Shown: positions 1 through 51,414 of the stretch, in pieces | How the letters are laid out: each line of letters opens with the position of its first letter | Position numbering within the stretch: position 1 is the stretch's first letter | Source of the DNA: Roseiarcus fermentans | GTDB lineage: Bacteria; Pseudomonadota; Alphaproteobacteria; Rhizobiales; Beijerinckiaceae | DNA length: 51,414 bases | NCBI RefSeq assembly: GCF_003315135.1 | Contig: NZ_QNRK01000046.1 | Span: 1-51,414 of the forward strand | Direction of reading: 5' to 3' | Position numbers and translations under genes: made by a program | The notes under the pieces: generated by a model | What the model saw: only the letters and a program-made list of their open reading frames with translations | What the model was told of the DNA's origin: nothing | Database searches by the model: none

Positions 1-266
1 GGGCGACCTCTCTGAATAGGGTCAAGTCGTTCTCGCAAAACAACTTTTGCCTGATTCGGACGCCCGATGCACCCATCCTGTGTGAGAAATCCGGGTTAGC
101 GCCGTACTCCAATATGCTACCGCATATACAACCTGCGGCGCAAGCCGATCCGCGGCCAGACGTCGCCGGCGGCGGCTTCCCGCGTCGGAAACGGCGCAGT
201 TCGGGCGTCCGGGCGGCGACGCCTCCCGCCCGTTCCGCGAAGTCCGGTGAGGTCAGCTCAATCCGC

Positions 267-1547
267 TCAGCGCACCGGCCCGCCGAATCCGCCGGGACCG
301 AACCCGCCGCCGCCGAACCCGCCCGGCCCGAACCCGCCGGGACCGCCGGGACCGCCGAACCCGCCCGGCGCGCTCAAACCGCCTGGCGCGCCAATGCCGC
401 CGACGCCCCCGCCCAAGCCCGGAACGGGGCCGCTTCCCGGGGCGAACGGCCGGGCGGCGCCCGGCGCCATGGACCCGGCGGGACTCATCGGACCGGCGCG
501 GCCCAACGGGCCTCCGCCGCCGATGGCGCCCTGCCTTGGAGCGCCTCCCGATCCGCCCGGATGGACGCCGCCGCCGGGCCCCTGCCCGCCGCCCGGGCCG
601 CCGCCGCCCCCTCCCCGCCAGCCGCCGGACGGCCGGAAGCCGCCGCGGCCGTCGGGAACGCTGACCCCGCGCGCGACCAGCGCGCCGTTCGCCGCGAGTT
701 CGCCGCGAATCACCACCGGATGATTGGCGGGGCGGAGGCCGGCCGCGTCCTCGACCGGCACGCCGCCGGCGGTGACCAGGGTCCCGTCGCGCTCCGCGAC
801 GAAGGTCTCGACCGACACGGCCGTCACGGGCCCGAGCGCGCCGACCGCGTCGAGGGTCATCGTGCGGACGGCGAACACGCCGTTCTCGATCGCGCCGCGC
901 GCCAGGACGCGCTTGCCCACCGCGCCGGGATCGGCGCCGATCAGCGTCGCGTCGCCGATCCGGAACGCGCCCGAGGCGTCGCGGCCGAGCAGGCCGGCGA
1001 TCTGGTCGGGCCCGGACGCGCGCTTCTCCACCCAGCTCGCGACGATGGTCTGGTCCGGCCGTCGCAGGCCGCTGACGGCCACCCGGTCGCCGACCGCCAG
1101 CCCGCGCCCCATCTTCGCATCGGCGAGGTCGACGCTCTGGCCGAGAATTGTGAGGCGCCGCCCGTCGATCCGGGCGATGGTCCCGACGACCTCGCTGGTG
1201 ATGACGATCGCGTTGGTCGTCCAGTGTCCGTCCTTCGGCTCGGCGACGCAGCGCGCCACCTCGCCGATCCGCATCCGGCTCGCAGGCGCGGCCTCGCCGT
1301 CGATCCGGATCAGCACGCCGGACGGGTAAGCGATCCGCTCGCCGTTGACCCAGACGCTGCCGAACTTGCGGATCGTGCCGATGAAGCCGGTGCCGCCGAT
1401 GCCGTTGTCGCCGGGCTTGAACCCCGTGCCGCCGATGCCATTGTCGCCCAGGGTCTTCGGCTTCTCGCCGGCGAGCGCCGGCCCGGCCGCGAGCAGGGCG
1501 ACGAGGCGCAGGACCTGACGGCGGCTGAAAAGGCTGTTGGCGCTCAC
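267..1547 (-). CDS. DUF5666 domain-containing exported protein with Gly/Pro-rich tail
   Basis: A 426-residue protein of unknown function. It begins with GTG, which overlaps the stop of the upstream DUF6502 gene by 4 bp (GTGA), so the two are translationally coupled. The N-terminus carries a signal with a twin arginine (SRRQVLR, residues 8-14) and an ALA-type cleavage site near residue 26, so export by Tat is plausible. Next come two copies of GDNGIGGTGF (about 34-53), then several small beta-rich OB-like segments (about 55-300) typical of DUF5666. The last 120 residues are almost only Gly, Pro, Ala and Arg with GGFGPGG-type repeats. The pairing with DUF6502 recurs in proteobacteria. The cellular role is unknown; surface or periplasmic binding is only a guess. 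Confidence 0.8.
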   Translation of the reverse strand: MSANSLFSRRQVLRLVALLAAGPALAGEKPKTLGDNGIGGTGFKPGDNGIGGTGFIGTIRKFGSVWVNGERIAYPSGVLIRIDGEAAPASRMRIGEVARCVAEPKDGHWTTNAIVITSEVVGTIARIDGRRLTILGQSVDLADAKMGRGLAVGDRVAVSGLRRPDQTIVASWVEKRASGPDQIAGLLGRDASGAFRIGDATLIGADPGAVGKRVLARGAIENGVFAVRTMTLDAVGALGPVTAVSVETFVAERDGTLVTAGGVPVEDAAGLRPANHPVVIRGELAANGALVARGVSVPDGRGGFRPSGGWRGGGGGGPGGGQGPGGGVHPGGSGGAPRQGAIGGGGPLGRAGPMSPAGSMAPGAARPFAPGSGPVPGLGGGVGGIGAPGGLSAPGGFGGPGGPGGFGPGGFGGGGFGPGGFGGPVR

Positions 1548-2428
1548 GCGGCCGCCCCCCCATTCGGGTCCGGGGGCGGCGGATCTTGTCCAGCGTCGGG
1601 CGGCCGGCTCGACCCCTCCTCCTCCTCCCGATAGAGGTACAGACCAAAGTTCCAGCGCCACGTCCCGCCCGGGTCGCGGGCGTAGGCCGCCTGCGCCTCG
1701 CGATTGACGGTCTGGAGCGCCTCCCGGGCGACGCGGCGCGACAGCGCCAGCATCGCCTCCGCCATCTCGCGCGAGACGCCCTCGTAATGCACGGCGCGCT
1801 CGAAGAACGGCGGCTCGGCGGCGAGGATGTTCGCAACCGCGGCCGCGACATGGTCGTGCAGGTTGCGGCCGAAATAATAGAGCTGGCGGTCGTCGCCGGA
1901 GCGCGGGGCGAAGGCCGCCTCCTCGAGGCGAATGCGCCCGTCGCCGTCGACGGCGACCATGCCGCGATCGAGCCATTCGTCCAGCACGGCGCGTGGGCGC
2001 ACGTCGCGCGTCACCGATTCGACCAGGTCCTCGTAGGTCGGGCCGTCGCCGGGATCGCCGGCGCGCCTGAGCGCGCGCGGCGCGCCGGCGGCGTCGGTGA
2101 ATTCGGGCGCCGCGATCCAGCGCGCGAGGATCATGCTGGAGCGCGACACGCTGGCCGGCGCGAGCCGCACCGGCGCCCCCGCCCCGCGCAGCCGGCGAAC
2201 CTCCTTGCGGTGAATGCCGGTCAGAAGGCTGACCCGGCTGTCCGTCTGCTCCTTGGCGGCGAGGGCGAAGTCGTACTCGGCCACGTTGACATAGAGCTCG
2301 CGCAACAGGTCGCACAGCGCCGGAAACGTCAGGCCGCTGCGAATGAACAGCCGCACCAGCGGCCTCAGCAGACGCGCGATCGGCGACTGAAGGCGCGCGG
2401 CGTCGGGCGGAGAAGCGGCGTCGGTCAT
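1544..2428 (-). CDS. DUF6502 family protein
   Basis: A 294-residue soluble protein that I place in the DUF6502 family from its conserved beginning: an LLRPLVRLFIRSGLTF segment followed by a helix-turn-helix-like stretch (residues about 20-75, including TGIHRKEVRRLR). This suggests a winged-helix DNA-binding N-terminus. The remainder is helical and ends in an acidic, Pro-rich tail. Its stop overlaps the start of the DUF5666 gene. Two near-identical palindromes lie 26-82 bp upstream of the ATG, as expected for an autoregulated DNA-binding protein. No function is established for the family; transcriptional regulation is inference from the fold and the operators. Confidence 0.75.
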   Translation of the reverse strand: MTDAASPPDAARLQSPIARLLRPLVRLFIRSGLTFPALCDLLRELYVNVAEYDFALAAKEQTDSRVSLLTGIHRKEVRRLRGAGAPVRLAPASVSRSSMILARWIAAPEFTDAAGAPRALRRAGDPGDGPTYEDLVESVTRDVRPRAVLDEWLDRGMVAVDGDGRIRLEEAAFAPRSGDDRQLYYFGRNLHDHVAAAVANILAAEPPFFERAVHYEGVSREMAEAMLALSRRVAREALQTVNREAQAAYARDPGGTWRWNFGLYLYREEEEGSSRPPDAGQDPPPPDPNGGAAA

Positions 2429-2453
2429 CGCCCGTCCTATAGCGCGGTTCGTC

Positions 2454-2510
2454 GTGGGATTAAATCCCACACTTTGCGCCGAACCGTTGACGTGGGAAAT
2501 TTTCCCACGT
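2454..2510. promoter_or_regulatory. Twin palindromic operators GTGGGA-N5-TCCCAC
   Basis: Two perfect palindromes sit between the divergent genes at 2428 (leftward) and 2546 (rightward). The first spans 2454-2470 (17 bp, centre 2462). The second spans 2490-2510 (21 bp, centre 2500). Both read GTGGGA-N5-TCCCAC and their centres are 38 bp apart. They are probably binding sites for a dimeric regulator, most simply the adjacent DUF6502 protein, controlling one or both directions. Confidence 0.7.
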
Positions 2511-2545
2511 AATAGGGAAACACGCAACGCTCCTGGAGTCGCGCC

Positions 2546-2809
2546 ATGCCCCTGATCGCCGTACTCGCCTCGACGTCCCCGTTCTCCGCCCGCGCCCACC
2601 TTCAGGCGCTCGGCCGCTCCGCCGCGGTAGCGGTCGTGGGCGTGTCCGTGTGGATCGCCCTGGTCTGCTCGGCGTCGTCTCACGCCGGCGCCGACGGGAG
2701 GGATCCAGTCAATGCGCCCGCCTGGACTCTCGGCGCGTCGACCAGCTTCGACGCGGGGCCCGCCTTCCGCTCGGGCGCGATGTCGTCTTGCGCCGCGACT
2801 TACGAATAG
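2546..2809 (+). CDS. Small putative membrane or exported protein
   Basis: An 87-residue open frame directly right of the palindromic operators. A GGAG element lies about 8 bp before the ATG, and the stop is only 8 bp before the next gene. Residues about 24-47 form one hydrophobic segment (AVAVVGVSVWIALVCSA) that could be a signal peptide or anchor; the rest is low in recognisable features. I know no homologue. Position and ribosome-binding site favour a real gene, while its amino-acid composition is compatible with chance, so the call is tentative. Confidence 0.4.
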   Translation: MPLIAVLASTSPFSARAHLQALGRSAAVAVVGVSVWIALVCSASSHAGADGRDPVNAPAWTLGASTSFDAGPAFRSGAMSSCAATYE

Positions 2810-2817
2810 GCCCGCGA

Positions 2818-4335
2818 ATGCTCAGGACATTCAGTCCGGACAGCGCGGCCTTCAGGCTGGCGCTGGCGGCGTCGCTGTTTCTCATCCTCGTGGGAACGCG
2901 CGCCGCGCTGATCGGCTTCGCCGGCGGCGCTACCCCCTATATGGACGAATGGGACGGAGACTGGGGCGGCCTGATCAAGCCCTGGCTCGACGGGCGCCTG
3001 ACGGTCGACGCGCTCGTCGCGCCGTTCAACGAGCATCGCATCCTGTTCACGAGGCTGCTGGTCCTCGCCCTCTTCAATCTGTCGGGCGCCTGGGACGTCG
3101 TGCTGCAAATGATCGTCAACGCGATCGTGGGCTCGGCCGTCGTCGTCGTCGTCGCCCTCGCGCTCGCGCGCGTGCTCGATGGCGCGTGGGCGGCGTCGGC
3201 GATCGTCGCGATCGCGCTCGTCAACGTCGTCCCGATGGCGTTCGACAACATCCTGCTCGGCTTCAACAGCCATTTCTATCTGCTTCCTCTCCTGTCGCTG
3301 TTCGGCCTCCGGCTCGCCGTCTCCGCCCCGGCCTGGTCGGGACGATGGGCGGCCGGCGCGCTGATCGGCGCGGCCTCGTACTTCTGCATGGCGTCGGGGG
3401 CGCTGACGCTCGCCGCGCTCGCGGCGACGCACGCGATCCAAATGGCGTGCGGACGACGCCGGGGAGCGGCCGAAGCGCTCGGAATCGTCGCGCTCGGCGG
3501 CGCGACCCTCGTCATGATCGCCTTCGTGCCGCACGTTCCGGAGTCCGACGCGTTCCGCGCCCGGTCGCCGGGCGAATTCCTGTCGGCGGCCCTCGCGCTC
3601 GTGGAATGGCCGGGCGGCTGGGTCTTCGGCTTGCTCCTGCCGCTGCCCTCGCTGCTGTTCTGCCTTCGCGTCTCGGCTGATCGGCCCGACCGCCGCGATC
3701 CGCGCTGGTTCAACGTCGCCGCGCTCGCGTGGGTAGCCGGACAGATCACGGCGATCGCCGTCGGGCGCGCGCAGGGGGTCTTGATGAGCCGCTACTTCGA
3801 CACGCTCGCGCTGGGGCTCGCAATCCACTTCGTGTCGGCGTTGTGGCTCCTGCAGACGCAAGCCGACGGGCAAAGGCGGCGAAAGGCGGCGCGCCTCGCG
3901 TTCGCCGCATGGGTCGCGGTCTTCGGCGTCGGCCTCATCCACGCCGAGCGGCATCTGCCGCGCAAGATCGAGGCGTGGCGGGAGGACGTCGAGACGGGGG
4001 GTGAAAACATCCGCTTCTATCTCGCCACCGGCGACGCGTCCTTCATCTCCGGACGCCCTGGGTCGTCGATCCCCTTTCCGTCGCCGGATCGCTTGCGCGC
4101 CTATCTCGATGCCCCCGAGGCGCGCGTCGGCCTGCCGCCTGAACTCCTGTCGAGGCAGCCGCATCCGACCCGCGTCGGAGCGATCAAGCGGGACTTCGTG
4201 CGCTTCGCCCCGGCCTCGGTCGGACTCGGCGCCGTCGCGCTCGTCGCGCTCCTCTGGCGATGGTCCAGCGGTTCGCGCGCCCGTGCGGGCGCCAACGGCG
4301 CGATCGACCGGGCGTTCCGGGAGGCGTCCGCCTGA
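2818..4335 (+). CDS. Multi-pass membrane protein, GT-C-glycosyltransferase-like
   Basis: A 505-residue inner-membrane protein with about ten hydrophobic segments, the first at residues 13-35. After it come YMDEWDGDWGG (41-51) and NEHRILFTR (71-79). An acidic-aromatic motif in the first periplasmic loop, followed by NEHR, resembles uncharacterised membrane proteins of the GT-C type, which use lipid-linked sugars. The C-terminal third has a soluble periplasmic part and a final anchor (about 475-490). The ATG at 2818 is chosen because the hydrophobic N-terminus starts there; upstream in-frame sequence is charged and shadow-like. Substrate and pathway are unknown. Confidence 0.65.
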   Translation: MLRTFSPDSAAFRLALAASLFLILVGTRAALIGFAGGATPYMDEWDGDWGGLIKPWLDGRLTVDALVAPFNEHRILFTRLLVLALFNLSGAWDVVLQMIVNAIVGSAVVVVVALALARVLDGAWAASAIVAIALVNVVPMAFDNILLGFNSHFYLLPLLSLFGLRLAVSAPAWSGRWAAGALIGAASYFCMASGALTLAALAATHAIQMACGRRRGAAEALGIVALGGATLVMIAFVPHVPESDAFRARSPGEFLSAALALVEWPGGWVFGLLLPLPSLLFCLRVSADRPDRRDPRWFNVAALAWVAGQITAIAVGRAQGVLMSRYFDTLALGLAIHFVSALWLLQTQADGQRRRKAARLAFAAWVAVFGVGLIHAERHLPRKIEAWREDVETGGENIRFYLATGDASFISGRPGSSIPFPSPDRLRAYLDAPEARVGLPPELLSRQPHPTRVGAIKRDFVRFAPASVGLGAVALVALLWRWSSGSRARAGANGAIDRAFREASA

Positions 4336-4526
4336 CCAACTACGCCGTGGCCTTTTTCCGGATCGGCGGCGCGCGCCGGATTCCGCCGAGGCGCGAGAGC
4401 GGGATCAGGGGGCGCGGACACCCTTTGCGCCGACGACGCCGCGTCGGCTCAGGCTTCTGCGATCGCATCTGGCCGGGCGACGGCTCGGCAGCCGTCTCCC
4501 TTCCGGCCGGCGCCGCCGGCCTTCCC

Positions 4527-5441
4527 TTAGCGCCCGAGCATCAGCATCAGATTCTGCACCGCCGCGCCCGACGCGCCCTTGCCGAGGTTGTCGAACTTCG
4601 CGACCACGACCGCGTGCCGGCGGCTTTCGTTGGCGAACACGTGGATCTCGATATCGTTGGTGCCGTTGAGCGATTCCGGCTCTATCCGGGCGTTCCCCGC
4701 GTCAGCGAACGCCTTGAAATGCGCCTGCCCGCGGTAGTGGCCGTCGTACGCCGCCTTGATGTCGGCGAGGGTGGGCTTGCCCGGCAGCGCCTCGAGATGC
4801 AACGGAATGCTGACCAGCATCCCCTGGCGGAAATTGCCGACCGAGGGGACGAAGATCGGCCGCTCGCTCAGGCCCGAATAGAGCTCGATTTCGGGCAGAT
4901 GCTTGTGTTCGAGGCCGAGGGCGTAGAGCTCGAACGCCGGCGCCTTGCCGCTCTCATAGGCCTCGATCATCGACTTGCCGCCGCCGGAATAGCCGCTGAC
5001 CGAGCCGATCGACACCCGCGCGTTCGCCGGCAGCAGGCCCGCTTGCGTGAGCGGCCGCAGGAGCGCGATCGCGCCGGTGGCGTGGCAGCCCGGATTGGTG
5101 ACCTTGCGCGCCTTCGCGACGGCCTCGCCCTGCCCGGCTGCGAGCTCGGGGAAGCCGTAAGTCCAGCCCGGGGCGACCCGGTGGGCGGAGGAGGCGTCGA
5201 TGACGCGCGGGGCGCGGTCGCCGAGCGCATCGACCAGTTTCGCCGCCTCCTTGGCCGCTTCGTCCGGCAGGCAGAGAATGACGACGTCCACGTCCTCGTA
5301 GACCTTGCGCTTGGCGGCGGGGTCCTTTCGCGCTTCGGCCGAGATGCTGACGAGTTCGATCCCGCTTCTTCCCTCGAGCTTCTCGCGGATCTGCAGGCCC
5401 GTGGTGCCGGCCTCGCCGTCGATGAAGATGGTCGCCGCCAT
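4527..5441 (-). CDS. argC: N-acetyl-gamma-glutamyl-phosphate reductase (type 2 ArgC)
   Basis: A 304-residue cytoplasmic enzyme of arginine biosynthesis that reduces N-acetyl-glutamyl-5-phosphate to the semialdehyde with NADPH. The nucleotide-binding loop is GEAGTTGLQIRE (residues 9-20) and the catalytic cysteine is in NPGCHATGA (C119). A further conserved motif, VSGYSGGGKSM, follows. The length fits the short type 2 ArgC common in alphaproteobacteria. The start MAATIFIDG is preferred over an in-frame ATG 20 codons upstream because that leader has no family counterpart. In related genomes argC often follows rplM-rpsI; here about 3 kb of other genes separates them, and a fossil of the argC 5' end lies near rpsI. 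Confidence 0.95.
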   Translation of the reverse strand: MAATIFIDGEAGTTGLQIREKLEGRSGIELVSISAEARKDPAAKRKVYEDVDVVILCLPDEAAKEAAKLVDALGDRAPRVIDASSAHRVAPGWTYGFPELAAGQGEAVAKARKVTNPGCHATGAIALLRPLTQAGLLPANARVSIGSVSGYSGGGKSMIEAYESGKAPAFELYALGLEHKHLPEIELYSGLSERPIFVPSVGNFRQGMLVSIPLHLEALPGKPTLADIKAAYDGHYRGQAHFKAFADAGNARIEPESLNGTNDIEIHVFANESRRHAVVVAKFDNLGKGASGAAVQNLMLMLGR

Positions 5442-5543
5442 TGCCGCCGCTCCACGAAAATCCTGCGCGCGGTGTTTGGTGCAAACCCCCGTCATGGTCA
5501 AGGCGGCGCGTTTCGCCTCGTGGCGTTCGCGCTCGCGCGGCGG

Positions 5544-6014
5544 TTACGGCCGCGCCCCGCGCAACTCGGCGAGCAGCCGCTCGACCGTCGCGAGGCGAAG
5601 CTGCAACTCGGCGTTCTCCGCCTGAACCGTGTTGACGTCGGCGTGCAGCGCCTCGATCTCGCCGGCCGTGACGTTGGCGCCGGCGAAGTCGTTGAAGGCG
5701 GCGCGCAGCGCCCGGGTTTCCTGATGCAGCACGGTCAGCGAGCGGCAGATCAGCGGCAGACCGTCGAGTTGGGCGCGCATCGGCGCCAGCTTGGCGTCCA
5801 GACCCGAGATCTGACCCTCCAGCCCGGCTGCCCTCGCGTCCAGACCGGAGACCGCGGCGTCGAGGCCGAAGACCTTGGCGTCCAGCCCGGCTGCCCGCGT
5901 GTCCAGGCCGGAGACCTTGGCGTCCAGAAGGGCGATTTTGGCGTCCAGGTTCGCGAGCTGGACGCCGAGCGGCGCCAGTTCAGAACGCAGGGCTTCGAGC
6001 GTGAGATCGGTCAT
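5544..6014 (-). CDS. Heptad-repeat (coiled-coil) protein
   Basis: A 156-residue protein with an uninterrupted run of seven-residue repeats from about residue 22 to 80, of the form (G/L)LDAKVS-GLDTRAA-GLDAKVF. The DNA shows the same 21-bp period and a higher 42-bp period, so the array probably grew by tandem duplication. The C-terminal half is helical with leucine zipper character and ends in ELRGARP. No signal peptide or membrane segment is visible. I do not recognise a family; the heptads predict a rod-like oligomeric coiled coil. The ATG at 6014 is chosen over an upstream one because the repeats and the MTDLTLEAL beginning look natural. Confidence 0.7.
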   Translation of the reverse strand: MTDLTLEALRSELAPLGVQLANLDAKIALLDAKVSGLDTRAAGLDAKVFGLDAAVSGLDARAAGLEGQISGLDAKLAPMRAQLDGLPLICRSLTVLHQETRALRAAFNDFAGANVTAGEIEALHADVNTVQAENAELQLRLATVERLLAELRGARP

Positions 6015-6117
6015 CGGCTCGACTTGTATCACATTGTTGGCATGACAACGCCAGACGATCGTCATTCTAGCCTAGCTGGTCTGGACATATTGCCATATCC
6101 CTCCCATTGTCTTCCGA

Positions 6118-6345
6118 ATGAAGACGACGCTCAATATCGACGACACCGTCATGGCCGAACTCAAGCGAGAGGCTGCGCGTCAGGGACGCACGATGTCCGA
6201 ATTGGTGGAGACCGCCCTGCGCAACCTGCTTCGGTCTCAGAAGGCGCCGGCGCGGCTCGAGCCGCTTCCGACCTTCAAAGGCGGAGGCTGTCTTGTCGAC
6301 GTCGCGGACCGGGACGCCTTGTATCAGGCGTTGGAAGGGCGCTAG
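6118..6345 (+). CDS. Ribbon-helix-helix antitoxin (VapB/CopG-like)
   Basis: A 75-residue antitoxin. The start MKTTLNIDDTVMAELK is a typical ribbon-helix-helix strand plus first helix, and RTMSELVETALRNLLR (25-40) is the second helix. The C-terminal third (KAPARLEPLPTFKGGG and after) is the usual toxin-wrapping tail. Its TAG stop is directly followed, in the same frame, by the PIN-domain toxin. It should neutralise the toxin and repress the operon. No strong Shine-Dalgarno sequence precedes the ATG. Confidence 0.85.
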   Translation: MKTTLNIDDTVMAELKREAARQGRTMSELVETALRNLLRSQKAPARLEPLPTFKGGGCLVDVADRDALYQALEGR

Positions 6346-6348
6346 CGG

Positions 6349-6780
6349 ACGCTCGTCGTCGACACGAACATTCTCGTCTACGCGGCGGACGAGGAGTCTC
6401 CTTGGCACGGCGAGTCGTCCCAGTGGCTCGAGCGGCGGCGCGGACAACCTGACGCCTGGTACGTGACGTGGTCCATTCTGTACGAATTCATGCGCGTGAC
6501 GACGCATCCTCGCGTCATGCGCAAGCCCTGGACAGCGCCGCAGGCGATGGCGTTCGTCTCGGCGCTCCTCCAGTCCCCGGGCCTGGGCGTTCTTGTCGCG
6601 ACGGATCGCCACGTCCGCGTCGCGGCGCAAGTCGTTTCCGAGCTTCCCTGGATCAGCGGAAATCGCGTTCACGACGCGCATACCGCCATCCTCATGCGCG
6701 AGCACGGAGTCCGCCGGATCTGCACGCGGGATAGCGATTTCCGCCGCTTTCCGTTCGTCGAGGTCGTGGACCCGCTCTGA
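6349..6780 (+). CDS. PIN-domain ribonuclease toxin (VapC-like) with apparent ACG start
   Basis: A 143-residue PIN nuclease if read from ACG at 6349. It has the acidic metal-binding set: D5 in LVVDTNILVY, E46 in LYEF, D109 in NRVHDAHT, and D128/D130 in CTRDSDF. There is no ATG, GTG or TTG between the antitoxin stop (6343-6345) and the essential first aspartate; the first canonical start (GTG at 6463) would remove the N-terminal catalytic strand. A good Shine-Dalgarno sequence GGAAGGG (6333-6339) is correctly spaced from ACG. A single T-to-C change from ATG explains this: either weak initiation on ACG or a start-codon loss that silenced the toxin. Confidence 0.75.
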   Translation, partial: TLVVDTNILVYAADEESPWHGESSQWLERRRGQPDAWYVTWSILYEFMRVTTHPRVMRKPWTAPQAMAFVSALLQSPGLGVLVATDRHVRVAAQVVSELPWISGNRVHDAHTAILMREHGVRRICTRDSDFRRFPFVEVVDPL

Positions 6781-6888
6781 CCGGCGTCCGACTTCATGCG
6801 ACAGGGGGGCCGGCAGAACCCGGAAGACGAGGCGCATGTGGGGGCGCCCGCGCTTCCCGCCGCGGCGTCCATCGGCTAACCGGACCCC

Positions 6889-7734
6889 ATGACCGCGCAA
6901 AGCCTGATTCTTCTGGCGCTGAAGGCCAGCATCGTCCTCGCCGTGTTCGCCATCGGCCTCGCCTCCCGGGTCGACGACACGCTGTTCCTGCTGCGCCGGC
7001 CGGGGCTGCTGCTGCGCTCGATCCTGGCGATCAACGTCGTCATGCCGCTGGTCGCGGCGGCGATGGCGTGGGTGTTCGATCTGCCCGAGGCGGTCGAGGT
7101 GGCGCTGGTGGCGCTGGCGGTGTCGCCGGTCCCGCCGCTGCTGCCGAAGAAGCAGGTCAAGGCGCGCGGCCAGCCGTCCTATGCGATCGGGCTTCTGGTC
7201 GCGGCCGCGCTGGTGGCGATCGTGTTCGTTCCGCTCGCGGTCGAACTGCTCGGCGTCGTGTTCCAACTACCGATCCACATGAATCCGTGGCCGATCGCGA
7301 CGCTGGTGTTCGCGACCGTGCTCGCCCCGCTGCTCGCCGGCGTCGCCGTCCGGCGGCTCGCGCCGGATCTGGCGGCGGGACTGTCGCGGCCGATCGGCCT
7401 CGTCGCGACCGTCGTGCTGACGCTCGCCTTCCTCGCCGTCCTCGTCACCGCATGGGCCTCGATCGCCGCCCTGTTCGGAACGGGCGCCTTCTGGGCGGTC
7501 GCCGCCTTCGTCGGCGTCGGCCTCGCGGTCGGACACGGCCTCGGCGGCCCCGACCCGCACGACCGCACGGTGCTGGCGCTCGCCGCAGCGACCCGGCATC
7601 CCGGCGTCGCCATGGCGATCGTGTCGGCCAATTTTCCCGCCGACAGGCAGGTCCTGCCGGCCTTCCTGCTCTACATCGCGTTCGGGGCCGTGCTGGCGAT
7701 CCCCTACGTGATGTGGCGCAAGCGCGTGACGTGA
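6889..7734 (+). CDS. Bile acid:sodium symporter (BASS) family transporter
   Basis: A 281-residue inner-membrane protein with eight to nine hydrophobic segments. Features of the BASS fold include SRVDDTLFLLRRPGLLLRS (about 26-44), the proline-rich crossover SPVPPLLPKKQ (80-90), and the late motif AAATRHPGVAMAIVSANFP (about 236-254), which matches the second broken helix of the family. These carriers usually take up an organic anion with sodium; the substrate cannot be told from sequence. The gene stands alone, 108 bp after the toxin gene, and a hairpin (7756-7779) follows its stop. Confidence 0.85.
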   Translation: MTAQSLILLALKASIVLAVFAIGLASRVDDTLFLLRRPGLLLRSILAINVVMPLVAAAMAWVFDLPEAVEVALVALAVSPVPPLLPKKQVKARGQPSYAIGLLVAAALVAIVFVPLAVELLGVVFQLPIHMNPWPIATLVFATVLAPLLAGVAVRRLAPDLAAGLSRPIGLVATVVLTLAFLAVLVTAWASIAALFGTGAFWAVAAFVGVGLAVGHGLGGPDPHDRTVLALAAATRHPGVAMAIVSANFPADRQVLPAFLLYIAFGAVLAIPYVMWRKRVT

Positions 7735-7755
7735 GGGCCGCCGCGGCCCAAAACA

Positions 7756-7881
7756 AAAGGGCGGCCGAAACCGCCCTTTCGGATGCGCAGTCGGAAACCG
7801 CTCAGCGCTTCGAGACCTGGAAGGTGCGGCGGGCCTTGGCGTGGCCGTACTTCTTGCGCCGTCGATGAAGATGATCGCCGC
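7756..7881 (-). pseudogene. Duplicated rpsI 3' end and terminator joined to an argC 5' fossil
   Basis: Read leftward, 7800-7860 encodes the last 18 residues of ribosomal protein S9 ([17 protein letters not shown] and stop), followed by a hairpin (7756-7779). This copies the end of the intact rpsI gene and its terminator at 8381-8490 with scattered differences, including T/V where the intact gene has S/F. Immediately upstream, 7857-7873 matches 17 consecutive bases of the argC start region (5414-5430) and continues with one mismatch to 7881. The argC frame does not continue into the S9 frame, so nothing functional is encoded. Confidence 0.8.
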
Positions 7882-8023
7882 GACGAGCCCCGCTCAGTCG
7901 TCACCAGGCGCCCGTTCCGCGCCCGTCCTTCGGGCCTGTCACGGTCCAGCCGGCCGGGTCTCCCGCCCCGTCCCGGGGCGCAACGCTATGCCGGCAGAAG
8001 CGGACGCCGACGACGCACGACGG

Positions 8024-8410
8024 TCAGGAGATCTTGAATTCGGCGGTAAAGCGCCTTCCTCCGATCTGCCCTTCGCCGAAGCCGCGCTGACCCGAGGCGC
8101 GCCAGACGAAGATGCCGGTTTGTCCGTTCGCGCAGCTGACGGCGCCGGTTCCGGTCCCCGCGCTCGTGAAGGTCACGGGCCCCGAGCACGAAAGGCCCTT
8201 GCCGACGAAGGTGATCGTACCGTCGACGAACGTCCCGGCCAGTTTCGACCCGTCCTCCATCTGACCCTCGACATGAAGAGCCGGAGCAGCGCAGCCGGCG
8301 AGAGCCGCAACCAAGCCAAACAGGCAGACGACGCGGGTTTCTTCGCCCCTCGCGCGACACGCGAAGACAGCTCCAAAACAGAAAGGGCGGCCGAAGCCGC
8401 CCTTTCGCAA
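8024..8410 (-). CDS. Small putative lipoprotein, start unresolved
   Basis: The frame encodes a lipoprotein-like segment VCLFGLVAALAGCAAP with a LAGC lipobox. A Gly/Ser/Thr-rich beta domain follows (KLAGTFVDGTITFVGKG, then SCSGPVTFTSAGTGTG and GRRFTAEFKIS). The mature part looks like small hypothetical outer-membrane lipoproteins of alphaproteobacteria. No ATG, GTG or suitably placed TTG precedes the hydrophobic segment; the only in-frame canonical start is a TTG at 8410 inside the rpsI terminator hairpin. The gene lies between the true rpsI end and its duplicated copy, so it may have lost its own start during that rearrangement. Coordinates of the start are therefore nominal. Confidence 0.5.
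   Translation of the reverse strand: MRKGGFGRPFCFGAVFACRARGEETRVVCLFGLVAALAGCAAPALHVEGQMEDGSKLAGTFVDGTITFVGKGLSCSGPVTFTSAGTGTGAVSCANGQTGIFVWRASGQRGFGEGQIGGRRFTAEFKIS
8381..8406 (-). terminator. rpsI intrinsic terminator
   Basis: A perfect 11-bp stem (GAAAGGGCGGC) closes a TTCG tetraloop on the leftward strand and is followed by a T-rich stretch (TTTCTGTTTTGG). It lies 26 bp after the rpsI stop. Confidence 0.85.
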
Positions 8411-8431
8411 TGCGCAGGATAGGGAAAACGC

Positions 8432-8914
8432 TCAGCGCTTCGAGAACTGGAAGCTGCGACGGGCCTTGGCGTGGCCGTACTTCTTGCGCTCGACCACGCG
8501 CGAGTCGCGGGTCAGGAAGCCTTCCTTCTTGAGCGCCGGGCGGAGGTCGGGCTCGTAATAGGTCAGCGCCTTGGCGATGCCGTGGCGCACCGCGCCGGCC
8601 TGACCGGAGAGGCCGCCGCCGGTGACGGTGACGGTGAGATCGTAGGACGTGGCGCGGTCGGCGACCACCAGCGGCTGGCGCAGGATCATGCGCAGCACCG
8701 GCCGGGCGAAATAGACGTCGAGCGCCTTGCCGTTGATCGTCGCCACGCCCTTGCCGGGCTTGATCCAGACGCGGGCGACGGCGTTCTTGCGCTTGCCGGT
8801 GGCGTAGGCGCGGCCGAGCTTGTCGATCTTCTGGACGTGGATCGGGCCCTCGACGGACGGCGGGGCGAGGGTCGAGGTCTGCAGTTCGGCCAGGGAGGAG
8901 AGTGTTTCAGCCAT
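8432..8914 (-). CDS. rpsI: 30S ribosomal protein S9
   Basis: A 160-residue S9. The core starts with [18 protein letters not shown] (about 34-51), followed by [19 protein letters not shown] and the conserved [22 protein letters not shown]. It ends in the basic tail [17 protein letters not shown] that reaches the P-site tRNA. The N-terminal 30 residues are the usual alphaproteobacterial extension. It begins 3 bp after the rplM stop, so both are co-transcribed and terminate at the hairpin 8381-8406. Confidence 0.97.
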
Positions 8915-8917
8915 GGA

Positions 8918-9391
8918 TCAAGCCGCCCGGTGGGTGTTCTTGGGATTCATCGACGCGACGTCGAGCACGACCGGCTGCTGGGCCGCGTGCGGATGCTCGG
9001 GGCCCTTGTAGACGCGCAGATTGCCGAGTTGCTTGCGCCCCAAGGGTCCGCGCGGGAGCATGCGCTCGACCGCCTTCTCGACGATCCGCTCCGGGTGCTT
9101 GCCCTCGAGGATCGAGCGGGCGGAGCGCTCCTTGATGCCGCCGATATAGCCCGTGTAGTGGTAGTAATTCTTGTCCTCGCGCTTCTTGCCGGTGAGGACG
9201 ATCTTTTCCGCATTGATGACGATCACGTTGTCGCCGTCGTCGATATGGGGCGTGAAACTGGGCTTGTGCTTGCCGCGCAGGCGCATCGCGATGATGGTCG
9301 CGAGCCGCCCGACGATCAGGCCCTTGGCGTCGATGAGAAGCCACTTCTTCTCGACGTCGGCCGTCTTGGTCGAATGGGTCTTGCCGAACAT
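8918..9391 (-). CDS. rplM: 50S ribosomal protein L13
   Basis: A 157-residue L13. It shows [23 protein letters not shown] near the N-terminus, then [31 protein letters not shown], and the late motif [22 protein letters not shown], all diagnostic. The ATG at 9391 ([10 protein letters not shown]) is chosen over one seven codons upstream because it leaves the family-typical length. First gene of the rplM-rpsI pair. Confidence 0.97.
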
Positions 9392-9742
9392 GGGGTTTCC
9401 GTGAGGTTTCAAGTCGCGTGCTTTTGCCGGGACCAGCGGGGATTGTCAACACGCAGGCGCCGCGAAAGGCCAGAAAAACCGGCGGTTTCGAGCGTGCGGT
9501 ATTATGATACCATATAGCGTGGCGGGCCTCTGCGGCGTTCGGCGGCCCTTGGCGCCGGCGCCGCGGGCCGGCTGGACGATGCGACGAGACCGAAGGGCGA
9601 CGGGACGATCCAGAAGCCACCCGTGCGAACGGCCGAACCGCGGCGCCGCCGACCCAGCCCCACCGATCGGCCCCGCCCGCTGGATCGCCGCGTCGCCTTC
9701 GGCTCCTCGCGATGACGAAAAAGGGCCCTTCGGCAGCCGGCG
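9392..9742. other. Intergenic region upstream of rplM
   Basis: This stretch should hold the rplM-rpsI promoter. No convincing gene is present; open frames here are GC-driven. Its right end contains a dispersed REP-like repeat (9680-9717). Confidence 0.6.
9680..9717 (+). repeat. REP-like dispersed repeat, copy 1
   Basis: The unit runs CTGGATCGCCGCGTCGC ... CTCCTCGCGATGACG. It recurs at 10360-10395 (same direction), 10261-10293 (inverted) and 51298-51326 (inverted, more diverged). Such extragenic elements are common in Hyphomicrobiales chromosomes. Confidence 0.65.
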
Positions 9743-10195
9743 TCAGCCCTCGGCGTCCCCCTTCGCCGGAATCGAATAGGTGCCGGTCGCGTGCGCCACC
9801 ATCTCGTCCGAGCCTTCGGAGGTGAGCGCCACCTCCCCGACCGCGAGGCGCTTGCCGAGCTTCATCAGCCGCACCCTGGCGATCAGATCCCTCGGCTCGG
9901 GCTTGCGCAGGAAGTTGATGGTCAGGCTGGTGGTCACCGCGAGCTTGACCCGGCCGATCTCGTGCAAGATCGCGACATAGAGCGCGAGGTCGCTGAGCGT
10001 GAACATCGCCGGCCCCGAGATCGTCCCGCCGGGCCTCAGGTGGTCGGGATGGTAGACCAGCCGCACGGTGGCGCTCATCGGCCCCACCGCCTCGATCGCA
10101 TAGTCGCCGCGCGCCCAGACCTGGGGAAAGACCTCCGCCAGATAGGCGCGCAGTTCGTCGAGGGTGAAGGGGCGGGCTTTGGCGTGGTGCGGCAT
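9743..10195 (-). CDS. PaaI-family hotdog thioesterase
   Basis: A 150-residue single hotdog-fold protein. The central segment LRPGGTISGPAMFTLSDLALYVAIL (residues about 54-78) is the family's hotdog helix with its active-site surroundings. It is followed by LAVTTSLTINFLRKPEP and the strand-rich end GEVALTSEGSDEMVAHATGTYSIP. Members hydrolyse acyl- or aryl-CoA thioesters in the cytoplasm; the substrate here is unknown. The ATG at 10195 (MPHHAKARPF) is preferred to an upstream in-frame ATG with a non-conserved leader. Confidence 0.85.
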   Translation of the reverse strand: MPHHAKARPFTLDELRAYLAEVFPQVWARGDYAIEAVGPMSATVRLVYHPDHLRPGGTISGPAMFTLSDLALYVAILHEIGRVKLAVTTSLTINFLRKPEPRDLIARVRLMKLGKRLAVGEVALTSEGSDEMVAHATGTYSIPAKGDAEG

Positions 10196-10260
10196 CGGCG
10201 TCTCGCTGTTTCGGCTGAGTTCGTAACCGCCGGGGCGGCGGGGCGGCAAGGCTTTCCGCC

Positions 10261-10293
10261 GTCATCGCGACGAGCCCGAGGCGACGCGGCCAT
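10261..10293 (-). repeat. REP-like dispersed repeat, copy 2 (inverted)
   Basis: Inverted relative to copies 1 and 3: GTCATCGCGACGAGC ... GGCGACGCGGCCATC. With copy 3 it forms an inverted doublet of REPIN type. Confidence 0.6.
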
Positions 10294-10359
10294 CAAGGGT
10301 CGCCCGGGAAAACGGTGAAGAGCGGCGCCGCCCGCATTCGGCGGACATCGGCCCGCCCC

Positions 10360-10395
10360 CTGGATCGCCGCGTTGCGTCGCTCGTTGCGATGACG
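10360..10395 (+). repeat. REP-like dispersed repeat, copy 3
   Basis: CTGGATCGCCGCGTTGCG ... TTGCGATGACG; shares both ends with copy 1 and pairs with the inverted copy 2. Confidence 0.6.
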
Positions 10396-10619
10396 GCGGA
10401 ATCGCGCCGCCCTCGGGAGAAACAAAGTTCCATCCCCGACCGCGCCAGGCTTGAACAGCTCCCGCGCGGCCGGGGCGGAAGCATGCGCAAACGGGCCCAG
10501 CCCCCACCCGGGATCGCTGATCCGGCGCTGTAGCCGAAATGTCATGAAAACTCGCGAAAGATGCGCCGGGGTTCGGCGTCTCAGGCCCTGAGAGCTTGCG
10601 GGCCAGTTCGGGAGAGTTC

Positions 10620-11579
10620 ATGTCCACGCCACTGCGTCTCGCGATCGCCGGCCTTCTGGCCCTGGCGGCCGCCACCCCGGCCTCGCCCGAATCCCTGTCC
10701 GAGCGCCGCGCCGCCAAGGACAAGACGGAGACCGTCGAGGTCGAGGTCGCCTGCGGCAAGCTCGACAAGGAGAACTGCGCGGTCGTCATACCCGAGATCA
10801 ACGCCAAGACCGTCGCCCAGAATGTCCGGCTGAAGCCGCTCGCCTCGAAGGGCAGCGTCGAGTCGGTGGACGGGCTGTGCGACGGCGACGTGCAGGTGGC
10901 GGTGGTTCAGGCCGACGTGCTCGCGGCGCGCTCGGCGCGGCCCGATTGCGCCGGCAAGGTCGTCGCCCTCGGCCGCCCGCTCTATCCGTACGAAGGCTTC
11001 ATGGTGGTGCGCGCCGATCAGCGGGAGAGCAAATTCGGCGACATGGTGGCCGGGCTCGCGTCGGGAACCGTGCTCCGGGTCGCGGCCGGCGGGTCGGGCT
11101 CCGGCGGCGATCTCACCCTGCGCAACATCCTCGCCAGCGCGCCGGACTGGAAACAGCTCGTCGACATTTCGCCCGACGGATCGGAGACGGCGCTCAACAA
11201 GCTGCGCGACCGCCAGCTCGACGCGTTCTTCGTCATGGACGGGCCGCAGTCGCCGCTGCTTCAGGACGTCCGCGACACGGTCGACCCCAAGACCAAGCAG
11301 CGTGTGTTCAAGTTCGTCGACCTGCGTCCGGGCGACAAGCTGCTCGCCATCCCCTTCAACGGTCGCAGCCTTTATGCGACGGTGACGCTCGAATCGGGCT
11401 GGTTCAGCGCGATCAAGTCGATCTCGACGCCGGCGGTGATTGCGGTGCGCGACGACTTCTACCAAAAGTATCCCGATGTCACGGCCAAGATCCGGCAGGG
11501 CGGCGAGGACGCCTTGCCCGCGATCGCCGCCAAGGCCGGCGCGAGGCCCGACTGGGCGAAGGATTTCGAGCGACGATGA
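10620..11579 (+). CDS. TAXI-like periplasmic solute-binding protein
   Basis: A 319-residue exported protein. The signal peptide is MSTPLRLAIAGLLALAAATPASPES. The mature part shows the layout of TAXI/NMT1-type binding proteins: GLCDGDVQVAVVQADVL (early lobe), a Gly/Ser-rich ligand loop VAAGGSGSGGDLTLRNIL, LRDRQLDAFFVMDG, and a late TPAVIAVRDDFYQKYPDVTAKI. In the family such proteins feed TRAP or related carriers, but no permease gene is adjacent. Its TGA overlaps the ATG of the CinA-like gene (ATGA), so the two are coupled. An in-frame upstream start would prepend eight residues before the signal peptide and is less likely. Confidence 0.75.
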   Translation: MSTPLRLAIAGLLALAAATPASPESLSERRAAKDKTETVEVEVACGKLDKENCAVVIPEINAKTVAQNVRLKPLASKGSVESVDGLCDGDVQVAVVQADVLAARSARPDCAGKVVALGRPLYPYEGFMVVRADQRESKFGDMVAGLASGTVLRVAAGGSGSGGDLTLRNILASAPDWKQLVDISPDGSETALNKLRDRQLDAFFVMDGPQSPLLQDVRDTVDPKTKQRVFKFVDLRPGDKLLAIPFNGRSLYATVTLESGWFSAIKSISTPAVIAVRDDFYQKYPDVTAKIRQGGEDALPAIAAKAGARPDWAKDFERR

Positions 11580-12076
11580 CGGCAGGCCTGTTTCCGCAAG
11601 CCTATGCGGCGCGCGCCGCGGCGCTGCTCGACCGCTGCGGCCGCGCGGGCCTCAGGGTCGCGACCGCGGAATCCTGCACCGGCGGCCTGATCGCGGGCCT
11701 GCTGACCGAGATCCCCGGCTCGTCGGCGGTGGTCGAGCGCGGCTTCGTCGTCTATTCCAACGACGCCAAGGTCGACCTGCTCGGCGTGTCTCCCGCCACG
11801 CTCGCCGCCCACGGCGCGGTGAGCGAGGCGACCGCCCGGGCGATGGCAGAAGGGGCGCTCGCGGCCTCGCGCGCCGACATCGCCGTCAGCGTCACCGGCG
11901 TGGCCGGACCGGACGGCGGCTCGGCCGAGAAGCCGGTCGGGCTGGTCTGGTTCGGATGCGCGCGACGCGGCGCGCCGACGGTCACGCGGGAACAGCGCTT
12001 CGGCGACATCGGCCGCGGCGCGGTGCGGCTCGCATCGGTCGCGACGGCGCTCGCGCTTCTGGAAGCGGCCCTTTGA
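11576..12076 (+). CDS. CinA C-terminal domain nicotinamide-nucleotide amidohydrolase (PncC-like)
   Basis: A 166-residue protein equal to the stand-alone CinA C-terminal domain. Diagnostic motifs are TAESCTGGLIAGLLTEIPGSS (residues about 31-51), FVVYSNDAKVDLLGV, GAVSEATARAMAEGA, and VTGVAGPDGGSAEKPVGLVW. Members deamidate nicotinamide mononucleotide to nicotinate mononucleotide in pyridine-nucleotide salvage. The N-terminal MoCF domain of full CinA is absent, as is normal for this form. Start overlaps the preceding stop. In alphaproteobacteria it commonly neighbours the COQ10-type gene that follows here in convergent orientation. Confidence 0.92.
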   Translation: MTAGLFPQAYAARAAALLDRCGRAGLRVATAESCTGGLIAGLLTEIPGSSAVVERGFVVYSNDAKVDLLGVSPATLAAHGAVSEATARAMAEGALAASRADIAVSVTGVAGPDGGSAEKPVGLVWFGCARRGAPTVTREQRFGDIGRGAVRLASVATALALLEAAL

Positions 12077-12089
12077 GCGGAGCGCCGCG

Positions 12090-12545
12090 TCAGGTCCGGT
12101 AGAGTTCATCCGCGCGCTGCTCGAACGCGTCGGCGAACTTGCGAAAGGCGGCGTCGAACATCGTGCCCATCAACGCCCCGAGCGTCCGGCTGCGGAACTC
12201 GTAATCGATGAAGAAGGTGACCAGCGACCGCTCCGGCGCCGGCTCGTCGCGAAAGGTCCAGATGTTTTCCAGATGGCTGAACGGCCCGTCGATATATTCG
12301 ACCAGCACCCGGCGCCGGGGCTTGTCGAGCACGACCCGGCTCGTGAACTTCTCGCGGATCATCTTGTAGCCGACCGACATGTCGGCGATCAGCGTCTCGC
12401 GCCCCTGCGCGTCCGGCCGCCGGCTGCGCACGCGCAGGCCGGTGCACAGCGGAACGAATTCCGGGTAGCGCTCCACGTCGGCGACCAGATCGAACATCTG
12501 GTCGGAGCGATGGCGGACGCGGCGCTCGTTGCGGAAGGACGGCAC
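12090..12545 (-). CDS. COQ10/RatA-type START-domain protein
   Basis: A 151-residue polyketide-cyclase/START protein. Key stretches are SDQMFDLVADVERYPEFVPLC (residues about 14-34), a central VLVEYIDGPFSHLENIWTFRD, and the C-terminal helix GTMFDAAFRKFADAFEQRADELY. Bacterial members are annotated as ubiquinone-binding COQ10 homologues or as RatA; the first role fits alphaproteobacteria better, but the sequence alone does not decide. Cytoplasmic or membrane-peripheral. It converges on the CinA-like gene with 13 bp between stops. Confidence 0.88.
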   Translation of the reverse strand: MPSFRNERRVRHRSDQMFDLVADVERYPEFVPLCTGLRVRSRRPDAQGRETLIADMSVGYKMIREKFTSRVVLDKPRRRVLVEYIDGPFSHLENIWTFRDEPAPERSLVTFFIDYEFRSRTLGALMGTMFDAAFRKFADAFEQRADELYRT

Positions 12546-12578
12546 GCCTCAGGCCTCCGACGCGCCGCGAGGCGACGG

Positions 12579-12965
12579 CTAGGGCTTCTGGCCGGGCGCG
12601 GGCGCGGCCGGGGCGGCCGGGGCGTTCGACTGGCCCTGCAGCTGCTTCAACTGGTCGAGAATGTTGGCCGGGACGACCGGCTGGGGCGCCTGCTGGCTCG
12701 CCGGCGCGACCGGGCCGCGCATCAGGATCGAATGCGGCGTCTTGCTCCAGCCGGCGATGATCGACATCAGGATCGAGGTGACGAAGAACAGCGTGCCGAG
12801 GATGGCGGTCGCCCGCGACAGCGCGTTGGCCTGACCGCGCCCGGTCATGAAACTGCTCGAGCCGCCGCCCGCCCCCAGGACGCCGCCCTCGGAGCGCTGG
12901 AGCAGCACGACCGCGATCAGCGCGACCACGATCAGAATGTGAATGACGATCAGGACCGATTGCAT
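12579..12965 (-). CDS. secG: Preprotein translocase subunit SecG
   Basis: A 128-residue SecG. It has two membrane helices (residues 2-23 and about 52-71) joined by the conserved loop VLLQRSEGGVLGAGGGSSSFMTGRGQAN. The long Ala/Pro/Gln-rich cytoplasmic tail is typical of alphaproteobacteria. SecG assists the SecYE channel. It lies downstream of tpiA on the same strand, the common tpiA-secG order, with 115 bp between them. Confidence 0.95.
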   Translation of the reverse strand: MQSVLIVIHILIVVALIAVVLLQRSEGGVLGAGGGSSSFMTGRGQANALSRATAILGTLFFVTSILMSIIAGWSKTPHSILMRGPVAPASQQAPQPVVPANILDQLKQLQGQSNAPAAPAAPAPGQKP

Positions 12966-13080
12966 GTGCGGGAGCTTCTCAACGACGAAAGCGCCGGCCG
13001 CGAAGGCCGGCGCATGAAATTTGGCGCGCTCGTATCACGGAGCAAGGGGCGCGTCCATCGCGCCGCGTCGAAACCGGTCG

Positions 13081-13839
13081 TCAGCGATAGGCGGCGGCGA
13101 TGGCGAGAAAATCGCTGGCCTTGAGGCTCGCGCCGCCGACGAGGGCGCCGTCGACATTGTCGATGCCGAGCAGCTCCTTGGCGTTGGCCGGCTTCACCGA
13201 GCCGCCGTAGAGAATACGCACCGTCGCCCCGCCCGCGCCGTAGATTTCGCCGAGCAGCGCCCGGATCGCCTTGTGCACCTCGGCGACGTCGGCCGCGGTG
13301 GGGGTCAGGCCGGTGCCGATCGCCCACACCGGTTCGTACGCGACGACGACGGTGTCGGGCGCGCCGTCGGGAGGGGTCGAGCCGCGCACCTGGCGCGACA
13401 CGATGGCGATCGCCTCGCCCGCCTCGCGCTCGGCGCGGGTCTCGCCGACGCAGACGATCGCGACGAGCCCGGCCTTCAGCGCCGCTTCCGCCTTGGCGCG
13501 GACGTCGGCGTCGGTCTCGCGGTGATAGGTGCGGCGCTCGGAATGGCCGACGATGGCGTAGGTCGCGCCGAGGTCCTTGAGCATGACGGCCGAGGTGTCG
13601 CCGGTATAGGCGCCGCTGGCGTGGGGGCTGCAATCCTGTCCGCCGAAGGTGACCGGTCCGCCCTCGAGTCTGGCGGCGGCCGCGGCGATCAGCGTGAACG
13701 GCGGGCAGACCGCGAGTTCGGCGGCGCCGGCCTCGCCGGCCTCGACCGCCTTGCGCATCGCCTCGATCTCGGCGAGCGACGCCTTGAGTCCGTTCATTTT
13801 CCAGTTGCCTGCGACGAGCGGGCGCACTCCGGGGGTCAT
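13081..13839 (-). CDS. tpiA: Triosephosphate isomerase
   Basis: A 252-residue TIM barrel. It shows the substrate lysine in GNWKMNG, the catalytic histidine region in YAIVGHSERR, the catalytic glutamate in VVAYEPVWAIGTG, and the phosphate loops in ILYGGSVKPANAKEL and GALVGGASL. It interconverts dihydroxyacetone phosphate and glyceraldehyde 3-phosphate. The ATG at 13839 is backed by a CAGGAG Shine-Dalgarno sequence; an in-frame ATG 20 codons upstream would cover that site. It supplies the same triose pool as the fba-pgk-gap-tkt block 9 kb away. Confidence 0.97.
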   Translation of the reverse strand: MTPGVRPLVAGNWKMNGLKASLAEIEAMRKAVEAGEAGAAELAVCPPFTLIAAAAARLEGGPVTFGGQDCSPHASGAYTGDTSAVMLKDLGATYAIVGHSERRTYHRETDADVRAKAEAALKAGLVAIVCVGETRAEREAGEAIAIVSRQVRGSTPPDGAPDTVVVAYEPVWAIGTGLTPTAADVAEVHKAIRALLGEIYGAGGATVRILYGGSVKPANAKELLGIDNVDGALVGGASLKASDFLAIAAAYR

Positions 13840-13961
13840 GGGCGTCGTCTCCTGGGGGTGGTTCGGACGGTAGTTATCATCGGCCTGAACCCTATGCAAA
13901 GCGGCCCGCTGCGGCTAATAGGCGCGGTTTGAGGCGGGGACCGAACGAGGCGAAGCGACGA

Positions 13962-15857
13962 ATGCTCGAATCCATGCGCAACGCGGCCCAGGGCGTGGTC
14001 GGCAAGGCGATCATGACCGTCGTCATGGGGCTCATCATCGTGAGCTTCGTCATCTGGGGCGTCGGCGACATGCTGCGCGGCTTCTCCGCCTCCAACGTCG
14101 CGTCCGTCGGGCCCGCCAGGATCTCGGCGCAGGATTACCGCTACGAGTACCAGCGCACCCTGCAGCAGTACCAGCGCCGCCTCAGGCAGCCCTTCACCAA
14201 CGAGCAGGCGCGCGCGATCGGGCTCGACCGCCAGGTCCTGCAGCGCATGATCAGCGAGGCGGCGATCGACGCGGAGACGAGCAAGCTCGGCCTCGACGTC
14301 TCCGACGACGCGCTGCGCGCCATGATTGTCGGGAACCCGGATTTCCAGGACAAGTCCGGCGCGTTCGACCCGCAGAAGTTCGCCGGGCTGTTGCGCGACA
14401 ACGACCTGAACGAGCGCTTCTACGTCGCCGAGATGAAGAAGAACGCGCTGCGCCAGTTCATCCTCGCGGCGCTCGCCAGCGGACTGACGGCGCCGAAGGC
14501 GATGGCCAGCGCCGAGGCGGCCTACGACGGCCAGACCCGGTCCGCCGACACCTTCGTGCTGCCCGCCTCCGCGGCGGGCGACATTCCTGCCCCGTCCGAC
14601 GACACGCTCAAGGCTTATTACAACGACCGCAAGTCGAGCTACCGCGCGCCCGAATACCGCTCCTTCGACGCCGTGGCGCTCGAGCCGGAAACGCTCGCCG
14701 ACGCCGGCGAGGTCAGCGACGCGGACGCGAAGGCGGCCTACGCCAGGGTGGCCGGCAAGGACCCCAAATACGGCGCGCCGGAAAAGCGCGACCTCGATCA
14801 GATCCTGTTCCCGAGCCAGGCCGAGGCCGCCGAAGCGGACGCGAAGATCAAGGCCGGCGCGAGCTTCGACGACATCGTCAAGGCGCGCAACCTCAAGCCC
14901 GACGACATCGCGCTCGGCCCGACCGCGCGGGACGCGATCATCGACCCGGCCGAAGCCGAGGCGGTGTTCGCCTTGCCCGCGGGCGGCGTCAGCGGCGTGC
15001 TGTCGAGCCAGTTCGGACCGGTCATCGTACGGGTGAAAAGCATAACGCCCTCGACCGTCAAGCCGTTCGCCGAGGTCGCCGACGACGTCAAGCGCCAGAT
15101 CTCGGCGGGCCGCGCCGGCGACAAGATCCAGGCGCTGCACGACAAAATCGAGGACCTCAGGGTGTCGGGCAAGCCGCTCGCCGAGGCGGCCCGGGACGAG
15201 GGGCTGAAGACGATCTCGGTCGCGGCCGTCGACGCCTCCGGCAAGGATCCGAGCGGCGCCGAAGTCGCCCTGCCCGCCCGCGCGGAGCTTCTGAAAGCCG
15301 TGTTCGCCTCCGACGTCGGGCTCGACGAGGCGCCGCTCCCGACCCGGGACCGCGGCTTCGTCTGGTTCGCCGTGTCCAAGGTCGAGCCCTCGCACGAGCG
15401 CTCCTTCGCCGAGGCGAAGCCGCAGGTCGAGGCGCAATGGCGGGCGGAGCAGGTCGACAAGGCGCTGGCCAGCAAGGCCGACGACCTGGTCAAGGACCTG
15501 CGGTCGGGCGCGAGCGTCGCCGACGTCGCCAAGAGCGTCGGCGCCCCCGTCAGGAGCGTGACCGACATCCGCCGCGGCGACAAGGCGAGCCTGCCCGAAT
15601 CGGTGGTCGCGGCGATTTTCCGCGAGCCGGCCGACGGCGTCGGCTCGGCCGCGGTCCCGGGCGGGCGCGCCGTGTTCAAGATCACCGCGGACAAGACGCC
15701 GCCGGTCGCCGCGATCGATCCGGCGGTGAAGGCGACCGCCCAGCAGCTCGACGAGGCGGTGCGGGAGAGCGTGATCGATCAGTACATCGCCTCGCTCCGC
15801 CGCTCGCTCGGCGTGACCGTCAACCAGACCGTGCTGCAATCCGCCGAGGGGGGCTGA
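13962..15857 (+). CDS. PpiD-like periplasmic peptidyl-prolyl isomerase/chaperone
   Basis: A 631-residue protein with a short cytoplasmic start, one membrane anchor (residues about 15-37, MTVVMGLIIVSFVIWGVGDML), a SurA-N/PpiD-N chaperone region (about 45-190), and a parvulin-type rotamase domain (about 240-350). A long helical C-terminal domain completes it. PpiD proteins help fold proteins leaving the Sec channel, which fits the nearby secG. The ATG at 13962 gives a normal MLESMRNAAQG beginning. The stop is 3 bp from the trpE start, so both are probably in one transcript. Confidence 0.9.
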   Translation: MLESMRNAAQGVVGKAIMTVVMGLIIVSFVIWGVGDMLRGFSASNVASVGPARISAQDYRYEYQRTLQQYQRRLRQPFTNEQARAIGLDRQVLQRMISEAAIDAETSKLGLDVSDDALRAMIVGNPDFQDKSGAFDPQKFAGLLRDNDLNERFYVAEMKKNALRQFILAALASGLTAPKAMASAEAAYDGQTRSADTFVLPASAAGDIPAPSDDTLKAYYNDRKSSYRAPEYRSFDAVALEPETLADAGEVSDADAKAAYARVAGKDPKYGAPEKRDLDQILFPSQAEAAEADAKIKAGASFDDIVKARNLKPDDIALGPTARDAIIDPAEAEAVFALPAGGVSGVLSSQFGPVIVRVKSITPSTVKPFAEVADDVKRQISAGRAGDKIQALHDKIEDLRVSGKPLAEAARDEGLKTISVAAVDASGKDPSGAEVALPARAELLKAVFASDVGLDEAPLPTRDRGFVWFAVSKVEPSHERSFAEAKPQVEAQWRAEQVDKALASKADDLVKDLRSGASVADVAKSVGAPVRSVTDIRRGDKASLPESVVAAIFREPADGVGSAAVPGGRAVFKITADKTPPVAAIDPAVKATAQQLDEAVRESVIDQYIASLRRSLGVTVNQTVLQSAEGG

Positions 15858-15860
15858 CGC

Positions 15861-17384
15861 ATGACCATGATCCCCGATTACGACGCCCTCGAGCGCGCCT
15901 ATCGGACCGGCGCCGCGACCGTCGCGGTGACCACGCTCGTCGCCGACCTCGAGACGCCGGTTTCGGCCTACCTCAAGCTCGCGCGCGGTCGCGCCGGCAA
16001 CATGTTCCTGCTCGAATCGGTCGAGGGCGGCGCGCAGCGCGGGCGCTATTCGATGATCGGCCTCGATCCCGACCTCGTTTTCCGGGCGACCGGCGAGCGG
16101 GCCGAGATCAACCGCCAGGCGCTGCGCGACCCCGAGGCGTTCGTCCCCGCGACCGGCGATCCGCTGGCGGCGCTGCGGGCGCTGCTGCGCGAATCGCGCA
16201 TCGACCTGCCGCAGGGCCTGCCGCCGATGTCGGCCGGCGTGTTCGGCTATCTCGGCTACGACATGGTGCGGCGGATGGAGCGGCTGGCGCCGGCCAAGCC
16301 CGACCCGATCGGCGTCCCGGAGATGCTGCTGATCCGCCCGACCGTGATGGTGGTGTTCGACGCGGCGCGTGACGAGATGGCGATCGTGACGCCGATCCGC
16401 CCGGCCGAGGGCGTCTCGGCCCGGGCCGCGCACGAGGCGGCGCAGGCGCGGCTCGACGCGGTGGTCGCCGCGCTCGAGGCGCCGCTCGACCATGCGCCGG
16501 GCGAGCCGGCCGACCCGCTGGTCACCGCGGGCGAGCCGGTCTCCAACACCACCGCGGCGGAATACGAGGCGATGGTCGGCGGCGCGAAGGACTACATCGC
16601 CGCCGGCGACGCCTTCCAGATCGTGCTGTCGCAACGCTTCGAGAGCCGGTTCGATCTGCCGGCCTTCTCGCTCTACCGAGCGCTGCGACGGGTGAACCCG
16701 TCGCCCTACCTGTGCTTTCTCGACTTCGGCGGCTTCCAGATCGTGGTGTCGAGCCCGGAGATCCTGGTGCGGGTGCGCGACGGCAAGGTCGTCATCCGGC
16801 CGATCGCCGGCACAAGGCCGCGGGGCAAGAGCCCGGGCGAGGACGCCGCGCTCGAAGCCGAGCTCATCGCCGACCCGAAGGAGCGCGCCGAACATCTGAT
16901 GCTGCTCGACCTCGGCCGCAACGACGTCGGCCGGGTCGCGGCCATCGGCTCGGTTCGGGTCACCGACAGCTTCTTCATCGAGCGCTACAGCCACGTCATG
17001 CACATCGTCTCGAACGTCGAAGGCGCGCTGAGGGGCGACGTCGACGTTGTCGACGCTCTCGCCGCGGGCTTCCCCGCCGGCACCGTGTCGGGCGCGCCAA
17101 AAGTGCGGGCGATGGAGATCATCGACGAACTCGAGAAGGACAAGCGCGGCATCTACGCCGGCTGCATCGGCTATTTCGGCGCCGGCGGCGAGATGGACAC
17201 CTGCATCGTGCTGCGCGCCTCGGTGGTGAAGGACGGCAAAATGCACGTGCAGGCGGGCGCCGGCATCGTCTACGATTCCTCCCCCGCCGCCGAGCAGCAG
17301 GAATGCGTCAACAAGGCGAGCGCGCTGTTCCGCGCGGCCGAGGAGGCGGTGCGGTTCGCGGCGCGCGGCAAGCGCGGGCAGTAG
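15861..17384 (+). CDS. trpE: Anthranilate synthase component I
   Basis: A 507-residue TrpE that converts chorismate and ammonia or glutamine to anthranilate, the first step of tryptophan synthesis. The tryptophan feedback motif LLES is at residues 50-53. The chorismate-binding domain holds PIAGTRPRGKSPGEDAALE, LLDLGRNDVGRVA and AGFPAGTVSGAPKVRAMEII. It is the separate form, not fused to TrpG. It follows ppiD by 3 bp. In many relatives trpG-trpD-trpC come next; here a MarR gene follows after 174 bp, so the glutamine amidotransferase partner must lie elsewhere. Confidence 0.97.
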   Translation: MTMIPDYDALERAYRTGAATVAVTTLVADLETPVSAYLKLARGRAGNMFLLESVEGGAQRGRYSMIGLDPDLVFRATGERAEINRQALRDPEAFVPATGDPLAALRALLRESRIDLPQGLPPMSAGVFGYLGYDMVRRMERLAPAKPDPIGVPEMLLIRPTVMVVFDAARDEMAIVTPIRPAEGVSARAAHEAAQARLDAVVAALEAPLDHAPGEPADPLVTAGEPVSNTTAAEYEAMVGGAKDYIAAGDAFQIVLSQRFESRFDLPAFSLYRALRRVNPSPYLCFLDFGGFQIVVSSPEILVRVRDGKVVIRPIAGTRPRGKSPGEDAALEAELIADPKERAEHLMLLDLGRNDVGRVAAIGSVRVTDSFFIERYSHVMHIVSNVEGALRGDVDVVDALAAGFPAGTVSGAPKVRAMEIIDELEKDKRGIYAGCIGYFGAGGEMDTCIVLRASVVKDGKMHVQAGAGIVYDSSPAAEQQECVNKASALFRAAEEAVRFAARGKRGQ

Positions 17385-17558
17385 CGGCGGCGGTCGGGCG
17401 CGGGGCCGCGCCCGCTTGATGCGCGGCCCCGAGACAGGCGGCCGGCGCCGCGGGAGCGCGGGCTCGTTCAGGGTCAGGCCCCGGGGGCGAGCGAAAAGCC
17501 GCGCTGTCGTGAAATCGTCGTATAAGGCGAGGGTCCGCCGCCCACGGGATTCGCAAGA

Positions 17559-18068
17559 ATGACAATGCCCTCTCTTCAGACAGTCCCGGAGTCGGAAGCC
17601 GAAGACGACCGGCGCTCGGCGCTGGCGATCGACATGGACGCGTTCATTCCGGCCGCGCTGACCAATCTGGCGCAAAAGATCACGGCGACGGCGTCGGCGA
17701 CCTACCGGCCGCGCTTCGGCGTCGGCATCACCGACTGGCGGGTCATCGCGCTCCTCGCAGCCGAACCCTGGATCGCGCCGGTGCAGATCTGCGAATCGAC
17801 CGGCCTCGACAAGGCCGCGGTCAGCCGGGCGCTGCGCGATCTCCTGGCGGAGGGATTGATCGAGGCGCGCGCCGGAGACAGCAACCGGCGGCGCGTGCCG
17901 GTGGCGCTGACGGCGAAGGGCCTCGCCGTTCACGACCGGATCGTCGGCCTCGCGCTCGAGCGGCAGGAACGCCTGCTCGAGGGGTTTTCGGCGGAGGAGC
18001 GCGCCCAGTTGAGGGATTTCATCGTCCGCATGCGGCGGCGGGTGGAAACCATCAAGGCGTCGGACTGA
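17559..18068 (+). CDS. MarR-family transcriptional regulator
   Basis: A 169-residue winged-helix regulator. The DNA-binding part runs FGVGITDWRVIALLAAEPWIAPVQICESTGLDKAAVSRALRDL (about residues 52-94) with a wing NRRRVPVALTAKGLAVHDRI. Helices at both ends form the dimer interface. Ligand and targets are unknown. It is transcribed alone or ahead of the LysM gene 66 bp downstream. Confidence 0.92.
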   Translation: MTMPSLQTVPESEAEDDRRSALAIDMDAFIPAALTNLAQKITATASATYRPRFGVGITDWRVIALLAAEPWIAPVQICESTGLDKAAVSRALRDLLAEGLIEARAGDSNRRRVPVALTAKGLAVHDRIVGLALERQERLLEGFSAEERAQLRDFIVRMRRRVETIKASD

Positions 18069-18134
18069 AGCCCCGGCGCCCGACTGTCCCCGCGCGCGGC
18101 GCTGGGGTATGATCGTCCCCGAAAGCGAGCGAAC

Positions 18135-19169
18135 ATGACGTCGCAGACAACGCTGATCTGGGCGGGAGCGACCGGCGCCGCGGTTGCGGCCGTGGCGGCG
18201 GCGGCGATCGTCCTGACCCATTCCTTCGCGCCGAACCCGGCGCCGGCGTTCGTCGCGGCGCCGGCGGCGAACGGGCCGGCCCGCTCCGCTCCGGAGGCGA
18301 CAATCGCCGCGGCGCCGCCCGAGGCCGCCGCCGCGGCTGCGACCAAGCCCGCCTTCGACGTCGTCAGCGTCGAGCCGGGCGGCGAGACCGTGGTCGCCGG
18401 ACGCGCCGCGCCCAACGTCCGGGTCGCGCTGCTCGACGGCGCCCGGACGCTCGGCGAGGCGACGGCCGACGCGCGCGGGCAGTTCGTCATCATTCCCGAT
18501 CCGCTGGCCCCCGGCGATCACAGCCTCGTGCTCGCGACCGGCTCGGCGCCGGCGGAGCGCTCGAACCCGGCGCCGGTGTCGGTCGCGGCCCCCCCGCCTC
18601 CGGCGGCCGCCGGCCCGGCGCCGCGGTCCCCGCCGCCGGCGCCCCCGGCGGGTTCGCCCGCCCTCGCGATCCGATCGGTCGAAGCCGACGCGCAGGGGCG
18701 GCTGGCGGCGATCGGCGCCGCCGCGCCGAACGCCACCGTCCGGCTCTACGTCAGCGGCGGTTTCGTCGGCGACGCGAAGGCCGCCGGGGACGGGCATTGG
18801 TCGCTGACGATCGAGCGCGGCATGCTTCCGGGCCCCTACGTCATCCGCGCCGACCAGATCGGCTCGGCGGATGCGAAAGTGGTCGCGCGCGCGGAAGCGC
18901 CGTTCAGCGTCCCGGCGCTGGCGCCGACGCAGACGCCGCCCGCCGCCCCGGCGCCCGCGTCCCGCTCGCCCGCCGACGTCGTGGTCGATTCGGTGCAGAC
19001 CCATCACGTCGAGCGCGGCCACACGCTCTGGGGAATCAGCCAGAAGTTCTACGGCGACGGCTCGCGCTACGCCGTCATCTTCTCGGCCAATGCGGGCCAG
19101 ATCCGCGACCCCAACCTGATCTATCCCGGCCAGACCTTTCTCGTGCCCTCGCGCGCGCCGGCGCCGTGA
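18135..19169 (+). CDS. LysM-domain cell-envelope protein
   Basis: A 344-residue protein with an N-terminal membrane anchor (residues about 8-31). A long Ala/Pro-rich linker follows, with two bacterial-Ig-like carbohydrate/Bon-type repeats (for example VVAGRAAPNVRVALLDGARTLGEA and AIGAAAPNATVRLYVSGGFVGDA). A C-terminal LysM domain completes it (about 291-340, HHVERGHTLWGISQKFYGDG ... NLIYPGQTFLVP). LysM binds peptidoglycan, so the protein probably spans the periplasm. This architecture is widespread in Hyphomicrobiales without a settled function. Confidence 0.88.
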   Translation: MTSQTTLIWAGATGAAVAAVAAAAIVLTHSFAPNPAPAFVAAPAANGPARSAPEATIAAAPPEAAAAAATKPAFDVVSVEPGGETVVAGRAAPNVRVALLDGARTLGEATADARGQFVIIPDPLAPGDHSLVLATGSAPAERSNPAPVSVAAPPPPAAAGPAPRSPPPAPPAGSPALAIRSVEADAQGRLAAIGAAAPNATVRLYVSGGFVGDAKAAGDGHWSLTIERGMLPGPYVIRADQIGSADAKVVARAEAPFSVPALAPTQTPPAAPAPASRSPADVVVDSVQTHHVERGHTLWGISQKFYGDGSRYAVIFSANAGQIRDPNLIYPGQTFLVPSRAPAP

Positions 19170-19379
19170 CCGGCCGGGCGGCGCCGGCCCGCCTCCGCCC
19201 GTCCGCGCCCACCGGCTGGCCGTTGGCGCGGCGCGCGCCCCTCCGATACTGTTGCGCCGCCTGTTCCGCGCCTGAGCCGGCGCCCCCTCGCCTCCTTGGC
19301 GCCGAACGCCGCGATCGCGTACACTGCCGCGCGGGGGCTCGCGAACGACGCGGATCTCAGCGGGAGCGGAATCTTGGCG

Positions 19380-20699
19380 ATGAGCCTTCCGGCGGGCGAG
19401 GCGACCTTCGCCATCGCCGACCTCGACAGCACGCTCGCCCAGAGAATCGTCGACGTCCATATCTGGGCGGTGAAGGCGGGGCTTCGCGGCGCCGACGCGC
19501 CCGAATTGTTCGACGGCTACTGCCAGCGCCTGGTGATCAACGGAACGCCGCTGTGGCGGGCGCATTCGGCGATGGAGACGCTTCATCCGCAGTGGCGGGG
19601 CTACGGCGTCACCTGGCGGCGCGACCTCAACGCCATCGCGCCGGAGAGCTATCCGCATGGCGACGACGACGATCCGGGGTGGGTCCGGAGCCCGTTCAAC
19701 GCCCTGATCGAACGGGCGCGCGCGGGCGAAGCCAACCCGACCATGCGCCGCCGTCTTGCCGCCGGCCCCGCCGAACGGGATTTCCCGGCGCTCGAGGAGT
19801 TCTTCGCCGCCGGCGCCGCCGATTACGCCGCCTATCTGTTCGTGTACGGCGATCCCGCCGCCATGGGCGCGGCGCAGGCCGACCGCTCGCACGGCGGGGG
19901 CGTCGTCTATTCCTTCGCCACCGACCGCAAATCGGGCTTTGCCGACGACGATCTTGCGCTGGTGGAGGCGACCCTGCCCGCGCTGGCGCTGGCGATGAAG
20001 GCGCACGCCGGGCACGCGATCGCCTCGGGGCTCCTGCGCGCCTATCTCGGCTGGGACGCCGGCGGGCGGGTTCACGCCGGCGCGGTGACGCGCGGGTCGA
20101 TGGAGCGGCTGACCGCGGCGATCCTGTTCGCCGACATCCGCGGCTTCACCCCCTTGAGCGATTCGGCCCCGGGACCGGCGGTCATCGACCTCTTGAACGA
20201 CGCGTTCGAGGCGATGGCGGCGCCGTTGCGCGAGCGCGGCGGACAGGTTCTCAAGTTCATCGGCGACGCCATGCTCGCGACCTTTTCGTTCGACGAGGAG
20301 GGCCGCGCCGCGACCTGCGCCCGGGCGCTCGACGCCGCGGTCGAGGCGCGCGGCAATCTCGAGGCCATGAACCGCGTCCGCGCCGAGGCCGGCGCGCCGG
20401 TGGCCGAGGTCGATTTCGCGCTGCACGCAGGCGAAGTGCTCTACGGCAATGTCGGGGCGGCCGACCGGCTCGACTTCACCGCCATCGGGCCGGCGATCAA
20501 CGAGGCGGTGCGGATCGAGGCGCTGTGCCAGCCGCTCGGGCGGGCGATCCTCGTCTCGGCCGAGTTCGCCGCGATCCTGCGCGACGCCGGCCGGCCTCTC
20601 CCCTCGCTCGGGCTGCACGCGCTGCGCGGGGTCAGGGCGCCGAAAGAGCTGTTCGCGCTCGACGACGACGGGGCGGCGACGGCGCCCGGATCGGCGTAG
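19380..20699 (+). CDS. Class III adenylate/guanylate cyclase
   Basis: A 439-residue soluble cyclase. The C-terminal catalytic domain (about 240-425) holds the metal-binding motifs AAILFADIRGFTPLSD and FIGDAMLATFSFDEEG, then DFALHAGEVLYGNVGAADRLDFTAIGPAINEAVRIE. The N-terminal half (about 20-230) is a sensor-like domain of the kind fused to alphaproteobacterial cyclases, with no membrane helix. The ATG at 19380 is preferred; an in-frame TTG at 19296 would add 28 residues. It probably makes cAMP, but the purine-selecting residues were not modelled. Signal unknown. Confidence 0.88.
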   Translation: MSLPAGEATFAIADLDSTLAQRIVDVHIWAVKAGLRGADAPELFDGYCQRLVINGTPLWRAHSAMETLHPQWRGYGVTWRRDLNAIAPESYPHGDDDDPGWVRSPFNALIERARAGEANPTMRRRLAAGPAERDFPALEEFFAAGAADYAAYLFVYGDPAAMGAAQADRSHGGGVVYSFATDRKSGFADDDLALVEATLPALALAMKAHAGHAIASGLLRAYLGWDAGGRVHAGAVTRGSMERLTAAILFADIRGFTPLSDSAPGPAVIDLLNDAFEAMAAPLRERGGQVLKFIGDAMLATFSFDEEGRAATCARALDAAVEARGNLEAMNRVRAEAGAPVAEVDFALHAGEVLYGNVGAADRLDFTAIGPAINEAVRIEALCQPLGRAILVSAEFAAILRDAGRPLPSLGLHALRGVRAPKELFALDDDGAATAPGSA

Positions 20700-20807
20700 C
20701 GGGAGCGCCGACGATCTGGACTCGATCGGCGGCGGCGGCTCGGGCATCATGGCGAGACCGACGGCGGCGCCGCACCGCTCCCGCCTCGGCCAGAAGCCCG
20801 AAAGCCC

Positions 20808-21611
20808 GTGGAGCCTCGCTTGGACGCCGCTTATGTCGAAACCGCCGAGGGCGTCTTTCTCGCCAGCCCCTTGACCCGAGGCCCGTGGCATCCGGACCAC
20901 CAGCACGCCGGGCCGCCGTCGGCGCTGATCTGCCGCGCCGTCGAGCGCGCCGCCGCGGCGGACGGCTTCGGCCATCTCGGGCGCCTCACCGTCAATCTGC
21001 TGCGCCCGGCGCCGATCGGCGCATGCCGCGTCGAGGCGGCGCACGACTACGTCGGCCGCACCGCCGGCCATTATTCCGGACGATTGATCGCGCAGGGCAA
21101 GGAGATCGCCCGCTTCACCGCGCTGGCGCAGCGCGAGGAGGCCGTGCCGATCCCCGAGGGCACGCCCGGCCACCCGCCGCCGCAGGCGCCGAAACCGTGG
21201 CGGCAGAGCCCGGCCGCCACGATGGCGGTGATCAGCACGCATGCTTTCGGCTACGCCGAGCTGGTCGAGAACCGCGTCGCCGAAGGGACGATGTTCAGGG
21301 GCCCGTCGGCGGTCTGGTTCCGCATGGCCCATCCGCTGGTCGCGGGCGAAACGCCGAGCCCCTACCAGCGGGTCGCGGTCGCAGCCGATTCCGGCAACGG
21401 AATCAGCGCCTCGCTCGGCTTCGACCGCTTCATGTTCGTCAACTGCGACCTGACGATCAACCTCTTCCGCCGCCCCGTGGGAGAATGGATCTGCCTCGAG
21501 GCGCGCAGTCTGTTCGGCGGCAACGGCTGCGGGCTGGCCGAATCGGCGCTCTTCGACGAGGAAGGCGTGATCGGCCAGGCGACGCAGTCGCTGGCGGTGC
21601 GGGCGCGGTAG
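20808..21611 (+). CDS. Double-hotdog acyl-CoA thioesterase family protein
   Basis: A 267-residue protein with a TesB-like two-hotdog layout. The first half shows HPDHQHAGPPSALICRAVE and HLGRLTVNLLRPAPIG, the second DRFMFVNCDLTINLFRRPVGEW and the closing EEGVIGQATQSLAVR. Members hydrolyse acyl-CoA thioesters in the cytoplasm. The GTG at 20808 (VEPRLDAAYVETAEG) is the only sensible start. The gene follows the cyclase by 108 bp and converges on the VapC gene with 9 bp between stops. Confidence 0.85.
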   Translation: MEPRLDAAYVETAEGVFLASPLTRGPWHPDHQHAGPPSALICRAVERAAAADGFGHLGRLTVNLLRPAPIGACRVEAAHDYVGRTAGHYSGRLIAQGKEIARFTALAQREEAVPIPEGTPGHPPPQAPKPWRQSPAATMAVISTHAFGYAELVENRVAEGTMFRGPSAVWFRMAHPLVAGETPSPYQRVAVAADSGNGISASLGFDRFMFVNCDLTINLFRRPVGEWICLEARSLFGGNGCGLAESALFDEEGVIGQATQSLAVRAR

Positions 21612-21620
21612 CGGCGGGGC

Positions 21621-22025
21621 TCACAGGGCGACAAGGCCGAGATGGGTCTCCATCGGCGCGAAATCACGGTCGTCGTGCAGCAGGGCGCACCTCACGAGCG
21701 GGACGCCCTCGCGCATCGCGAGCGCCAGATAGACGCAATCATAGAGCGGGTGGTCGAGTTCGGCGGCGAGCCGCGCGGCGGTCATGAGCAGGTCGGCAAC
21801 GGAGGTGAGCGCGATCGGCGCCGCTTGCAGCGCGGCGATCGCATCGAGGTCATCCGCGCTGGTGAGCACGCCCCTGCGCTGATGCTTCCACAACGCGTTG
21901 CCGACCTCGACGAGAATGAGATCGGGCGCGGTCAAGGCTTCGCTGCGAAGCGCCGCCGCGCAGTCGGCGCCGGGTTCGTCGATGAACCATTTCACCACGA
22001 CGCTGGCGTCGATGACCAGCTTCAA
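21621..22025 (-). CDS. vapC: VapC-family PIN-domain toxin
   Basis: A 134-residue PIN ribonuclease. Acidic residues are at D6 (LVIDASVVVKWF), E40 (LVEVGNALWK), D96 (HPLYDCVYLALA) and the D118-D121 cluster (LHDDRDF). Its ATG overlaps the antitoxin stop (ATGA), the normal coupling for vapBC. It should cleave RNA, often initiator tRNA or rRNA in this family, when the antitoxin is degraded. Confidence 0.9.
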   Translation of the reverse strand: MKLVIDASVVVKWFIDEPGADCAAALRSEALTAPDLILVEVGNALWKHQRRGVLTSADDLDAIAALQAAPIALTSVADLLMTAARLAAELDHPLYDCVYLALAMREGVPLVRCALLHDDRDFAPMETHLGLVAL

Positions 22026-22249
22026 CGGTCCCTGTCCTCGCGGATCAGATCGGCGCTGGTCCCGTCCCAGCGCGTTCGGCTACGGATGGCGTCGGCGCGG
22101 CTCCAAAAGTCCTTGCGCCCGGGCGTCAGCGCCTCCCGCAGCGCCTCGCGATGCTCCGCCTCCATCGAGCGGCCATGCTCAGCGGCGCGACGCTTGAGCG
22201 CGGCGACCAGCGCAGGATCGAGCCCACGCACCGTCAACTGCAGCGGCAT
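22022..22249 (-). CDS. FitA/VapB-type ribbon-helix-helix antitoxin
   Basis: A 75-residue antitoxin. The Arc/FitA-like DNA-binding part is LQLTVRGLDPALVAALKRRAAEHGRSMEAEHREALREAL, followed by a short toxin-binding tail (KDFWSRADAIRSRTRWDG). GGAGG five bases before the ATG at 22249 decides the start; an in-frame ATG four codons earlier lies inside the inverted repeat that is probably the operator. Partner of the VapC gene that overlaps its stop. Confidence 0.88.
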   Translation of the reverse strand: MPLQLTVRGLDPALVAALKRRAAEHGRSMEAEHREALREALTPGRKDFWSRADAIRSRTRWDGTSADLIREDRDR

Positions 22250-22258
22250 CGACGCCTC

Positions 22259-22288
22259 CATTGCCTGCTTTTCAGGGCGCAGGCAATG
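22259..22288. promoter_or_regulatory. Inverted-repeat operator of the vapBC pair
   Basis: Perfect 10-bp arms CATTGCCTGC (22259-22268) and GCAGGCAATG (22279-22288) are separated by 10 bp and placed just upstream of the antitoxin start. The position fits autorepression by the ribbon-helix-helix antitoxin. Confidence 0.65.
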
Positions 22289-22343
22289 TAGGCGGCCGAT
22301 CGGCGGGCTTCAAGCTGGCGGCGCTTTCGCGTCTTTGAAGACG

Positions 22344-22373
22344 AAAAAAGGCGGCCGCTTCTCGCGGCCGCCT
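22344..22373 (-). terminator. Intrinsic terminator of the fba operon
   Basis: On the leftward strand a perfect 10-bp stem (AGGCGGCCGC) with a 5-nt loop is followed by six Ts. It lies 50 bp past the fba stop. Confidence 0.9.
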
Positions 22374-22422
22374 CGAAAGTCCCGTTACTCTGCGCCGCGA
22401 CCTTCGCGGGCCGCGCAGAGGC

Positions 22423-23490
22423 TCACGCGAACTTCGGATCGAGCTCGCCGCTGGCGTAGCGCTTGGCCATCTCGCTGAGCGGATAGACCTTCTTGATCTT
22501 CGGCGCCTGCCCGGCGGTGTTGAACTCCTCGAAGCGCAGCTTGCAGATCTTGATCATCGCGTCCTGCGCCGGCTTCAGATACTTGCGCGGGTCGAACTCC
22601 TCCGGGTGCTCCTGGAACACCTTTCGGATCTGGCCGGTGATCGCCATGCGGTTGTCGGTGTCGATGTTGATCTTGCGCACGCCGTTCTTGATGCCCTTCT
22701 GGATCTCCTCGATCGGCACGCCGTAGGTCTGCGGCATCTTGCCGCCGAACTTGTTGATGATGTCCTGCAGGTCCTGCGGCACCGAGGACGAGCCGTGCAT
22801 CACGAGGTGAGTGTTGGGCAGTTTCTTGTGGATCTCCTCGATCACGCTCATGGCGAGGATGTCGCCGGTGGGCTTGCGCGAGAACTTGTAGGCGCCGTGC
22901 GAGGTGCCCATGGCGATGGCGAGCGCGTCGACCTTGGTCTCGCGCACGAACTTGACCGCCTCGTCCGGATTGGTCAGCAACTGGTCGTGGCTGAGCTTGC
23001 CCTCGGCGCCGTGGCCGTCTTCCTTGTCGCCGGTTCCCGTCTCGAGCGAGCCGAGCACGCCGAGTTCGCCCTCGACCGAGACGCCGCCGAGATGGGCCAT
23101 GTCGGCCACCTGCTTGGTGACGCCGACGTTGTAGGTCCAGTCGGCCGGGGTCTTGCCGTCCGACTTCAGCGAGCCGTCCATCATCACCGAGGTGAAGCCG
23201 GCCTGCATCGCGGTGACGCAGGTCGCCGGGCCGTTGCCGTGGTCGAGATGCACGCAGATCGGAATCTGCGGGTACATTTCCGTCAGCGCCGCCATCATGT
23301 GGTTGAGCATGATGTCGTTGGCGTAGGAGCGCGCGCCGCGCGAAGCCTGGATGATCACCGGGGCTTCGAGTTCGGCCGCCGCCGCGCCGATCGCCAGCGC
23401 CTGCTCCATGTTGTTGATGTTGAACGCCGGGACGCCGTAGTCGTTCTCGGCGGCGTGATCCAGAAGTTGTCGCAACGTTACGCGGGACAT
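22423..23490 (-). CDS. fba: Class II fructose-bisphosphate aldolase, Calvin-cycle subtype
   Basis: A 355-residue zinc-dependent aldolase that joins dihydroxyacetone phosphate with glyceraldehyde 3-phosphate (or erythrose 4-phosphate). It begins [20 protein letters not shown]. The catalytic/zinc site HLDHGNG has D83 and H84, and later motifs are [10 protein letters not shown] and [15 protein letters not shown]. The [12 protein letters not shown]-like end ([16 protein letters not shown]) is typical of the Calvin-cycle subtype. GGGAG precedes the ATG. Last gene of the tkt-gap-pgk-fba block, 41 bp after pgk, followed by a strong terminator. Confidence 0.95.
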
Positions 23491-23531
23491 GTGTGCTCCC
23501 TTGCCCTTTGATGGCTGAAAACGATGACCTG

Positions 23532-24731
23532 TTACTTCGCCCGGAGCGCCTCGACGCCCGGAAGCGCCTTGCCTTCCATCCATTCGAGGAAGGCGCCGCC
23601 GGCGGCGGACACGTAGGTGAACTGCCCGGCGACGCCGGCGTCGTTCAGCGCCGCGACCGTGTCGCCGCCGCCCGCGATCGCCTTGAGCTTGCCGTCGCGG
23701 GTCAGGAACCCGACGGTCCTGGCGATGGCGAAGGTCGCCGCCTCGAACGGCGGCGTCTCGAAGGCGCCGAACGGACCGTTCCACACCAGCGTCTTGATGC
23801 CGCCGAGCAGGCCCTCGATCTCGACCACCGACTTCGGCCCGATGTCGAGGATCATCTCGTCCTCGGCGACATGGTCAACGTCGACCACCCGCGAGGGCGC
23901 GTGCGCCTTGAACTCCTTGGCGACCACCGCGTCGATCGGCAGCACGATGCGGCACTTGGCCGCCCCGGCGTCCGCCATGATCTTGCGCGCGGTGTCGGCC
24001 ATCTCCTTCTCGGCGAGCGACTTGCCGATGGCCTTGCCCTGCGCGAACAGGAAGGTGTTGGCCATGCCGCCGCCGATGATCAGCACGTCGACCTTGTTGA
24101 TCAGGTTGCCGAGCAGCTCGAGCTTGGTCGAGACTTTCGCGCCGCCGACGATCGCGGCGACCGGGCGCTCGGGATTGCCGAGCGCGATGGTCAGCGCCTC
24201 GAGCTCGGCCTGCATGGCGCGGCCGGCGAAGGCCGGCAGCTTGTGGGCGACGCCCTCGGTCGAGGCGTGCGCGCGGTGGGCGGCGGAAAAGGCGTCGTTG
24301 ACGTAGAGGTCGCCGAGCTTGGCCAGCCCCGCGACGATCTCCGGGTCGTTCTTTTCCTCGCCCTTGTAGAAGCGGGTGTTCTCGAGCAGCAGGATGTCGC
24401 CGTTCTTCATGGCGGCGATCGCCGCCTCGGCGACCGCGCCGATGCAGTCGGCGCCGAAGCCGACCGGGCGGCCGATCACCTCGGCGACGGCGTCGGCGAC
24501 CGGCCGCAGCGAGTTCTTCTCGTCCGGGCCGCCCTTGGGACGGCCGAAGTGGGCGAGCAGAATCACCTTGCCGCCCTTGTCGGCGATCTCGGCGATCGTC
24601 GACTTGACGCGTTCGATGCGCGTCGTGTCGGTGACTTTTCCGTTCTCGGTGGGAACGTTCAGATCGACGCGAAGAAGCACGCGCTTGCCGGCGACGTCGG
24701 CGTCGTCGAGCGTGCGGAATGGTTTGCTCAT
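23532..24731 (-). CDS. pgk: Phosphoglycerate kinase
   Basis: A 399-residue two-domain kinase. Markers are [11 protein letters not shown] (substrate side), [25 protein letters not shown], the hinge and nucleotide region [14 protein letters not shown], and the C-terminal [26 protein letters not shown]. It interconverts 1,3-bisphosphoglycerate/ADP and 3-phosphoglycerate/ATP, running in either direction for glycolysis or the Calvin cycle. It sits between gap (105 bp upstream) and fba (41 bp downstream). Confidence 0.97.
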
Positions 24732-24836
24732 GTTCGTTCCCCTTCGAATGGAAATCGTTGGGATCAGTTTGGCCTTCAGCGTCCGCCGGAGCCAGGAGCT
24801 CCGGCGGCGCGACGTTTCACACCTGCGGCTTTGCCG

Positions 24837-25847
24837 TCAGATCGTCTTGGCGAGCGCGATGGCGGTGTCGGCCATGCGGTTCGAGAAGCCCCACTCGTTG
24901 TCGTACCAGCTCAGGATGCGCACGAAGGTGCCGTCGATGACCTTGGTCTGGTCCATGTGGAAGATCGACGACCGGGCGTCATGGTTGAAGTCGATCGAGA
25001 CGTTGGGCTTGTCGGTGTAGCCGAGGATGCCCTTGAGCGGGCCGGCTTCCGCAGCCTTCTTGATCGCCTCGTTGATCTCTTCCTTGGTGGTGGCGCGCTT
25101 GGCGACGAACTTGAGGTCGACCACCGAGACGTTCGGGGTGGTGACGCGGATCGCCGAGCCGTCGAGCTTGCCCTTGAGTTCCGGCAGGACGAGGCCGACC
25201 GCCTTGGCCGCGCCGGTCGTGGTCGGGATCATCGACAGCGCCGCGGCGCGGGCCCGGTACAGGTCCTTGTGCAGCGTGTCGAGGGTCGGCTGGTCGCCGG
25301 TGTAGGAATGGATGGTGGTCATGAAGCCGTGCTCGATGCCGATGGCGTCGTTGAGCACCTTGGCCACCGGGGCGAGGCAGTTCGTCGTGCACGAGGCGTT
25401 CGAGAGCACGAGGTGCTCCTTGGCGATCTTGTCGTGGTTCACGCCGTAGACCACGGTGAGATCGGCGCCGTCCGACGGGGCCGAGACGAGCACGCGCTTG
25501 GCGCCGGCCGCGAGGTGGATGGCGGCCTTGTCGCGCGCGGTGAAGATGCCGGTGCACTCGAACGCGATGTCGACGCCGAGCTCCTTGTGCGGCAGTTCGG
25601 CCGGGTTCTTGATCGCAGTGCACTTGATCTTGTGCCCGCCGACGTGGATCACGTCGCCCTCGACCACCACCTCGTGCGGGAACCGCCCGTGCACGCTGTC
25701 GAAACGCAGAAGATGCGCGTTGGTCTCCACCGGACCGAGGTCGTTGATCGAGACGACCTCGATGTCCTTGCGGCCTGATTCAACCAACGCGCGCAGCACG
25801 AGGCGCCCGATGCGTCCAAAGCCGTTGATCGCTACCTTCGTGACCAT
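24837..25847 (-). CDS. gap: Glyceraldehyde-3-phosphate dehydrogenase, type I
   Basis: A 336-residue enzyme. The NAD(P)-binding start is [17 protein letters not shown], and the catalytic cysteine C153 is in [12 protein letters not shown]. The histidine region is [10 protein letters not shown], followed by [19 protein letters not shown], and the C-terminus has [13 protein letters not shown]. The residue after the Rossmann strand could bear on NAD versus NADP use but was not modelled. Co-oriented with tkt and pgk. Confidence 0.97.
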
Positions 25848-25911
25848 CGATGTTTCTCCTGGGGTCCCGCCCGTTGTTCGCGGCCCACGGCGGCCCCGCT
25901 GATTGATACGA

Positions 25912-25958
25912 CCGCTTGATTTAGAGCGCCGGTTCCATGCGCTCCGCTTGATCTAAAG
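25912..25958. repeat. Short direct repeat with hairpin between tkt and gap
   Basis: Two 15-bp near-copies, CCGCTTGATTTAGAG (25912-25926) and CCGCTTGATCTAAAG (25944-25958), repeat with a 32-bp period. Between them GAGCGC and GCGCTC can pair. This could be a dispersed intergenic element or a binding-site pair in the tkt-gap spacer (25848-26026). Confidence 0.45.
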
Positions 25959-26026
25959 TCTACAGCCTCGCCCCCGTATGCGACAATTCGCCTTAAGGAT
26001 CGCGTCCCCGAACGCGAGGCTGCGGC

Positions 26027-28021
26027 TCACGCCCCGAGCCTCGCCTCGGCGGCCTCGGCCACGGCCTCCGGCGTGATGCCGAAAAATTCGTAGACGGCCT
26101 TGTAGGGCCCGCTTTCGCCGAACCCGCTCATGCCCACGAACGGGCCGTCGCCGATGATCGCGTCCCAGCCGAAGCGCACCGCGGCCTCGACCCCGACCTT
26201 CACGCGCGCGCCGCCGATCACCGACCGGCGGTAGTCCTCGGGCTGGTCGAAGAAGGCGTCCATGCAGGGCACCGACACCACGCGCGCCGCGACGCCCTTG
26301 CCTTTCAGAATCTGCTGCGCGGCGATCGCGAGCGAGACTTCGGAGCCGGAGGCGAAGATCGACACCGCGGCCTCCCCTTCCGCCGGGGCGATCTCGTAGG
26401 CGCCGCGCGCGCACAGATTCTCGGCGACGTGAGTCTTGCGCAAGGCCGGCAGGTTCTGCCGCGTCAACGCCAGGATCGACGGCGAATGGGCGCGTTCCAG
26501 CGCCGCCTGCCAGCACTCGACCGTCTCGACGCTGTCGGCGGGCCGCCACAGGTACATGTTCGGCATGGCGCGCAGCGACGCGATCTGCTCCACCGGCTGG
26601 TGCGTCGGGCCGTCCTCGCCCAGACCGATCGAGTCGTGGGTGAAGACGTGCACGACCCGGATCTTCATCAGCGCGGCGAGGCGGAGCGCCGGACGGGCGT
26701 AGTCGGTGAAGCAGAGGAACGACGCCCCCGACGGGATGAAGCCGCCATGCACGGCCATGCCGTTGCAGGCCGCGGCCATGCCGTGCTCGCGGATGCCCCA
26801 ATGGATGTAGCGGCCAGAGAAGTCGTCGGGCGTGATCTCCTTGGTGGCCGCGACCTTGGTGTTGTTGGAGGGGGTGAGGTCGGCCGAGCCGGTCACCAGT
26901 TCCGGCACGGCGGGCGCGATCACGGCGAGCGCCGCCTCGCCCGCCTTGCGGGTGGCGATGGTCGGCGCCTTGTCCGCCAGCTCGCGCTTGTAGGCGTCGA
27001 TGACGCCGTCGAGCCCCGCGGGCAGTTCGCCGCCCACCCGGCGCTCGAATTCCGCGCGCCGCGCCGGATCGAGCTCGGCGAGCCGCTTTCGCCAGGCCTC
27101 GTGGTCCGGGGCGCCGCGCGCGCCCACCTCCCGCCAGGCGGACAGAACGTCGGCCGGGATCTCGAACGGCGGGTACGGCCAGTTCAGGTTCTTGCGCGCG
27201 CCCTCGATCTCGGCCGCGCCGGCCGCCTCGCCGTGCGCCTTGCTCGTTCCCTCCCTGGTCGGGAGGCCGAAGCCGATCGTCGTCCGGCAGGCGATCAGGG
27301 TCGGCCGGTCCGAGGCCTGCGCGGCGCGCACCGCGCTCAAGATCGCCGCGGCGTCGCGCCCGTCGACGTGGCTCGCGTTCCACCCGGCGGCCTGGAAGCG
27401 CGCCACCTGATCGACGTTGTCGTTGAGGACGGAGACCTTGCCGTCGATCGAAACGTCGTTGTTGTCCCAGAACACGATCAGCCGGGACAGCCGGTAATGG
27501 CCGGCGATGGCGATCGCCTCGTGGCTGAGGCCTTCCATCAGGTCGCCGTCGGAAGCGAGCACGTAGGTGCGGTGGTCGACGACGCTCGGGAAATGGGCGG
27601 CCAGCATGCGCTCGGCGAGCGCCATGCCGACGGCGGTCGCGATCCCCTGCCCGAGCGGCCCGGTGGTCGTCTCGACGCCGGGCGTATGGCCGTATTCGGG
27701 ATGCCCGGGCGTCCTCGAGCCGACCTGGCGGAAGGCTTTCAGATCGTCCAGCGTCAGGCCGTCGGCGCCGCCGGTCCCGGTTAGGTACAGGAGCGCATAG
27801 AGCAACATCGAACCGTGACCGGCCGAGAGCACGAAGCGGTCGCGGTCCGGCCAGTGCGGGTCGGCGGCGTCGAACTTCAGGACGTCGCGGAACAGGACCG
27901 TCGCGAGGTCGGCTGCGCCCATCGGCAGGCCGGGATGGCCGCTGTTGGCTTTTTCCACAGCGTCGACGGCGAGGAATCGTATCGCATTGGCCAGGGAATC
28001 ATGGGTTGGGCTCGTCGCCAT
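26027..28021 (-). CDS. tkt: Transketolase
   Basis: A 664-residue thiamine-diphosphate enzyme that transfers two-carbon units in the pentose-phosphate and Calvin pathways. Early motifs are [21 protein letters not shown] and [16 protein letters not shown]. The ThDP/metal motif starts at [14 protein letters not shown] and ends at FWDNN. The pyrimidine domain shows the glutamate in [21 protein letters not shown] and then [18 protein letters not shown]. First gene of the leftward tkt-gap-pgk-fba block; divergent from the DUF4164-zapA genes, with 169 bp between the starts. Confidence 0.97.
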
Positions 28022-28190
28022 CGGGGCTCTCCTCAGTCCTTGGTCGTTCGGGAATTGCCTTGATCGCTCGCGGGATTCACGCCTTCGCGCGCGGGGCGGT
28101 CCGTCTCAGGATCACTAGCCCGTCAACGCGACGATCGCAATTCGGTTCGCGTTGCGACTCGTTCGAGCATCGCGTAAGCCAAGCGTCGCA

Positions 28191-28493
28191 ATGGATGGAA
28201 GCAAAACCTCCCCGGATGGTCTCGATCGCTCGCTGAGCCGGCTCGCCGCGGCGGTGGGTCTCCTGGAGCGGGCCGCCGAGCGGCGGATGCGCCACGACGA
28301 GGCGCGCGCCAACGCCGAGGAGGAGTTCGCGCTGATGCAGGACGATCGCTCGCGCCTCGCCGTCGAGCTCGACGCCGCGCTCGACCGCGCCCGCGCGCTC
28401 GAGGCCGCCAACGCCGAAGCCGAGGACCGGCTCGCGCGCGCCGCCGAGACGATCGCGCTGGTCATCGAACGCATGGAGCCGCCCGCGGACTAG
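28191..28493 (+). CDS. DUF4164 family coiled-coil protein
   Basis: A 100-residue, almost fully helical protein with heptads through its length (LDRSLSRLAAAVGLLERAAERR ... LDAALDRARALEAANAEAEDRLARAAETI). This matches DUF4164 in content and in its place directly before zapA. The ATG at 28191 is chosen; an in-frame ATG 13 codons upstream adds an unrelated basic leader. A cell-division link is inferred only from the neighbour. Confidence 0.82.
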   Translation: MDGSKTSPDGLDRSLSRLAAAVGLLERAAERRMRHDEARANAEEEFALMQDDRSRLAVELDAALDRARALEAANAEAEDRLARAAETIALVIERMEPPAD

Positions 28494-28526
28494 ACCCGCG
28501 AGCCGGCGGCAGGGAAGGTTTTCGCC

Positions 28527-28862
28527 ATGGCGCAGGTTTCCGTGACCATCGACGGGAAGAAGTATCGTCTCGCCTGCAACGAGGGCGAGGAGGCGCGCCT
28601 CGAACATCTGGCCGGCATGGTCGACGACAAGATCGGCGAATTGCGCCGCGCTTTCGGCGAGATCGGCGATCAACGGCTGGTGGTGATGGCGGCGCTCACC
28701 TTCGCCGACGAACTCGCCGAGGCGCGGGACGTCGCAGAGGCCGGCCGCGAGCGCGCCGAAGCCGAAGCCGCCCGGTCGGGGTCGCTGGCCGCCGCCCTCG
28801 ACGGGCTCGGGGCGCGGATCGAGGCGCTCGCCGCCCGCCTCGGCGGCGGCGCGGAAAGCTGA
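28527..28862 (+). CDS. zapA: Cell division protein ZapA
   Basis: A 111-residue ZapA. The start MAQVSVTIDGKKYRLACNEGEEARLEHLAGMVDDKI is the globular head, followed by the long helix LVVMAALTFADELAEARD used for dimerisation. ZapA bundles FtsZ filaments at the division ring. It lies 33 bp after the DUF4164 gene. In some bacteria 6S RNA follows zapA; here a response-regulator gene on the other strand follows at once, leaving no room for it. Confidence 0.92.
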   Translation: MAQVSVTIDGKKYRLACNEGEEARLEHLAGMVDDKIGELRRAFGEIGDQRLVVMAALTFADELAEARDVAEAGRERAEAEAARSGSLAAALDGLGARIEALAARLGGGAES

Positions 28863-28876
28863 CCGGGGTCCGGGCG

Positions 28877-29329
28877 CTAGCTGCGCGGCTGTCCGTAGAC
28901 GACGCCGCGATCGATGATCTCGGCTGCGATCTCGAGCAGGGCGTCGGCGCTGTCCGGCTTGACGAACACAGCGTCGGCGCCGGCCGCGAGCGCCTCGTCG
29001 TGCACCGGCTTCGCCGTCGACGTGGTCAGGACGACGACCGGCAGACTCTTGACCTGGAACGTTTGGCGCAGCGCGTGCAGGAACTTCACGCCGTCGAGCC
29101 GCGGCATGTTGAGATCGAGCACCACGATGTCCGGCAGCCGGCTCATCAGATCCTCGACGGAAATCTGGTAGCTCGCGTCGAGGCCGTCGCCCGCCACTTC
29201 GAGAACGACTTCGCGCCCGATTCCCGCCTTCACCCGGTCCAAAGCGCGCTGGAAAAGATAGACGTCGTCAGGATCGTCCTCGATCAGCATGATCCGGCAC
29301 GGCTTCAAGGCGGGCGTGGCTTTCGGCAT
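28877..29329 (-). CDS. Stand-alone response regulator (Rcp1-like receiver)
   Basis: A 150-residue single receiver domain. It has the acidic pocket IEDDPDD (residues 16-22), phosphoacceptor D72 in IVVLDLNMPRLDG, a conserved threonine in VVVLTTSTA, and K124 in AVFVKPDS. There is no output domain, as in Rcp1-type regulators paired with phytochrome-like kinases. The ATG at 29329 is used; the upstream in-frame region is basic shadow sequence. It is divergent from the PAS kinase gene 86 bp away, its probable partner. Confidence 0.88.
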   Translation of the reverse strand: MPKATPALKPCRIMLIEDDPDDVYLFQRALDRVKAGIGREVVLEVAGDGLDASYQISVEDLMSRLPDIVVLDLNMPRLDGVKFLHALRQTFQVKSLPVVVLTTSTAKPVHDEALAAGADAVFVKPDSADALLEIAAEIIDRGVVYGQPRS

Positions 29330-29415
29330 GAGGAACCGGACACCTTTCTTCGAGACTGTGGGCAGGGCGCCGGCCCGCCGCTTACGGCGGCGGCCCTGAG
29401 CGACCGGGGGCGACG

Positions 29416-30528
29416 ATGACGCGCGGCTCCGACAAGCGCTTCCGGCTCGCGGTCGAGGCGTCGCCCGCATCCATGATCATGGTCGACGCCGACGGGACGA
29501 TCGCGTTCGCCAACGCCGAAACCGGCCGCATGTTCGGATATCCGGTCGACGATCTCGTCGGGCGTTCGATCGACATCCTGGTTCCCCGCCGGGCGCGCGC
29601 GGGGCACGCCGGTTTGCGCCAGGGCTTCTTCGCCGCGCCCAGCAAGCGGCCGATGGGCGCCGGCCGCGATCTGTACGGAACGCGACAGGACGGCACCGAG
29701 TTCCCGGTCGAGATCGGCCTCACGCCGATCGACGCCGCGGACGGCGCCATCGTGCTCGCGACGATTGTCGACATTACGGCGCGGCGGAAGGCGGACCTCG
29801 ACCTCGCGCAACGCGCGAGCGATCTCGAACTCGCCAACGCGCGGCTGACCCAGTTCGCTTACGTCGCCTCGCACGATCTGCAGGAGCCGTTGCGCAAGAT
29901 CGCGGTCTACGCGGGGCTGCTCGACGAGGCCATCAAGGCGGGGGACGCCGCCGCCGCCGCGCGCGCGACCGCCATCATCTCGGGCTCCGCCCAGCGCGCC
30001 CGCCGGATGGTCGACAATCTGCTCGCCTTCTCGCGCGTCGGCGGCGCGGAAACCCAGACCCGGCCGCTCGACCTGCGCGCCGCGATCGAACTGGCGCTGA
30101 CCGACCTCTCGGCGTCGATCGAGGAGACCGGCGCCGCCATCCGCCTCGAGGTCGAGCCGGTCGTTGCGCCGGCCGACCCCGCCCAGCTCGGCCGGCTGAT
30201 CCAGAACATCGTCTCGAACGCAATCAAGTACCGCAAGCCCGGCGCCGCGCCGTCGATCACGATCCGGACGGAGCGCATCGGCGAGACGAGGGTGCGGCTC
30301 TCGATCGCCGATGACGGCGTCGGCTTCGATCAGAAGTTCGCGACCGAGATCTTCCTGCCGTTCAAGCGCCTTCATGCGCTCGCGGACTATCCCGGCTCGG
30401 GCATCGGGCTGGCGATCTGCAAGGCGATCGCCGACCGCTACGGCTGGGCGCTGGCCGCGCGCTCGCGTCCGGGCCAGGGCTCGACGTTCGAAGTGATTCT
30501 GCCGGTCGAGGGCCGGCCCGATCCGTGA
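29416..30528 (+). CDS. Cytoplasmic PAS sensor histidine kinase
   Basis: A 370-residue kinase without membrane helices. A PAS domain (residues about 8-122) holds MIMVDADGTIAFANAETGRMFGY and DGTEFPVEIGLTPI. The phosphoacceptor helix has H153 in YVASHDLQEPLRKIAVYAGLL. The catalytic domain shows the N-box IQNIVSNAIKY, then SIADDGVGFD and YPGSGIGLAICKAIADRY. The SHDLQEPLRKI phosphoacceptor box is that of phytochrome-like and related soluble kinases. Divergent partner of the single-domain regulator at 28877-29329. Signal unknown. Confidence 0.9.
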   Translation: MTRGSDKRFRLAVEASPASMIMVDADGTIAFANAETGRMFGYPVDDLVGRSIDILVPRRARAGHAGLRQGFFAAPSKRPMGAGRDLYGTRQDGTEFPVEIGLTPIDAADGAIVLATIVDITARRKADLDLAQRASDLELANARLTQFAYVASHDLQEPLRKIAVYAGLLDEAIKAGDAAAAARATAIISGSAQRARRMVDNLLAFSRVGGAETQTRPLDLRAAIELALTDLSASIEETGAAIRLEVEPVVAPADPAQLGRLIQNIVSNAIKYRKPGAAPSITIRTERIGETRVRLSIADDGVGFDQKFATEIFLPFKRLHALADYPGSGIGLAICKAIADRYGWALAARSRPGQGSTFEVILPVEGRPDP

Positions 30529-30577
30529 AGCGGGCGGCGGCGCTCGTTTGAGCGCGGAACGCGGACGACGGCCGGGT

Positions 30578-32317
30578 CTACGGGGCGCGGCCGGCCAGAG
30601 GGATCCGGATCGTCAGCGTCGTGCCCCCGCCCGGCCGGGACTCGATGTCCAGACTGCCGTGACTCACCGCCAGTCGTTCCCGCATGCCGCGCAGTCCCAG
30701 GCGCGGCGAGGCGCGGCTCACTTCGTCGACGTCGAATCCGACCCCGTCGTCCTCGACGGTCATCACCACGTCGTTCGGCGACGTCGTCAGCGTGACGCCG
30801 ACGGCGCTGGCCGCGGCGTGCTTGACGACGTTGGTGACGCTCTCCTGCAACACCCGGTAGAGGGTGGTCTCGACCTCGGGCGGCAGTCTGCGACCCTTCA
30901 GCGCCAGATGAAGGTCGAAGCGCAGCCCGGAGCGCTGAACCCATTCCTCGATGAAATGCCGGACCGCCGACTCGAGACCGATGTCGTCGAGCGCGACCGG
31001 CCGCAGCTCCCATGCGATGCGGCCGACCTCGCTTCCCACCGCCCCCGTCAGATCTTTCAGGTCCGAGAGCCCGGACTTCAGCAAGGCGACGTCGGGCCCG
31101 CACCGCTCCAGCGCCCCAAGCTTGAGGTTCATCGCCGCAAGGTATTGCCCGAGCCTGTCGTGCAATTCGCGGGCGATCCGGCGGCGGTCCGATTCCTGGC
31201 GAGTCACGACGCTGTCCAGCACCGCCGACAGCTCCTGCGCGCTGTCCTCGAGTTCCCGGGTCCGGTCGGCGATGCGCTGCTTGAGAAGGCTCCTCTCCCG
31301 GCGGAGGGTCACGGCCGACGCGTGCAGCCGACGCGCGCTCCAGAGCCCCGCGAGGGTCACGCCGAGGCAGAGCAATCCGAGTTCGGACGCGAGCCTCCGC
31401 CAGGACCGGTCGACGCTCGCCGTCGACTGCCCGACCAGGAGATAGAAGGGCGCATGGCTCAGCTTCTGATAGGCCAGCAACCGGTCGATGTGGTCGAGCG
31501 GGGAAGCGGCCTGGTAGAGGGTCTGACCCTCGCGCCCTTGGAACAGCGCCGGCGACGCCGGCGCGGCCATCATCGCCACTTCCGACACGCCGACCCCGCC
31601 GGGATCGGCCGGATCGGCGGGATCGGCGGAGTGAACGGCGATGCGGGCGCCGTTCGTGGTCCGGAAGACGATGTCGCCGTGGGGATCGAGTTCGTCGCGC
31701 GCGATTCGCGTCTGAAAGTACGCCACCGGGATGCTGCCCGCGACGACGCCGAGGAAACCTCCCTTGCCGTCCTCGAGGCGTCGCGCCAGCACGATCACCT
31801 GCTCGTCGCCGAACTTGGCCCTGTGGGGACCCTCGAACATCAATCCCTGCTCTCCGGCCTTCGAGCGGGCAAAGTAGTCGCGGTCCGCGACGCTGACGCC
31901 GGTCGTCGCATATTGGACAGCGGCGCCGCCGCCCAGCACCAACCGACCGTAGGAATCGGCGATGAACACCCGCGACGAAAAGGGAATATTCGCGAGCTCT
32001 TCTTGCAGACGCTGGATCAGCCGTGGTTTTTCTTCCGATCCGCTCTCGACGCCGTCGACGTATTGCCGGGCGATCGACTTCAGCAGCGCGTCGAACTGCT
32101 CGAACGTGTTGTCGAAATCGCCGGCGACGCCCTTGGCCGTGGTGAGCACGGACCTGCCGGCGGAGGCGTAGTCGGCCGACCGGACCTGCCAGACGAGCAG
32201 CGCCGCCAGCAGCGCAGGCAGCAGCGCGGCCGACAGCGCCGCTGCATAGTACCTCCAGGCCAGAGGCTCGTCATTCATCGCTTCGCCCGCCCCGGACGAA
32301 ATCGTCCGGTCTGTCAT
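30578..32317 (-). CDS. Membrane sensor histidine kinase with dCache-like sensor (NarL/UhpB class)
   Basis: A 579-residue kinase. It has two membrane helices (about 23-45 and 312-328) enclosing a large periplasmic sensor with the dCache hallmark [12 protein letters not shown] (141-152). A coiled linker is followed by the HisKA_3 motif [19 protein letters not shown] (H386) and a C-terminal ATPase domain with [12 protein letters not shown] and [15 protein letters not shown]. The linker holds a small DPADPADPG repeat. This class normally signals to LuxR/NarL-type regulators; none is adjacent, so it is an orphan here. The start at 32317 is the longer option; an ATG 13 codons later is possible. Confidence 0.87.
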
Positions 32318-32414
32318 CGGGAACGGGATTTTTGCGCGGCGCCGCCGAGTCCCGCACGTTGGCGCCGTCCCCTCATCGGGCGCGGCGGCGCCGCGCCGTT
32401 TCGCGAGCCGGCGT

Positions 32415-33266
32415 CTAGCCCTTCGCGAACGCCGCGAACGCGGCCTGGTAGTCCGGATGCCAGCGCGACAGCGGCGGCCGGTTCTCGACGATGTCCATCG
32501 CCGCCCACAGGATGCGTTTGGCGTCGATCTCATGCGTCACGTCGTTGTCCGGGCACAGGACATAGAAGTCGCCAGCGGACATGCGCTCGATCAGGAACGC
32601 GACCACCTGATCGGGCGTCCACGCCCCCGCCGGCTTCTCCCCGCCGCCGCCCGGCCGGGTCATGGCGGTGAAGGTGAAGCCGGGGATCAGCAGATGGGCG
32701 CTGACCCGACAGCCCGCGATGGCGCGCAGGTCGTGGGCCAGCGCCTCGGTCACGACCTTCACGCCGGCCTTCGACACGTTGTAGGCGGTGTCGCCCGGCG
32801 GACAGGTGATCCCCTGCTTGGACCCGGTGTTGATGATCGCCGCGGGCCCGCCCTGCGCGATCATCGCCGGCGCGAACGTGTTGACGCCGTGGATGACGCC
32901 CCACAAATTCACGTCGATGACCCGGCGCCAGGCGTCGAGGTCGCCCAGGACGCCGCCCCCGCCGCCGACGCCGGCGTTGTTCATCAGGATCGCGACCTCG
33001 CCGAAGGCCTCGTAGGCCACGTCCTTCAGGCGCACGAGGTCGCGCGGATCGCCGACGTCGACGACGCACAGGCGCACGTCGTTGCGATCGGCGACGATCC
33101 CGGCGAGACGCGCGTCGGCGGCCGCGAGCGCCGCGGCGTCGCGGTCGGCCAGGACGACCTTCATCCCCAGACGGGCGAACGCCGTCGCCGCGGCGAGCCC
33201 GATGCCGCTGGCGGCGCCGGTGACGACCGCGGCGCGGCCGGACTGAAGTGCGGGATGCAGCGACAT
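32415..33266 (-). CDS. Short-chain dehydrogenase/reductase
   Basis: A 283-residue classical SDR. The cofactor loop is TGAASGIG (16-23), [10 protein letters not shown] is the structural motif, and the catalytic set is the serine in NTGSKQGIT with YNVSKAG. The C-terminal part [29 protein letters not shown] is characteristic of a subgroup of uncharacterised SDRs. It uses NAD(P) to oxidise or reduce an unknown alcohol/ketone. The ATG at 33266 has AGAGGA upstream. Confidence 0.9.
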
Positions 33267-33422
33267 GACCAATCCTCTTTGCGGTTCCCCGCCGAGGCTG
33301 GGTGGCCGCGGCCATGGCGATCAAACGACGGTCGGGCCGCCGCACGCAAGCCCGGACTTGTCAAATCGCCGTCGTCGTTATCAAGTTCATTCGATCGACG
33401 GCATCGAGTGGAAGTTCACGTC

Positions 33423-34091
33423 ATGGGTCCAGTGCGCGCGTTTTTTGTCGGCTCTCTCGCCGCGTGTGTCGCCGTTGCGCACGGAGGGGGCGCGCTCGCC
33501 CAGAACTTCTGGCCGTTCGGGCAACCGCCAGCGCCGGCGACGCCGCAGTCCGGCGTCCCCGGCCCCGCGGGCCTTCTGCCGCCCGACGCCGATCCGGCCT
33601 ATTCAACCCCGGTCGACCTCGACGTCAAGGTCGACCGGGCGCGCCCGACGCGACGCGAAATCGCCGACCCGACCGGAGAGCCGGCGGGAACGGTCACCAT
33701 CAACACCAAGCTGCGCAAGCTCTATCTGTCGCTCGGCGACGGCCGCGCCGTCGAATACGGCATCGGCGTCGGCCGCCAGGGTTTCGCCTGGAAGGGCGAG
33801 GCCGAGATCGGGCGCAAGGCCTACTGGCCGGGCTGGACGCCGCCGCCCGAGATGCTGGCGCGCAGTCCGGAACTGCCGGCCCATCTCGACGGCAGCCTGA
33901 GCAACCCGCTCGGCGCGCGCGCCCTCTACCTGTTCCAGGACAAGAAGGACACGCTGTTCCGCATCCACGGCACCAACGATCCGGCCTCGATCGGCCACGC
34001 CGTCTCGTCGGGCTGCATCCGCATGCTCAACGTCGACGTGATCGACCTTTACGGACGCGTGGCGAAGGGCACGAAGGTGGTGGTGCTGTAA
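33423..34091 (+). CDS. L,D-transpeptidase (YkuD domain)
   Basis: A 222-residue exported enzyme with a signal peptide ending near ALA-Q (residue 26). A Pro-rich linker follows, then a YkuD catalytic domain with [28 protein letters not shown] and the active site [20 protein letters not shown] (His about 182, Cys about 198). Such enzymes make 3-3 crosslinks in peptidoglycan or attach proteins to it, and are abundant in Hyphomicrobiales. The ATG at 33423 starts the signal peptide. Confidence 0.93.
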
Positions 34092-34153
34092 GGGCGGAAG
34101 GCGACGGGTCAGCCGCAGCGTCGCCGACCAGCCGCCCGCCCGCCCTGTCGCCG

Positions 34154-34342
34154 CTATTCGGACAGTTCCTCGATCCGGCAATGGATCGGCTCGTCGAACG
34201 GATCGATCTCGTGCTGCCGCACGAGCTGCATGAGTTTGCTGCGCGCGTCCGCTCCGCCGTCGCCATGGAGGATGTCGCGCGCGAGTTCCTGTCCGTTTCG
34301 CTCAATGATCACGGCAAAGGTCTTTCTCGAACTTGTCGTCAT
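34154..34342 (-). CDS. Small conserved-looking protein of unknown function
   Basis: A 62-residue protein, MTTSSRKTFAVIIERNGQEL and onward, ending PFDEPIHCRIEELSE. It has a clear CAGGAG Shine-Dalgarno sequence before its ATG. Composition and the even spread of acidic and basic residues look like a genuine small soluble protein. No known domain is recognised. It converges on the L,D-transpeptidase gene with 62 bp between stops. Confidence 0.6.
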   Translation of the reverse strand: MTTSSRKTFAVIIERNGQELARDILHGDGGADARSKLMQLVRQHEIDPFDEPIHCRIEELSE

Positions 34343-34765
34343 TGACGGCTCCTGTTTTTGCTCTCGTCCGGGAAACAGACTGAAAATTCTGACAGTTGCT
34401 TGACTATTCGCCACTCTCCATTCGCAGGGGGCCGCAATGGGCGCTTGCGCCGACGCCTCTTGTGCGCTGCAACATAGACATTCCCGTGACGCGCGGAGGG
34501 GCCGGCGACGCTTTGCCGGGACCTGTTGCACGACAGCAACAATCGGCTGTGGATCTCTTGCCGAGCGCGGGTTGAAGGAGGCGGCCTTTTCAGGGGCGGC
34601 CGAAGCGCCTCGACGAGGTCAGTCGGAGCGCGCCCGTCTCGGGCGCCCAACGCCTGTCGAAAGGCGGCCGTCCTTCCGGACGGGCCCGCGGGGGCTGCGA
34701 GAGACGGCCGTCCTTGCGGACGGCCGGTGGGGGGCGGCGAGACGCCGCCCCCCCACCATGCTCGG
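34343..34765. other. Gene-free spacer upstream of the small gene and downstream of leuA
   Basis: The left 230 bp is moderately AT-rich and may carry the promoter of the small leftward gene. The right part holds a cluster of hairpins described separately. No supported gene. Confidence 0.6.
34628..34757. terminator. Cluster of four GC hairpins after leuA
   Basis: From right to left: 34726-34757 (13-14-bp stem with one bulge, AGA loop, starting 9 bp past the leuA stop), 34705-34726 (perfect 9-bp stem CGGCCGTCC, loop TTGC), a related shorter one near 34668-34684, and 34630-34646 (GCGCCCG-TCT-CGGGCGC). The first probably stops or stabilises leuA mRNA although it lacks a T-run. Two of the hairpins share the CGGCCGTCCTT core, so they may be copies of one element. 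Confidence 0.55.
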
Positions 34766-36448
34766 CTAGATCTTCCCTTCGCGGCGCATCAGCCGGAGCA
34801 CGGCGCCGAGCGTCGCCTTGAGCGAGGCCATGACGATGTTCGGGTCGATGCCGACGCCGTGCAGCGGCCGGTCGTCGCCGTCGTGGATCTCGACGTAGCT
34901 CGCGGCGGTGGCGTTGGCGCCGCGACCGACCGCGTGTTCGGAATAGTCGATGAACGAGAACTCGACCCCGAACGCCTTCTTCAGCGCGTCGACGAAGGCG
35001 TCGATCGGGCCGTTGCCCTCGCCCTCGATGGCGAAGGTCGTCCCGTCGGCCCGGCGCAGCGTCGCGACCAGCTCGCGGCTGTCCGGGCTCGTCGGCGCCG
35101 TCTGCTGCTTGACCAGCGTCAGCGGCGCGTCGTCGAGCAGGAACGAGCGGCGGAACAGCGCCCACAGCTCCGGCGAGGTCAATTCCTTGCCCTCGGAATC
35201 CATCAGCTCCTGGGCGATCTTCGAGAACTCGACCTGCAGCGTGCGCGGCAGGTCGAGCCCGTAGTCGGCCTTGATGATGTAGGCCATGCCGCCCTTGCCC
35301 GACTGGCTGTTGATGCGGATGACCGCCTCGTAGTCGCGGCCGACGTCCTTCGGGTCGATCGGCAGGTAGGGCACGAGGAACAGCGGGTCGTTGCGGGTCG
35401 CCTGCGCCTCGAAACCCTTCTTGATCGCGTCCTGATGCGAGCCCGAAAAGGCGGTGTAGACGAGGTCGCCCACGTAGGGGTGGCGCTGGTGGACCGGCAG
35501 CTGGTTGCAGTACTCGACGATCTCCTTGATCCGGTTGACGTCGCGCAGGTCGAGCTTCGGGTCGACCCCCTGGGTGAACAGGTTCAGCGCCATGGTGACG
35601 ATGTCGACGTTGCCGGTGCGCTCGCCGTTGCCGAACAGGGTCCCTTCGACCCGGTCGGCCCCGGCCATCAGCGCCAGTTCGGCGGCGGCGACCGCGGTGC
35701 CGCGGTCGTTGTGCGGGTGGACGGAGAGCAGCACGCTGTCGCGGTCGGAAATGTGGCGGCCGAACCACTCGAACTGGTCGGCGTAGGTGTTCGGGGTCGC
35801 CATCTCGACGGTCGCCGGCAGGTTGAGAATGAGCTTGTTGGCGGGCGTCGGGCGGATCACGTCCTTGACCGCCTCGCAGATTTCCAGCGCGAATTCGAGC
35901 TCGGTGCCGGTGAAGCTCTCGGGCGAGTATTCGAACTGGAACGCGGTCTCGGGATTGGCGGCGGCCAGCTCCCGGACCTGCCGGGCGGCCGCGACCGCGA
36001 TGTCGGTCACGCCCTTGCGGTCGGTGCGGAACACCACCTCGCGCTGCAGCGTCGAGGTCGAGTTGTAGAAGTGCAGGATGACCTTCTTCGCCCCCTTCAC
36101 CGCTTCGAACGTGCGCGCGATCAGCTCCGGCCGGCACTGGGTCAGCACCTGGATCGCGACGCCGTCGGGAATGGCGCCGCTGTCGATGATCGAGCGGACG
36201 AAATCGAAATCGGTCTGCGAGGCGGAGGGAAAGGCGACCTCGATCTCCTGGAAGCCCATGTCGGCGAGCAGCCGGAACATGCGGTTTTTGCGCTCGACGC
36301 CCATCGGCTCGATCAGCGCCTGGTTGCCGTCGCGCAGATCGACCGAGCACCAGATCGGCGCCGCATTGACGACGCGCGAGGGCCATTGCCGGTCGGGCAG
36401 GACGATCGGCTGGTAGGAGCGGTATTTGGAAATGTTCATCACGGTCAT
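34766..36448 (-). CDS. leuA: 2-isopropylmalate synthase (long, type 2 LeuA)
   Basis: A 560-residue enzyme that condenses acetyl-CoA with 2-oxoisovalerate, the first committed step of leucine synthesis. The barrel carries WCSVDLRDGNQALIEPM near the N-terminus. Metal-binding HPHNDRGTAVAAAELALMAGADRVEGTLFGNGERTGNVDI follows later. The C-terminal regulatory domain (about 430-560), which binds leucine, ends GVGIDPNIVMASLKATLGAVLRL. The length and the N-terminal KYRSYQPIVLPDRQWPSR mark the type 2 form. AGGGG precedes the ATG at 36448; another ATG three codons later lacks this. Confidence 0.95.
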   Translation of the reverse strand: MTVMNISKYRSYQPIVLPDRQWPSRVVNAAPIWCSVDLRDGNQALIEPMGVERKNRMFRLLADMGFQEIEVAFPSASQTDFDFVRSIIDSGAIPDGVAIQVLTQCRPELIARTFEAVKGAKKVILHFYNSTSTLQREVVFRTDRKGVTDIAVAAARQVRELAAANPETAFQFEYSPESFTGTELEFALEICEAVKDVIRPTPANKLILNLPATVEMATPNTYADQFEWFGRHISDRDSVLLSVHPHNDRGTAVAAAELALMAGADRVEGTLFGNGERTGNVDIVTMALNLFTQGVDPKLDLRDVNRIKEIVEYCNQLPVHQRHPYVGDLVYTAFSGSHQDAIKKGFEAQATRNDPLFLVPYLPIDPKDVGRDYEAVIRINSQSGKGGMAYIIKADYGLDLPRTLQVEFSKIAQELMDSEGKELTSPELWALFRRSFLLDDAPLTLVKQQTAPTSPDSRELVATLRRADGTTFAIEGEGNGPIDAFVDALKKAFGVEFSFIDYSEHAVGRGANATAASYVEIHDGDDRPLHGVGIDPNIVMASLKATLGAVLRLMRREGKI

Positions 36449-36469
36449 GACGACCCCTGAGGACTTTGC

Positions 36470-36596
36470 GGCGGCCCGGCGAAAACCGCCGGCCGCCTCG
36501 ACCCGTTGAAGGAGATGTTTTGAAGCGAAGGAGCGCGTCCCGGCGCTGTCAGAGCGCCGGGCGAGTAAGTCGCAGGGTCGTCGGCTGCGTTCGCAT
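36470..36596 (-). promoter_or_regulatory. Possible leader peptide and hairpins in the leuA 5' region
   Basis: A 15-codon frame (36596-36549), MRTQPTTLRLTRPAL, has three leucines and ends inside a perfect 9-bp hairpin (36539-36561, stem CCCGGCGCT). A second strong hairpin (about 36470-36497) lies just before the leuA ribosome-binding site. The layout recalls translation-coupled attenuation, but the leucine codons are not consecutive and no T-run follows the hairpins. Tentative. Confidence 0.35.
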
Positions 36597-36664
36597 GAGC
36601 CGCTATCAATCAGAGACGGGCGCAAAAATCAACCGGCTCGGCGCCGAAACGGCGCGGCCTCGGG

Positions 36665-36800
36665 TCACACCACGCCCCGGACGACCGGCCTGCCCTCCCG
36701 CCACGCCCGCAGGGCGTCCCGGAGATACTCCAACCGTCCGCGACCGCCTCCAGGATTGCGATCGCCCTCTCCGTGTCGAGCGCGAGACGGGCGGTTGCCG
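36665..36800 (-). pseudogene. Decayed gene remnant, copy 1
   Basis: Reading leftward, one frame gives ATARLALDTERAIAILEAVADG and, after a frameshift, RLEYLRDALRAWREGRPVV then RGVV and stop at 36665-36667. The same protein end is seen in copy 2 (37834-38125) and in part in copy 3 (38386-38440). The 5' part is not recognisable. Family unknown. Confidence 0.6.
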
Positions 36801-36933
36801 CTCGCGCCGCACGACCGGGTTCGGCTCGTCGAGCAGCGGAAGCAGGCGACCGAGCCGGCCGCCGCCTTCGCTCTTCTTTTCGCCTCGTCGCGGAGCCCGT
36901 CGGCCCGGCCGCGCCGCCGCGAACCCGCCGGCG

Positions 36934-36957
36934 ATGTTCACACCGATATGTTCACAC
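36934..36957. promoter_or_regulatory. Tandem ATGTTCACAC sites and possible promoter before the PEP-CTERM gene
   Basis: ATGTTCACAC occurs at 36934-36943 and 36948-36957, 14 bp apart, directly followed by TTGACA (36958-36963), a perfect -35 element, about 55 bp before the ATG at 37018. This could be an activator site and promoter. The -10 is unclear (CAGATT at 17 bp spacing). Confidence 0.45.
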
Positions 36958-37017
36958 TTGACACGGTCGCGAAGACCGAGCAGATTGCCCGCTTTAATAC
37001 GGTCAGGAATTGCAATT

Positions 37018-37581
37018 ATGAGGATTTTCATCACGACTCTTGCGGCAGGGGCGGCTCTGCTGGGGGCGGCGGCGGCGTCGGCGACAACCTACGACGTATC
37101 CTTCACGTCGAAGCAAGCTGCCGGACCCTACGGGGATCACGGCAAGATCACGGGAACGATGGTGGTGAACAGCGCCGGGGTCGTGACCGCCTTCACCGGC
37201 ACGGCCAGCGACTTTCTCGACGGCTGGCCGGGCGGTTCGGTCTGGGACGGGCCGGTGACCCTGGGTCAGGGATCCAAGAGTCCCATCTTCACGCCGCTCG
37301 ACGACACGTTCTCGACCACGTCTCCCTATTTCACGGGGGAAGGGATCGGGCTGGTGGGGACCGGAACCCGGAACGCCGGTTACAATTACCGGCTCTACAA
37401 CGACTATGGCCCACAGATGACCTGGTTCGGCGACAGCGGCCTCAATGCGATCGCTGTCCAATACACGGTCGAAGCGACGGCCGTTCCCGAGGCGTCGACC
37501 TGGGCGATGATGGCGATCGGCTTCGCCGTCTTCGGAGTGGCGGCGGTCGGCGCTCGTCGCCGGTCGGCCGCGCTCGCCTGA
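37018..37581 (+). CDS. PEPxxWA-CTERM sorted exported protein
   Basis: A 187-residue protein with signal peptide MRIFITTLAAGAALLGAAAASA and a beta-rich middle. The C-terminal sorting signal has PEASTWA (157-163), a hydrophobic helix AMMAIGFAVFGVAAVGA and a basic end RRR. This tripartite signal is that of PEPxxWA-CTERM proteins, which are processed by an exosortase and sent to the surface, often with exopolysaccharide. No exosortase gene is in the window. The gene sits between decayed gene remnants. The role of the mature part is unknown. Confidence 0.85.
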   Translation: MRIFITTLAAGAALLGAAAASATTYDVSFTSKQAAGPYGDHGKITGTMVVNSAGVVTAFTGTASDFLDGWPGGSVWDGPVTLGQGSKSPIFTPLDDTFSTTSPYFTGEGIGLVGTGTRNAGYNYRLYNDYGPQMTWFGDSGLNAIAVQYTVEATAVPEASTWAMMAIGFAVFGVAAVGARRRSAALA

Positions 37582-37833
37582 GACTGATCGCTCGGGCGCC
37601 GCCGCCGAAGACGTTTCGCCGCTTCCGGCCAGCAGCGCCGCGAGGGACGGGCCGGGCGCCGAATCGAAAACCCGAAGCCTCCCGATCAGGCGGCGATCCG
37701 TAGCGGAAGCCGCGAAACGCCGTCGAGTTTCCGTAACGCGCCTCGCGATTTCATGCGCCTCCGGCGCGATGCGCGCGTCGAGGCGGGCCGCGCGGGCATG
37801 GTCGCGCTCATGCGCGATCGGCTTCGCCTCGGG

Positions 37834-38125
37834 TCACACCACGCCCCAGATCACCGTCTGCCCTGCGCGCCACCTTTCCAAGGCGCGGGTCGCAGCCCAC
37901 GCTTCCGGGGGAGCGCGAAACCTCTCCGGGCCCTCCGCCGTGGCCTCGAGAATTGCGATCGCCTTCTCGGTGTCGAGCGCGAGGCAGGCCGTCGCGGAAA
38001 ATTCCGGCAGCGATTTCTTTCACATTGATCTTCATCGGATTTCCCATTTGCCGGGCGTCGGCTTTGAAGCGCTCGATGAGTTGCGCGTTGGTCGAAGCCT
38101 GGATTTCCCCGGCATGCGCGCTCAT
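37834..38125 (-). pseudogene. Small gene with a single frameshift, copy 2 of the decayed family
   Basis: From an ATG at 38125 the frame reads MSAHAGEIQASTNAQLIERF, continues to MKINVKE, then shifts. In the next frame it continues SLPEFSATACLALDTEKAIA, then RALERWRAGQTVIWGVV and stop (37834-37836). The total of 292 bp is one base more than a whole number of codons. Removing one A from GAAATCG near 38019 would restore a protein of about 96 residues. Its end matches copy 1. Family not recognised; it may be a recent inactivation or a sequencing error. Confidence 0.65.
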
Positions 38126-38385
38126 TTCCGGACTCCGGCGTCTCGCAAGGCTTGCAGACCGAACGCCCGCCGGGATTCGCTCGCGCGCACTCCCCTCTGC
38201 GATCGACAGCAGCATTAGAACATAACAAGAACATACAATCAAGCCCCGCGTCCCCTTTCTGGCGCCCGAGCGTTGCGCGAGGCGATCGCGCGTCGACAGC
38301 CGCCGGCGCGCGCCGGGCGCTGCGAGCGTTCGCCCCGCGGGACCGAGCGCCGCGCCGACGCGTTTGCAGCAATCGCACCACGCGC

Positions 38386-38440
38386 CCCGGATGACCGGCC
38401 CGCCCGCCGGCCACGCCCGCAAGGCGTCCAGGGACCCACG
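38386..38440 (-). pseudogene. Decayed gene remnant, copy 3 (last about 18 codons)
   Basis: The leftward strand encodes LDALRAWPAGGPVIRGAW, matching LRDALRAWREGRPVVRGVV of copy 1. No further homology upstream is visible. Confidence 0.45.
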
Positions 38441-38654
38441 CAAGGGCCGCCGCGTCCGGCAGGATTTGCGCCGCGTCAATTCCCGGCGGCGGCGACGCGC
38501 TAAGGCTGTCGGCGAAATGAGGCGCGCCTCGCCGCCGGGTGGTGCAATCCGGAACACTGACATGCTAGTCTCCCCGAGGGGACGAAGCGGCCCCCCGGGT
38601 GAAGACCGCGACAAGGCGTCCGCCCGGGACTGTAGCGACTGAGGAGGGTTTTCC

Positions 38655-40280
38655 ATGGCTCCGCGCAAAGTGCTGATGGCGGCGAGCGGCGATCTGCGCC
38701 AGAGCGCCAACGAGACCTGTTGGCCGGCGCAGGCGGCGATGGAAGCCCAGGTGACGGAAGCGCTGGCGGCGTTCGGCGTCGAAGTCGAGCGCGCCCACCC
38801 CTACGACCCCGCCCGCCGGCACGGCTTCATCGCCAGCCAGAAGGAAGGCCTCGAGATTTTTTCGCGGATCGATTCCGCAACGCCGATCATCGTCGCCGAG
38901 GCGGTGTGGCAATACTCCAACCACGTCCTGCCCGGCCTGATCGGCCATCGCGCGCCGATCCTCACCGTCGCCAACTGGTCCGGTCAGTGGCCCGGCCTCG
39001 TCGGCATGCTGAACCTGAACGGCTCGCTGACCAAGGCCGGCGTCCCCTACTCCACCCTGTGGAGCGAAACCTTTTCGGACGACGCCTTCAAGACCCGACT
39101 GCACGAATGGCTGGAGACCGGCCGCGTCACCCACGACCTCTCGCATGTCCATCCCTTCGATCCCGCCGCGGCGCCGGCAAAGGCCCGCGCGGCGGCGAGC
39201 GAGGTGGCGCAGGATCTCCGCCGACGCAAGGCGATCATGGGCGTCTTCGACGAGGGCTGCATGGGGATGTACAACGCCATCATCCCGGACGAGCTCCTGT
39301 TCCCCCTCGGCGTGTTCAAGGAGCGGCTGTCGCAGTCCGCCCTCTACGCCGCCGCGCGCGAGGTGTCCGACCGCGAGGCGCACGGGGTGTACGACTGGCT
39401 CGTGGCCAGGGGTATGACCTTCCACTTCGGCAATGACCCGGAGACGGATCTCACCCTCGACCAGGTGCTCGACCAGTGCCGCATGTACATCGCCGCCGCC
39501 CGGATGGCGGAGACGTTTGGCTGCGACATGATCGGCATCCAGTACCAGCAGGGCCTGAAGGACCTGACGCCGGCCTCCGACCTCGCCGAGGGGATGCTCA
39601 ACAACGACGACCGCCCGCCGGTCGCGACCGCCGACGGCCGCGTCATTCGCGACGGCCGGGCGATTGTCCACTTCAACGAGGTCGACGAATGCGCCGGCCT
39701 CGACGCCCTGTTCACCAACCGCATCCACCGCGCGCTCGGCCAGCCGGTCGAGACGACGCTGCACGACATCCGCTGGGGCGACGCCGACCGCAGCGGCTCG
39801 ACCGACGACTACGTCTGGGTGTTCGAGATTTCCGGCGCCGCGCCCCCCGCCCACCACATCGGTGGATGGGCGGGCACCGACAGCCTGCGCCAGCCGCCGA
39901 TGTATTTTCGGCTCGGCGGCGGCACCGTGCGCGGGATCGCCAAGCCCGGCCCGATCGTCTGGTCGCGCGTCTATGTCGAGGACGGCCGGCTGAAAATGGA
40001 CCTCGGCCGCGCCCATGTCGCCGAACTGCCCCGGGCGGAGACGGAGCGGCGCTGGACCAGCACCACGCCGCAATGGCCGATCATGCACGCGGTGCTGCAC
40101 GGCGTGTCGCGCGACCAGCTGATGGCGCGCCACAAGGCCAACCACGTCCAGGTCGCCTACGCCAATTCGGACGCCGAGGCCGACCTGGCCATGGCGGCGA
40201 AGGCCTCGCTCGCCGCCGAACTCGGCCTCGAGGTGGCGCTGTGCGGCGCGAAGCCGGACGGGACGCCGCTGTTGCACTGA
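38655..40280 (+). CDS. L-fucose/L-arabinose isomerase-superfamily-like protein
   Basis: A 541-residue cytoplasmic protein with no signal or membrane segment. The early part ([62 protein letters not shown]) resembles the N-terminal sugar-binding Rossmann layers of fucose/arabinose isomerases. Later, [34 protein letters not shown] and [16 protein letters not shown] carry acidic residues where these enzymes bind metal. I assign the superfamily from this pattern only; substrate and activity are not established. It stands alone before the AT-rich island. Confidence 0.6.
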
Positions 40281-40983
40281 CGGCCGGGGCGACGCACAGA
40301 ACCGATCGCGTGTTGGAGCCGCGGTCGATGACCGCGGTCCCCGCTCAACCAGCGCGTGTACGCCCCCGTATTGCTGACGGCCACGATGACCGACCGCGAC
40401 GCCGCCCTCCCCCTCTTGCGGCACGCTGGCGGGTGAAACTCCGACGTTCCTGCGCCGACGACCGGAATCGACGGAAGGTCGCCATGGCAAGATCGCCGCC
40501 GCCAACGGCGCAAGTCCGCAGGTAAGCAGGCATTGGCTCCAGGGGCGGTCTCCCCTTTGTGATCCAGATAACAGCGTTACGAACCGGGGCCCGTATAAAC
40601 CGCCTCTCATGAGTTGGACGGCTGTCCTTATTCGCTCCTGCAAACGCAATACGATAATTTTACAAACCACGATCTAACACCGGATACCAAATCATGTTGG
40701 ATGGCGCCGCGGCGACTGCGCATGAATGTCTACGATTATCGCGGCTTATGGACTTATCGGTGCTGCCCATCGGCTGGTCGGCATCTTTCGATAGTCGGAT
40801 TATGCTTCAGGACGCCTCAGTAAATATACGTAATAGTACGTATATACCGGACAAAACATACCGAGCACTGTGCTCATCAAGCACGGAAGTATTCGCTTGT
40901 TATGATCGCTTGGCAATTACCAATCGCGATCATTTGCAACGGCGGCCGCTATTTGGTTCGAGCGACAGAAAGAGAGGTCGTTC
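40281..40983. other. Left border of the AT-rich island, no supported gene
   Basis: The first 250 bp keep the GC-rich character and include a perfect 8-bp hairpin (40319-40337, CCGCGGTC-GAT-GACCGCGG), a possible terminator for the isomerase-like gene. From about 40560 the base composition falls sharply and stays low to about 42920. Open frames of 69 and 97 codons occur here but show no coding signature. No tRNA or direct repeat marking an integration site was seen. Confidence 0.55.
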
Positions 40984-41211
40984 ATGAATGTGAAACATAC
41001 ATACGAAGGGGAATCGGGCAACGAGAGCTTACAAGAGGCTATTGAGGCGGCCCTCCGGATGCTCGCAGCAGACCTTAACCAAGGCGGCGTCAGGGATGCT
41101 TCTGCGTCCTGGGCCATCAGCGAGATATCCGGCACGCATGGCGGATTGGCAGGTTCCCGCAGCATCAAGGTGACGATCGCTTCAGAACGCACCCCGCCCT
41201 GGGGCGCCTAG
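40984..41211 (+). CDS. Dodecin-like small protein
   Basis: A 75-residue protein with GAGAGG upstream of the ATG. The pattern SLQEAIEAALRMLAADL (15-31), ASWAISEISG (41-50) and GSRSIKVTIASERT resembles dodecins: a Ser-Glu-Ala helix, a Trp-containing strand, then an alternating final strand. Dodecins are flavin- or coenzyme-A-binding 12-mers. The match is by layout only and the family's usual first strand (VYKVIELVG-like) is replaced. First possible gene of the AT-rich island, transcribed like the others. Confidence 0.5.
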   Translation: MNVKHTYEGESGNESLQEAIEAALRMLAADLNQGGVRDASASWAISEISGTHGGLAGSRSIKVTIASERTPPWGA

Positions 41212-41547
41212 CTGAAGCGGCTTGCACCGCTCCCTCGCTCTTCCGAAACACGGGATTGAAACGGAGCCATGGTCGAGCCGCTAAGGCGGCGCCAGACGAA
41301 AGGGGCGACCGATCGATAGGCTTGGCTTAACGCGCCACTGCTGCTCGTCAACAGGCCAATGTCACGATGGATTTCGCAGCCGACACCAACAATTGCTTTA
41401 CGCTTCTCTGCCACACGCCCCATCAGGCTGATCCGATATTACGGCGGCAGGCATTGCGACTTATCACATTATATCTGGTCGATCGCATCCCTGCAATACG
41501 CAATCCGCCTCGGGGGCGGGCACGACACATTGTAAGGAGTCTTCCTT
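41212..41547. other. Gene-free spacer before the CVNH lectin gene
   Basis: It should contain the promoter of the CVNH cassette. A 78-codon frame crosses it (41367-41603), but it overlaps the lectin start and has no coding character. Nothing else is recognised. Confidence 0.5.
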
Positions 41548-41868
41548 ATGGGCGATTTTTCGCATTCGTGCCAACATCCTCAATACGATCCTCAATCCAC
41601 TGAACTTCACGCTGAGTGCCGAACCTATGGCTTCTTTGGAACGTATCAGCCAACAACACTCCTTCTAGATCAGTATATCGGTAATATAAATGGACGTCTG
41701 ATGTTCGTTTCTTATCGTTTCTCTGCAACCTGCAAAAATTGTCGCCTTGGTGGCGAAGGTAACATATTACAATGTTATTGCGAGACAGAAAATGGTGATT
41801 GGATTTCAACAGAACTAGCCTTAGACGAGAGGATCGAGAACAATGACGGACACCTCAAATTTAAGTAG
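41548..41868 (+). CDS. Cyanovirin-N homology (CVNH) domain lectin
   Basis: A 106-residue protein consisting of one complete CVNH domain. The first repeat runs GDFSHSCQH ... LHAECRTYG ... TTLLLDQYIGNINGRLMF (residues 2-53). The second runs RFSATCKNCRLGG ... LQCYCETENGDWISTELALD ... ERIENNDGHLKF (57-105). This mirrors cyanovirin-N, with its FSQTC, LxxxC, LDxxIxNxDGxL signatures in each half. Six cysteines (8, 24, 62, 65, 76, 78) include the two pairs expected for disulfides. CVNH proteins bind mannose-rich glycans. No signal peptide is present. AAGGAG precedes the ATG. The 3' end overlaps the next gene by 26 bp. Confidence 0.9.
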   Translation: MGDFSHSCQHPQYDPQSTELHAECRTYGFFGTYQPTTLLLDQYIGNINGRLMFVSYRFSATCKNCRLGGEGNILQCYCETENGDWISTELALDERIENNDGHLKFK

Positions 41869-42382
41869 ACGCGCCGAGCCACGGAGCGCGTCGGCCCCGA
41901 TATCAGCTGCAACCGCCTCGCCGCCGATCCAGGCGCGAGATGTTCTCGCCAGTTTAACACGCTTGCAATCTGGACTTGTAATGAGCGTTATTGTAACGTC
42001 TGCCTTTATTTTTGTTCCTCCTCCCGCTAAAGCGACAACGGCAATTAGCGGATGTGACAACCAATCGCTTGCAACTGTATTGGTCGTTAATAGAGAACAC
42101 ACTGCCGACAGCGCGTACGTATCACCACGAACGTATGCCAAAAATTGTTATATGTGGATATCGCAGCATAAAGACAAGCCTGTGAGCGTGCAGACCGGGC
42201 GAGGAAACTGCATCATTTGGGACAGTAACTATAAACTCATGGGCCAGTGGGACGATGGTTCAGCGGAGTTCAAAATTAACGACGCGAGCGATGGCAAAGA
42301 TTATAGACTAATCATAGAGAGTACTGGAAACATTCGTTTTGAACAATGCAAGGGGACTGGGCAGGGAAAATGTGACGAGTGA
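41843..42382 (+). CDS. Cysteine-rich exported protein of unknown family
   Basis: A 179-residue protein overlapping the lectin gene, so probably translationally coupled to it. A polar 42-residue start precedes a hydrophobic segment (about 44-60, LVMSVIVTSAFIFVPPPAKA) ending in an AKA cleavage-like site at 62-64. A shorter start at the ATG at 41981 would give a conventional signal peptide. The mature part is small, with five cysteines (71, 102, 123, 169, 177) and a beta-rich segment NCIIWDSNYKLMGQWDDGSA. I do not recognise the family. Position between a lectin and a papain-fold protein suggests an envelope or extracellular partner. Confidence 0.75.
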   Translation: MTDTSNLSRRAEPRSASAPISAATASPPIQARDVLASLTRLQSGLVMSVIVTSAFIFVPPPAKATTAISGCDNQSLATVLVVNREHTADSAYVSPRTYAKNCYMWISQHKDKPVSVQTGRGNCIIWDSNYKLMGQWDDGSAEFKINDASDGKDYRLIIESTGNIRFEQCKGTGQGKCDE

Positions 42383-42421
42383 TTGCGCCGTGGCAGACGT
42401 TGATATCGGGAGGAAATCCTC

Positions 42422-42916
42422 ATGCCTCATTCATCGACACCAAAATATTGGCTTTTGCTAAGTATTTTTGTAATTTTAGGTTCAAATCTTATTGTTCATT
42501 CCGCAAAAGCGCAGCAGGATGGTGATTGCTCTATGCATGCAATTGGTTATCTTGTTGGGATACCGCCAGAAGAAGTTGCTGCTAGAACTGGATATATGCA
42601 AGGACCCTCCCATAATGAGAGTGATATAACCGATATGATGGCGCGGCTCAATATCGGCAACGGGATGCATCCTCATTTCACTTCACGGCAAGCCGCCTAC
42701 GACTACATGAATGCTCGTAACGATGGTCGTGACACATACTATATCATTGCTTATATTCCTCCCGGAGAAGGGGTCGGTCATGTCATTGATGCAAGATCAA
42801 GTGTTGCGGGGTCAAGTCGCCGCCTGACTTTTATTGATTGTCAGCAACTGAACAATAACGAACCCCCTGATAACTGTCCTCTTTATATCGTCTGGTTCGG
42901 GCGGTTCCTTCCCTGA
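42422..42916 (+). CDS. Exported papain-fold protein resembling Tox-PL
   Basis: A 164-residue protein with signal peptide (residues 1-30, cleavage after SAKA) and a small papain-like domain. C36 in QQDGDCSMHAIGYLVGIPPE, H120 in GEGVGHVIDARS and D139 followed by CQQ in LTFIDCQQ have the order and context of the Cys-His-Asp triad of papain-fold toxins (Tox-PL, glutamine deamidase-like): Cys then a hydrophobic helix, GH(x)(hydrophobic)(N/D), and (F/Y)(L/I)DxQ. GGGAGG precedes the ATG, and the gene is 39 bp after the previous one. It could deamidate or cleave a target protein. A peptidase role is equally possible. Confidence 0.65.
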   Translation: MPHSSTPKYWLLLSIFVILGSNLIVHSAKAQQDGDCSMHAIGYLVGIPPEEVAARTGYMQGPSHNESDITDMMARLNIGNGMHPHFTSRQAAYDYMNARNDGRDTYYIIAYIPPGEGVGHVIDARSSVAGSSRRLTFIDCQQLNNNEPPDNCPLYIVWFGRFLP

Positions 42917-43166
42917 GGGTTTTCAGACAACGGCCCTTTGAGGCAGTGAACTGTTCGGCATTTCGGAGCGACTCCTCCGGCTCGATACGGCGAGTCGCAG
43001 CGGCGGCCTCGCTGCGCCGAGGCCCCTCGGGAAAGCGAATCGCCAACCCCCTCACCCGCGCTATTTGGCGCCCATACCGCCACGGGCGCCCGAGGTCGCC
43101 GACCTCCTCGACGATCCCGCCTGCGACCGTTGAAAACGTCGCCCGAGCCGCGCTCGGCAACCGCCG

Positions 43167-45164
43167 CTACAGCGCCCGCGCGACCTCGTAGGCGTCCCAG
43201 ATCGCGTACATGATGTTCTGCACCCGGCGGGCGTCGCCGAACACGTAGACCTCGGGCGCGGCGTTGCGCACCTTGTCGTAAAGGCGCCGCTCCGGCTCGT
43301 AGCCGATCGCCAGAATGGCCGAATCCGCCGCGACGAAGGTCTCCGTGTCGCCGGTCCTGACCAGGAATCCGCCCTCGGTCCAATGCTCGACCGTGCTCGA
43401 CGTCATCAGCCCGACCTTGCGGAACCGCAGCAGCTCCTTCAGCATCTCGGCGTTGGCGTGGCAGAGCGGCCCGGCGCGGGCGAGGATCTTCGGCTCGACC
43501 TCGACCAGCGTGGTCGCCTTGCCCTTTTCGCTCAGCCACAGCGCCAGTTCGCAGCCGACCAGCCCCGCCCCGACGATGACGGTGGCGTCGTCGGCGGGCT
43601 TGTCGCCGTTCAGCACCTCCTCCGCGGTATAGACGTGCGGCTCGTTGGCGAGCGGAAGCAGCTTCGGCTTCGCCCCCGTCGCCACGATCAGCACGTCCGG
43701 CGCCGCGCGCGCCACCAGGTCCTCGGTCACCTCGGTGTTGAAGGTCATGGGAATCTTCAGCGCGCGCAGCTCTCGCTCGTACCAGCGAATGAGCGCGTGA
43801 TCGTCGGCCTTGAAGTCGGGAACTCCGCCGGGAATCACCACCCCGCCGAGGCGGTCCGACTTCTCGTAGAGCGCGACCACGTGGCCGCGCAGCGCCGCCA
43901 CCCGCGCCGCTTCGAGGCCGGCGACGCCGCCGCCGACCACCATGACGTGCTTGCGCTCGAGCGCCGGCGTCAAGCCGTACTCGGCCTCCCGCCCGCAGGC
44001 GGGGTTGACCGCGCACGACACCTGGCCGAAGGCGGCGAGGCGGCCCATGCAACCTTCCTGGCAGGAGAGGCACGGCCGGATGCGGTCGGTCTTGCCGGCC
44101 CGGACCTTCTGCGGCAGGTAGGGATCGGCGAGCAGCGGCCGGGCGAGGCCGACGAGGTCGGTCTTCCCCGACCGGATCGCCTCGGCCGCGAGGTCCGGAT
44201 CGTCCATGCGCCCGGCGGTGATGACGGGGACGCTCACCGCCTGCTTCAGGATCGCATTGTACGGCAGGTAGAGGCCCTTGGCCTGGTACATCGGCGGATG
44301 GCTCCAGTACCAGCTGTCATAGGAACCGACGTCGCCGTTGAACGCGTCGTAGCCGGCCTGTTCCAGAATCTTCGCCGCCTCGATCCCTTCCGGGATGTCG
44401 CGCCCCTTTTCCTCGAACGCTTCGCCCGGCAGGCCGCCCTTCAGCCAGTCCTTGATGAAGCTCTTGAGCGAATAGCGAAGCGAGACCGGGTAGTCCGCGC
44501 CGCAACGCGCCTTGATCGCCTGCACGATCTCGGTCGCGAAGCGAAGCCGGTTCTCCAGATTGCCGCCGTATTCGTCCCGGCGCTGGTTGAACATGGCGAT
44601 GGCGAACTGGTCGAGCAGATAGCCCTCGTGGACGGCGTGGATCTCGACGCCGTCGAAGCCCGCCGTGCGCGCGATCTCGGCCGAATCCGCGAACTTGCGG
44701 ACCAGGGTCTTGATCTCGACGTGGGTCAGTTCGCGGCACACCACGCCCGGAAGCCAGCGGTGCGGGATCGGCGACGGGCCGACCGCCGTCGAGCCGACCA
44801 CCGAGGGGACGCTGACCCGGCCGAAGCCGGCGGAAAGCTGCAGGAACATGCGCGTGTCATAGGCGTGCACGCGCTCGGTCAGCACCTTTCCGGTCTTGAC
44901 GAAATTGAGCGGGTTGAGGGTCGGGCACGGCATCGACGGCAGCGCGCACCGTTCGATTTCGTTCTCGACCATCGTGACGCCGGTGATGATCAGGCCTGCC
45001 CCGCCCCGCGCCCGCTCGACGTAATAATTGACGCCGCGCGCGTTGAAGGTCCCGTCGGCGTCGCACAGCCCCCCGGGGCCGATCGGCTCCATCACGTAGC
45101 GGTTCTTGATCCCGAGTCTGCCGATCCGGGTCGGAGAAAACAGGATGTCGTGCGAGTTTTTCAT
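43167..45164 (-). CDS. Old yellow enzyme-type NADH:flavin oxidoreductase / dienoyl-CoA reductase-like
   Basis: A 665-residue three-part flavoprotein. The FMN barrel (about 1-365) shows RIGRLGIKNRYVMEPIGPGG and FDGVEIHAVHEGYLLDQFAIAMFNQRRDEYGG. The iron-sulfur cysteines are in RPCLSCQEGCMGR with a later CAVNPACG. The C-terminal FAD/NAD part (about 405-660) has HVMVVGGGVAGLEAARVAALRGH and VIVGAGLVGCELALWL. The architecture is that of 2,4-dienoyl-CoA reductase and trimethylamine dehydrogenase. The substrate is undetermined; a methylamine or enoyl/enone role is possible. It faces the AT-rich island, whose last gene converges on it. Confidence 0.9.
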   Translation of the reverse strand: MKNSHDILFSPTRIGRLGIKNRYVMEPIGPGGLCDADGTFNARGVNYYVERARGGAGLIITGVTMVENEIERCALPSMPCPTLNPLNFVKTGKVLTERVHAYDTRMFLQLSAGFGRVSVPSVVGSTAVGPSPIPHRWLPGVVCRELTHVEIKTLVRKFADSAEIARTAGFDGVEIHAVHEGYLLDQFAIAMFNQRRDEYGGNLENRLRFATEIVQAIKARCGADYPVSLRYSLKSFIKDWLKGGLPGEAFEEKGRDIPEGIEAAKILEQAGYDAFNGDVGSYDSWYWSHPPMYQAKGLYLPYNAILKQAVSVPVITAGRMDDPDLAAEAIRSGKTDLVGLARPLLADPYLPQKVRAGKTDRIRPCLSCQEGCMGRLAAFGQVSCAVNPACGREAEYGLTPALERKHVMVVGGGVAGLEAARVAALRGHVVALYEKSDRLGGVVIPGGVPDFKADDHALIRWYERELRALKIPMTFNTEVTEDLVARAAPDVLIVATGAKPKLLPLANEPHVYTAEEVLNGDKPADDATVIVGAGLVGCELALWLSEKGKATTLVEVEPKILARAGPLCHANAEMLKELLRFRKVGLMTSSTVEHWTEGGFLVRTGDTETFVAADSAILAIGYEPERRLYDKVRNAAPEVYVFGDARRVQNIMYAIWDAYEVARAL

Positions 45165-45360
45165 GGCGGAGGTCCACGCCCGCGAGCCTCGGCTCGGGAT
45201 TCGGCGGCGCCGCGGCGCGGTCGACGAGGGCCGTCGCGCCCCGCCGCTCCGGCCGGCCCGCGAAGCGAGACGCCGTCGCCGTGGGTCCCGCTAACATGCC
45301 GGCGCGGCGGCGGCGATGCGGCATAACGTCCGCAGACGCCGGCTCGAACGGCCGGTTCGC

Positions 45361-45891
45361 TCACGCCTCGAGGCGTTGCAGCAGCTTCACCGCCGTGCGC
45401 CAGTTGCGCAGGGTCGAGACGGCGGCGAACGCCCTGTCGAGGCGCGCGTTGGTGAGCCTGGCCCCCGACACGCCGTTGGGCAGGCGGAGATAGACGTCGG
45501 CCCCGGCGACGACGAAGGCGTCCGGCGCGAACGCGTCCGGCGCAAGCGCCGCCGAGCGTTCGGGCCCGGGCGCCGCAGCGAGGCTCGCGACGTGCAGGAC
45601 GTCGACGGCCTGTCCGTCGACGAGGAACGGGTTCGCCTCGACCATCCGCCGCCATGCCGTGGCGGACCGCAGGATCATCGCCGGGCGGAAGCCGACCTCC
45701 GATTCGATCGCCCCGGCGGCCGCGATCGCCGCCGCTTCGGGATCGTCGGCCTCGAAGACGACGTTGCCGCTCTGGATCACCGTCTCGACGGCGTGCGCGC
45801 CCAAGGTCCGGAAAGCGCGTTCCAGCGCCGCCATCGGCAGCTTGCGCGCGCCGCCGACGTTGACGCCCCGGAGAAGCGCCAGGGTTCGCAT
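45361..45891 (-). CDS. DUF1697 domain-containing protein
   Basis: A 176-residue protein. The start MRTLALLRGVNVGGARKLPM and the segment LGAHAVETVIQSGNVVFEADD are the DUF1697 signature. It ends DRAFAAVSTLRNWRTAVKLLQRLEA, also family-typical (the RNWRT motif). Function unknown. The ATG at 45891 follows the mazG stop by 4 bp, so it is the second gene of a mazG transcript. Confidence 0.9.
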   Translation of the reverse strand: MRTLALLRGVNVGGARKLPMAALERAFRTLGAHAVETVIQSGNVVFEADDPEAAAIAAAGAIESEVGFRPAMILRSATAWRRMVEANPFLVDGQAVDVLHVASLAAAPGPERSAALAPDAFAPDAFVVAGADVYLRLPNGVSGARLTNARLDRAFAAVSTLRNWRTAVKLLQRLEA

Positions 45892-45895
45892 GGGG

Positions 45896-46732
45896 TCAGC
45901 GACGGCCCGGTTCGAGGCCCTTCGCCTCCCGCCAGAGCGCTTCCATCTCGTCGAGATGGGCGGCTTCGGGGCTGCGGCCTGTTTCGGCCAGACGGCGCTC
46001 GATATGGGCGAAGCGCCGCTCGAACTTGGCGTTGGCGGCGCGCAGCGCGGCCTCCGGATCGACGTCGACGAAGCGCGCGACATTGACCGCGGCGAACAGC
46101 AGGTCGCCGACCTCGGCCGCGATGGTTTCGCGGGACTCCGCGGCGATCTCGGCTTCCGTCTCGGCGATCTCCTCCCTGAGCTTGGCCAGCACGCCGCGCA
46201 CGTCCTCCCAGTCGAATCCGACTCTGGCCGCCTTCTCCTGCAATTTCAGGGCGCGGGTCAGCGCCGGCATGGACGAGGGAACGCCGGCGAGCGCGCCGTG
46301 CTGCGCCGTCTCGGGGCTCAGGCCGGCGCGCTGGCGCGCCTCGGCCCGCTCGCGCTTCTCCTTCGCCTTGATCAGGGCCCACAGCGCCTTGACCGCGTCG
46401 GGGTCCAGGTCGCGGGCGTCGCCGAAAACGTGCGGGTGCCGGCGGATGAGCTTGGTCGTGATCGACTCGACCACGCCGCCGAAGTCGAACAGGCCCGCCT
46501 CCTCCGCCATCCTGGCGTGGAACACCACCTGCAGCAGGAGGTCGCCGAGCTCGTCGCGCAGATCCCCGGTTTCGCCGCGTTCGATCGCGTCCGCGACCTC
46601 GTAGGCTTCCTCGATGGTGAAGGGGGCGATCGAGGCGAAGGTCTGCTCGAGGTCCCACGGACAGCCGCCTTGCGGGTCGCGCAGCGCGGCCATGATCTCG
46701 ATCAGGCGGTGGATGTCGCGGGACGGCTGCAT
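45896..46732 (-). CDS. mazG: Nucleoside triphosphate pyrophosphohydrolase MazG
   Basis: A 278-residue protein with two MazG domains. The first has CPWDLEQTFASIAPFTIEEAYEVADAIE and DELGDLLLQVVFHARMAEE. The second has REEIAETEAEIAAES and EVGDLLFAAVNVARF. These EExxE and EVGDLL helices bind magnesium and nucleotide. MazG hydrolyses non-canonical NTPs to NMP and pyrophosphate. GAGAGG precedes the ATG at 46732. The terminator of the cold-shock gene ends 19 bp upstream of this start. Confidence 0.93.
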   Translation of the reverse strand: MQPSRDIHRLIEIMAALRDPQGGCPWDLEQTFASIAPFTIEEAYEVADAIERGETGDLRDELGDLLLQVVFHARMAEEAGLFDFGGVVESITTKLIRRHPHVFGDARDLDPDAVKALWALIKAKEKRERAEARQRAGLSPETAQHGALAGVPSSMPALTRALKLQEKAARVGFDWEDVRGVLAKLREEIAETEAEIAAESRETIAAEVGDLLFAAVNVARFVDVDPEAALRAANAKFERRFAHIERRLAETGRSPEAAHLDEMEALWREAKGLEPGRR

Positions 46733-46750
46733 GGCCCTCTCGTGCGTCAC

Positions 46751-46781
46751 AAACAAAAAGAGCGCGGCGTCGGCCGCGCTC
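46751..46781 (-). terminator. Intrinsic terminator between the cold-shock gene and mazG
   Basis: On the leftward strand there is a perfect 9-bp stem (GAGCGCGGC) with a 4-nt loop, followed by TTTTTGTTT. It lies 27 bp past the cold-shock stop and 19 bp before the mazG ATG. Confidence 0.88.
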
Positions 46782-46807
46782 ATAAGGTCCCGGAGGTCCG
46801 GTTCCTG

Positions 46808-47485
46808 TCAGAGCGACAGGGAAATCGCCTCGCGTCCCTTGGGCGTGTCGACGACGCGCATGTTGACCTGCTGGCCCTCGGCGAGGGTCGAGAGGCCCGC
46901 CGGGCCGAGCACGGAGATGTGGACGAACACGTCCTTGCCGCCGTCCTGGCTGGCGACGAAGCCGAAGCCCTTGGTCTCGTCGAACCACTTGACCTTGCCG
47001 GTGACGCTGACCGCCGTCGACGGGTCGGGGGCGACGCGACGCGGACGCGGACTGTCTCCGAATCCGCCGCCGGCGGGACGCGCCGGCCGCTCGACCGCGG
47101 TCGAGGTGTCGACCTCCATCACGCGCGTGACCTGGGCGCCCTTCGCGCCCGCGCCGACCTGGACGCGCAGCTTCGCGCCGGCCGGAACCGATTCGTGCCC
47201 CGCGTTGCGGAGCGCGTTGGCGTGCAGGAAGGCGTCGCCCTGGCCGTCGGCCAGTTCGACGAAGCCGTAGCCCTTGTCCGCCTTGAACCACTTGACCGTG
47301 GCGTCGACCGCCGGGGCGCTCGACGGCGCCCCGCCGCTCGGGGACATGCCCGCCGGCGGGCCGCCAAACCCAGCATCCGGCCCGCCGAAGACGCCCCGCG
47401 CCTGGCGGGGCTTCTGGTCATAGGACATCGGACCATCATCGTCGAACCCGCGCTTGCGAGGCCGAAAATCCTTACCCTTGCTCAT
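46808..47485 (-). CDS. Double cold-shock-domain protein
   Basis: A 225-residue nucleic-acid-binding protein. A basic, Gly/Pro-rich N-terminus (1-58) is followed by a first cold-shock domain (about 60-125, DATVKWFKADKGYGFVEL and DAFLHANAL). A linker comes next, then a second domain (about 158-225, GKVKWFDETKGFGFVASQDG and DVFVHISVL). Each domain carries both RNP-type motifs. Two-domain cold-shock proteins are typical of Hyphomicrobiales and act as RNA chaperones. A strong terminator follows. Confidence 0.93.
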   Translation of the reverse strand: MSKGKDFRPRKRGFDDDGPMSYDQKPRQARGVFGGPDAGFGGPPAGMSPSGGAPSSAPAVDATVKWFKADKGYGFVELADGQGDAFLHANALRNAGHESVPAGAKLRVQVGAGAKGAQVTRVMEVDTSTAVERPARPAGGGFGDSPRPRRVAPDPSTAVSVTGKVKWFDETKGFGFVASQDGGKDVFVHISVLGPAGLSTLAEGQQVNMRVVDTPKGREAISLSL

Positions 47486-47688
47486 GTTCGTCTAAAGTCT
47501 CCAACCAAACCCTGTTCCCGAGAGACGCAACGAACGTCCCTCCCCGATCGCCGTTTCAGCCGGCAAACCCATGCGTAAGAGCCGATATCCGCCGCTTCCG
47601 GCAGATAACGGGCAATAAGTTGATCGAAGTCTTCAAGAGCAAGGCCTTTCGGCGGCGGCGGACGAACGAACCCGTGCATCTCCGCCAT
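47482..47688 (-). CDS. Doubtful small protein overlapping the cold-shock start
   Basis: A 68-residue frame starting MAEMHGFVRPPPPKGLALED, whose TGA overlaps the cold-shock ATG (ATGA). The middle (LEDFDQLIARYLPEAADIGSYAWVCRLKRR) looks fairly protein-like, but there is no good ribosome-binding site and I know no homologue. It lies in the 409-bp space before the cold-shock gene, where a long regulatory 5' leader would also be plausible. Confidence 0.35.
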   Translation of the reverse strand: MAEMHGFVRPPPPKGLALEDFDQLIARYLPEAADIGSYAWVCRLKRRSGRDVRCVSREQGLVGDFRRT

Positions 47689-47894
47689 GGGCGCACGCCG
47701 GCATCGCGTATCCTGCCGCCCGCGCCAATTCGAAATCAACCACCTGAATCATCGACAGCTCGCCCTCTCGTTCGCGACGCGCGAACGGAGCCCGCTCATT
47801 GTGTTCTACTGCATTTCCCGCCGCAATTCCAGACCATTTTTTGCGCGCTCACGCGGGATTGACGACGTAGGCTTTCCGGAGATCTCCGCACGGC

Positions 47895-49925
47895 TCACAC
47901 GTCGAGGAGATCGGCCGCCTTCGGCGCGCGCTCCTGGATGAAGGCGAACCGCGCCTCCGGCTTCGATCCCATCAGGCGCTCCACGGCCTCGGCGGTGGCG
48001 ACCCTGTCGTCGGCCACCACCGCCACCCGCAGGAGCGTGCGCCGCGCGGGGTCCATCGTGGTGTCCCGAAGGTCGCGCATCGGCATTTCGCCGAGGCCCT
48101 TGAACCGACTGACCTCGATCGCCCCCTTGCCGGGGAAACCCGACGTCATCAGCCGCTCCTTGTCGGCGTCGTCGCGCGCGTAGATCGACTTCGCCCCCTG
48201 GGTGAGCCGATAGAGCGGCGGAACGGCGAGATAGAGGTGGCCCTCGTCGATCAGCTTCGGCGTCTGGCGATAGAAGAAGGTGATCAGCAGCGAGGCGATA
48301 TGCGCGCCGTCGACGTCGGCGTCGGTCATGATGATGATCTTGTCGTAGCGCAGGTCCTCGGACCGGTAATGCGTTCCCGATCCGGCGCCGAGCGCCTGCA
48401 GAAGGTCGCCGAGCTGCTGGTTCTGGGCGAGCTTGTCCCGCGTCGCCGAGGCGACGTTGAGGATCTTGCCGCGCAGCGGCAGCACGGCCTGGGTCGCCCG
48501 GTCGCGCGCCTGCTTGGCCGAGCCGCCGGCCGAATCGCCTTCGACGATAAACAGTTCGGAGCCTTGCGCGGAGGAATTGGAGCAGTCCGCGAGCTTGCCG
48601 GGCAGGCGCAGCTTGCGCACCGCGGTCTTGCGGGCGACGTCCTTTTCCATCCGCCGCCGCAGGCGCTCGTCGGCGCGCTCGATTCCCCAGTCGAGCAGCC
48701 GCGCGGCCTGGCTCGGCGCGGCGGCGAGCCAGTGGTCGAAAGCGTCCCGGACCGCGCCGTCGACGATCCGCGCCGCCTCGACGGTTTGCAGCCGGCCCTT
48801 GTTCTGGCCCTGGAATTCCGGCTCGCGGATGAACACCGAAATCAGCGCCGCGCAGCCCGCCATCACGTCGTCGGCAGTGAGCGCGCTCGCGCGCTTCGCC
48901 TGGCCGATGCGTTCGGCGTGATCCTTGAGCCCCCTGAGGATCGCGGTGCGCAGGCCCGCCTCGTGCGTGCCCCCGTCGGGCGTCGGAATGGTGTTGCAAT
49001 AGGAGTGGACGAAGCCGTCGGCCCCGGCGAGCCAGGCGATCGCCCATTCGACCGTGCCGTGCTTGCCGTCCTTTTCGATCCGCCCGGTGAAGACCTGATC
49101 GGCGACCAGCGGCTCGCCCTCGATGTCGGCGGCGAGATAATCCTTGAGGCCGCCGGGAAAGTGGAACACGGCCTCGGCCGGAACCTTGCCCGAGTCGGCG
49201 ATCAGCGAGGGCGCGCACCGCCAGCGAATCTCGACCCCGCCGAAGAGATAGGCCTTGGCGCGCGCCATCTTGAACACGCGCGCCGGATCGAAGCGGGCCG
49301 CCTCGCCGAAAATGATCGGGTCGGGCAGGAAGCGGACTTTTGTCCCGCGGCGGTTCGGCGCCTTGCCGACCACGGTCAGCCCGCAGGTCGGCGCGCCGCG
49401 TTCGAACGTCTGGCGGTAGAGCGTCTGGCCGCGCGCCACCTCGACCTCGAGCTTTTCCGACAGCGCGTTGACGACGGAGACGCCGACGCCGTGCAGGCCG
49501 CCCGAGGTCTCGTAGGCGCCGCTGTCGAACTTGCCGCCGGCGTGCAGCATGGTCATGATCACTTCGAGCGCCGACTTCTGCGGGAACTTCGGGTGCGGAT
49601 CGACCGGCATGCCGCGGCCGTTGTCGGTGACGGCGAGCCAGCCGCCGTCTTCCAGCGACACCTCGATGAAGGTCGCGTGTCCGGCGACCGCCTCGTCCAT
49701 GGCGTTGTCGATCACTTCGGCGAACAGGTGGTGGAGCGCGTTGGCGTCGGTGCCGCCGATATACATGCCGGGGCGCCGCCGGACCGGCTCGAGGCCTTCC
49801 AGCACCTCGATCGAGGACGCGTTGTAGTCGGCCTCGCCCGGCGTCCCGCGCGTCGGGGCGGGCCGGGCCTTGGGGGGAACGGGCTTGCCGCGCGGCGGCG
49901 GCTGGGCGCCGAAAAGGTCGTTCAT
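47895..49925 (-). CDS. parE: DNA topoisomerase IV subunit B
   Basis: A 676-residue ATPase subunit that works with ParC to unlink daughter chromosomes. The GHKL ATPase shows EVIDNAMDEAVAGHA, VTDNGRGMPVD and GGLHGVGVSVVNALS. The TOPRIM domain holds LFIVEGDSAGGSAKQARDR and MTDADVDGAHIASLL. The C-terminal GFPGKGAIEVSRFKGLGEMPMRDLRDTTMDP is also typical. The N-terminus (MNDLFGAQPPPRGKP) is the usual alphaproteobacterial extension. No partner parC is nearby. Confidence 0.96.
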   Translation of the reverse strand: MNDLFGAQPPPRGKPVPPKARPAPTRGTPGEADYNASSIEVLEGLEPVRRRPGMYIGGTDANALHHLFAEVIDNAMDEAVAGHATFIEVSLEDGGWLAVTDNGRGMPVDPHPKFPQKSALEVIMTMLHAGGKFDSGAYETSGGLHGVGVSVVNALSEKLEVEVARGQTLYRQTFERGAPTCGLTVVGKAPNRRGTKVRFLPDPIIFGEAARFDPARVFKMARAKAYLFGGVEIRWRCAPSLIADSGKVPAEAVFHFPGGLKDYLAADIEGEPLVADQVFTGRIEKDGKHGTVEWAIAWLAGADGFVHSYCNTIPTPDGGTHEAGLRTAILRGLKDHAERIGQAKRASALTADDVMAGCAALISVFIREPEFQGQNKGRLQTVEAARIVDGAVRDAFDHWLAAAPSQAARLLDWGIERADERLRRRMEKDVARKTAVRKLRLPGKLADCSNSSAQGSELFIVEGDSAGGSAKQARDRATQAVLPLRGKILNVASATRDKLAQNQQLGDLLQALGAGSGTHYRSEDLRYDKIIIMTDADVDGAHIASLLITFFYRQTPKLIDEGHLYLAVPPLYRLTQGAKSIYARDDADKERLMTSGFPGKGAIEVSRFKGLGEMPMRDLRDTTMDPARRTLLRVAVVADDRVATAEAVERLMGSKPEARFAFIQERAPKAADLLDV

Positions 49926-50022
49926 GGGAGCGTCAATGGCTCAGCGAATCGGTGTCTGGCAAGCTAACACGCGCGGATGCCGAACCAAACGGGAACGGAC
50001 GTGTCGGGAACGTGTCGGGTCG

Positions 50023-50427
50023 CTACTCCAGCCAATTCTCGACTTGAAGGCCGCTGACTCGACGGAAGGCGGAATCGGCGGTCACGAGCGGCATCCGCAG
50101 CGCAAGGGCGTGGGCGGCAATCAGGAGATCGTTCGCGCTGATTGGCGTACCGGCGTTCTCGAGCTGCGTGCGGATCGCGGCGTAGTCTGCGTCCGCGGGC
50201 ATGTCGAGCGGCAGCACCGGGAGGCGCGCGAGGAGACCTTCAACCAGATCGCCTATACGGAATGATTTTCCCTTTGCCGCGCCATAACGCAACTCCGCAG
50301 CGACGATGATGCTTACGCACACCGTATCCGCGCCCGCCCTCTCAGTCCGCTGAGCCGCCTTGCCGAGCGGATTTCGGATGAGGTCCGAGACAATGTTGGT
50401 GTCCAACATGTAGAGAAGCCGAGACAT
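50023..50427 (-). CDS. vapC: VapC-family PIN-domain toxin
   Basis: A 134-residue PIN ribonuclease close to classical VapC. D9 is in YMLDTNIVSDLIRNP, E45 in IVAAELRYGAAKG, D100 in ISANDLLIAAHAL, and D118 in LVTADSAFRRV. It begins 15 bp after the stop of the chimeric antitoxin gene on the same strand. It is expected to cleave tRNA-fMet or similar RNA when free. Confidence 0.92.
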   Translation of the reverse strand: MSRLLYMLDTNIVSDLIRNPLGKAAQRTERAGADTVCVSIIVAAELRYGAAKGKSFRIGDLVEGLLARLPVLPLDMPADADYAAIRTQLENAGTPISANDLLIAAHALALRMPLVTADSAFRRVSGLQVENWLE

Positions 50428-50442
50428 TCTATTTTCGATCGT

Positions 50443-51153
50443 CTATAACGGAACCACAAGGCAATAAAAGTCGTGGTTGACGTCCCACGCGATGTCATCG
50501 TTCGCAAGTTTTTCCCCGAATCTCTTGCGGTATTCACCGACAGTCTTGTCGGCGCCGCTCAAAATAAATTCAATCCGTGCTCTCGATTTGGAACCTTGCT
50601 GTTTTCGACTATCTTTTTTACGCACGTGGAACAGCGTGCTGTCCGGCACGTCTATGTCATCTCCGAACAAGGTCGGCCTTCCATCCTTGACTGTGCCCGC
50701 TTCCCAACGGGCTATGACGGACGGACCGTGCGCCACGCGGCCTTTTGCGGCGATCTGCAAGACCCTAACGCCTCCGTTGGGCTGCAACTGAATATCATGC
50801 ACCTCCTGACCGATATCGGGCTCATCGAGCGGAAGTAGACCGGCGTCCACGTCGGGAAATTCCTCGTCCAAAGGCTCAATCGATTTCAGCCATTCGATAA
50901 GGCCCGTCACCGCAGGCTTTTCCACAACCAGCCGGTCGCCCTCGCGGCGGATCACCGCTCCCGGCGCCCGCGAGCGCACGAGGCGCTCGACCTCGTCGAG
51001 GCTGAAAGTCCGGGTCGGACGCTGGGCCGCTTCGAGTTCGTCGATCTTTTCGACAATCGCTTCGCGCGCATAGGAGCTCATCGAGCGGCCGGTGCGCCGC
51101 GCGAGCTCGTCCAGCCGGCTTTCGATGTCTTCGGGCAATCGCAGGGCCAACAT
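50443..51153 (-). CDS. Chimeric antitoxin: RHH N-terminus, VapB/AbrB-type tail, unknown extension
   Basis: A 236-residue protein, three times the normal antitoxin length. Residues 1-43 (LALRLPEDIESRLDELARR and on through SSYAREAIVEKIDEL) are a RelB/DUF6290-like ribbon-helix-helix domain. Residues about 62-113 (AVIRREGDRLVVEKP, GLIEWLKSIEPLDEEFPDVD) match the C-terminal part of AbrB-type VapB antitoxins, without their SpoVT/AbrB DNA-binding start. Residues 114-236 are an extension I cannot assign, of lower GC and rich in charged residues (VRKKDSRKQQGSKSRARIEF). GGAGG precedes the ATG at 51153. It should neutralise the downstream VapC and repress through the palindrome at 51172-51189. Confidence 0.75.
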   Translation of the reverse strand: MLALRLPEDIESRLDELARRTGRSMSSYAREAIVEKIDELEAAQRPTRTFSLDEVERLVRSRAPGAVIRREGDRLVVEKPAVTGLIEWLKSIEPLDEEFPDVDAGLLPLDEPDIGQEVHDIQLQPNGGVRVLQIAAKGRVAHGPSVIARWEAGTVKDGRPTLFGDDIDVPDSTLFHVRKKDSRKQQGSKSRARIEFILSGADKTVGEYRKRFGEKLANDDIAWDVNHDFYCLVVPL

Positions 51154-51171
51154 GGCTTCCTCCACATGGAC

Positions 51172-51189
51172 TGCTATACATGTATAGCA
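51172..51189. promoter_or_regulatory. Perfect 18-bp palindrome, antitoxin operator
   Basis: TGCTATACATGTATAGCA is a perfect palindrome 18 bp upstream of the chimeric antitoxin start, in otherwise GC-rich DNA. Its TATACATGTATA core is like operators of ribbon-helix-helix antitoxins, matching the protein's N-terminal domain rather than an AbrB domain. Confidence 0.75.
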
Positions 51190-51297
51190 CCCTCGGCCGT
51201 CGCGCAAGAGCGTGAGCGGTCTGGGAACAAGACGGCCCAAGAGCCTGATATCACTGATGACTGGCTCGGGATCAGCAAATCCTCGTCACGGCCAACC

Positions 51298-51326
51298 GCG
51301 TCATTGCGAGGAGCAAAGCGACGAAG
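51298..51326 (-). repeat. REP-like dispersed repeat, copy 4
   Basis: GCGTCATTGCGAGGAGC ... AAAGCGACGAAG, inverted and diverged relative to the copies near 9.7 and 10.3 kb. Confidence 0.5.
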
Positions 51327-51414
51327 ACTGTATGTCCTTGCGGAGGCGGGGCGGCCCGTCCTCGATGCGCCTTGCGAGGGTTGCTCGGATAGGCCGGGTA
51401 GAGCCTCACGCGAG

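Follow-up and report, generated by a model that had tools for sequence, protein, structure and literature searches.

Secreted cysteine proteases with adjacent inhibitors are known. For the Tox-PL1 family, the sections of PMC3482391 that treat it give an NC-H-DxQ signature and describe Imm35 as its likely inhibitor. A CVNH lectin, MVL, occurs in Microcystis viridis, and plasmids of Tolypothrix/Microchaete carry a same-strand array of S8 peptidase, PrcB, RNase, a small protein (A-like), lysozyme and a half CVNH domain. In Streptomyces and Nannocystis, a protein of a family considered below (C) is paired with a conserved protein of 88-89 aa (E). The locus compared here with these systems lies in a 51,414-nucleotide stretch of Roseiarcus fermentans DNA (contig NZ_QNRK01000046.1, hereafter the window) and contains the genes A, B, C and D. 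Our preferred reading, to which we assign a probability of roughly 0.45, is that the locus is a horizontally assembled exoprotein cassette in which B, C and D may make up a unit of lectin and papain-like effector.

The AT-rich island and its borders

The island extends from 40,560 to 42,950, with no strand assigned, as judged from the GC profile and from a same-genus genome in which its flanks are joined without it. On the left it is flanked by an L-fucose-isomerase-like gene ending at 40,280 and on the right by an FMN/FAD oxidoreductase gene on the minus strand (43,167-45,164). GC content is 50.0% at 40,560-42,920 but 69.4% elsewhere in the window. Relative to 2361-bp windows outside it (mean GC 0.695, sd 0.020, minimum 0.637), the island lies about 10 sd lower. 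GC3 is 0.39 in B, 0.49 in C and 0.38 in D, compared to 0.92 in both flanking genes. The initial annotation had pointed to an AT-rich island in a GC-rich chromosome, and these profiles agree with it.

In the same-genus genome G138 both flanking genes are present, about 355 bp apart, and the island is absent; we conclude that it was imported. Foreign composition and absence from a relative, the two marks of a genomic island, are thus both observed, and the possibility of native DNA, shared by all relatives, is ruled out. A search of the window for tRNAs found none, no integrase was recognised by eye among its ORFs (8 proteins were scanned against Pfam), and no bounding repeats of at least 12 nt were present around the island at 40,200-43,300. 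The earlier statement that an integrase and a tRNA are not visible stands. PADLOC produced no anti-phage profile match, and scans of viral contigs found no relatives.

GC content is uneven within the island: 0.493 at 40,560-40,983, 0.608 at 40,984-41,340, 0.472 in B-C and 0.453 in D, with a single 60-bp stretch of 0.73 at the B-C junction (41,880-41,939). Such unevenness fits a composite origin. It also favours a different explanation, that the site is a cargo hotspot where A, B, C and D were acquired independently and serve no common function, each being neutral or of use by itself. We hold this to be a distinct, if tentative, possibility; it is further favoured by the insertion site, which differs in each of the three same-genus genomes that match a flanking gene over a long stretch.

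Gene A (40,984-41,211, plus strand) is an additional island gene that the initial annotation did not list. It is preceded by a GAGAGG stretch and encodes 75 aa with no signal peptide. The product belongs to a small family that it shares with Tolypothrix/Microchaete plasmids, with 35% identity to the plasmid relative over 62 aa (pairwise E 4e-10; E 0.1 in a tblastn search of plasmids). Three such plasmids count once because the protein is identical in all of them. The relative is part of the array mentioned above, which resembles the island in that a relative of A and half a CVNH domain lie in one array on the same strand. Unlike the island, the array contains no C or D by eye, and the A relation is distant.

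Between A and B, at 41,256-41,345 on the plus strand, lies what is probably the 3' end of a decayed group II intron. About 50 bp of this stretch is 86-90% identical to copies in Sinorhizobium and in genome G193, and in one of the four copies fetched (L045) a match to Rfam RF00029 is located directly upstream of the repeat. The window itself yielded no match to domain V-VI of RF00029, and folding of the stretch was uninformative (z -0.20). A probable intron relic at this position speaks for the hotspot, as does the presence of A and C relatives in different phyla with different neighbours.

Operon-like packing and the lectin gene

The tight spacing of three rightward genes was confirmed at the positions first read. 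B (41,548-41,868) and C (41,843-42,382) overlap by 26 bp, D (42,422-42,916) follows C after a 39-bp gap, and a purine-rich Shine-Dalgarno-like stretch is found upstream of each start. This operon-like packing, together with the similar low GC3 of the three genes, argues against independent acquisition, and the B-C-D core is probably one transcript. Promoter- and terminator-like sites appeared at chance level in a sequence scan. B has an open frame of 110 aa, C one of 185 aa and D one of 170 aa. When the island was shuffled 200 times and read on both strands, the longest frame had a median of 121 aa, a 95% point of 170 aa and a maximum of 219 aa. When the plus strand was shuffled, 185 aa was reached in 3 cases out of 500 and frames of 185 and 170 aa together in none of 500. 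Frame length is therefore a weak argument, going only weakly beyond chance. A, B and C are taken as real genes by homology.

B (plus strand, 106 aa) belongs to the MVL-type CVNH lectins. In agreement with the initial annotation, it exceeds the curated cut-offs of both Pfam PF08881 (78.6 bits, cut-off 24.5, E 6.7e-22), matched over the whole domain (positions 1-102 of 102), and NCBIfam NF052356 (105.5 bits, cut-off 80). PDB entry 2y1s matches at E 2.5e-24. B and MVL have 49 identities over about 104 positions and all six cysteines in common, and B has no signal segment. Unlike MVL, B, whose sugar binding is a prediction, is encoded in a chromosomal island of a GC-rich bacterium, upstream of putatively exported proteins. 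Its 15-residue Kyte-Doolittle maximum is 0.45, and since there is no hydrophobic segment, the lectin cannot at face value be called "secreted", the term that had been proposed for the whole system.

Relatives of B were found in one of 199 family genomes, its own, and CVNH matches in 9 of 385 class genomes, its own included. Of the ten matching places outside its own genome, four were inspected by eye (L032, L040, L033 and L035), and neither C nor D was seen around them. Plasmids contained no B relative at E 0.01, and at E 10 there were three weak places, the best at 0.4.

Protein C and its relatives

C consists of an N-terminal extension of 64 residues (41,843-42,034, plus strand) and a domain of 115 aa (42,035-42,382, plus strand). 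The extension carries a Sec-type signal segment with a 15-residue Kyte-Doolittle maximum of 2.41 that ends in AKA, in support of the predicted export of C. The part that aligns with relatives begins directly after AKA, the predicted cleavage site. Seven relatives were found, in Streptomyces (Actinomycetota), Nannocystis (Myxococcota) and one Acidobacteriota MAG, with identities of 42-58% to C (42-57% for six of them, 54.5% over 100 residues for WP_327250056). In an alignment of seven sequences, the family core is made up of GCxNQS, YxWISQHKD and CxxWD, all of which are present in C. C had no Pfam match and no PDB match; judged from its sequence, the domain represents an unnamed family, unrecognised by the libraries searched and new here.

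All seven relatives are read as lacking a signal peptide, and in four a longer leader is excluded. C would thus be a family protein that elsewhere has no signal, as read, and here is fused to one. It has three extra cysteines, which suit an oxidising compartment. In six of the seven relatives, from two phyla, C is followed by protein E after 10-96 bp. In the Streptomyces and Nannocystis pairs the C domain is 52-57% identical to that of the window protein and has two cysteines, and E stands in place of the lectin and D. The seventh relative (L050, Acidobacteriota) follows a ricin-B lectin gene at a distance of 226 bp. The recurrence of C beside a lectin gene goes against the hotspot; pairing of the other six with E, and not with a lectin or D, goes against a B-C-D unit.

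The exact B-C-D trio was found nowhere else, as the hotspot would predict, and D and CVNH were absent from all six searched genomes with C relatives. The proposed linkage of the three genes thus holds in part: a lectin gene adjoins a C relative in L050, and a half CVNH domain, a lysozyme, an RNase and a protease lie near the A relative, but homologues of the strict trio do not co-occur elsewhere. Literature searches found no paper on cyanovirin-N with contractile injection and none on cyanovirin with a papain-like protein and an operon.

The neighbours of C also suggest that it may be a lectin-like or membrane-active beta protein, with C plus E (Streptomyces, Nannocystis) and C plus lectin (the window, L050) as two versions of one binary system to which D is accessory. 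The C-E adjacency across Streptomyces and Nannocystis, the ricin-B lectin gene in L050 and the all-beta, low-confidence AlphaFold model of C (pLDDT 48.7) are in its favour. Set against it are the absence of an E relative among the listed ORFs of the window and the result of Foldseek, which returned no fold match to this model at E 0.001 or better. We consider this explanation unlikely. The model itself was set aside as uninformative, and the FGF-like beta-trefoils in most Foldseek rows, low-scoring (best E 0.25, TM about 0.2), were not used.

D as a candidate effector and a possible role of the cassette

D (42,422-42,916, plus strand) encodes 164 aa with a predicted signal segment at about residues 1-30 (15-residue Kyte-Doolittle maximum 2.55, ending in AKA) and a Cys36-His120-Asp139-Cys-Gln141 motif. 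The case for D as a real gene is drawn from the signal segment, the start site and the motif. Cys, His and DxQ occur in the same order as in Tox-PL1, making three of the four signature elements as given in the relevant sections of PMC3482391. D differs from Tox-PL1 as described there in having Asp, not Asn, before the Cys, in having no Pfam match, and in being a stand-alone protein with a signal segment and not part of a polymorphic toxin.

No profile recognised D: no papain-like toxin family of Pfam matched at E<=5, and a PHROGs scan, with a best match at E 0.048, added nothing. A genome search with PF15644 matched 0 of 299 genomes and 0 of 14 controls, and so adds nothing for D. The best PDB sequence match, to PaJOS, was weak (E 0.71), and the single-sequence AlphaFold model (pLDDT 39.4) was useless as evidence. 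The description of D as an exported papain-fold protein is backed by the signal segment and the C-H-DxQ motif, and for the fold by the motif only and no profile.

At E<=0.01, D matched 4 of 199 family genomes and 2 of 299 phylum genomes, its own genome being counted in each. We reject the four weak matches outside it as chance resemblance; they are in frame with other genes, which we take, from reading the sequence, to be the start of leucyl-tRNA synthetase (L003 and L004), an LptC-like ORF (L005) and a DUF885-type protein (L042). A phage match was antisense to an annotated gene. Relatives of D were found neither in the family, phylum, viral-contig and phage searches nor in the six searched genomes with C relatives. 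Against a unit, there is thus no D relative to confirm the gene, and B has no export signal.

Since C and D adjoin and both have signal segments, C might be a secreted inhibitor, or immunity protein, of D, with the lectin as a passenger; Imm35 and the adjacent inhibitors of other secreted cysteine proteases would be precedents. However, C relatives are read as signal-less, six of seven adjoin E, and the six searched genomes that contain them yielded no D. We regard this as improbable.

In our preferred reading, a cargo cassette was acquired horizontally and inserted between two resident metabolic genes. Their own Sec signals would carry C and D into the periplasm and possibly farther. B, a leaderless lectin, would bind high-mannose or chitobiose-core glycans once released. 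D would most likely be either a cysteine peptidase or a glutamine deamidase of papain-like (Tox-PL1-like) type, so that the lectin attaches and D acts as the catalytic effector. The likeliest use would be to antagonise glycan-bearing competitors, fungi or protists, or to scavenge from them. That B, C and D work as a functional unit is plausible. A more far-reaching proposal, which we consider doubtful, is an undescribed kind of mobile exoprotein system that combines a C-family protein, known from three phyla besides this host, with a lectin that can be exchanged (CVNH in this island, ricin-B in an Acidobacteriota); here C, fused to a signal, would be joined to a stand-alone Tox-PL1-like effector to make a lectin-guided secreted weapon.

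If the genes are only unrelated cargo, the locus is a small island of an ordinary kind in which one protein family is new. If the preferred reading is true, a lectin and a cysteine effector in a small mobile cassette would constitute a compact secreted system, and a signal-less protein would have been made exported by a signal peptide added exactly at its first residue. It would also give a function to C and its neighbour E, unrecognised by the libraries searched, across three phyla and the host.

Composition and origin of the island

The window covers the whole of contig NZ_QNRK01000046.1 (the genome of 6.79 Mb is in 90 contigs). A 2.4-kb AT-rich block, hereafter referred to as the island (40560–42920), lies between an L-fucose-isomerase-like gene (+ strand, ending at 40280) and an FMN/FAD oxidoreductase (flavoprotein) gene recognized by Pfam (43167–45164, − strand). 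The sharp drop in base composition claimed in the initial annotation was confirmed. GC content of the island is 0.500, compared to 0.694 in the rest of the window; 2361-bp windows elsewhere have a mean of 0.695 (sd 0.020, minimum 0.637). GC3 values of genes B, C and D are 0.39, 0.49 and 0.38, compared to 0.92 in each flanking gene, with gene A being intermediate (0.67). Along the island GC content is uneven (successively 0.49, 0.61, 0.54, 0.47 and 0.45, starting from the left), and a single 60-bp stretch with a GC of 0.73 is located at the B-C junction. GC content of 0.58–0.60 was also observed at 50001–51000, close to the contig end.

In each of the 11 genus genomes, own counted, a 6.5-kb query gave a match somewhere, mostly over short stretches; a long match to a flanking gene was detected in three other genus genomes. 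The annotation had raised the question of whether the flanking genes are adjacent in close relatives. In one of these, G138, the ~120 bp of the isomerase 3′ end and the flavoprotein gene (88% identity) are found in the same order without the island, ~355 bp apart versus 2.9 kb in the window. Comparison of the island with this intervening stretch by blastn revealed nothing beyond matches of ≤15 bp with E ≥0.5. The G138 isomerase is truncated to about its last 120 bp and lies beside an unrelated exported-looking ORF (locus L027, 2919–3395), i.e., the site is rearranged differently in G138 than in the window. Since, in addition, the isomerase has other right-hand neighbours in genomes G167 and G095, the site is variable. 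We conclude that the island is imported. As annotated, it has no visible integrase or tRNA: the window yielded no tRNA, direct repeats bounding the island were not detected (40200–43300), and no gene was recognized as an integrase.

The stretch at ~41256–41345 resembles sequence that, in Sinorhizobium plasmids, comes straight after domain V of a group II intron; similar stretches are found near contig ends of genome G193. The Rfam RF00029 threshold was reached by one of four fetched repeat loci. The window itself produced no Rfam hit; this stretch is probably a decayed 3′ end of a group II intron.

Frame length by itself is a weak argument for genes. In shuffled islands read on both strands (n=200) the longest frame had a median of 121 aa, a 95% point of 170 and a maximum of 219. 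Plus-strand frames of 185 and 170 aa, the lengths of the C and D frames, occurred together in none of 500 shuffles, and a 185-aa frame alone in three.

Gene C and its relatives

Gene C (41843–42382) had no match in Pfam, NCBIfam or PDB. A Streptomyces plasmid protein was identified by tblastn as its relative (54.5% identity over 100 residues, E 3e-29), and an alignment of the two sequences then served to pick six further loci out of 53 pattern matches: in four Streptomyces species, Nannocystis sp. RBIL2 and one Acidobacteriota MAG. The family is rare, being found in one of 235 genomes of the Nannocystis phylum, that Nannocystis genome itself. For all seven relatives the reading begins at MTT. 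Four loci (L046, L047, L048 and L050) leave no room for a longer leader, since their longest in-frame ORF starts at MTT; the frame is open upstream of MTT in L043, L049 and L051. In the window protein, residues matching the start of the relatives come directly after the AKA that ends a hydrophobic segment. A signal peptide was therefore added precisely where the family domain begins, in a family that seems signal-less elsewhere. The C domain contains five cysteines in the window protein; two are common to the relatives. Gene C is our main discovery, and there is firm evidence that it represents a new family to which a signal segment was fitted.

A second conserved protein, E (88–89 aa), starts 10–96 bp 3′ of C in six of the seven relatives, as measured from its conserved Met. 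It directly follows C in the Nannocystis locus and in each of the five Streptomyces loci (L043 8353–8619, L046 3338–3607, L047 8371–8637, L048 8401–8667, L049 8329–8598 and L051 8359–8625). The E family has the pattern TGNWVYY...HFSRHVDNP...DHMATND, no PDB match and a single weak Pfam row (one of six members, E 0.062); it is a second undescribed family. E was not among the ORFs read at the Acidobacteriota MAG locus, where the C relative lies 226 bp downstream of the end of a Ricin_B lectin-domain protein (37.0 bits against a cut-off of 29).

The lectin and genes D and A

Gene B (41548–41868) codes for an MVL-type lectin exceeding both Pfam and NCBIfam cut-offs. Its printed alignment with Microcystis viridis lectin (MVL) contains 49 identities, and all six cysteines are common to both; no hydrophobic segment was found. 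The evidence for B as a real lectin is firm. The N-linked oligomannoside core is a known MVL ligand, according to the title of a reference in PMC6359319. B matched only its own genome among 199 family genomes, and CVNH proteins are present in nine of 385 class genomes, own counted. The four further CVNH loci that were read contain different CVNH proteins with signal-like starts (judged by eye), with neither C nor D beside them. In one of these, L040 of genome G463, several other exported-looking proteins of unknown type surround the CVNH protein, whose start is signal-like.

For gene D (42422–42916), a hydrophobic signal segment is clearly visible, and the residue order is C36-H120-D139-C-Q141. 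Three of four elements of the Tox-PL1 papain-like domain signature, given as NC-H-DxQ in a passage of PMC3482391, are present, with D having Asp where Tox-PL1 has Asn. The papain fold assigned in the annotation has motif support; no profile recognizes D. A PF15644 profile search was uninformative, with no match anywhere and controls also silent. The top PDB sequence match was PaJOS, a Josephin-type cysteine protease (E 0.71, not significant), aligned at the apparent PaJOS Cys box. Predicted structures of C and D provided no useful model. At E ≤0.01, D matched four of 199 family and two of 299 phylum genomes, own counted in each; the other four places were parts of unrelated proteins. No relatives were detected in genome_contigs, viral contigs or plasmids. 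Phage matches (E 0.3) were checked in one record, in which the match is antisense to a gene.

On plasmids of Tolypothrix and Microchaete, gene A (40984–41211, 75 aa) has a relative with 35% identity; this protein is identical in the three plasmids and was counted once. Its tblastn E-value was just 0.1; pairwise alignment was good (4e-10, for a single comparison). On two fetched Tolypothrix plasmids the relative belongs to a same-strand array adjoining an integrase. The other members are an S8 peptidase, a PrcB protein, a protein with a ribonuclease domain (annotated on one of these plasmids), a whole or fragmented lysozyme and half of a CVNH (42 aa). On plasmid L072 the array (217–8151) ends at the integrase and looks like an effector array. 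A 153-aa L072 protein (4821–5282) without a Pfam hit has an HxD...SxGC pattern resembling that of L,D-transpeptidases.

The island genes as a possible unit

The 26-bp overlap of B and C, the 39-bp gap before D and Shine-Dalgarno-like stretches lend moderate support to a putative B-C-D operon; promoter- and terminator-like sites were at chance level. The conserved co-occurrence of the three genes that the annotation proposed to look for was not observed, the trio being found nowhere else. Since, in addition, neither CVNH nor D turned up when six genomes carrying C relatives were searched, the case for a joint function is weak. The main rival explanation sees the island as a collection of cargo genes without relation to one another. 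For two of the four genes, relatives lie near lectins or lytic enzymes elsewhere, which is suggestive of a shared theme. The best explanation is that the island may be an exoprotein cassette, in which D would be a papain-like effector and B would bind glycans.
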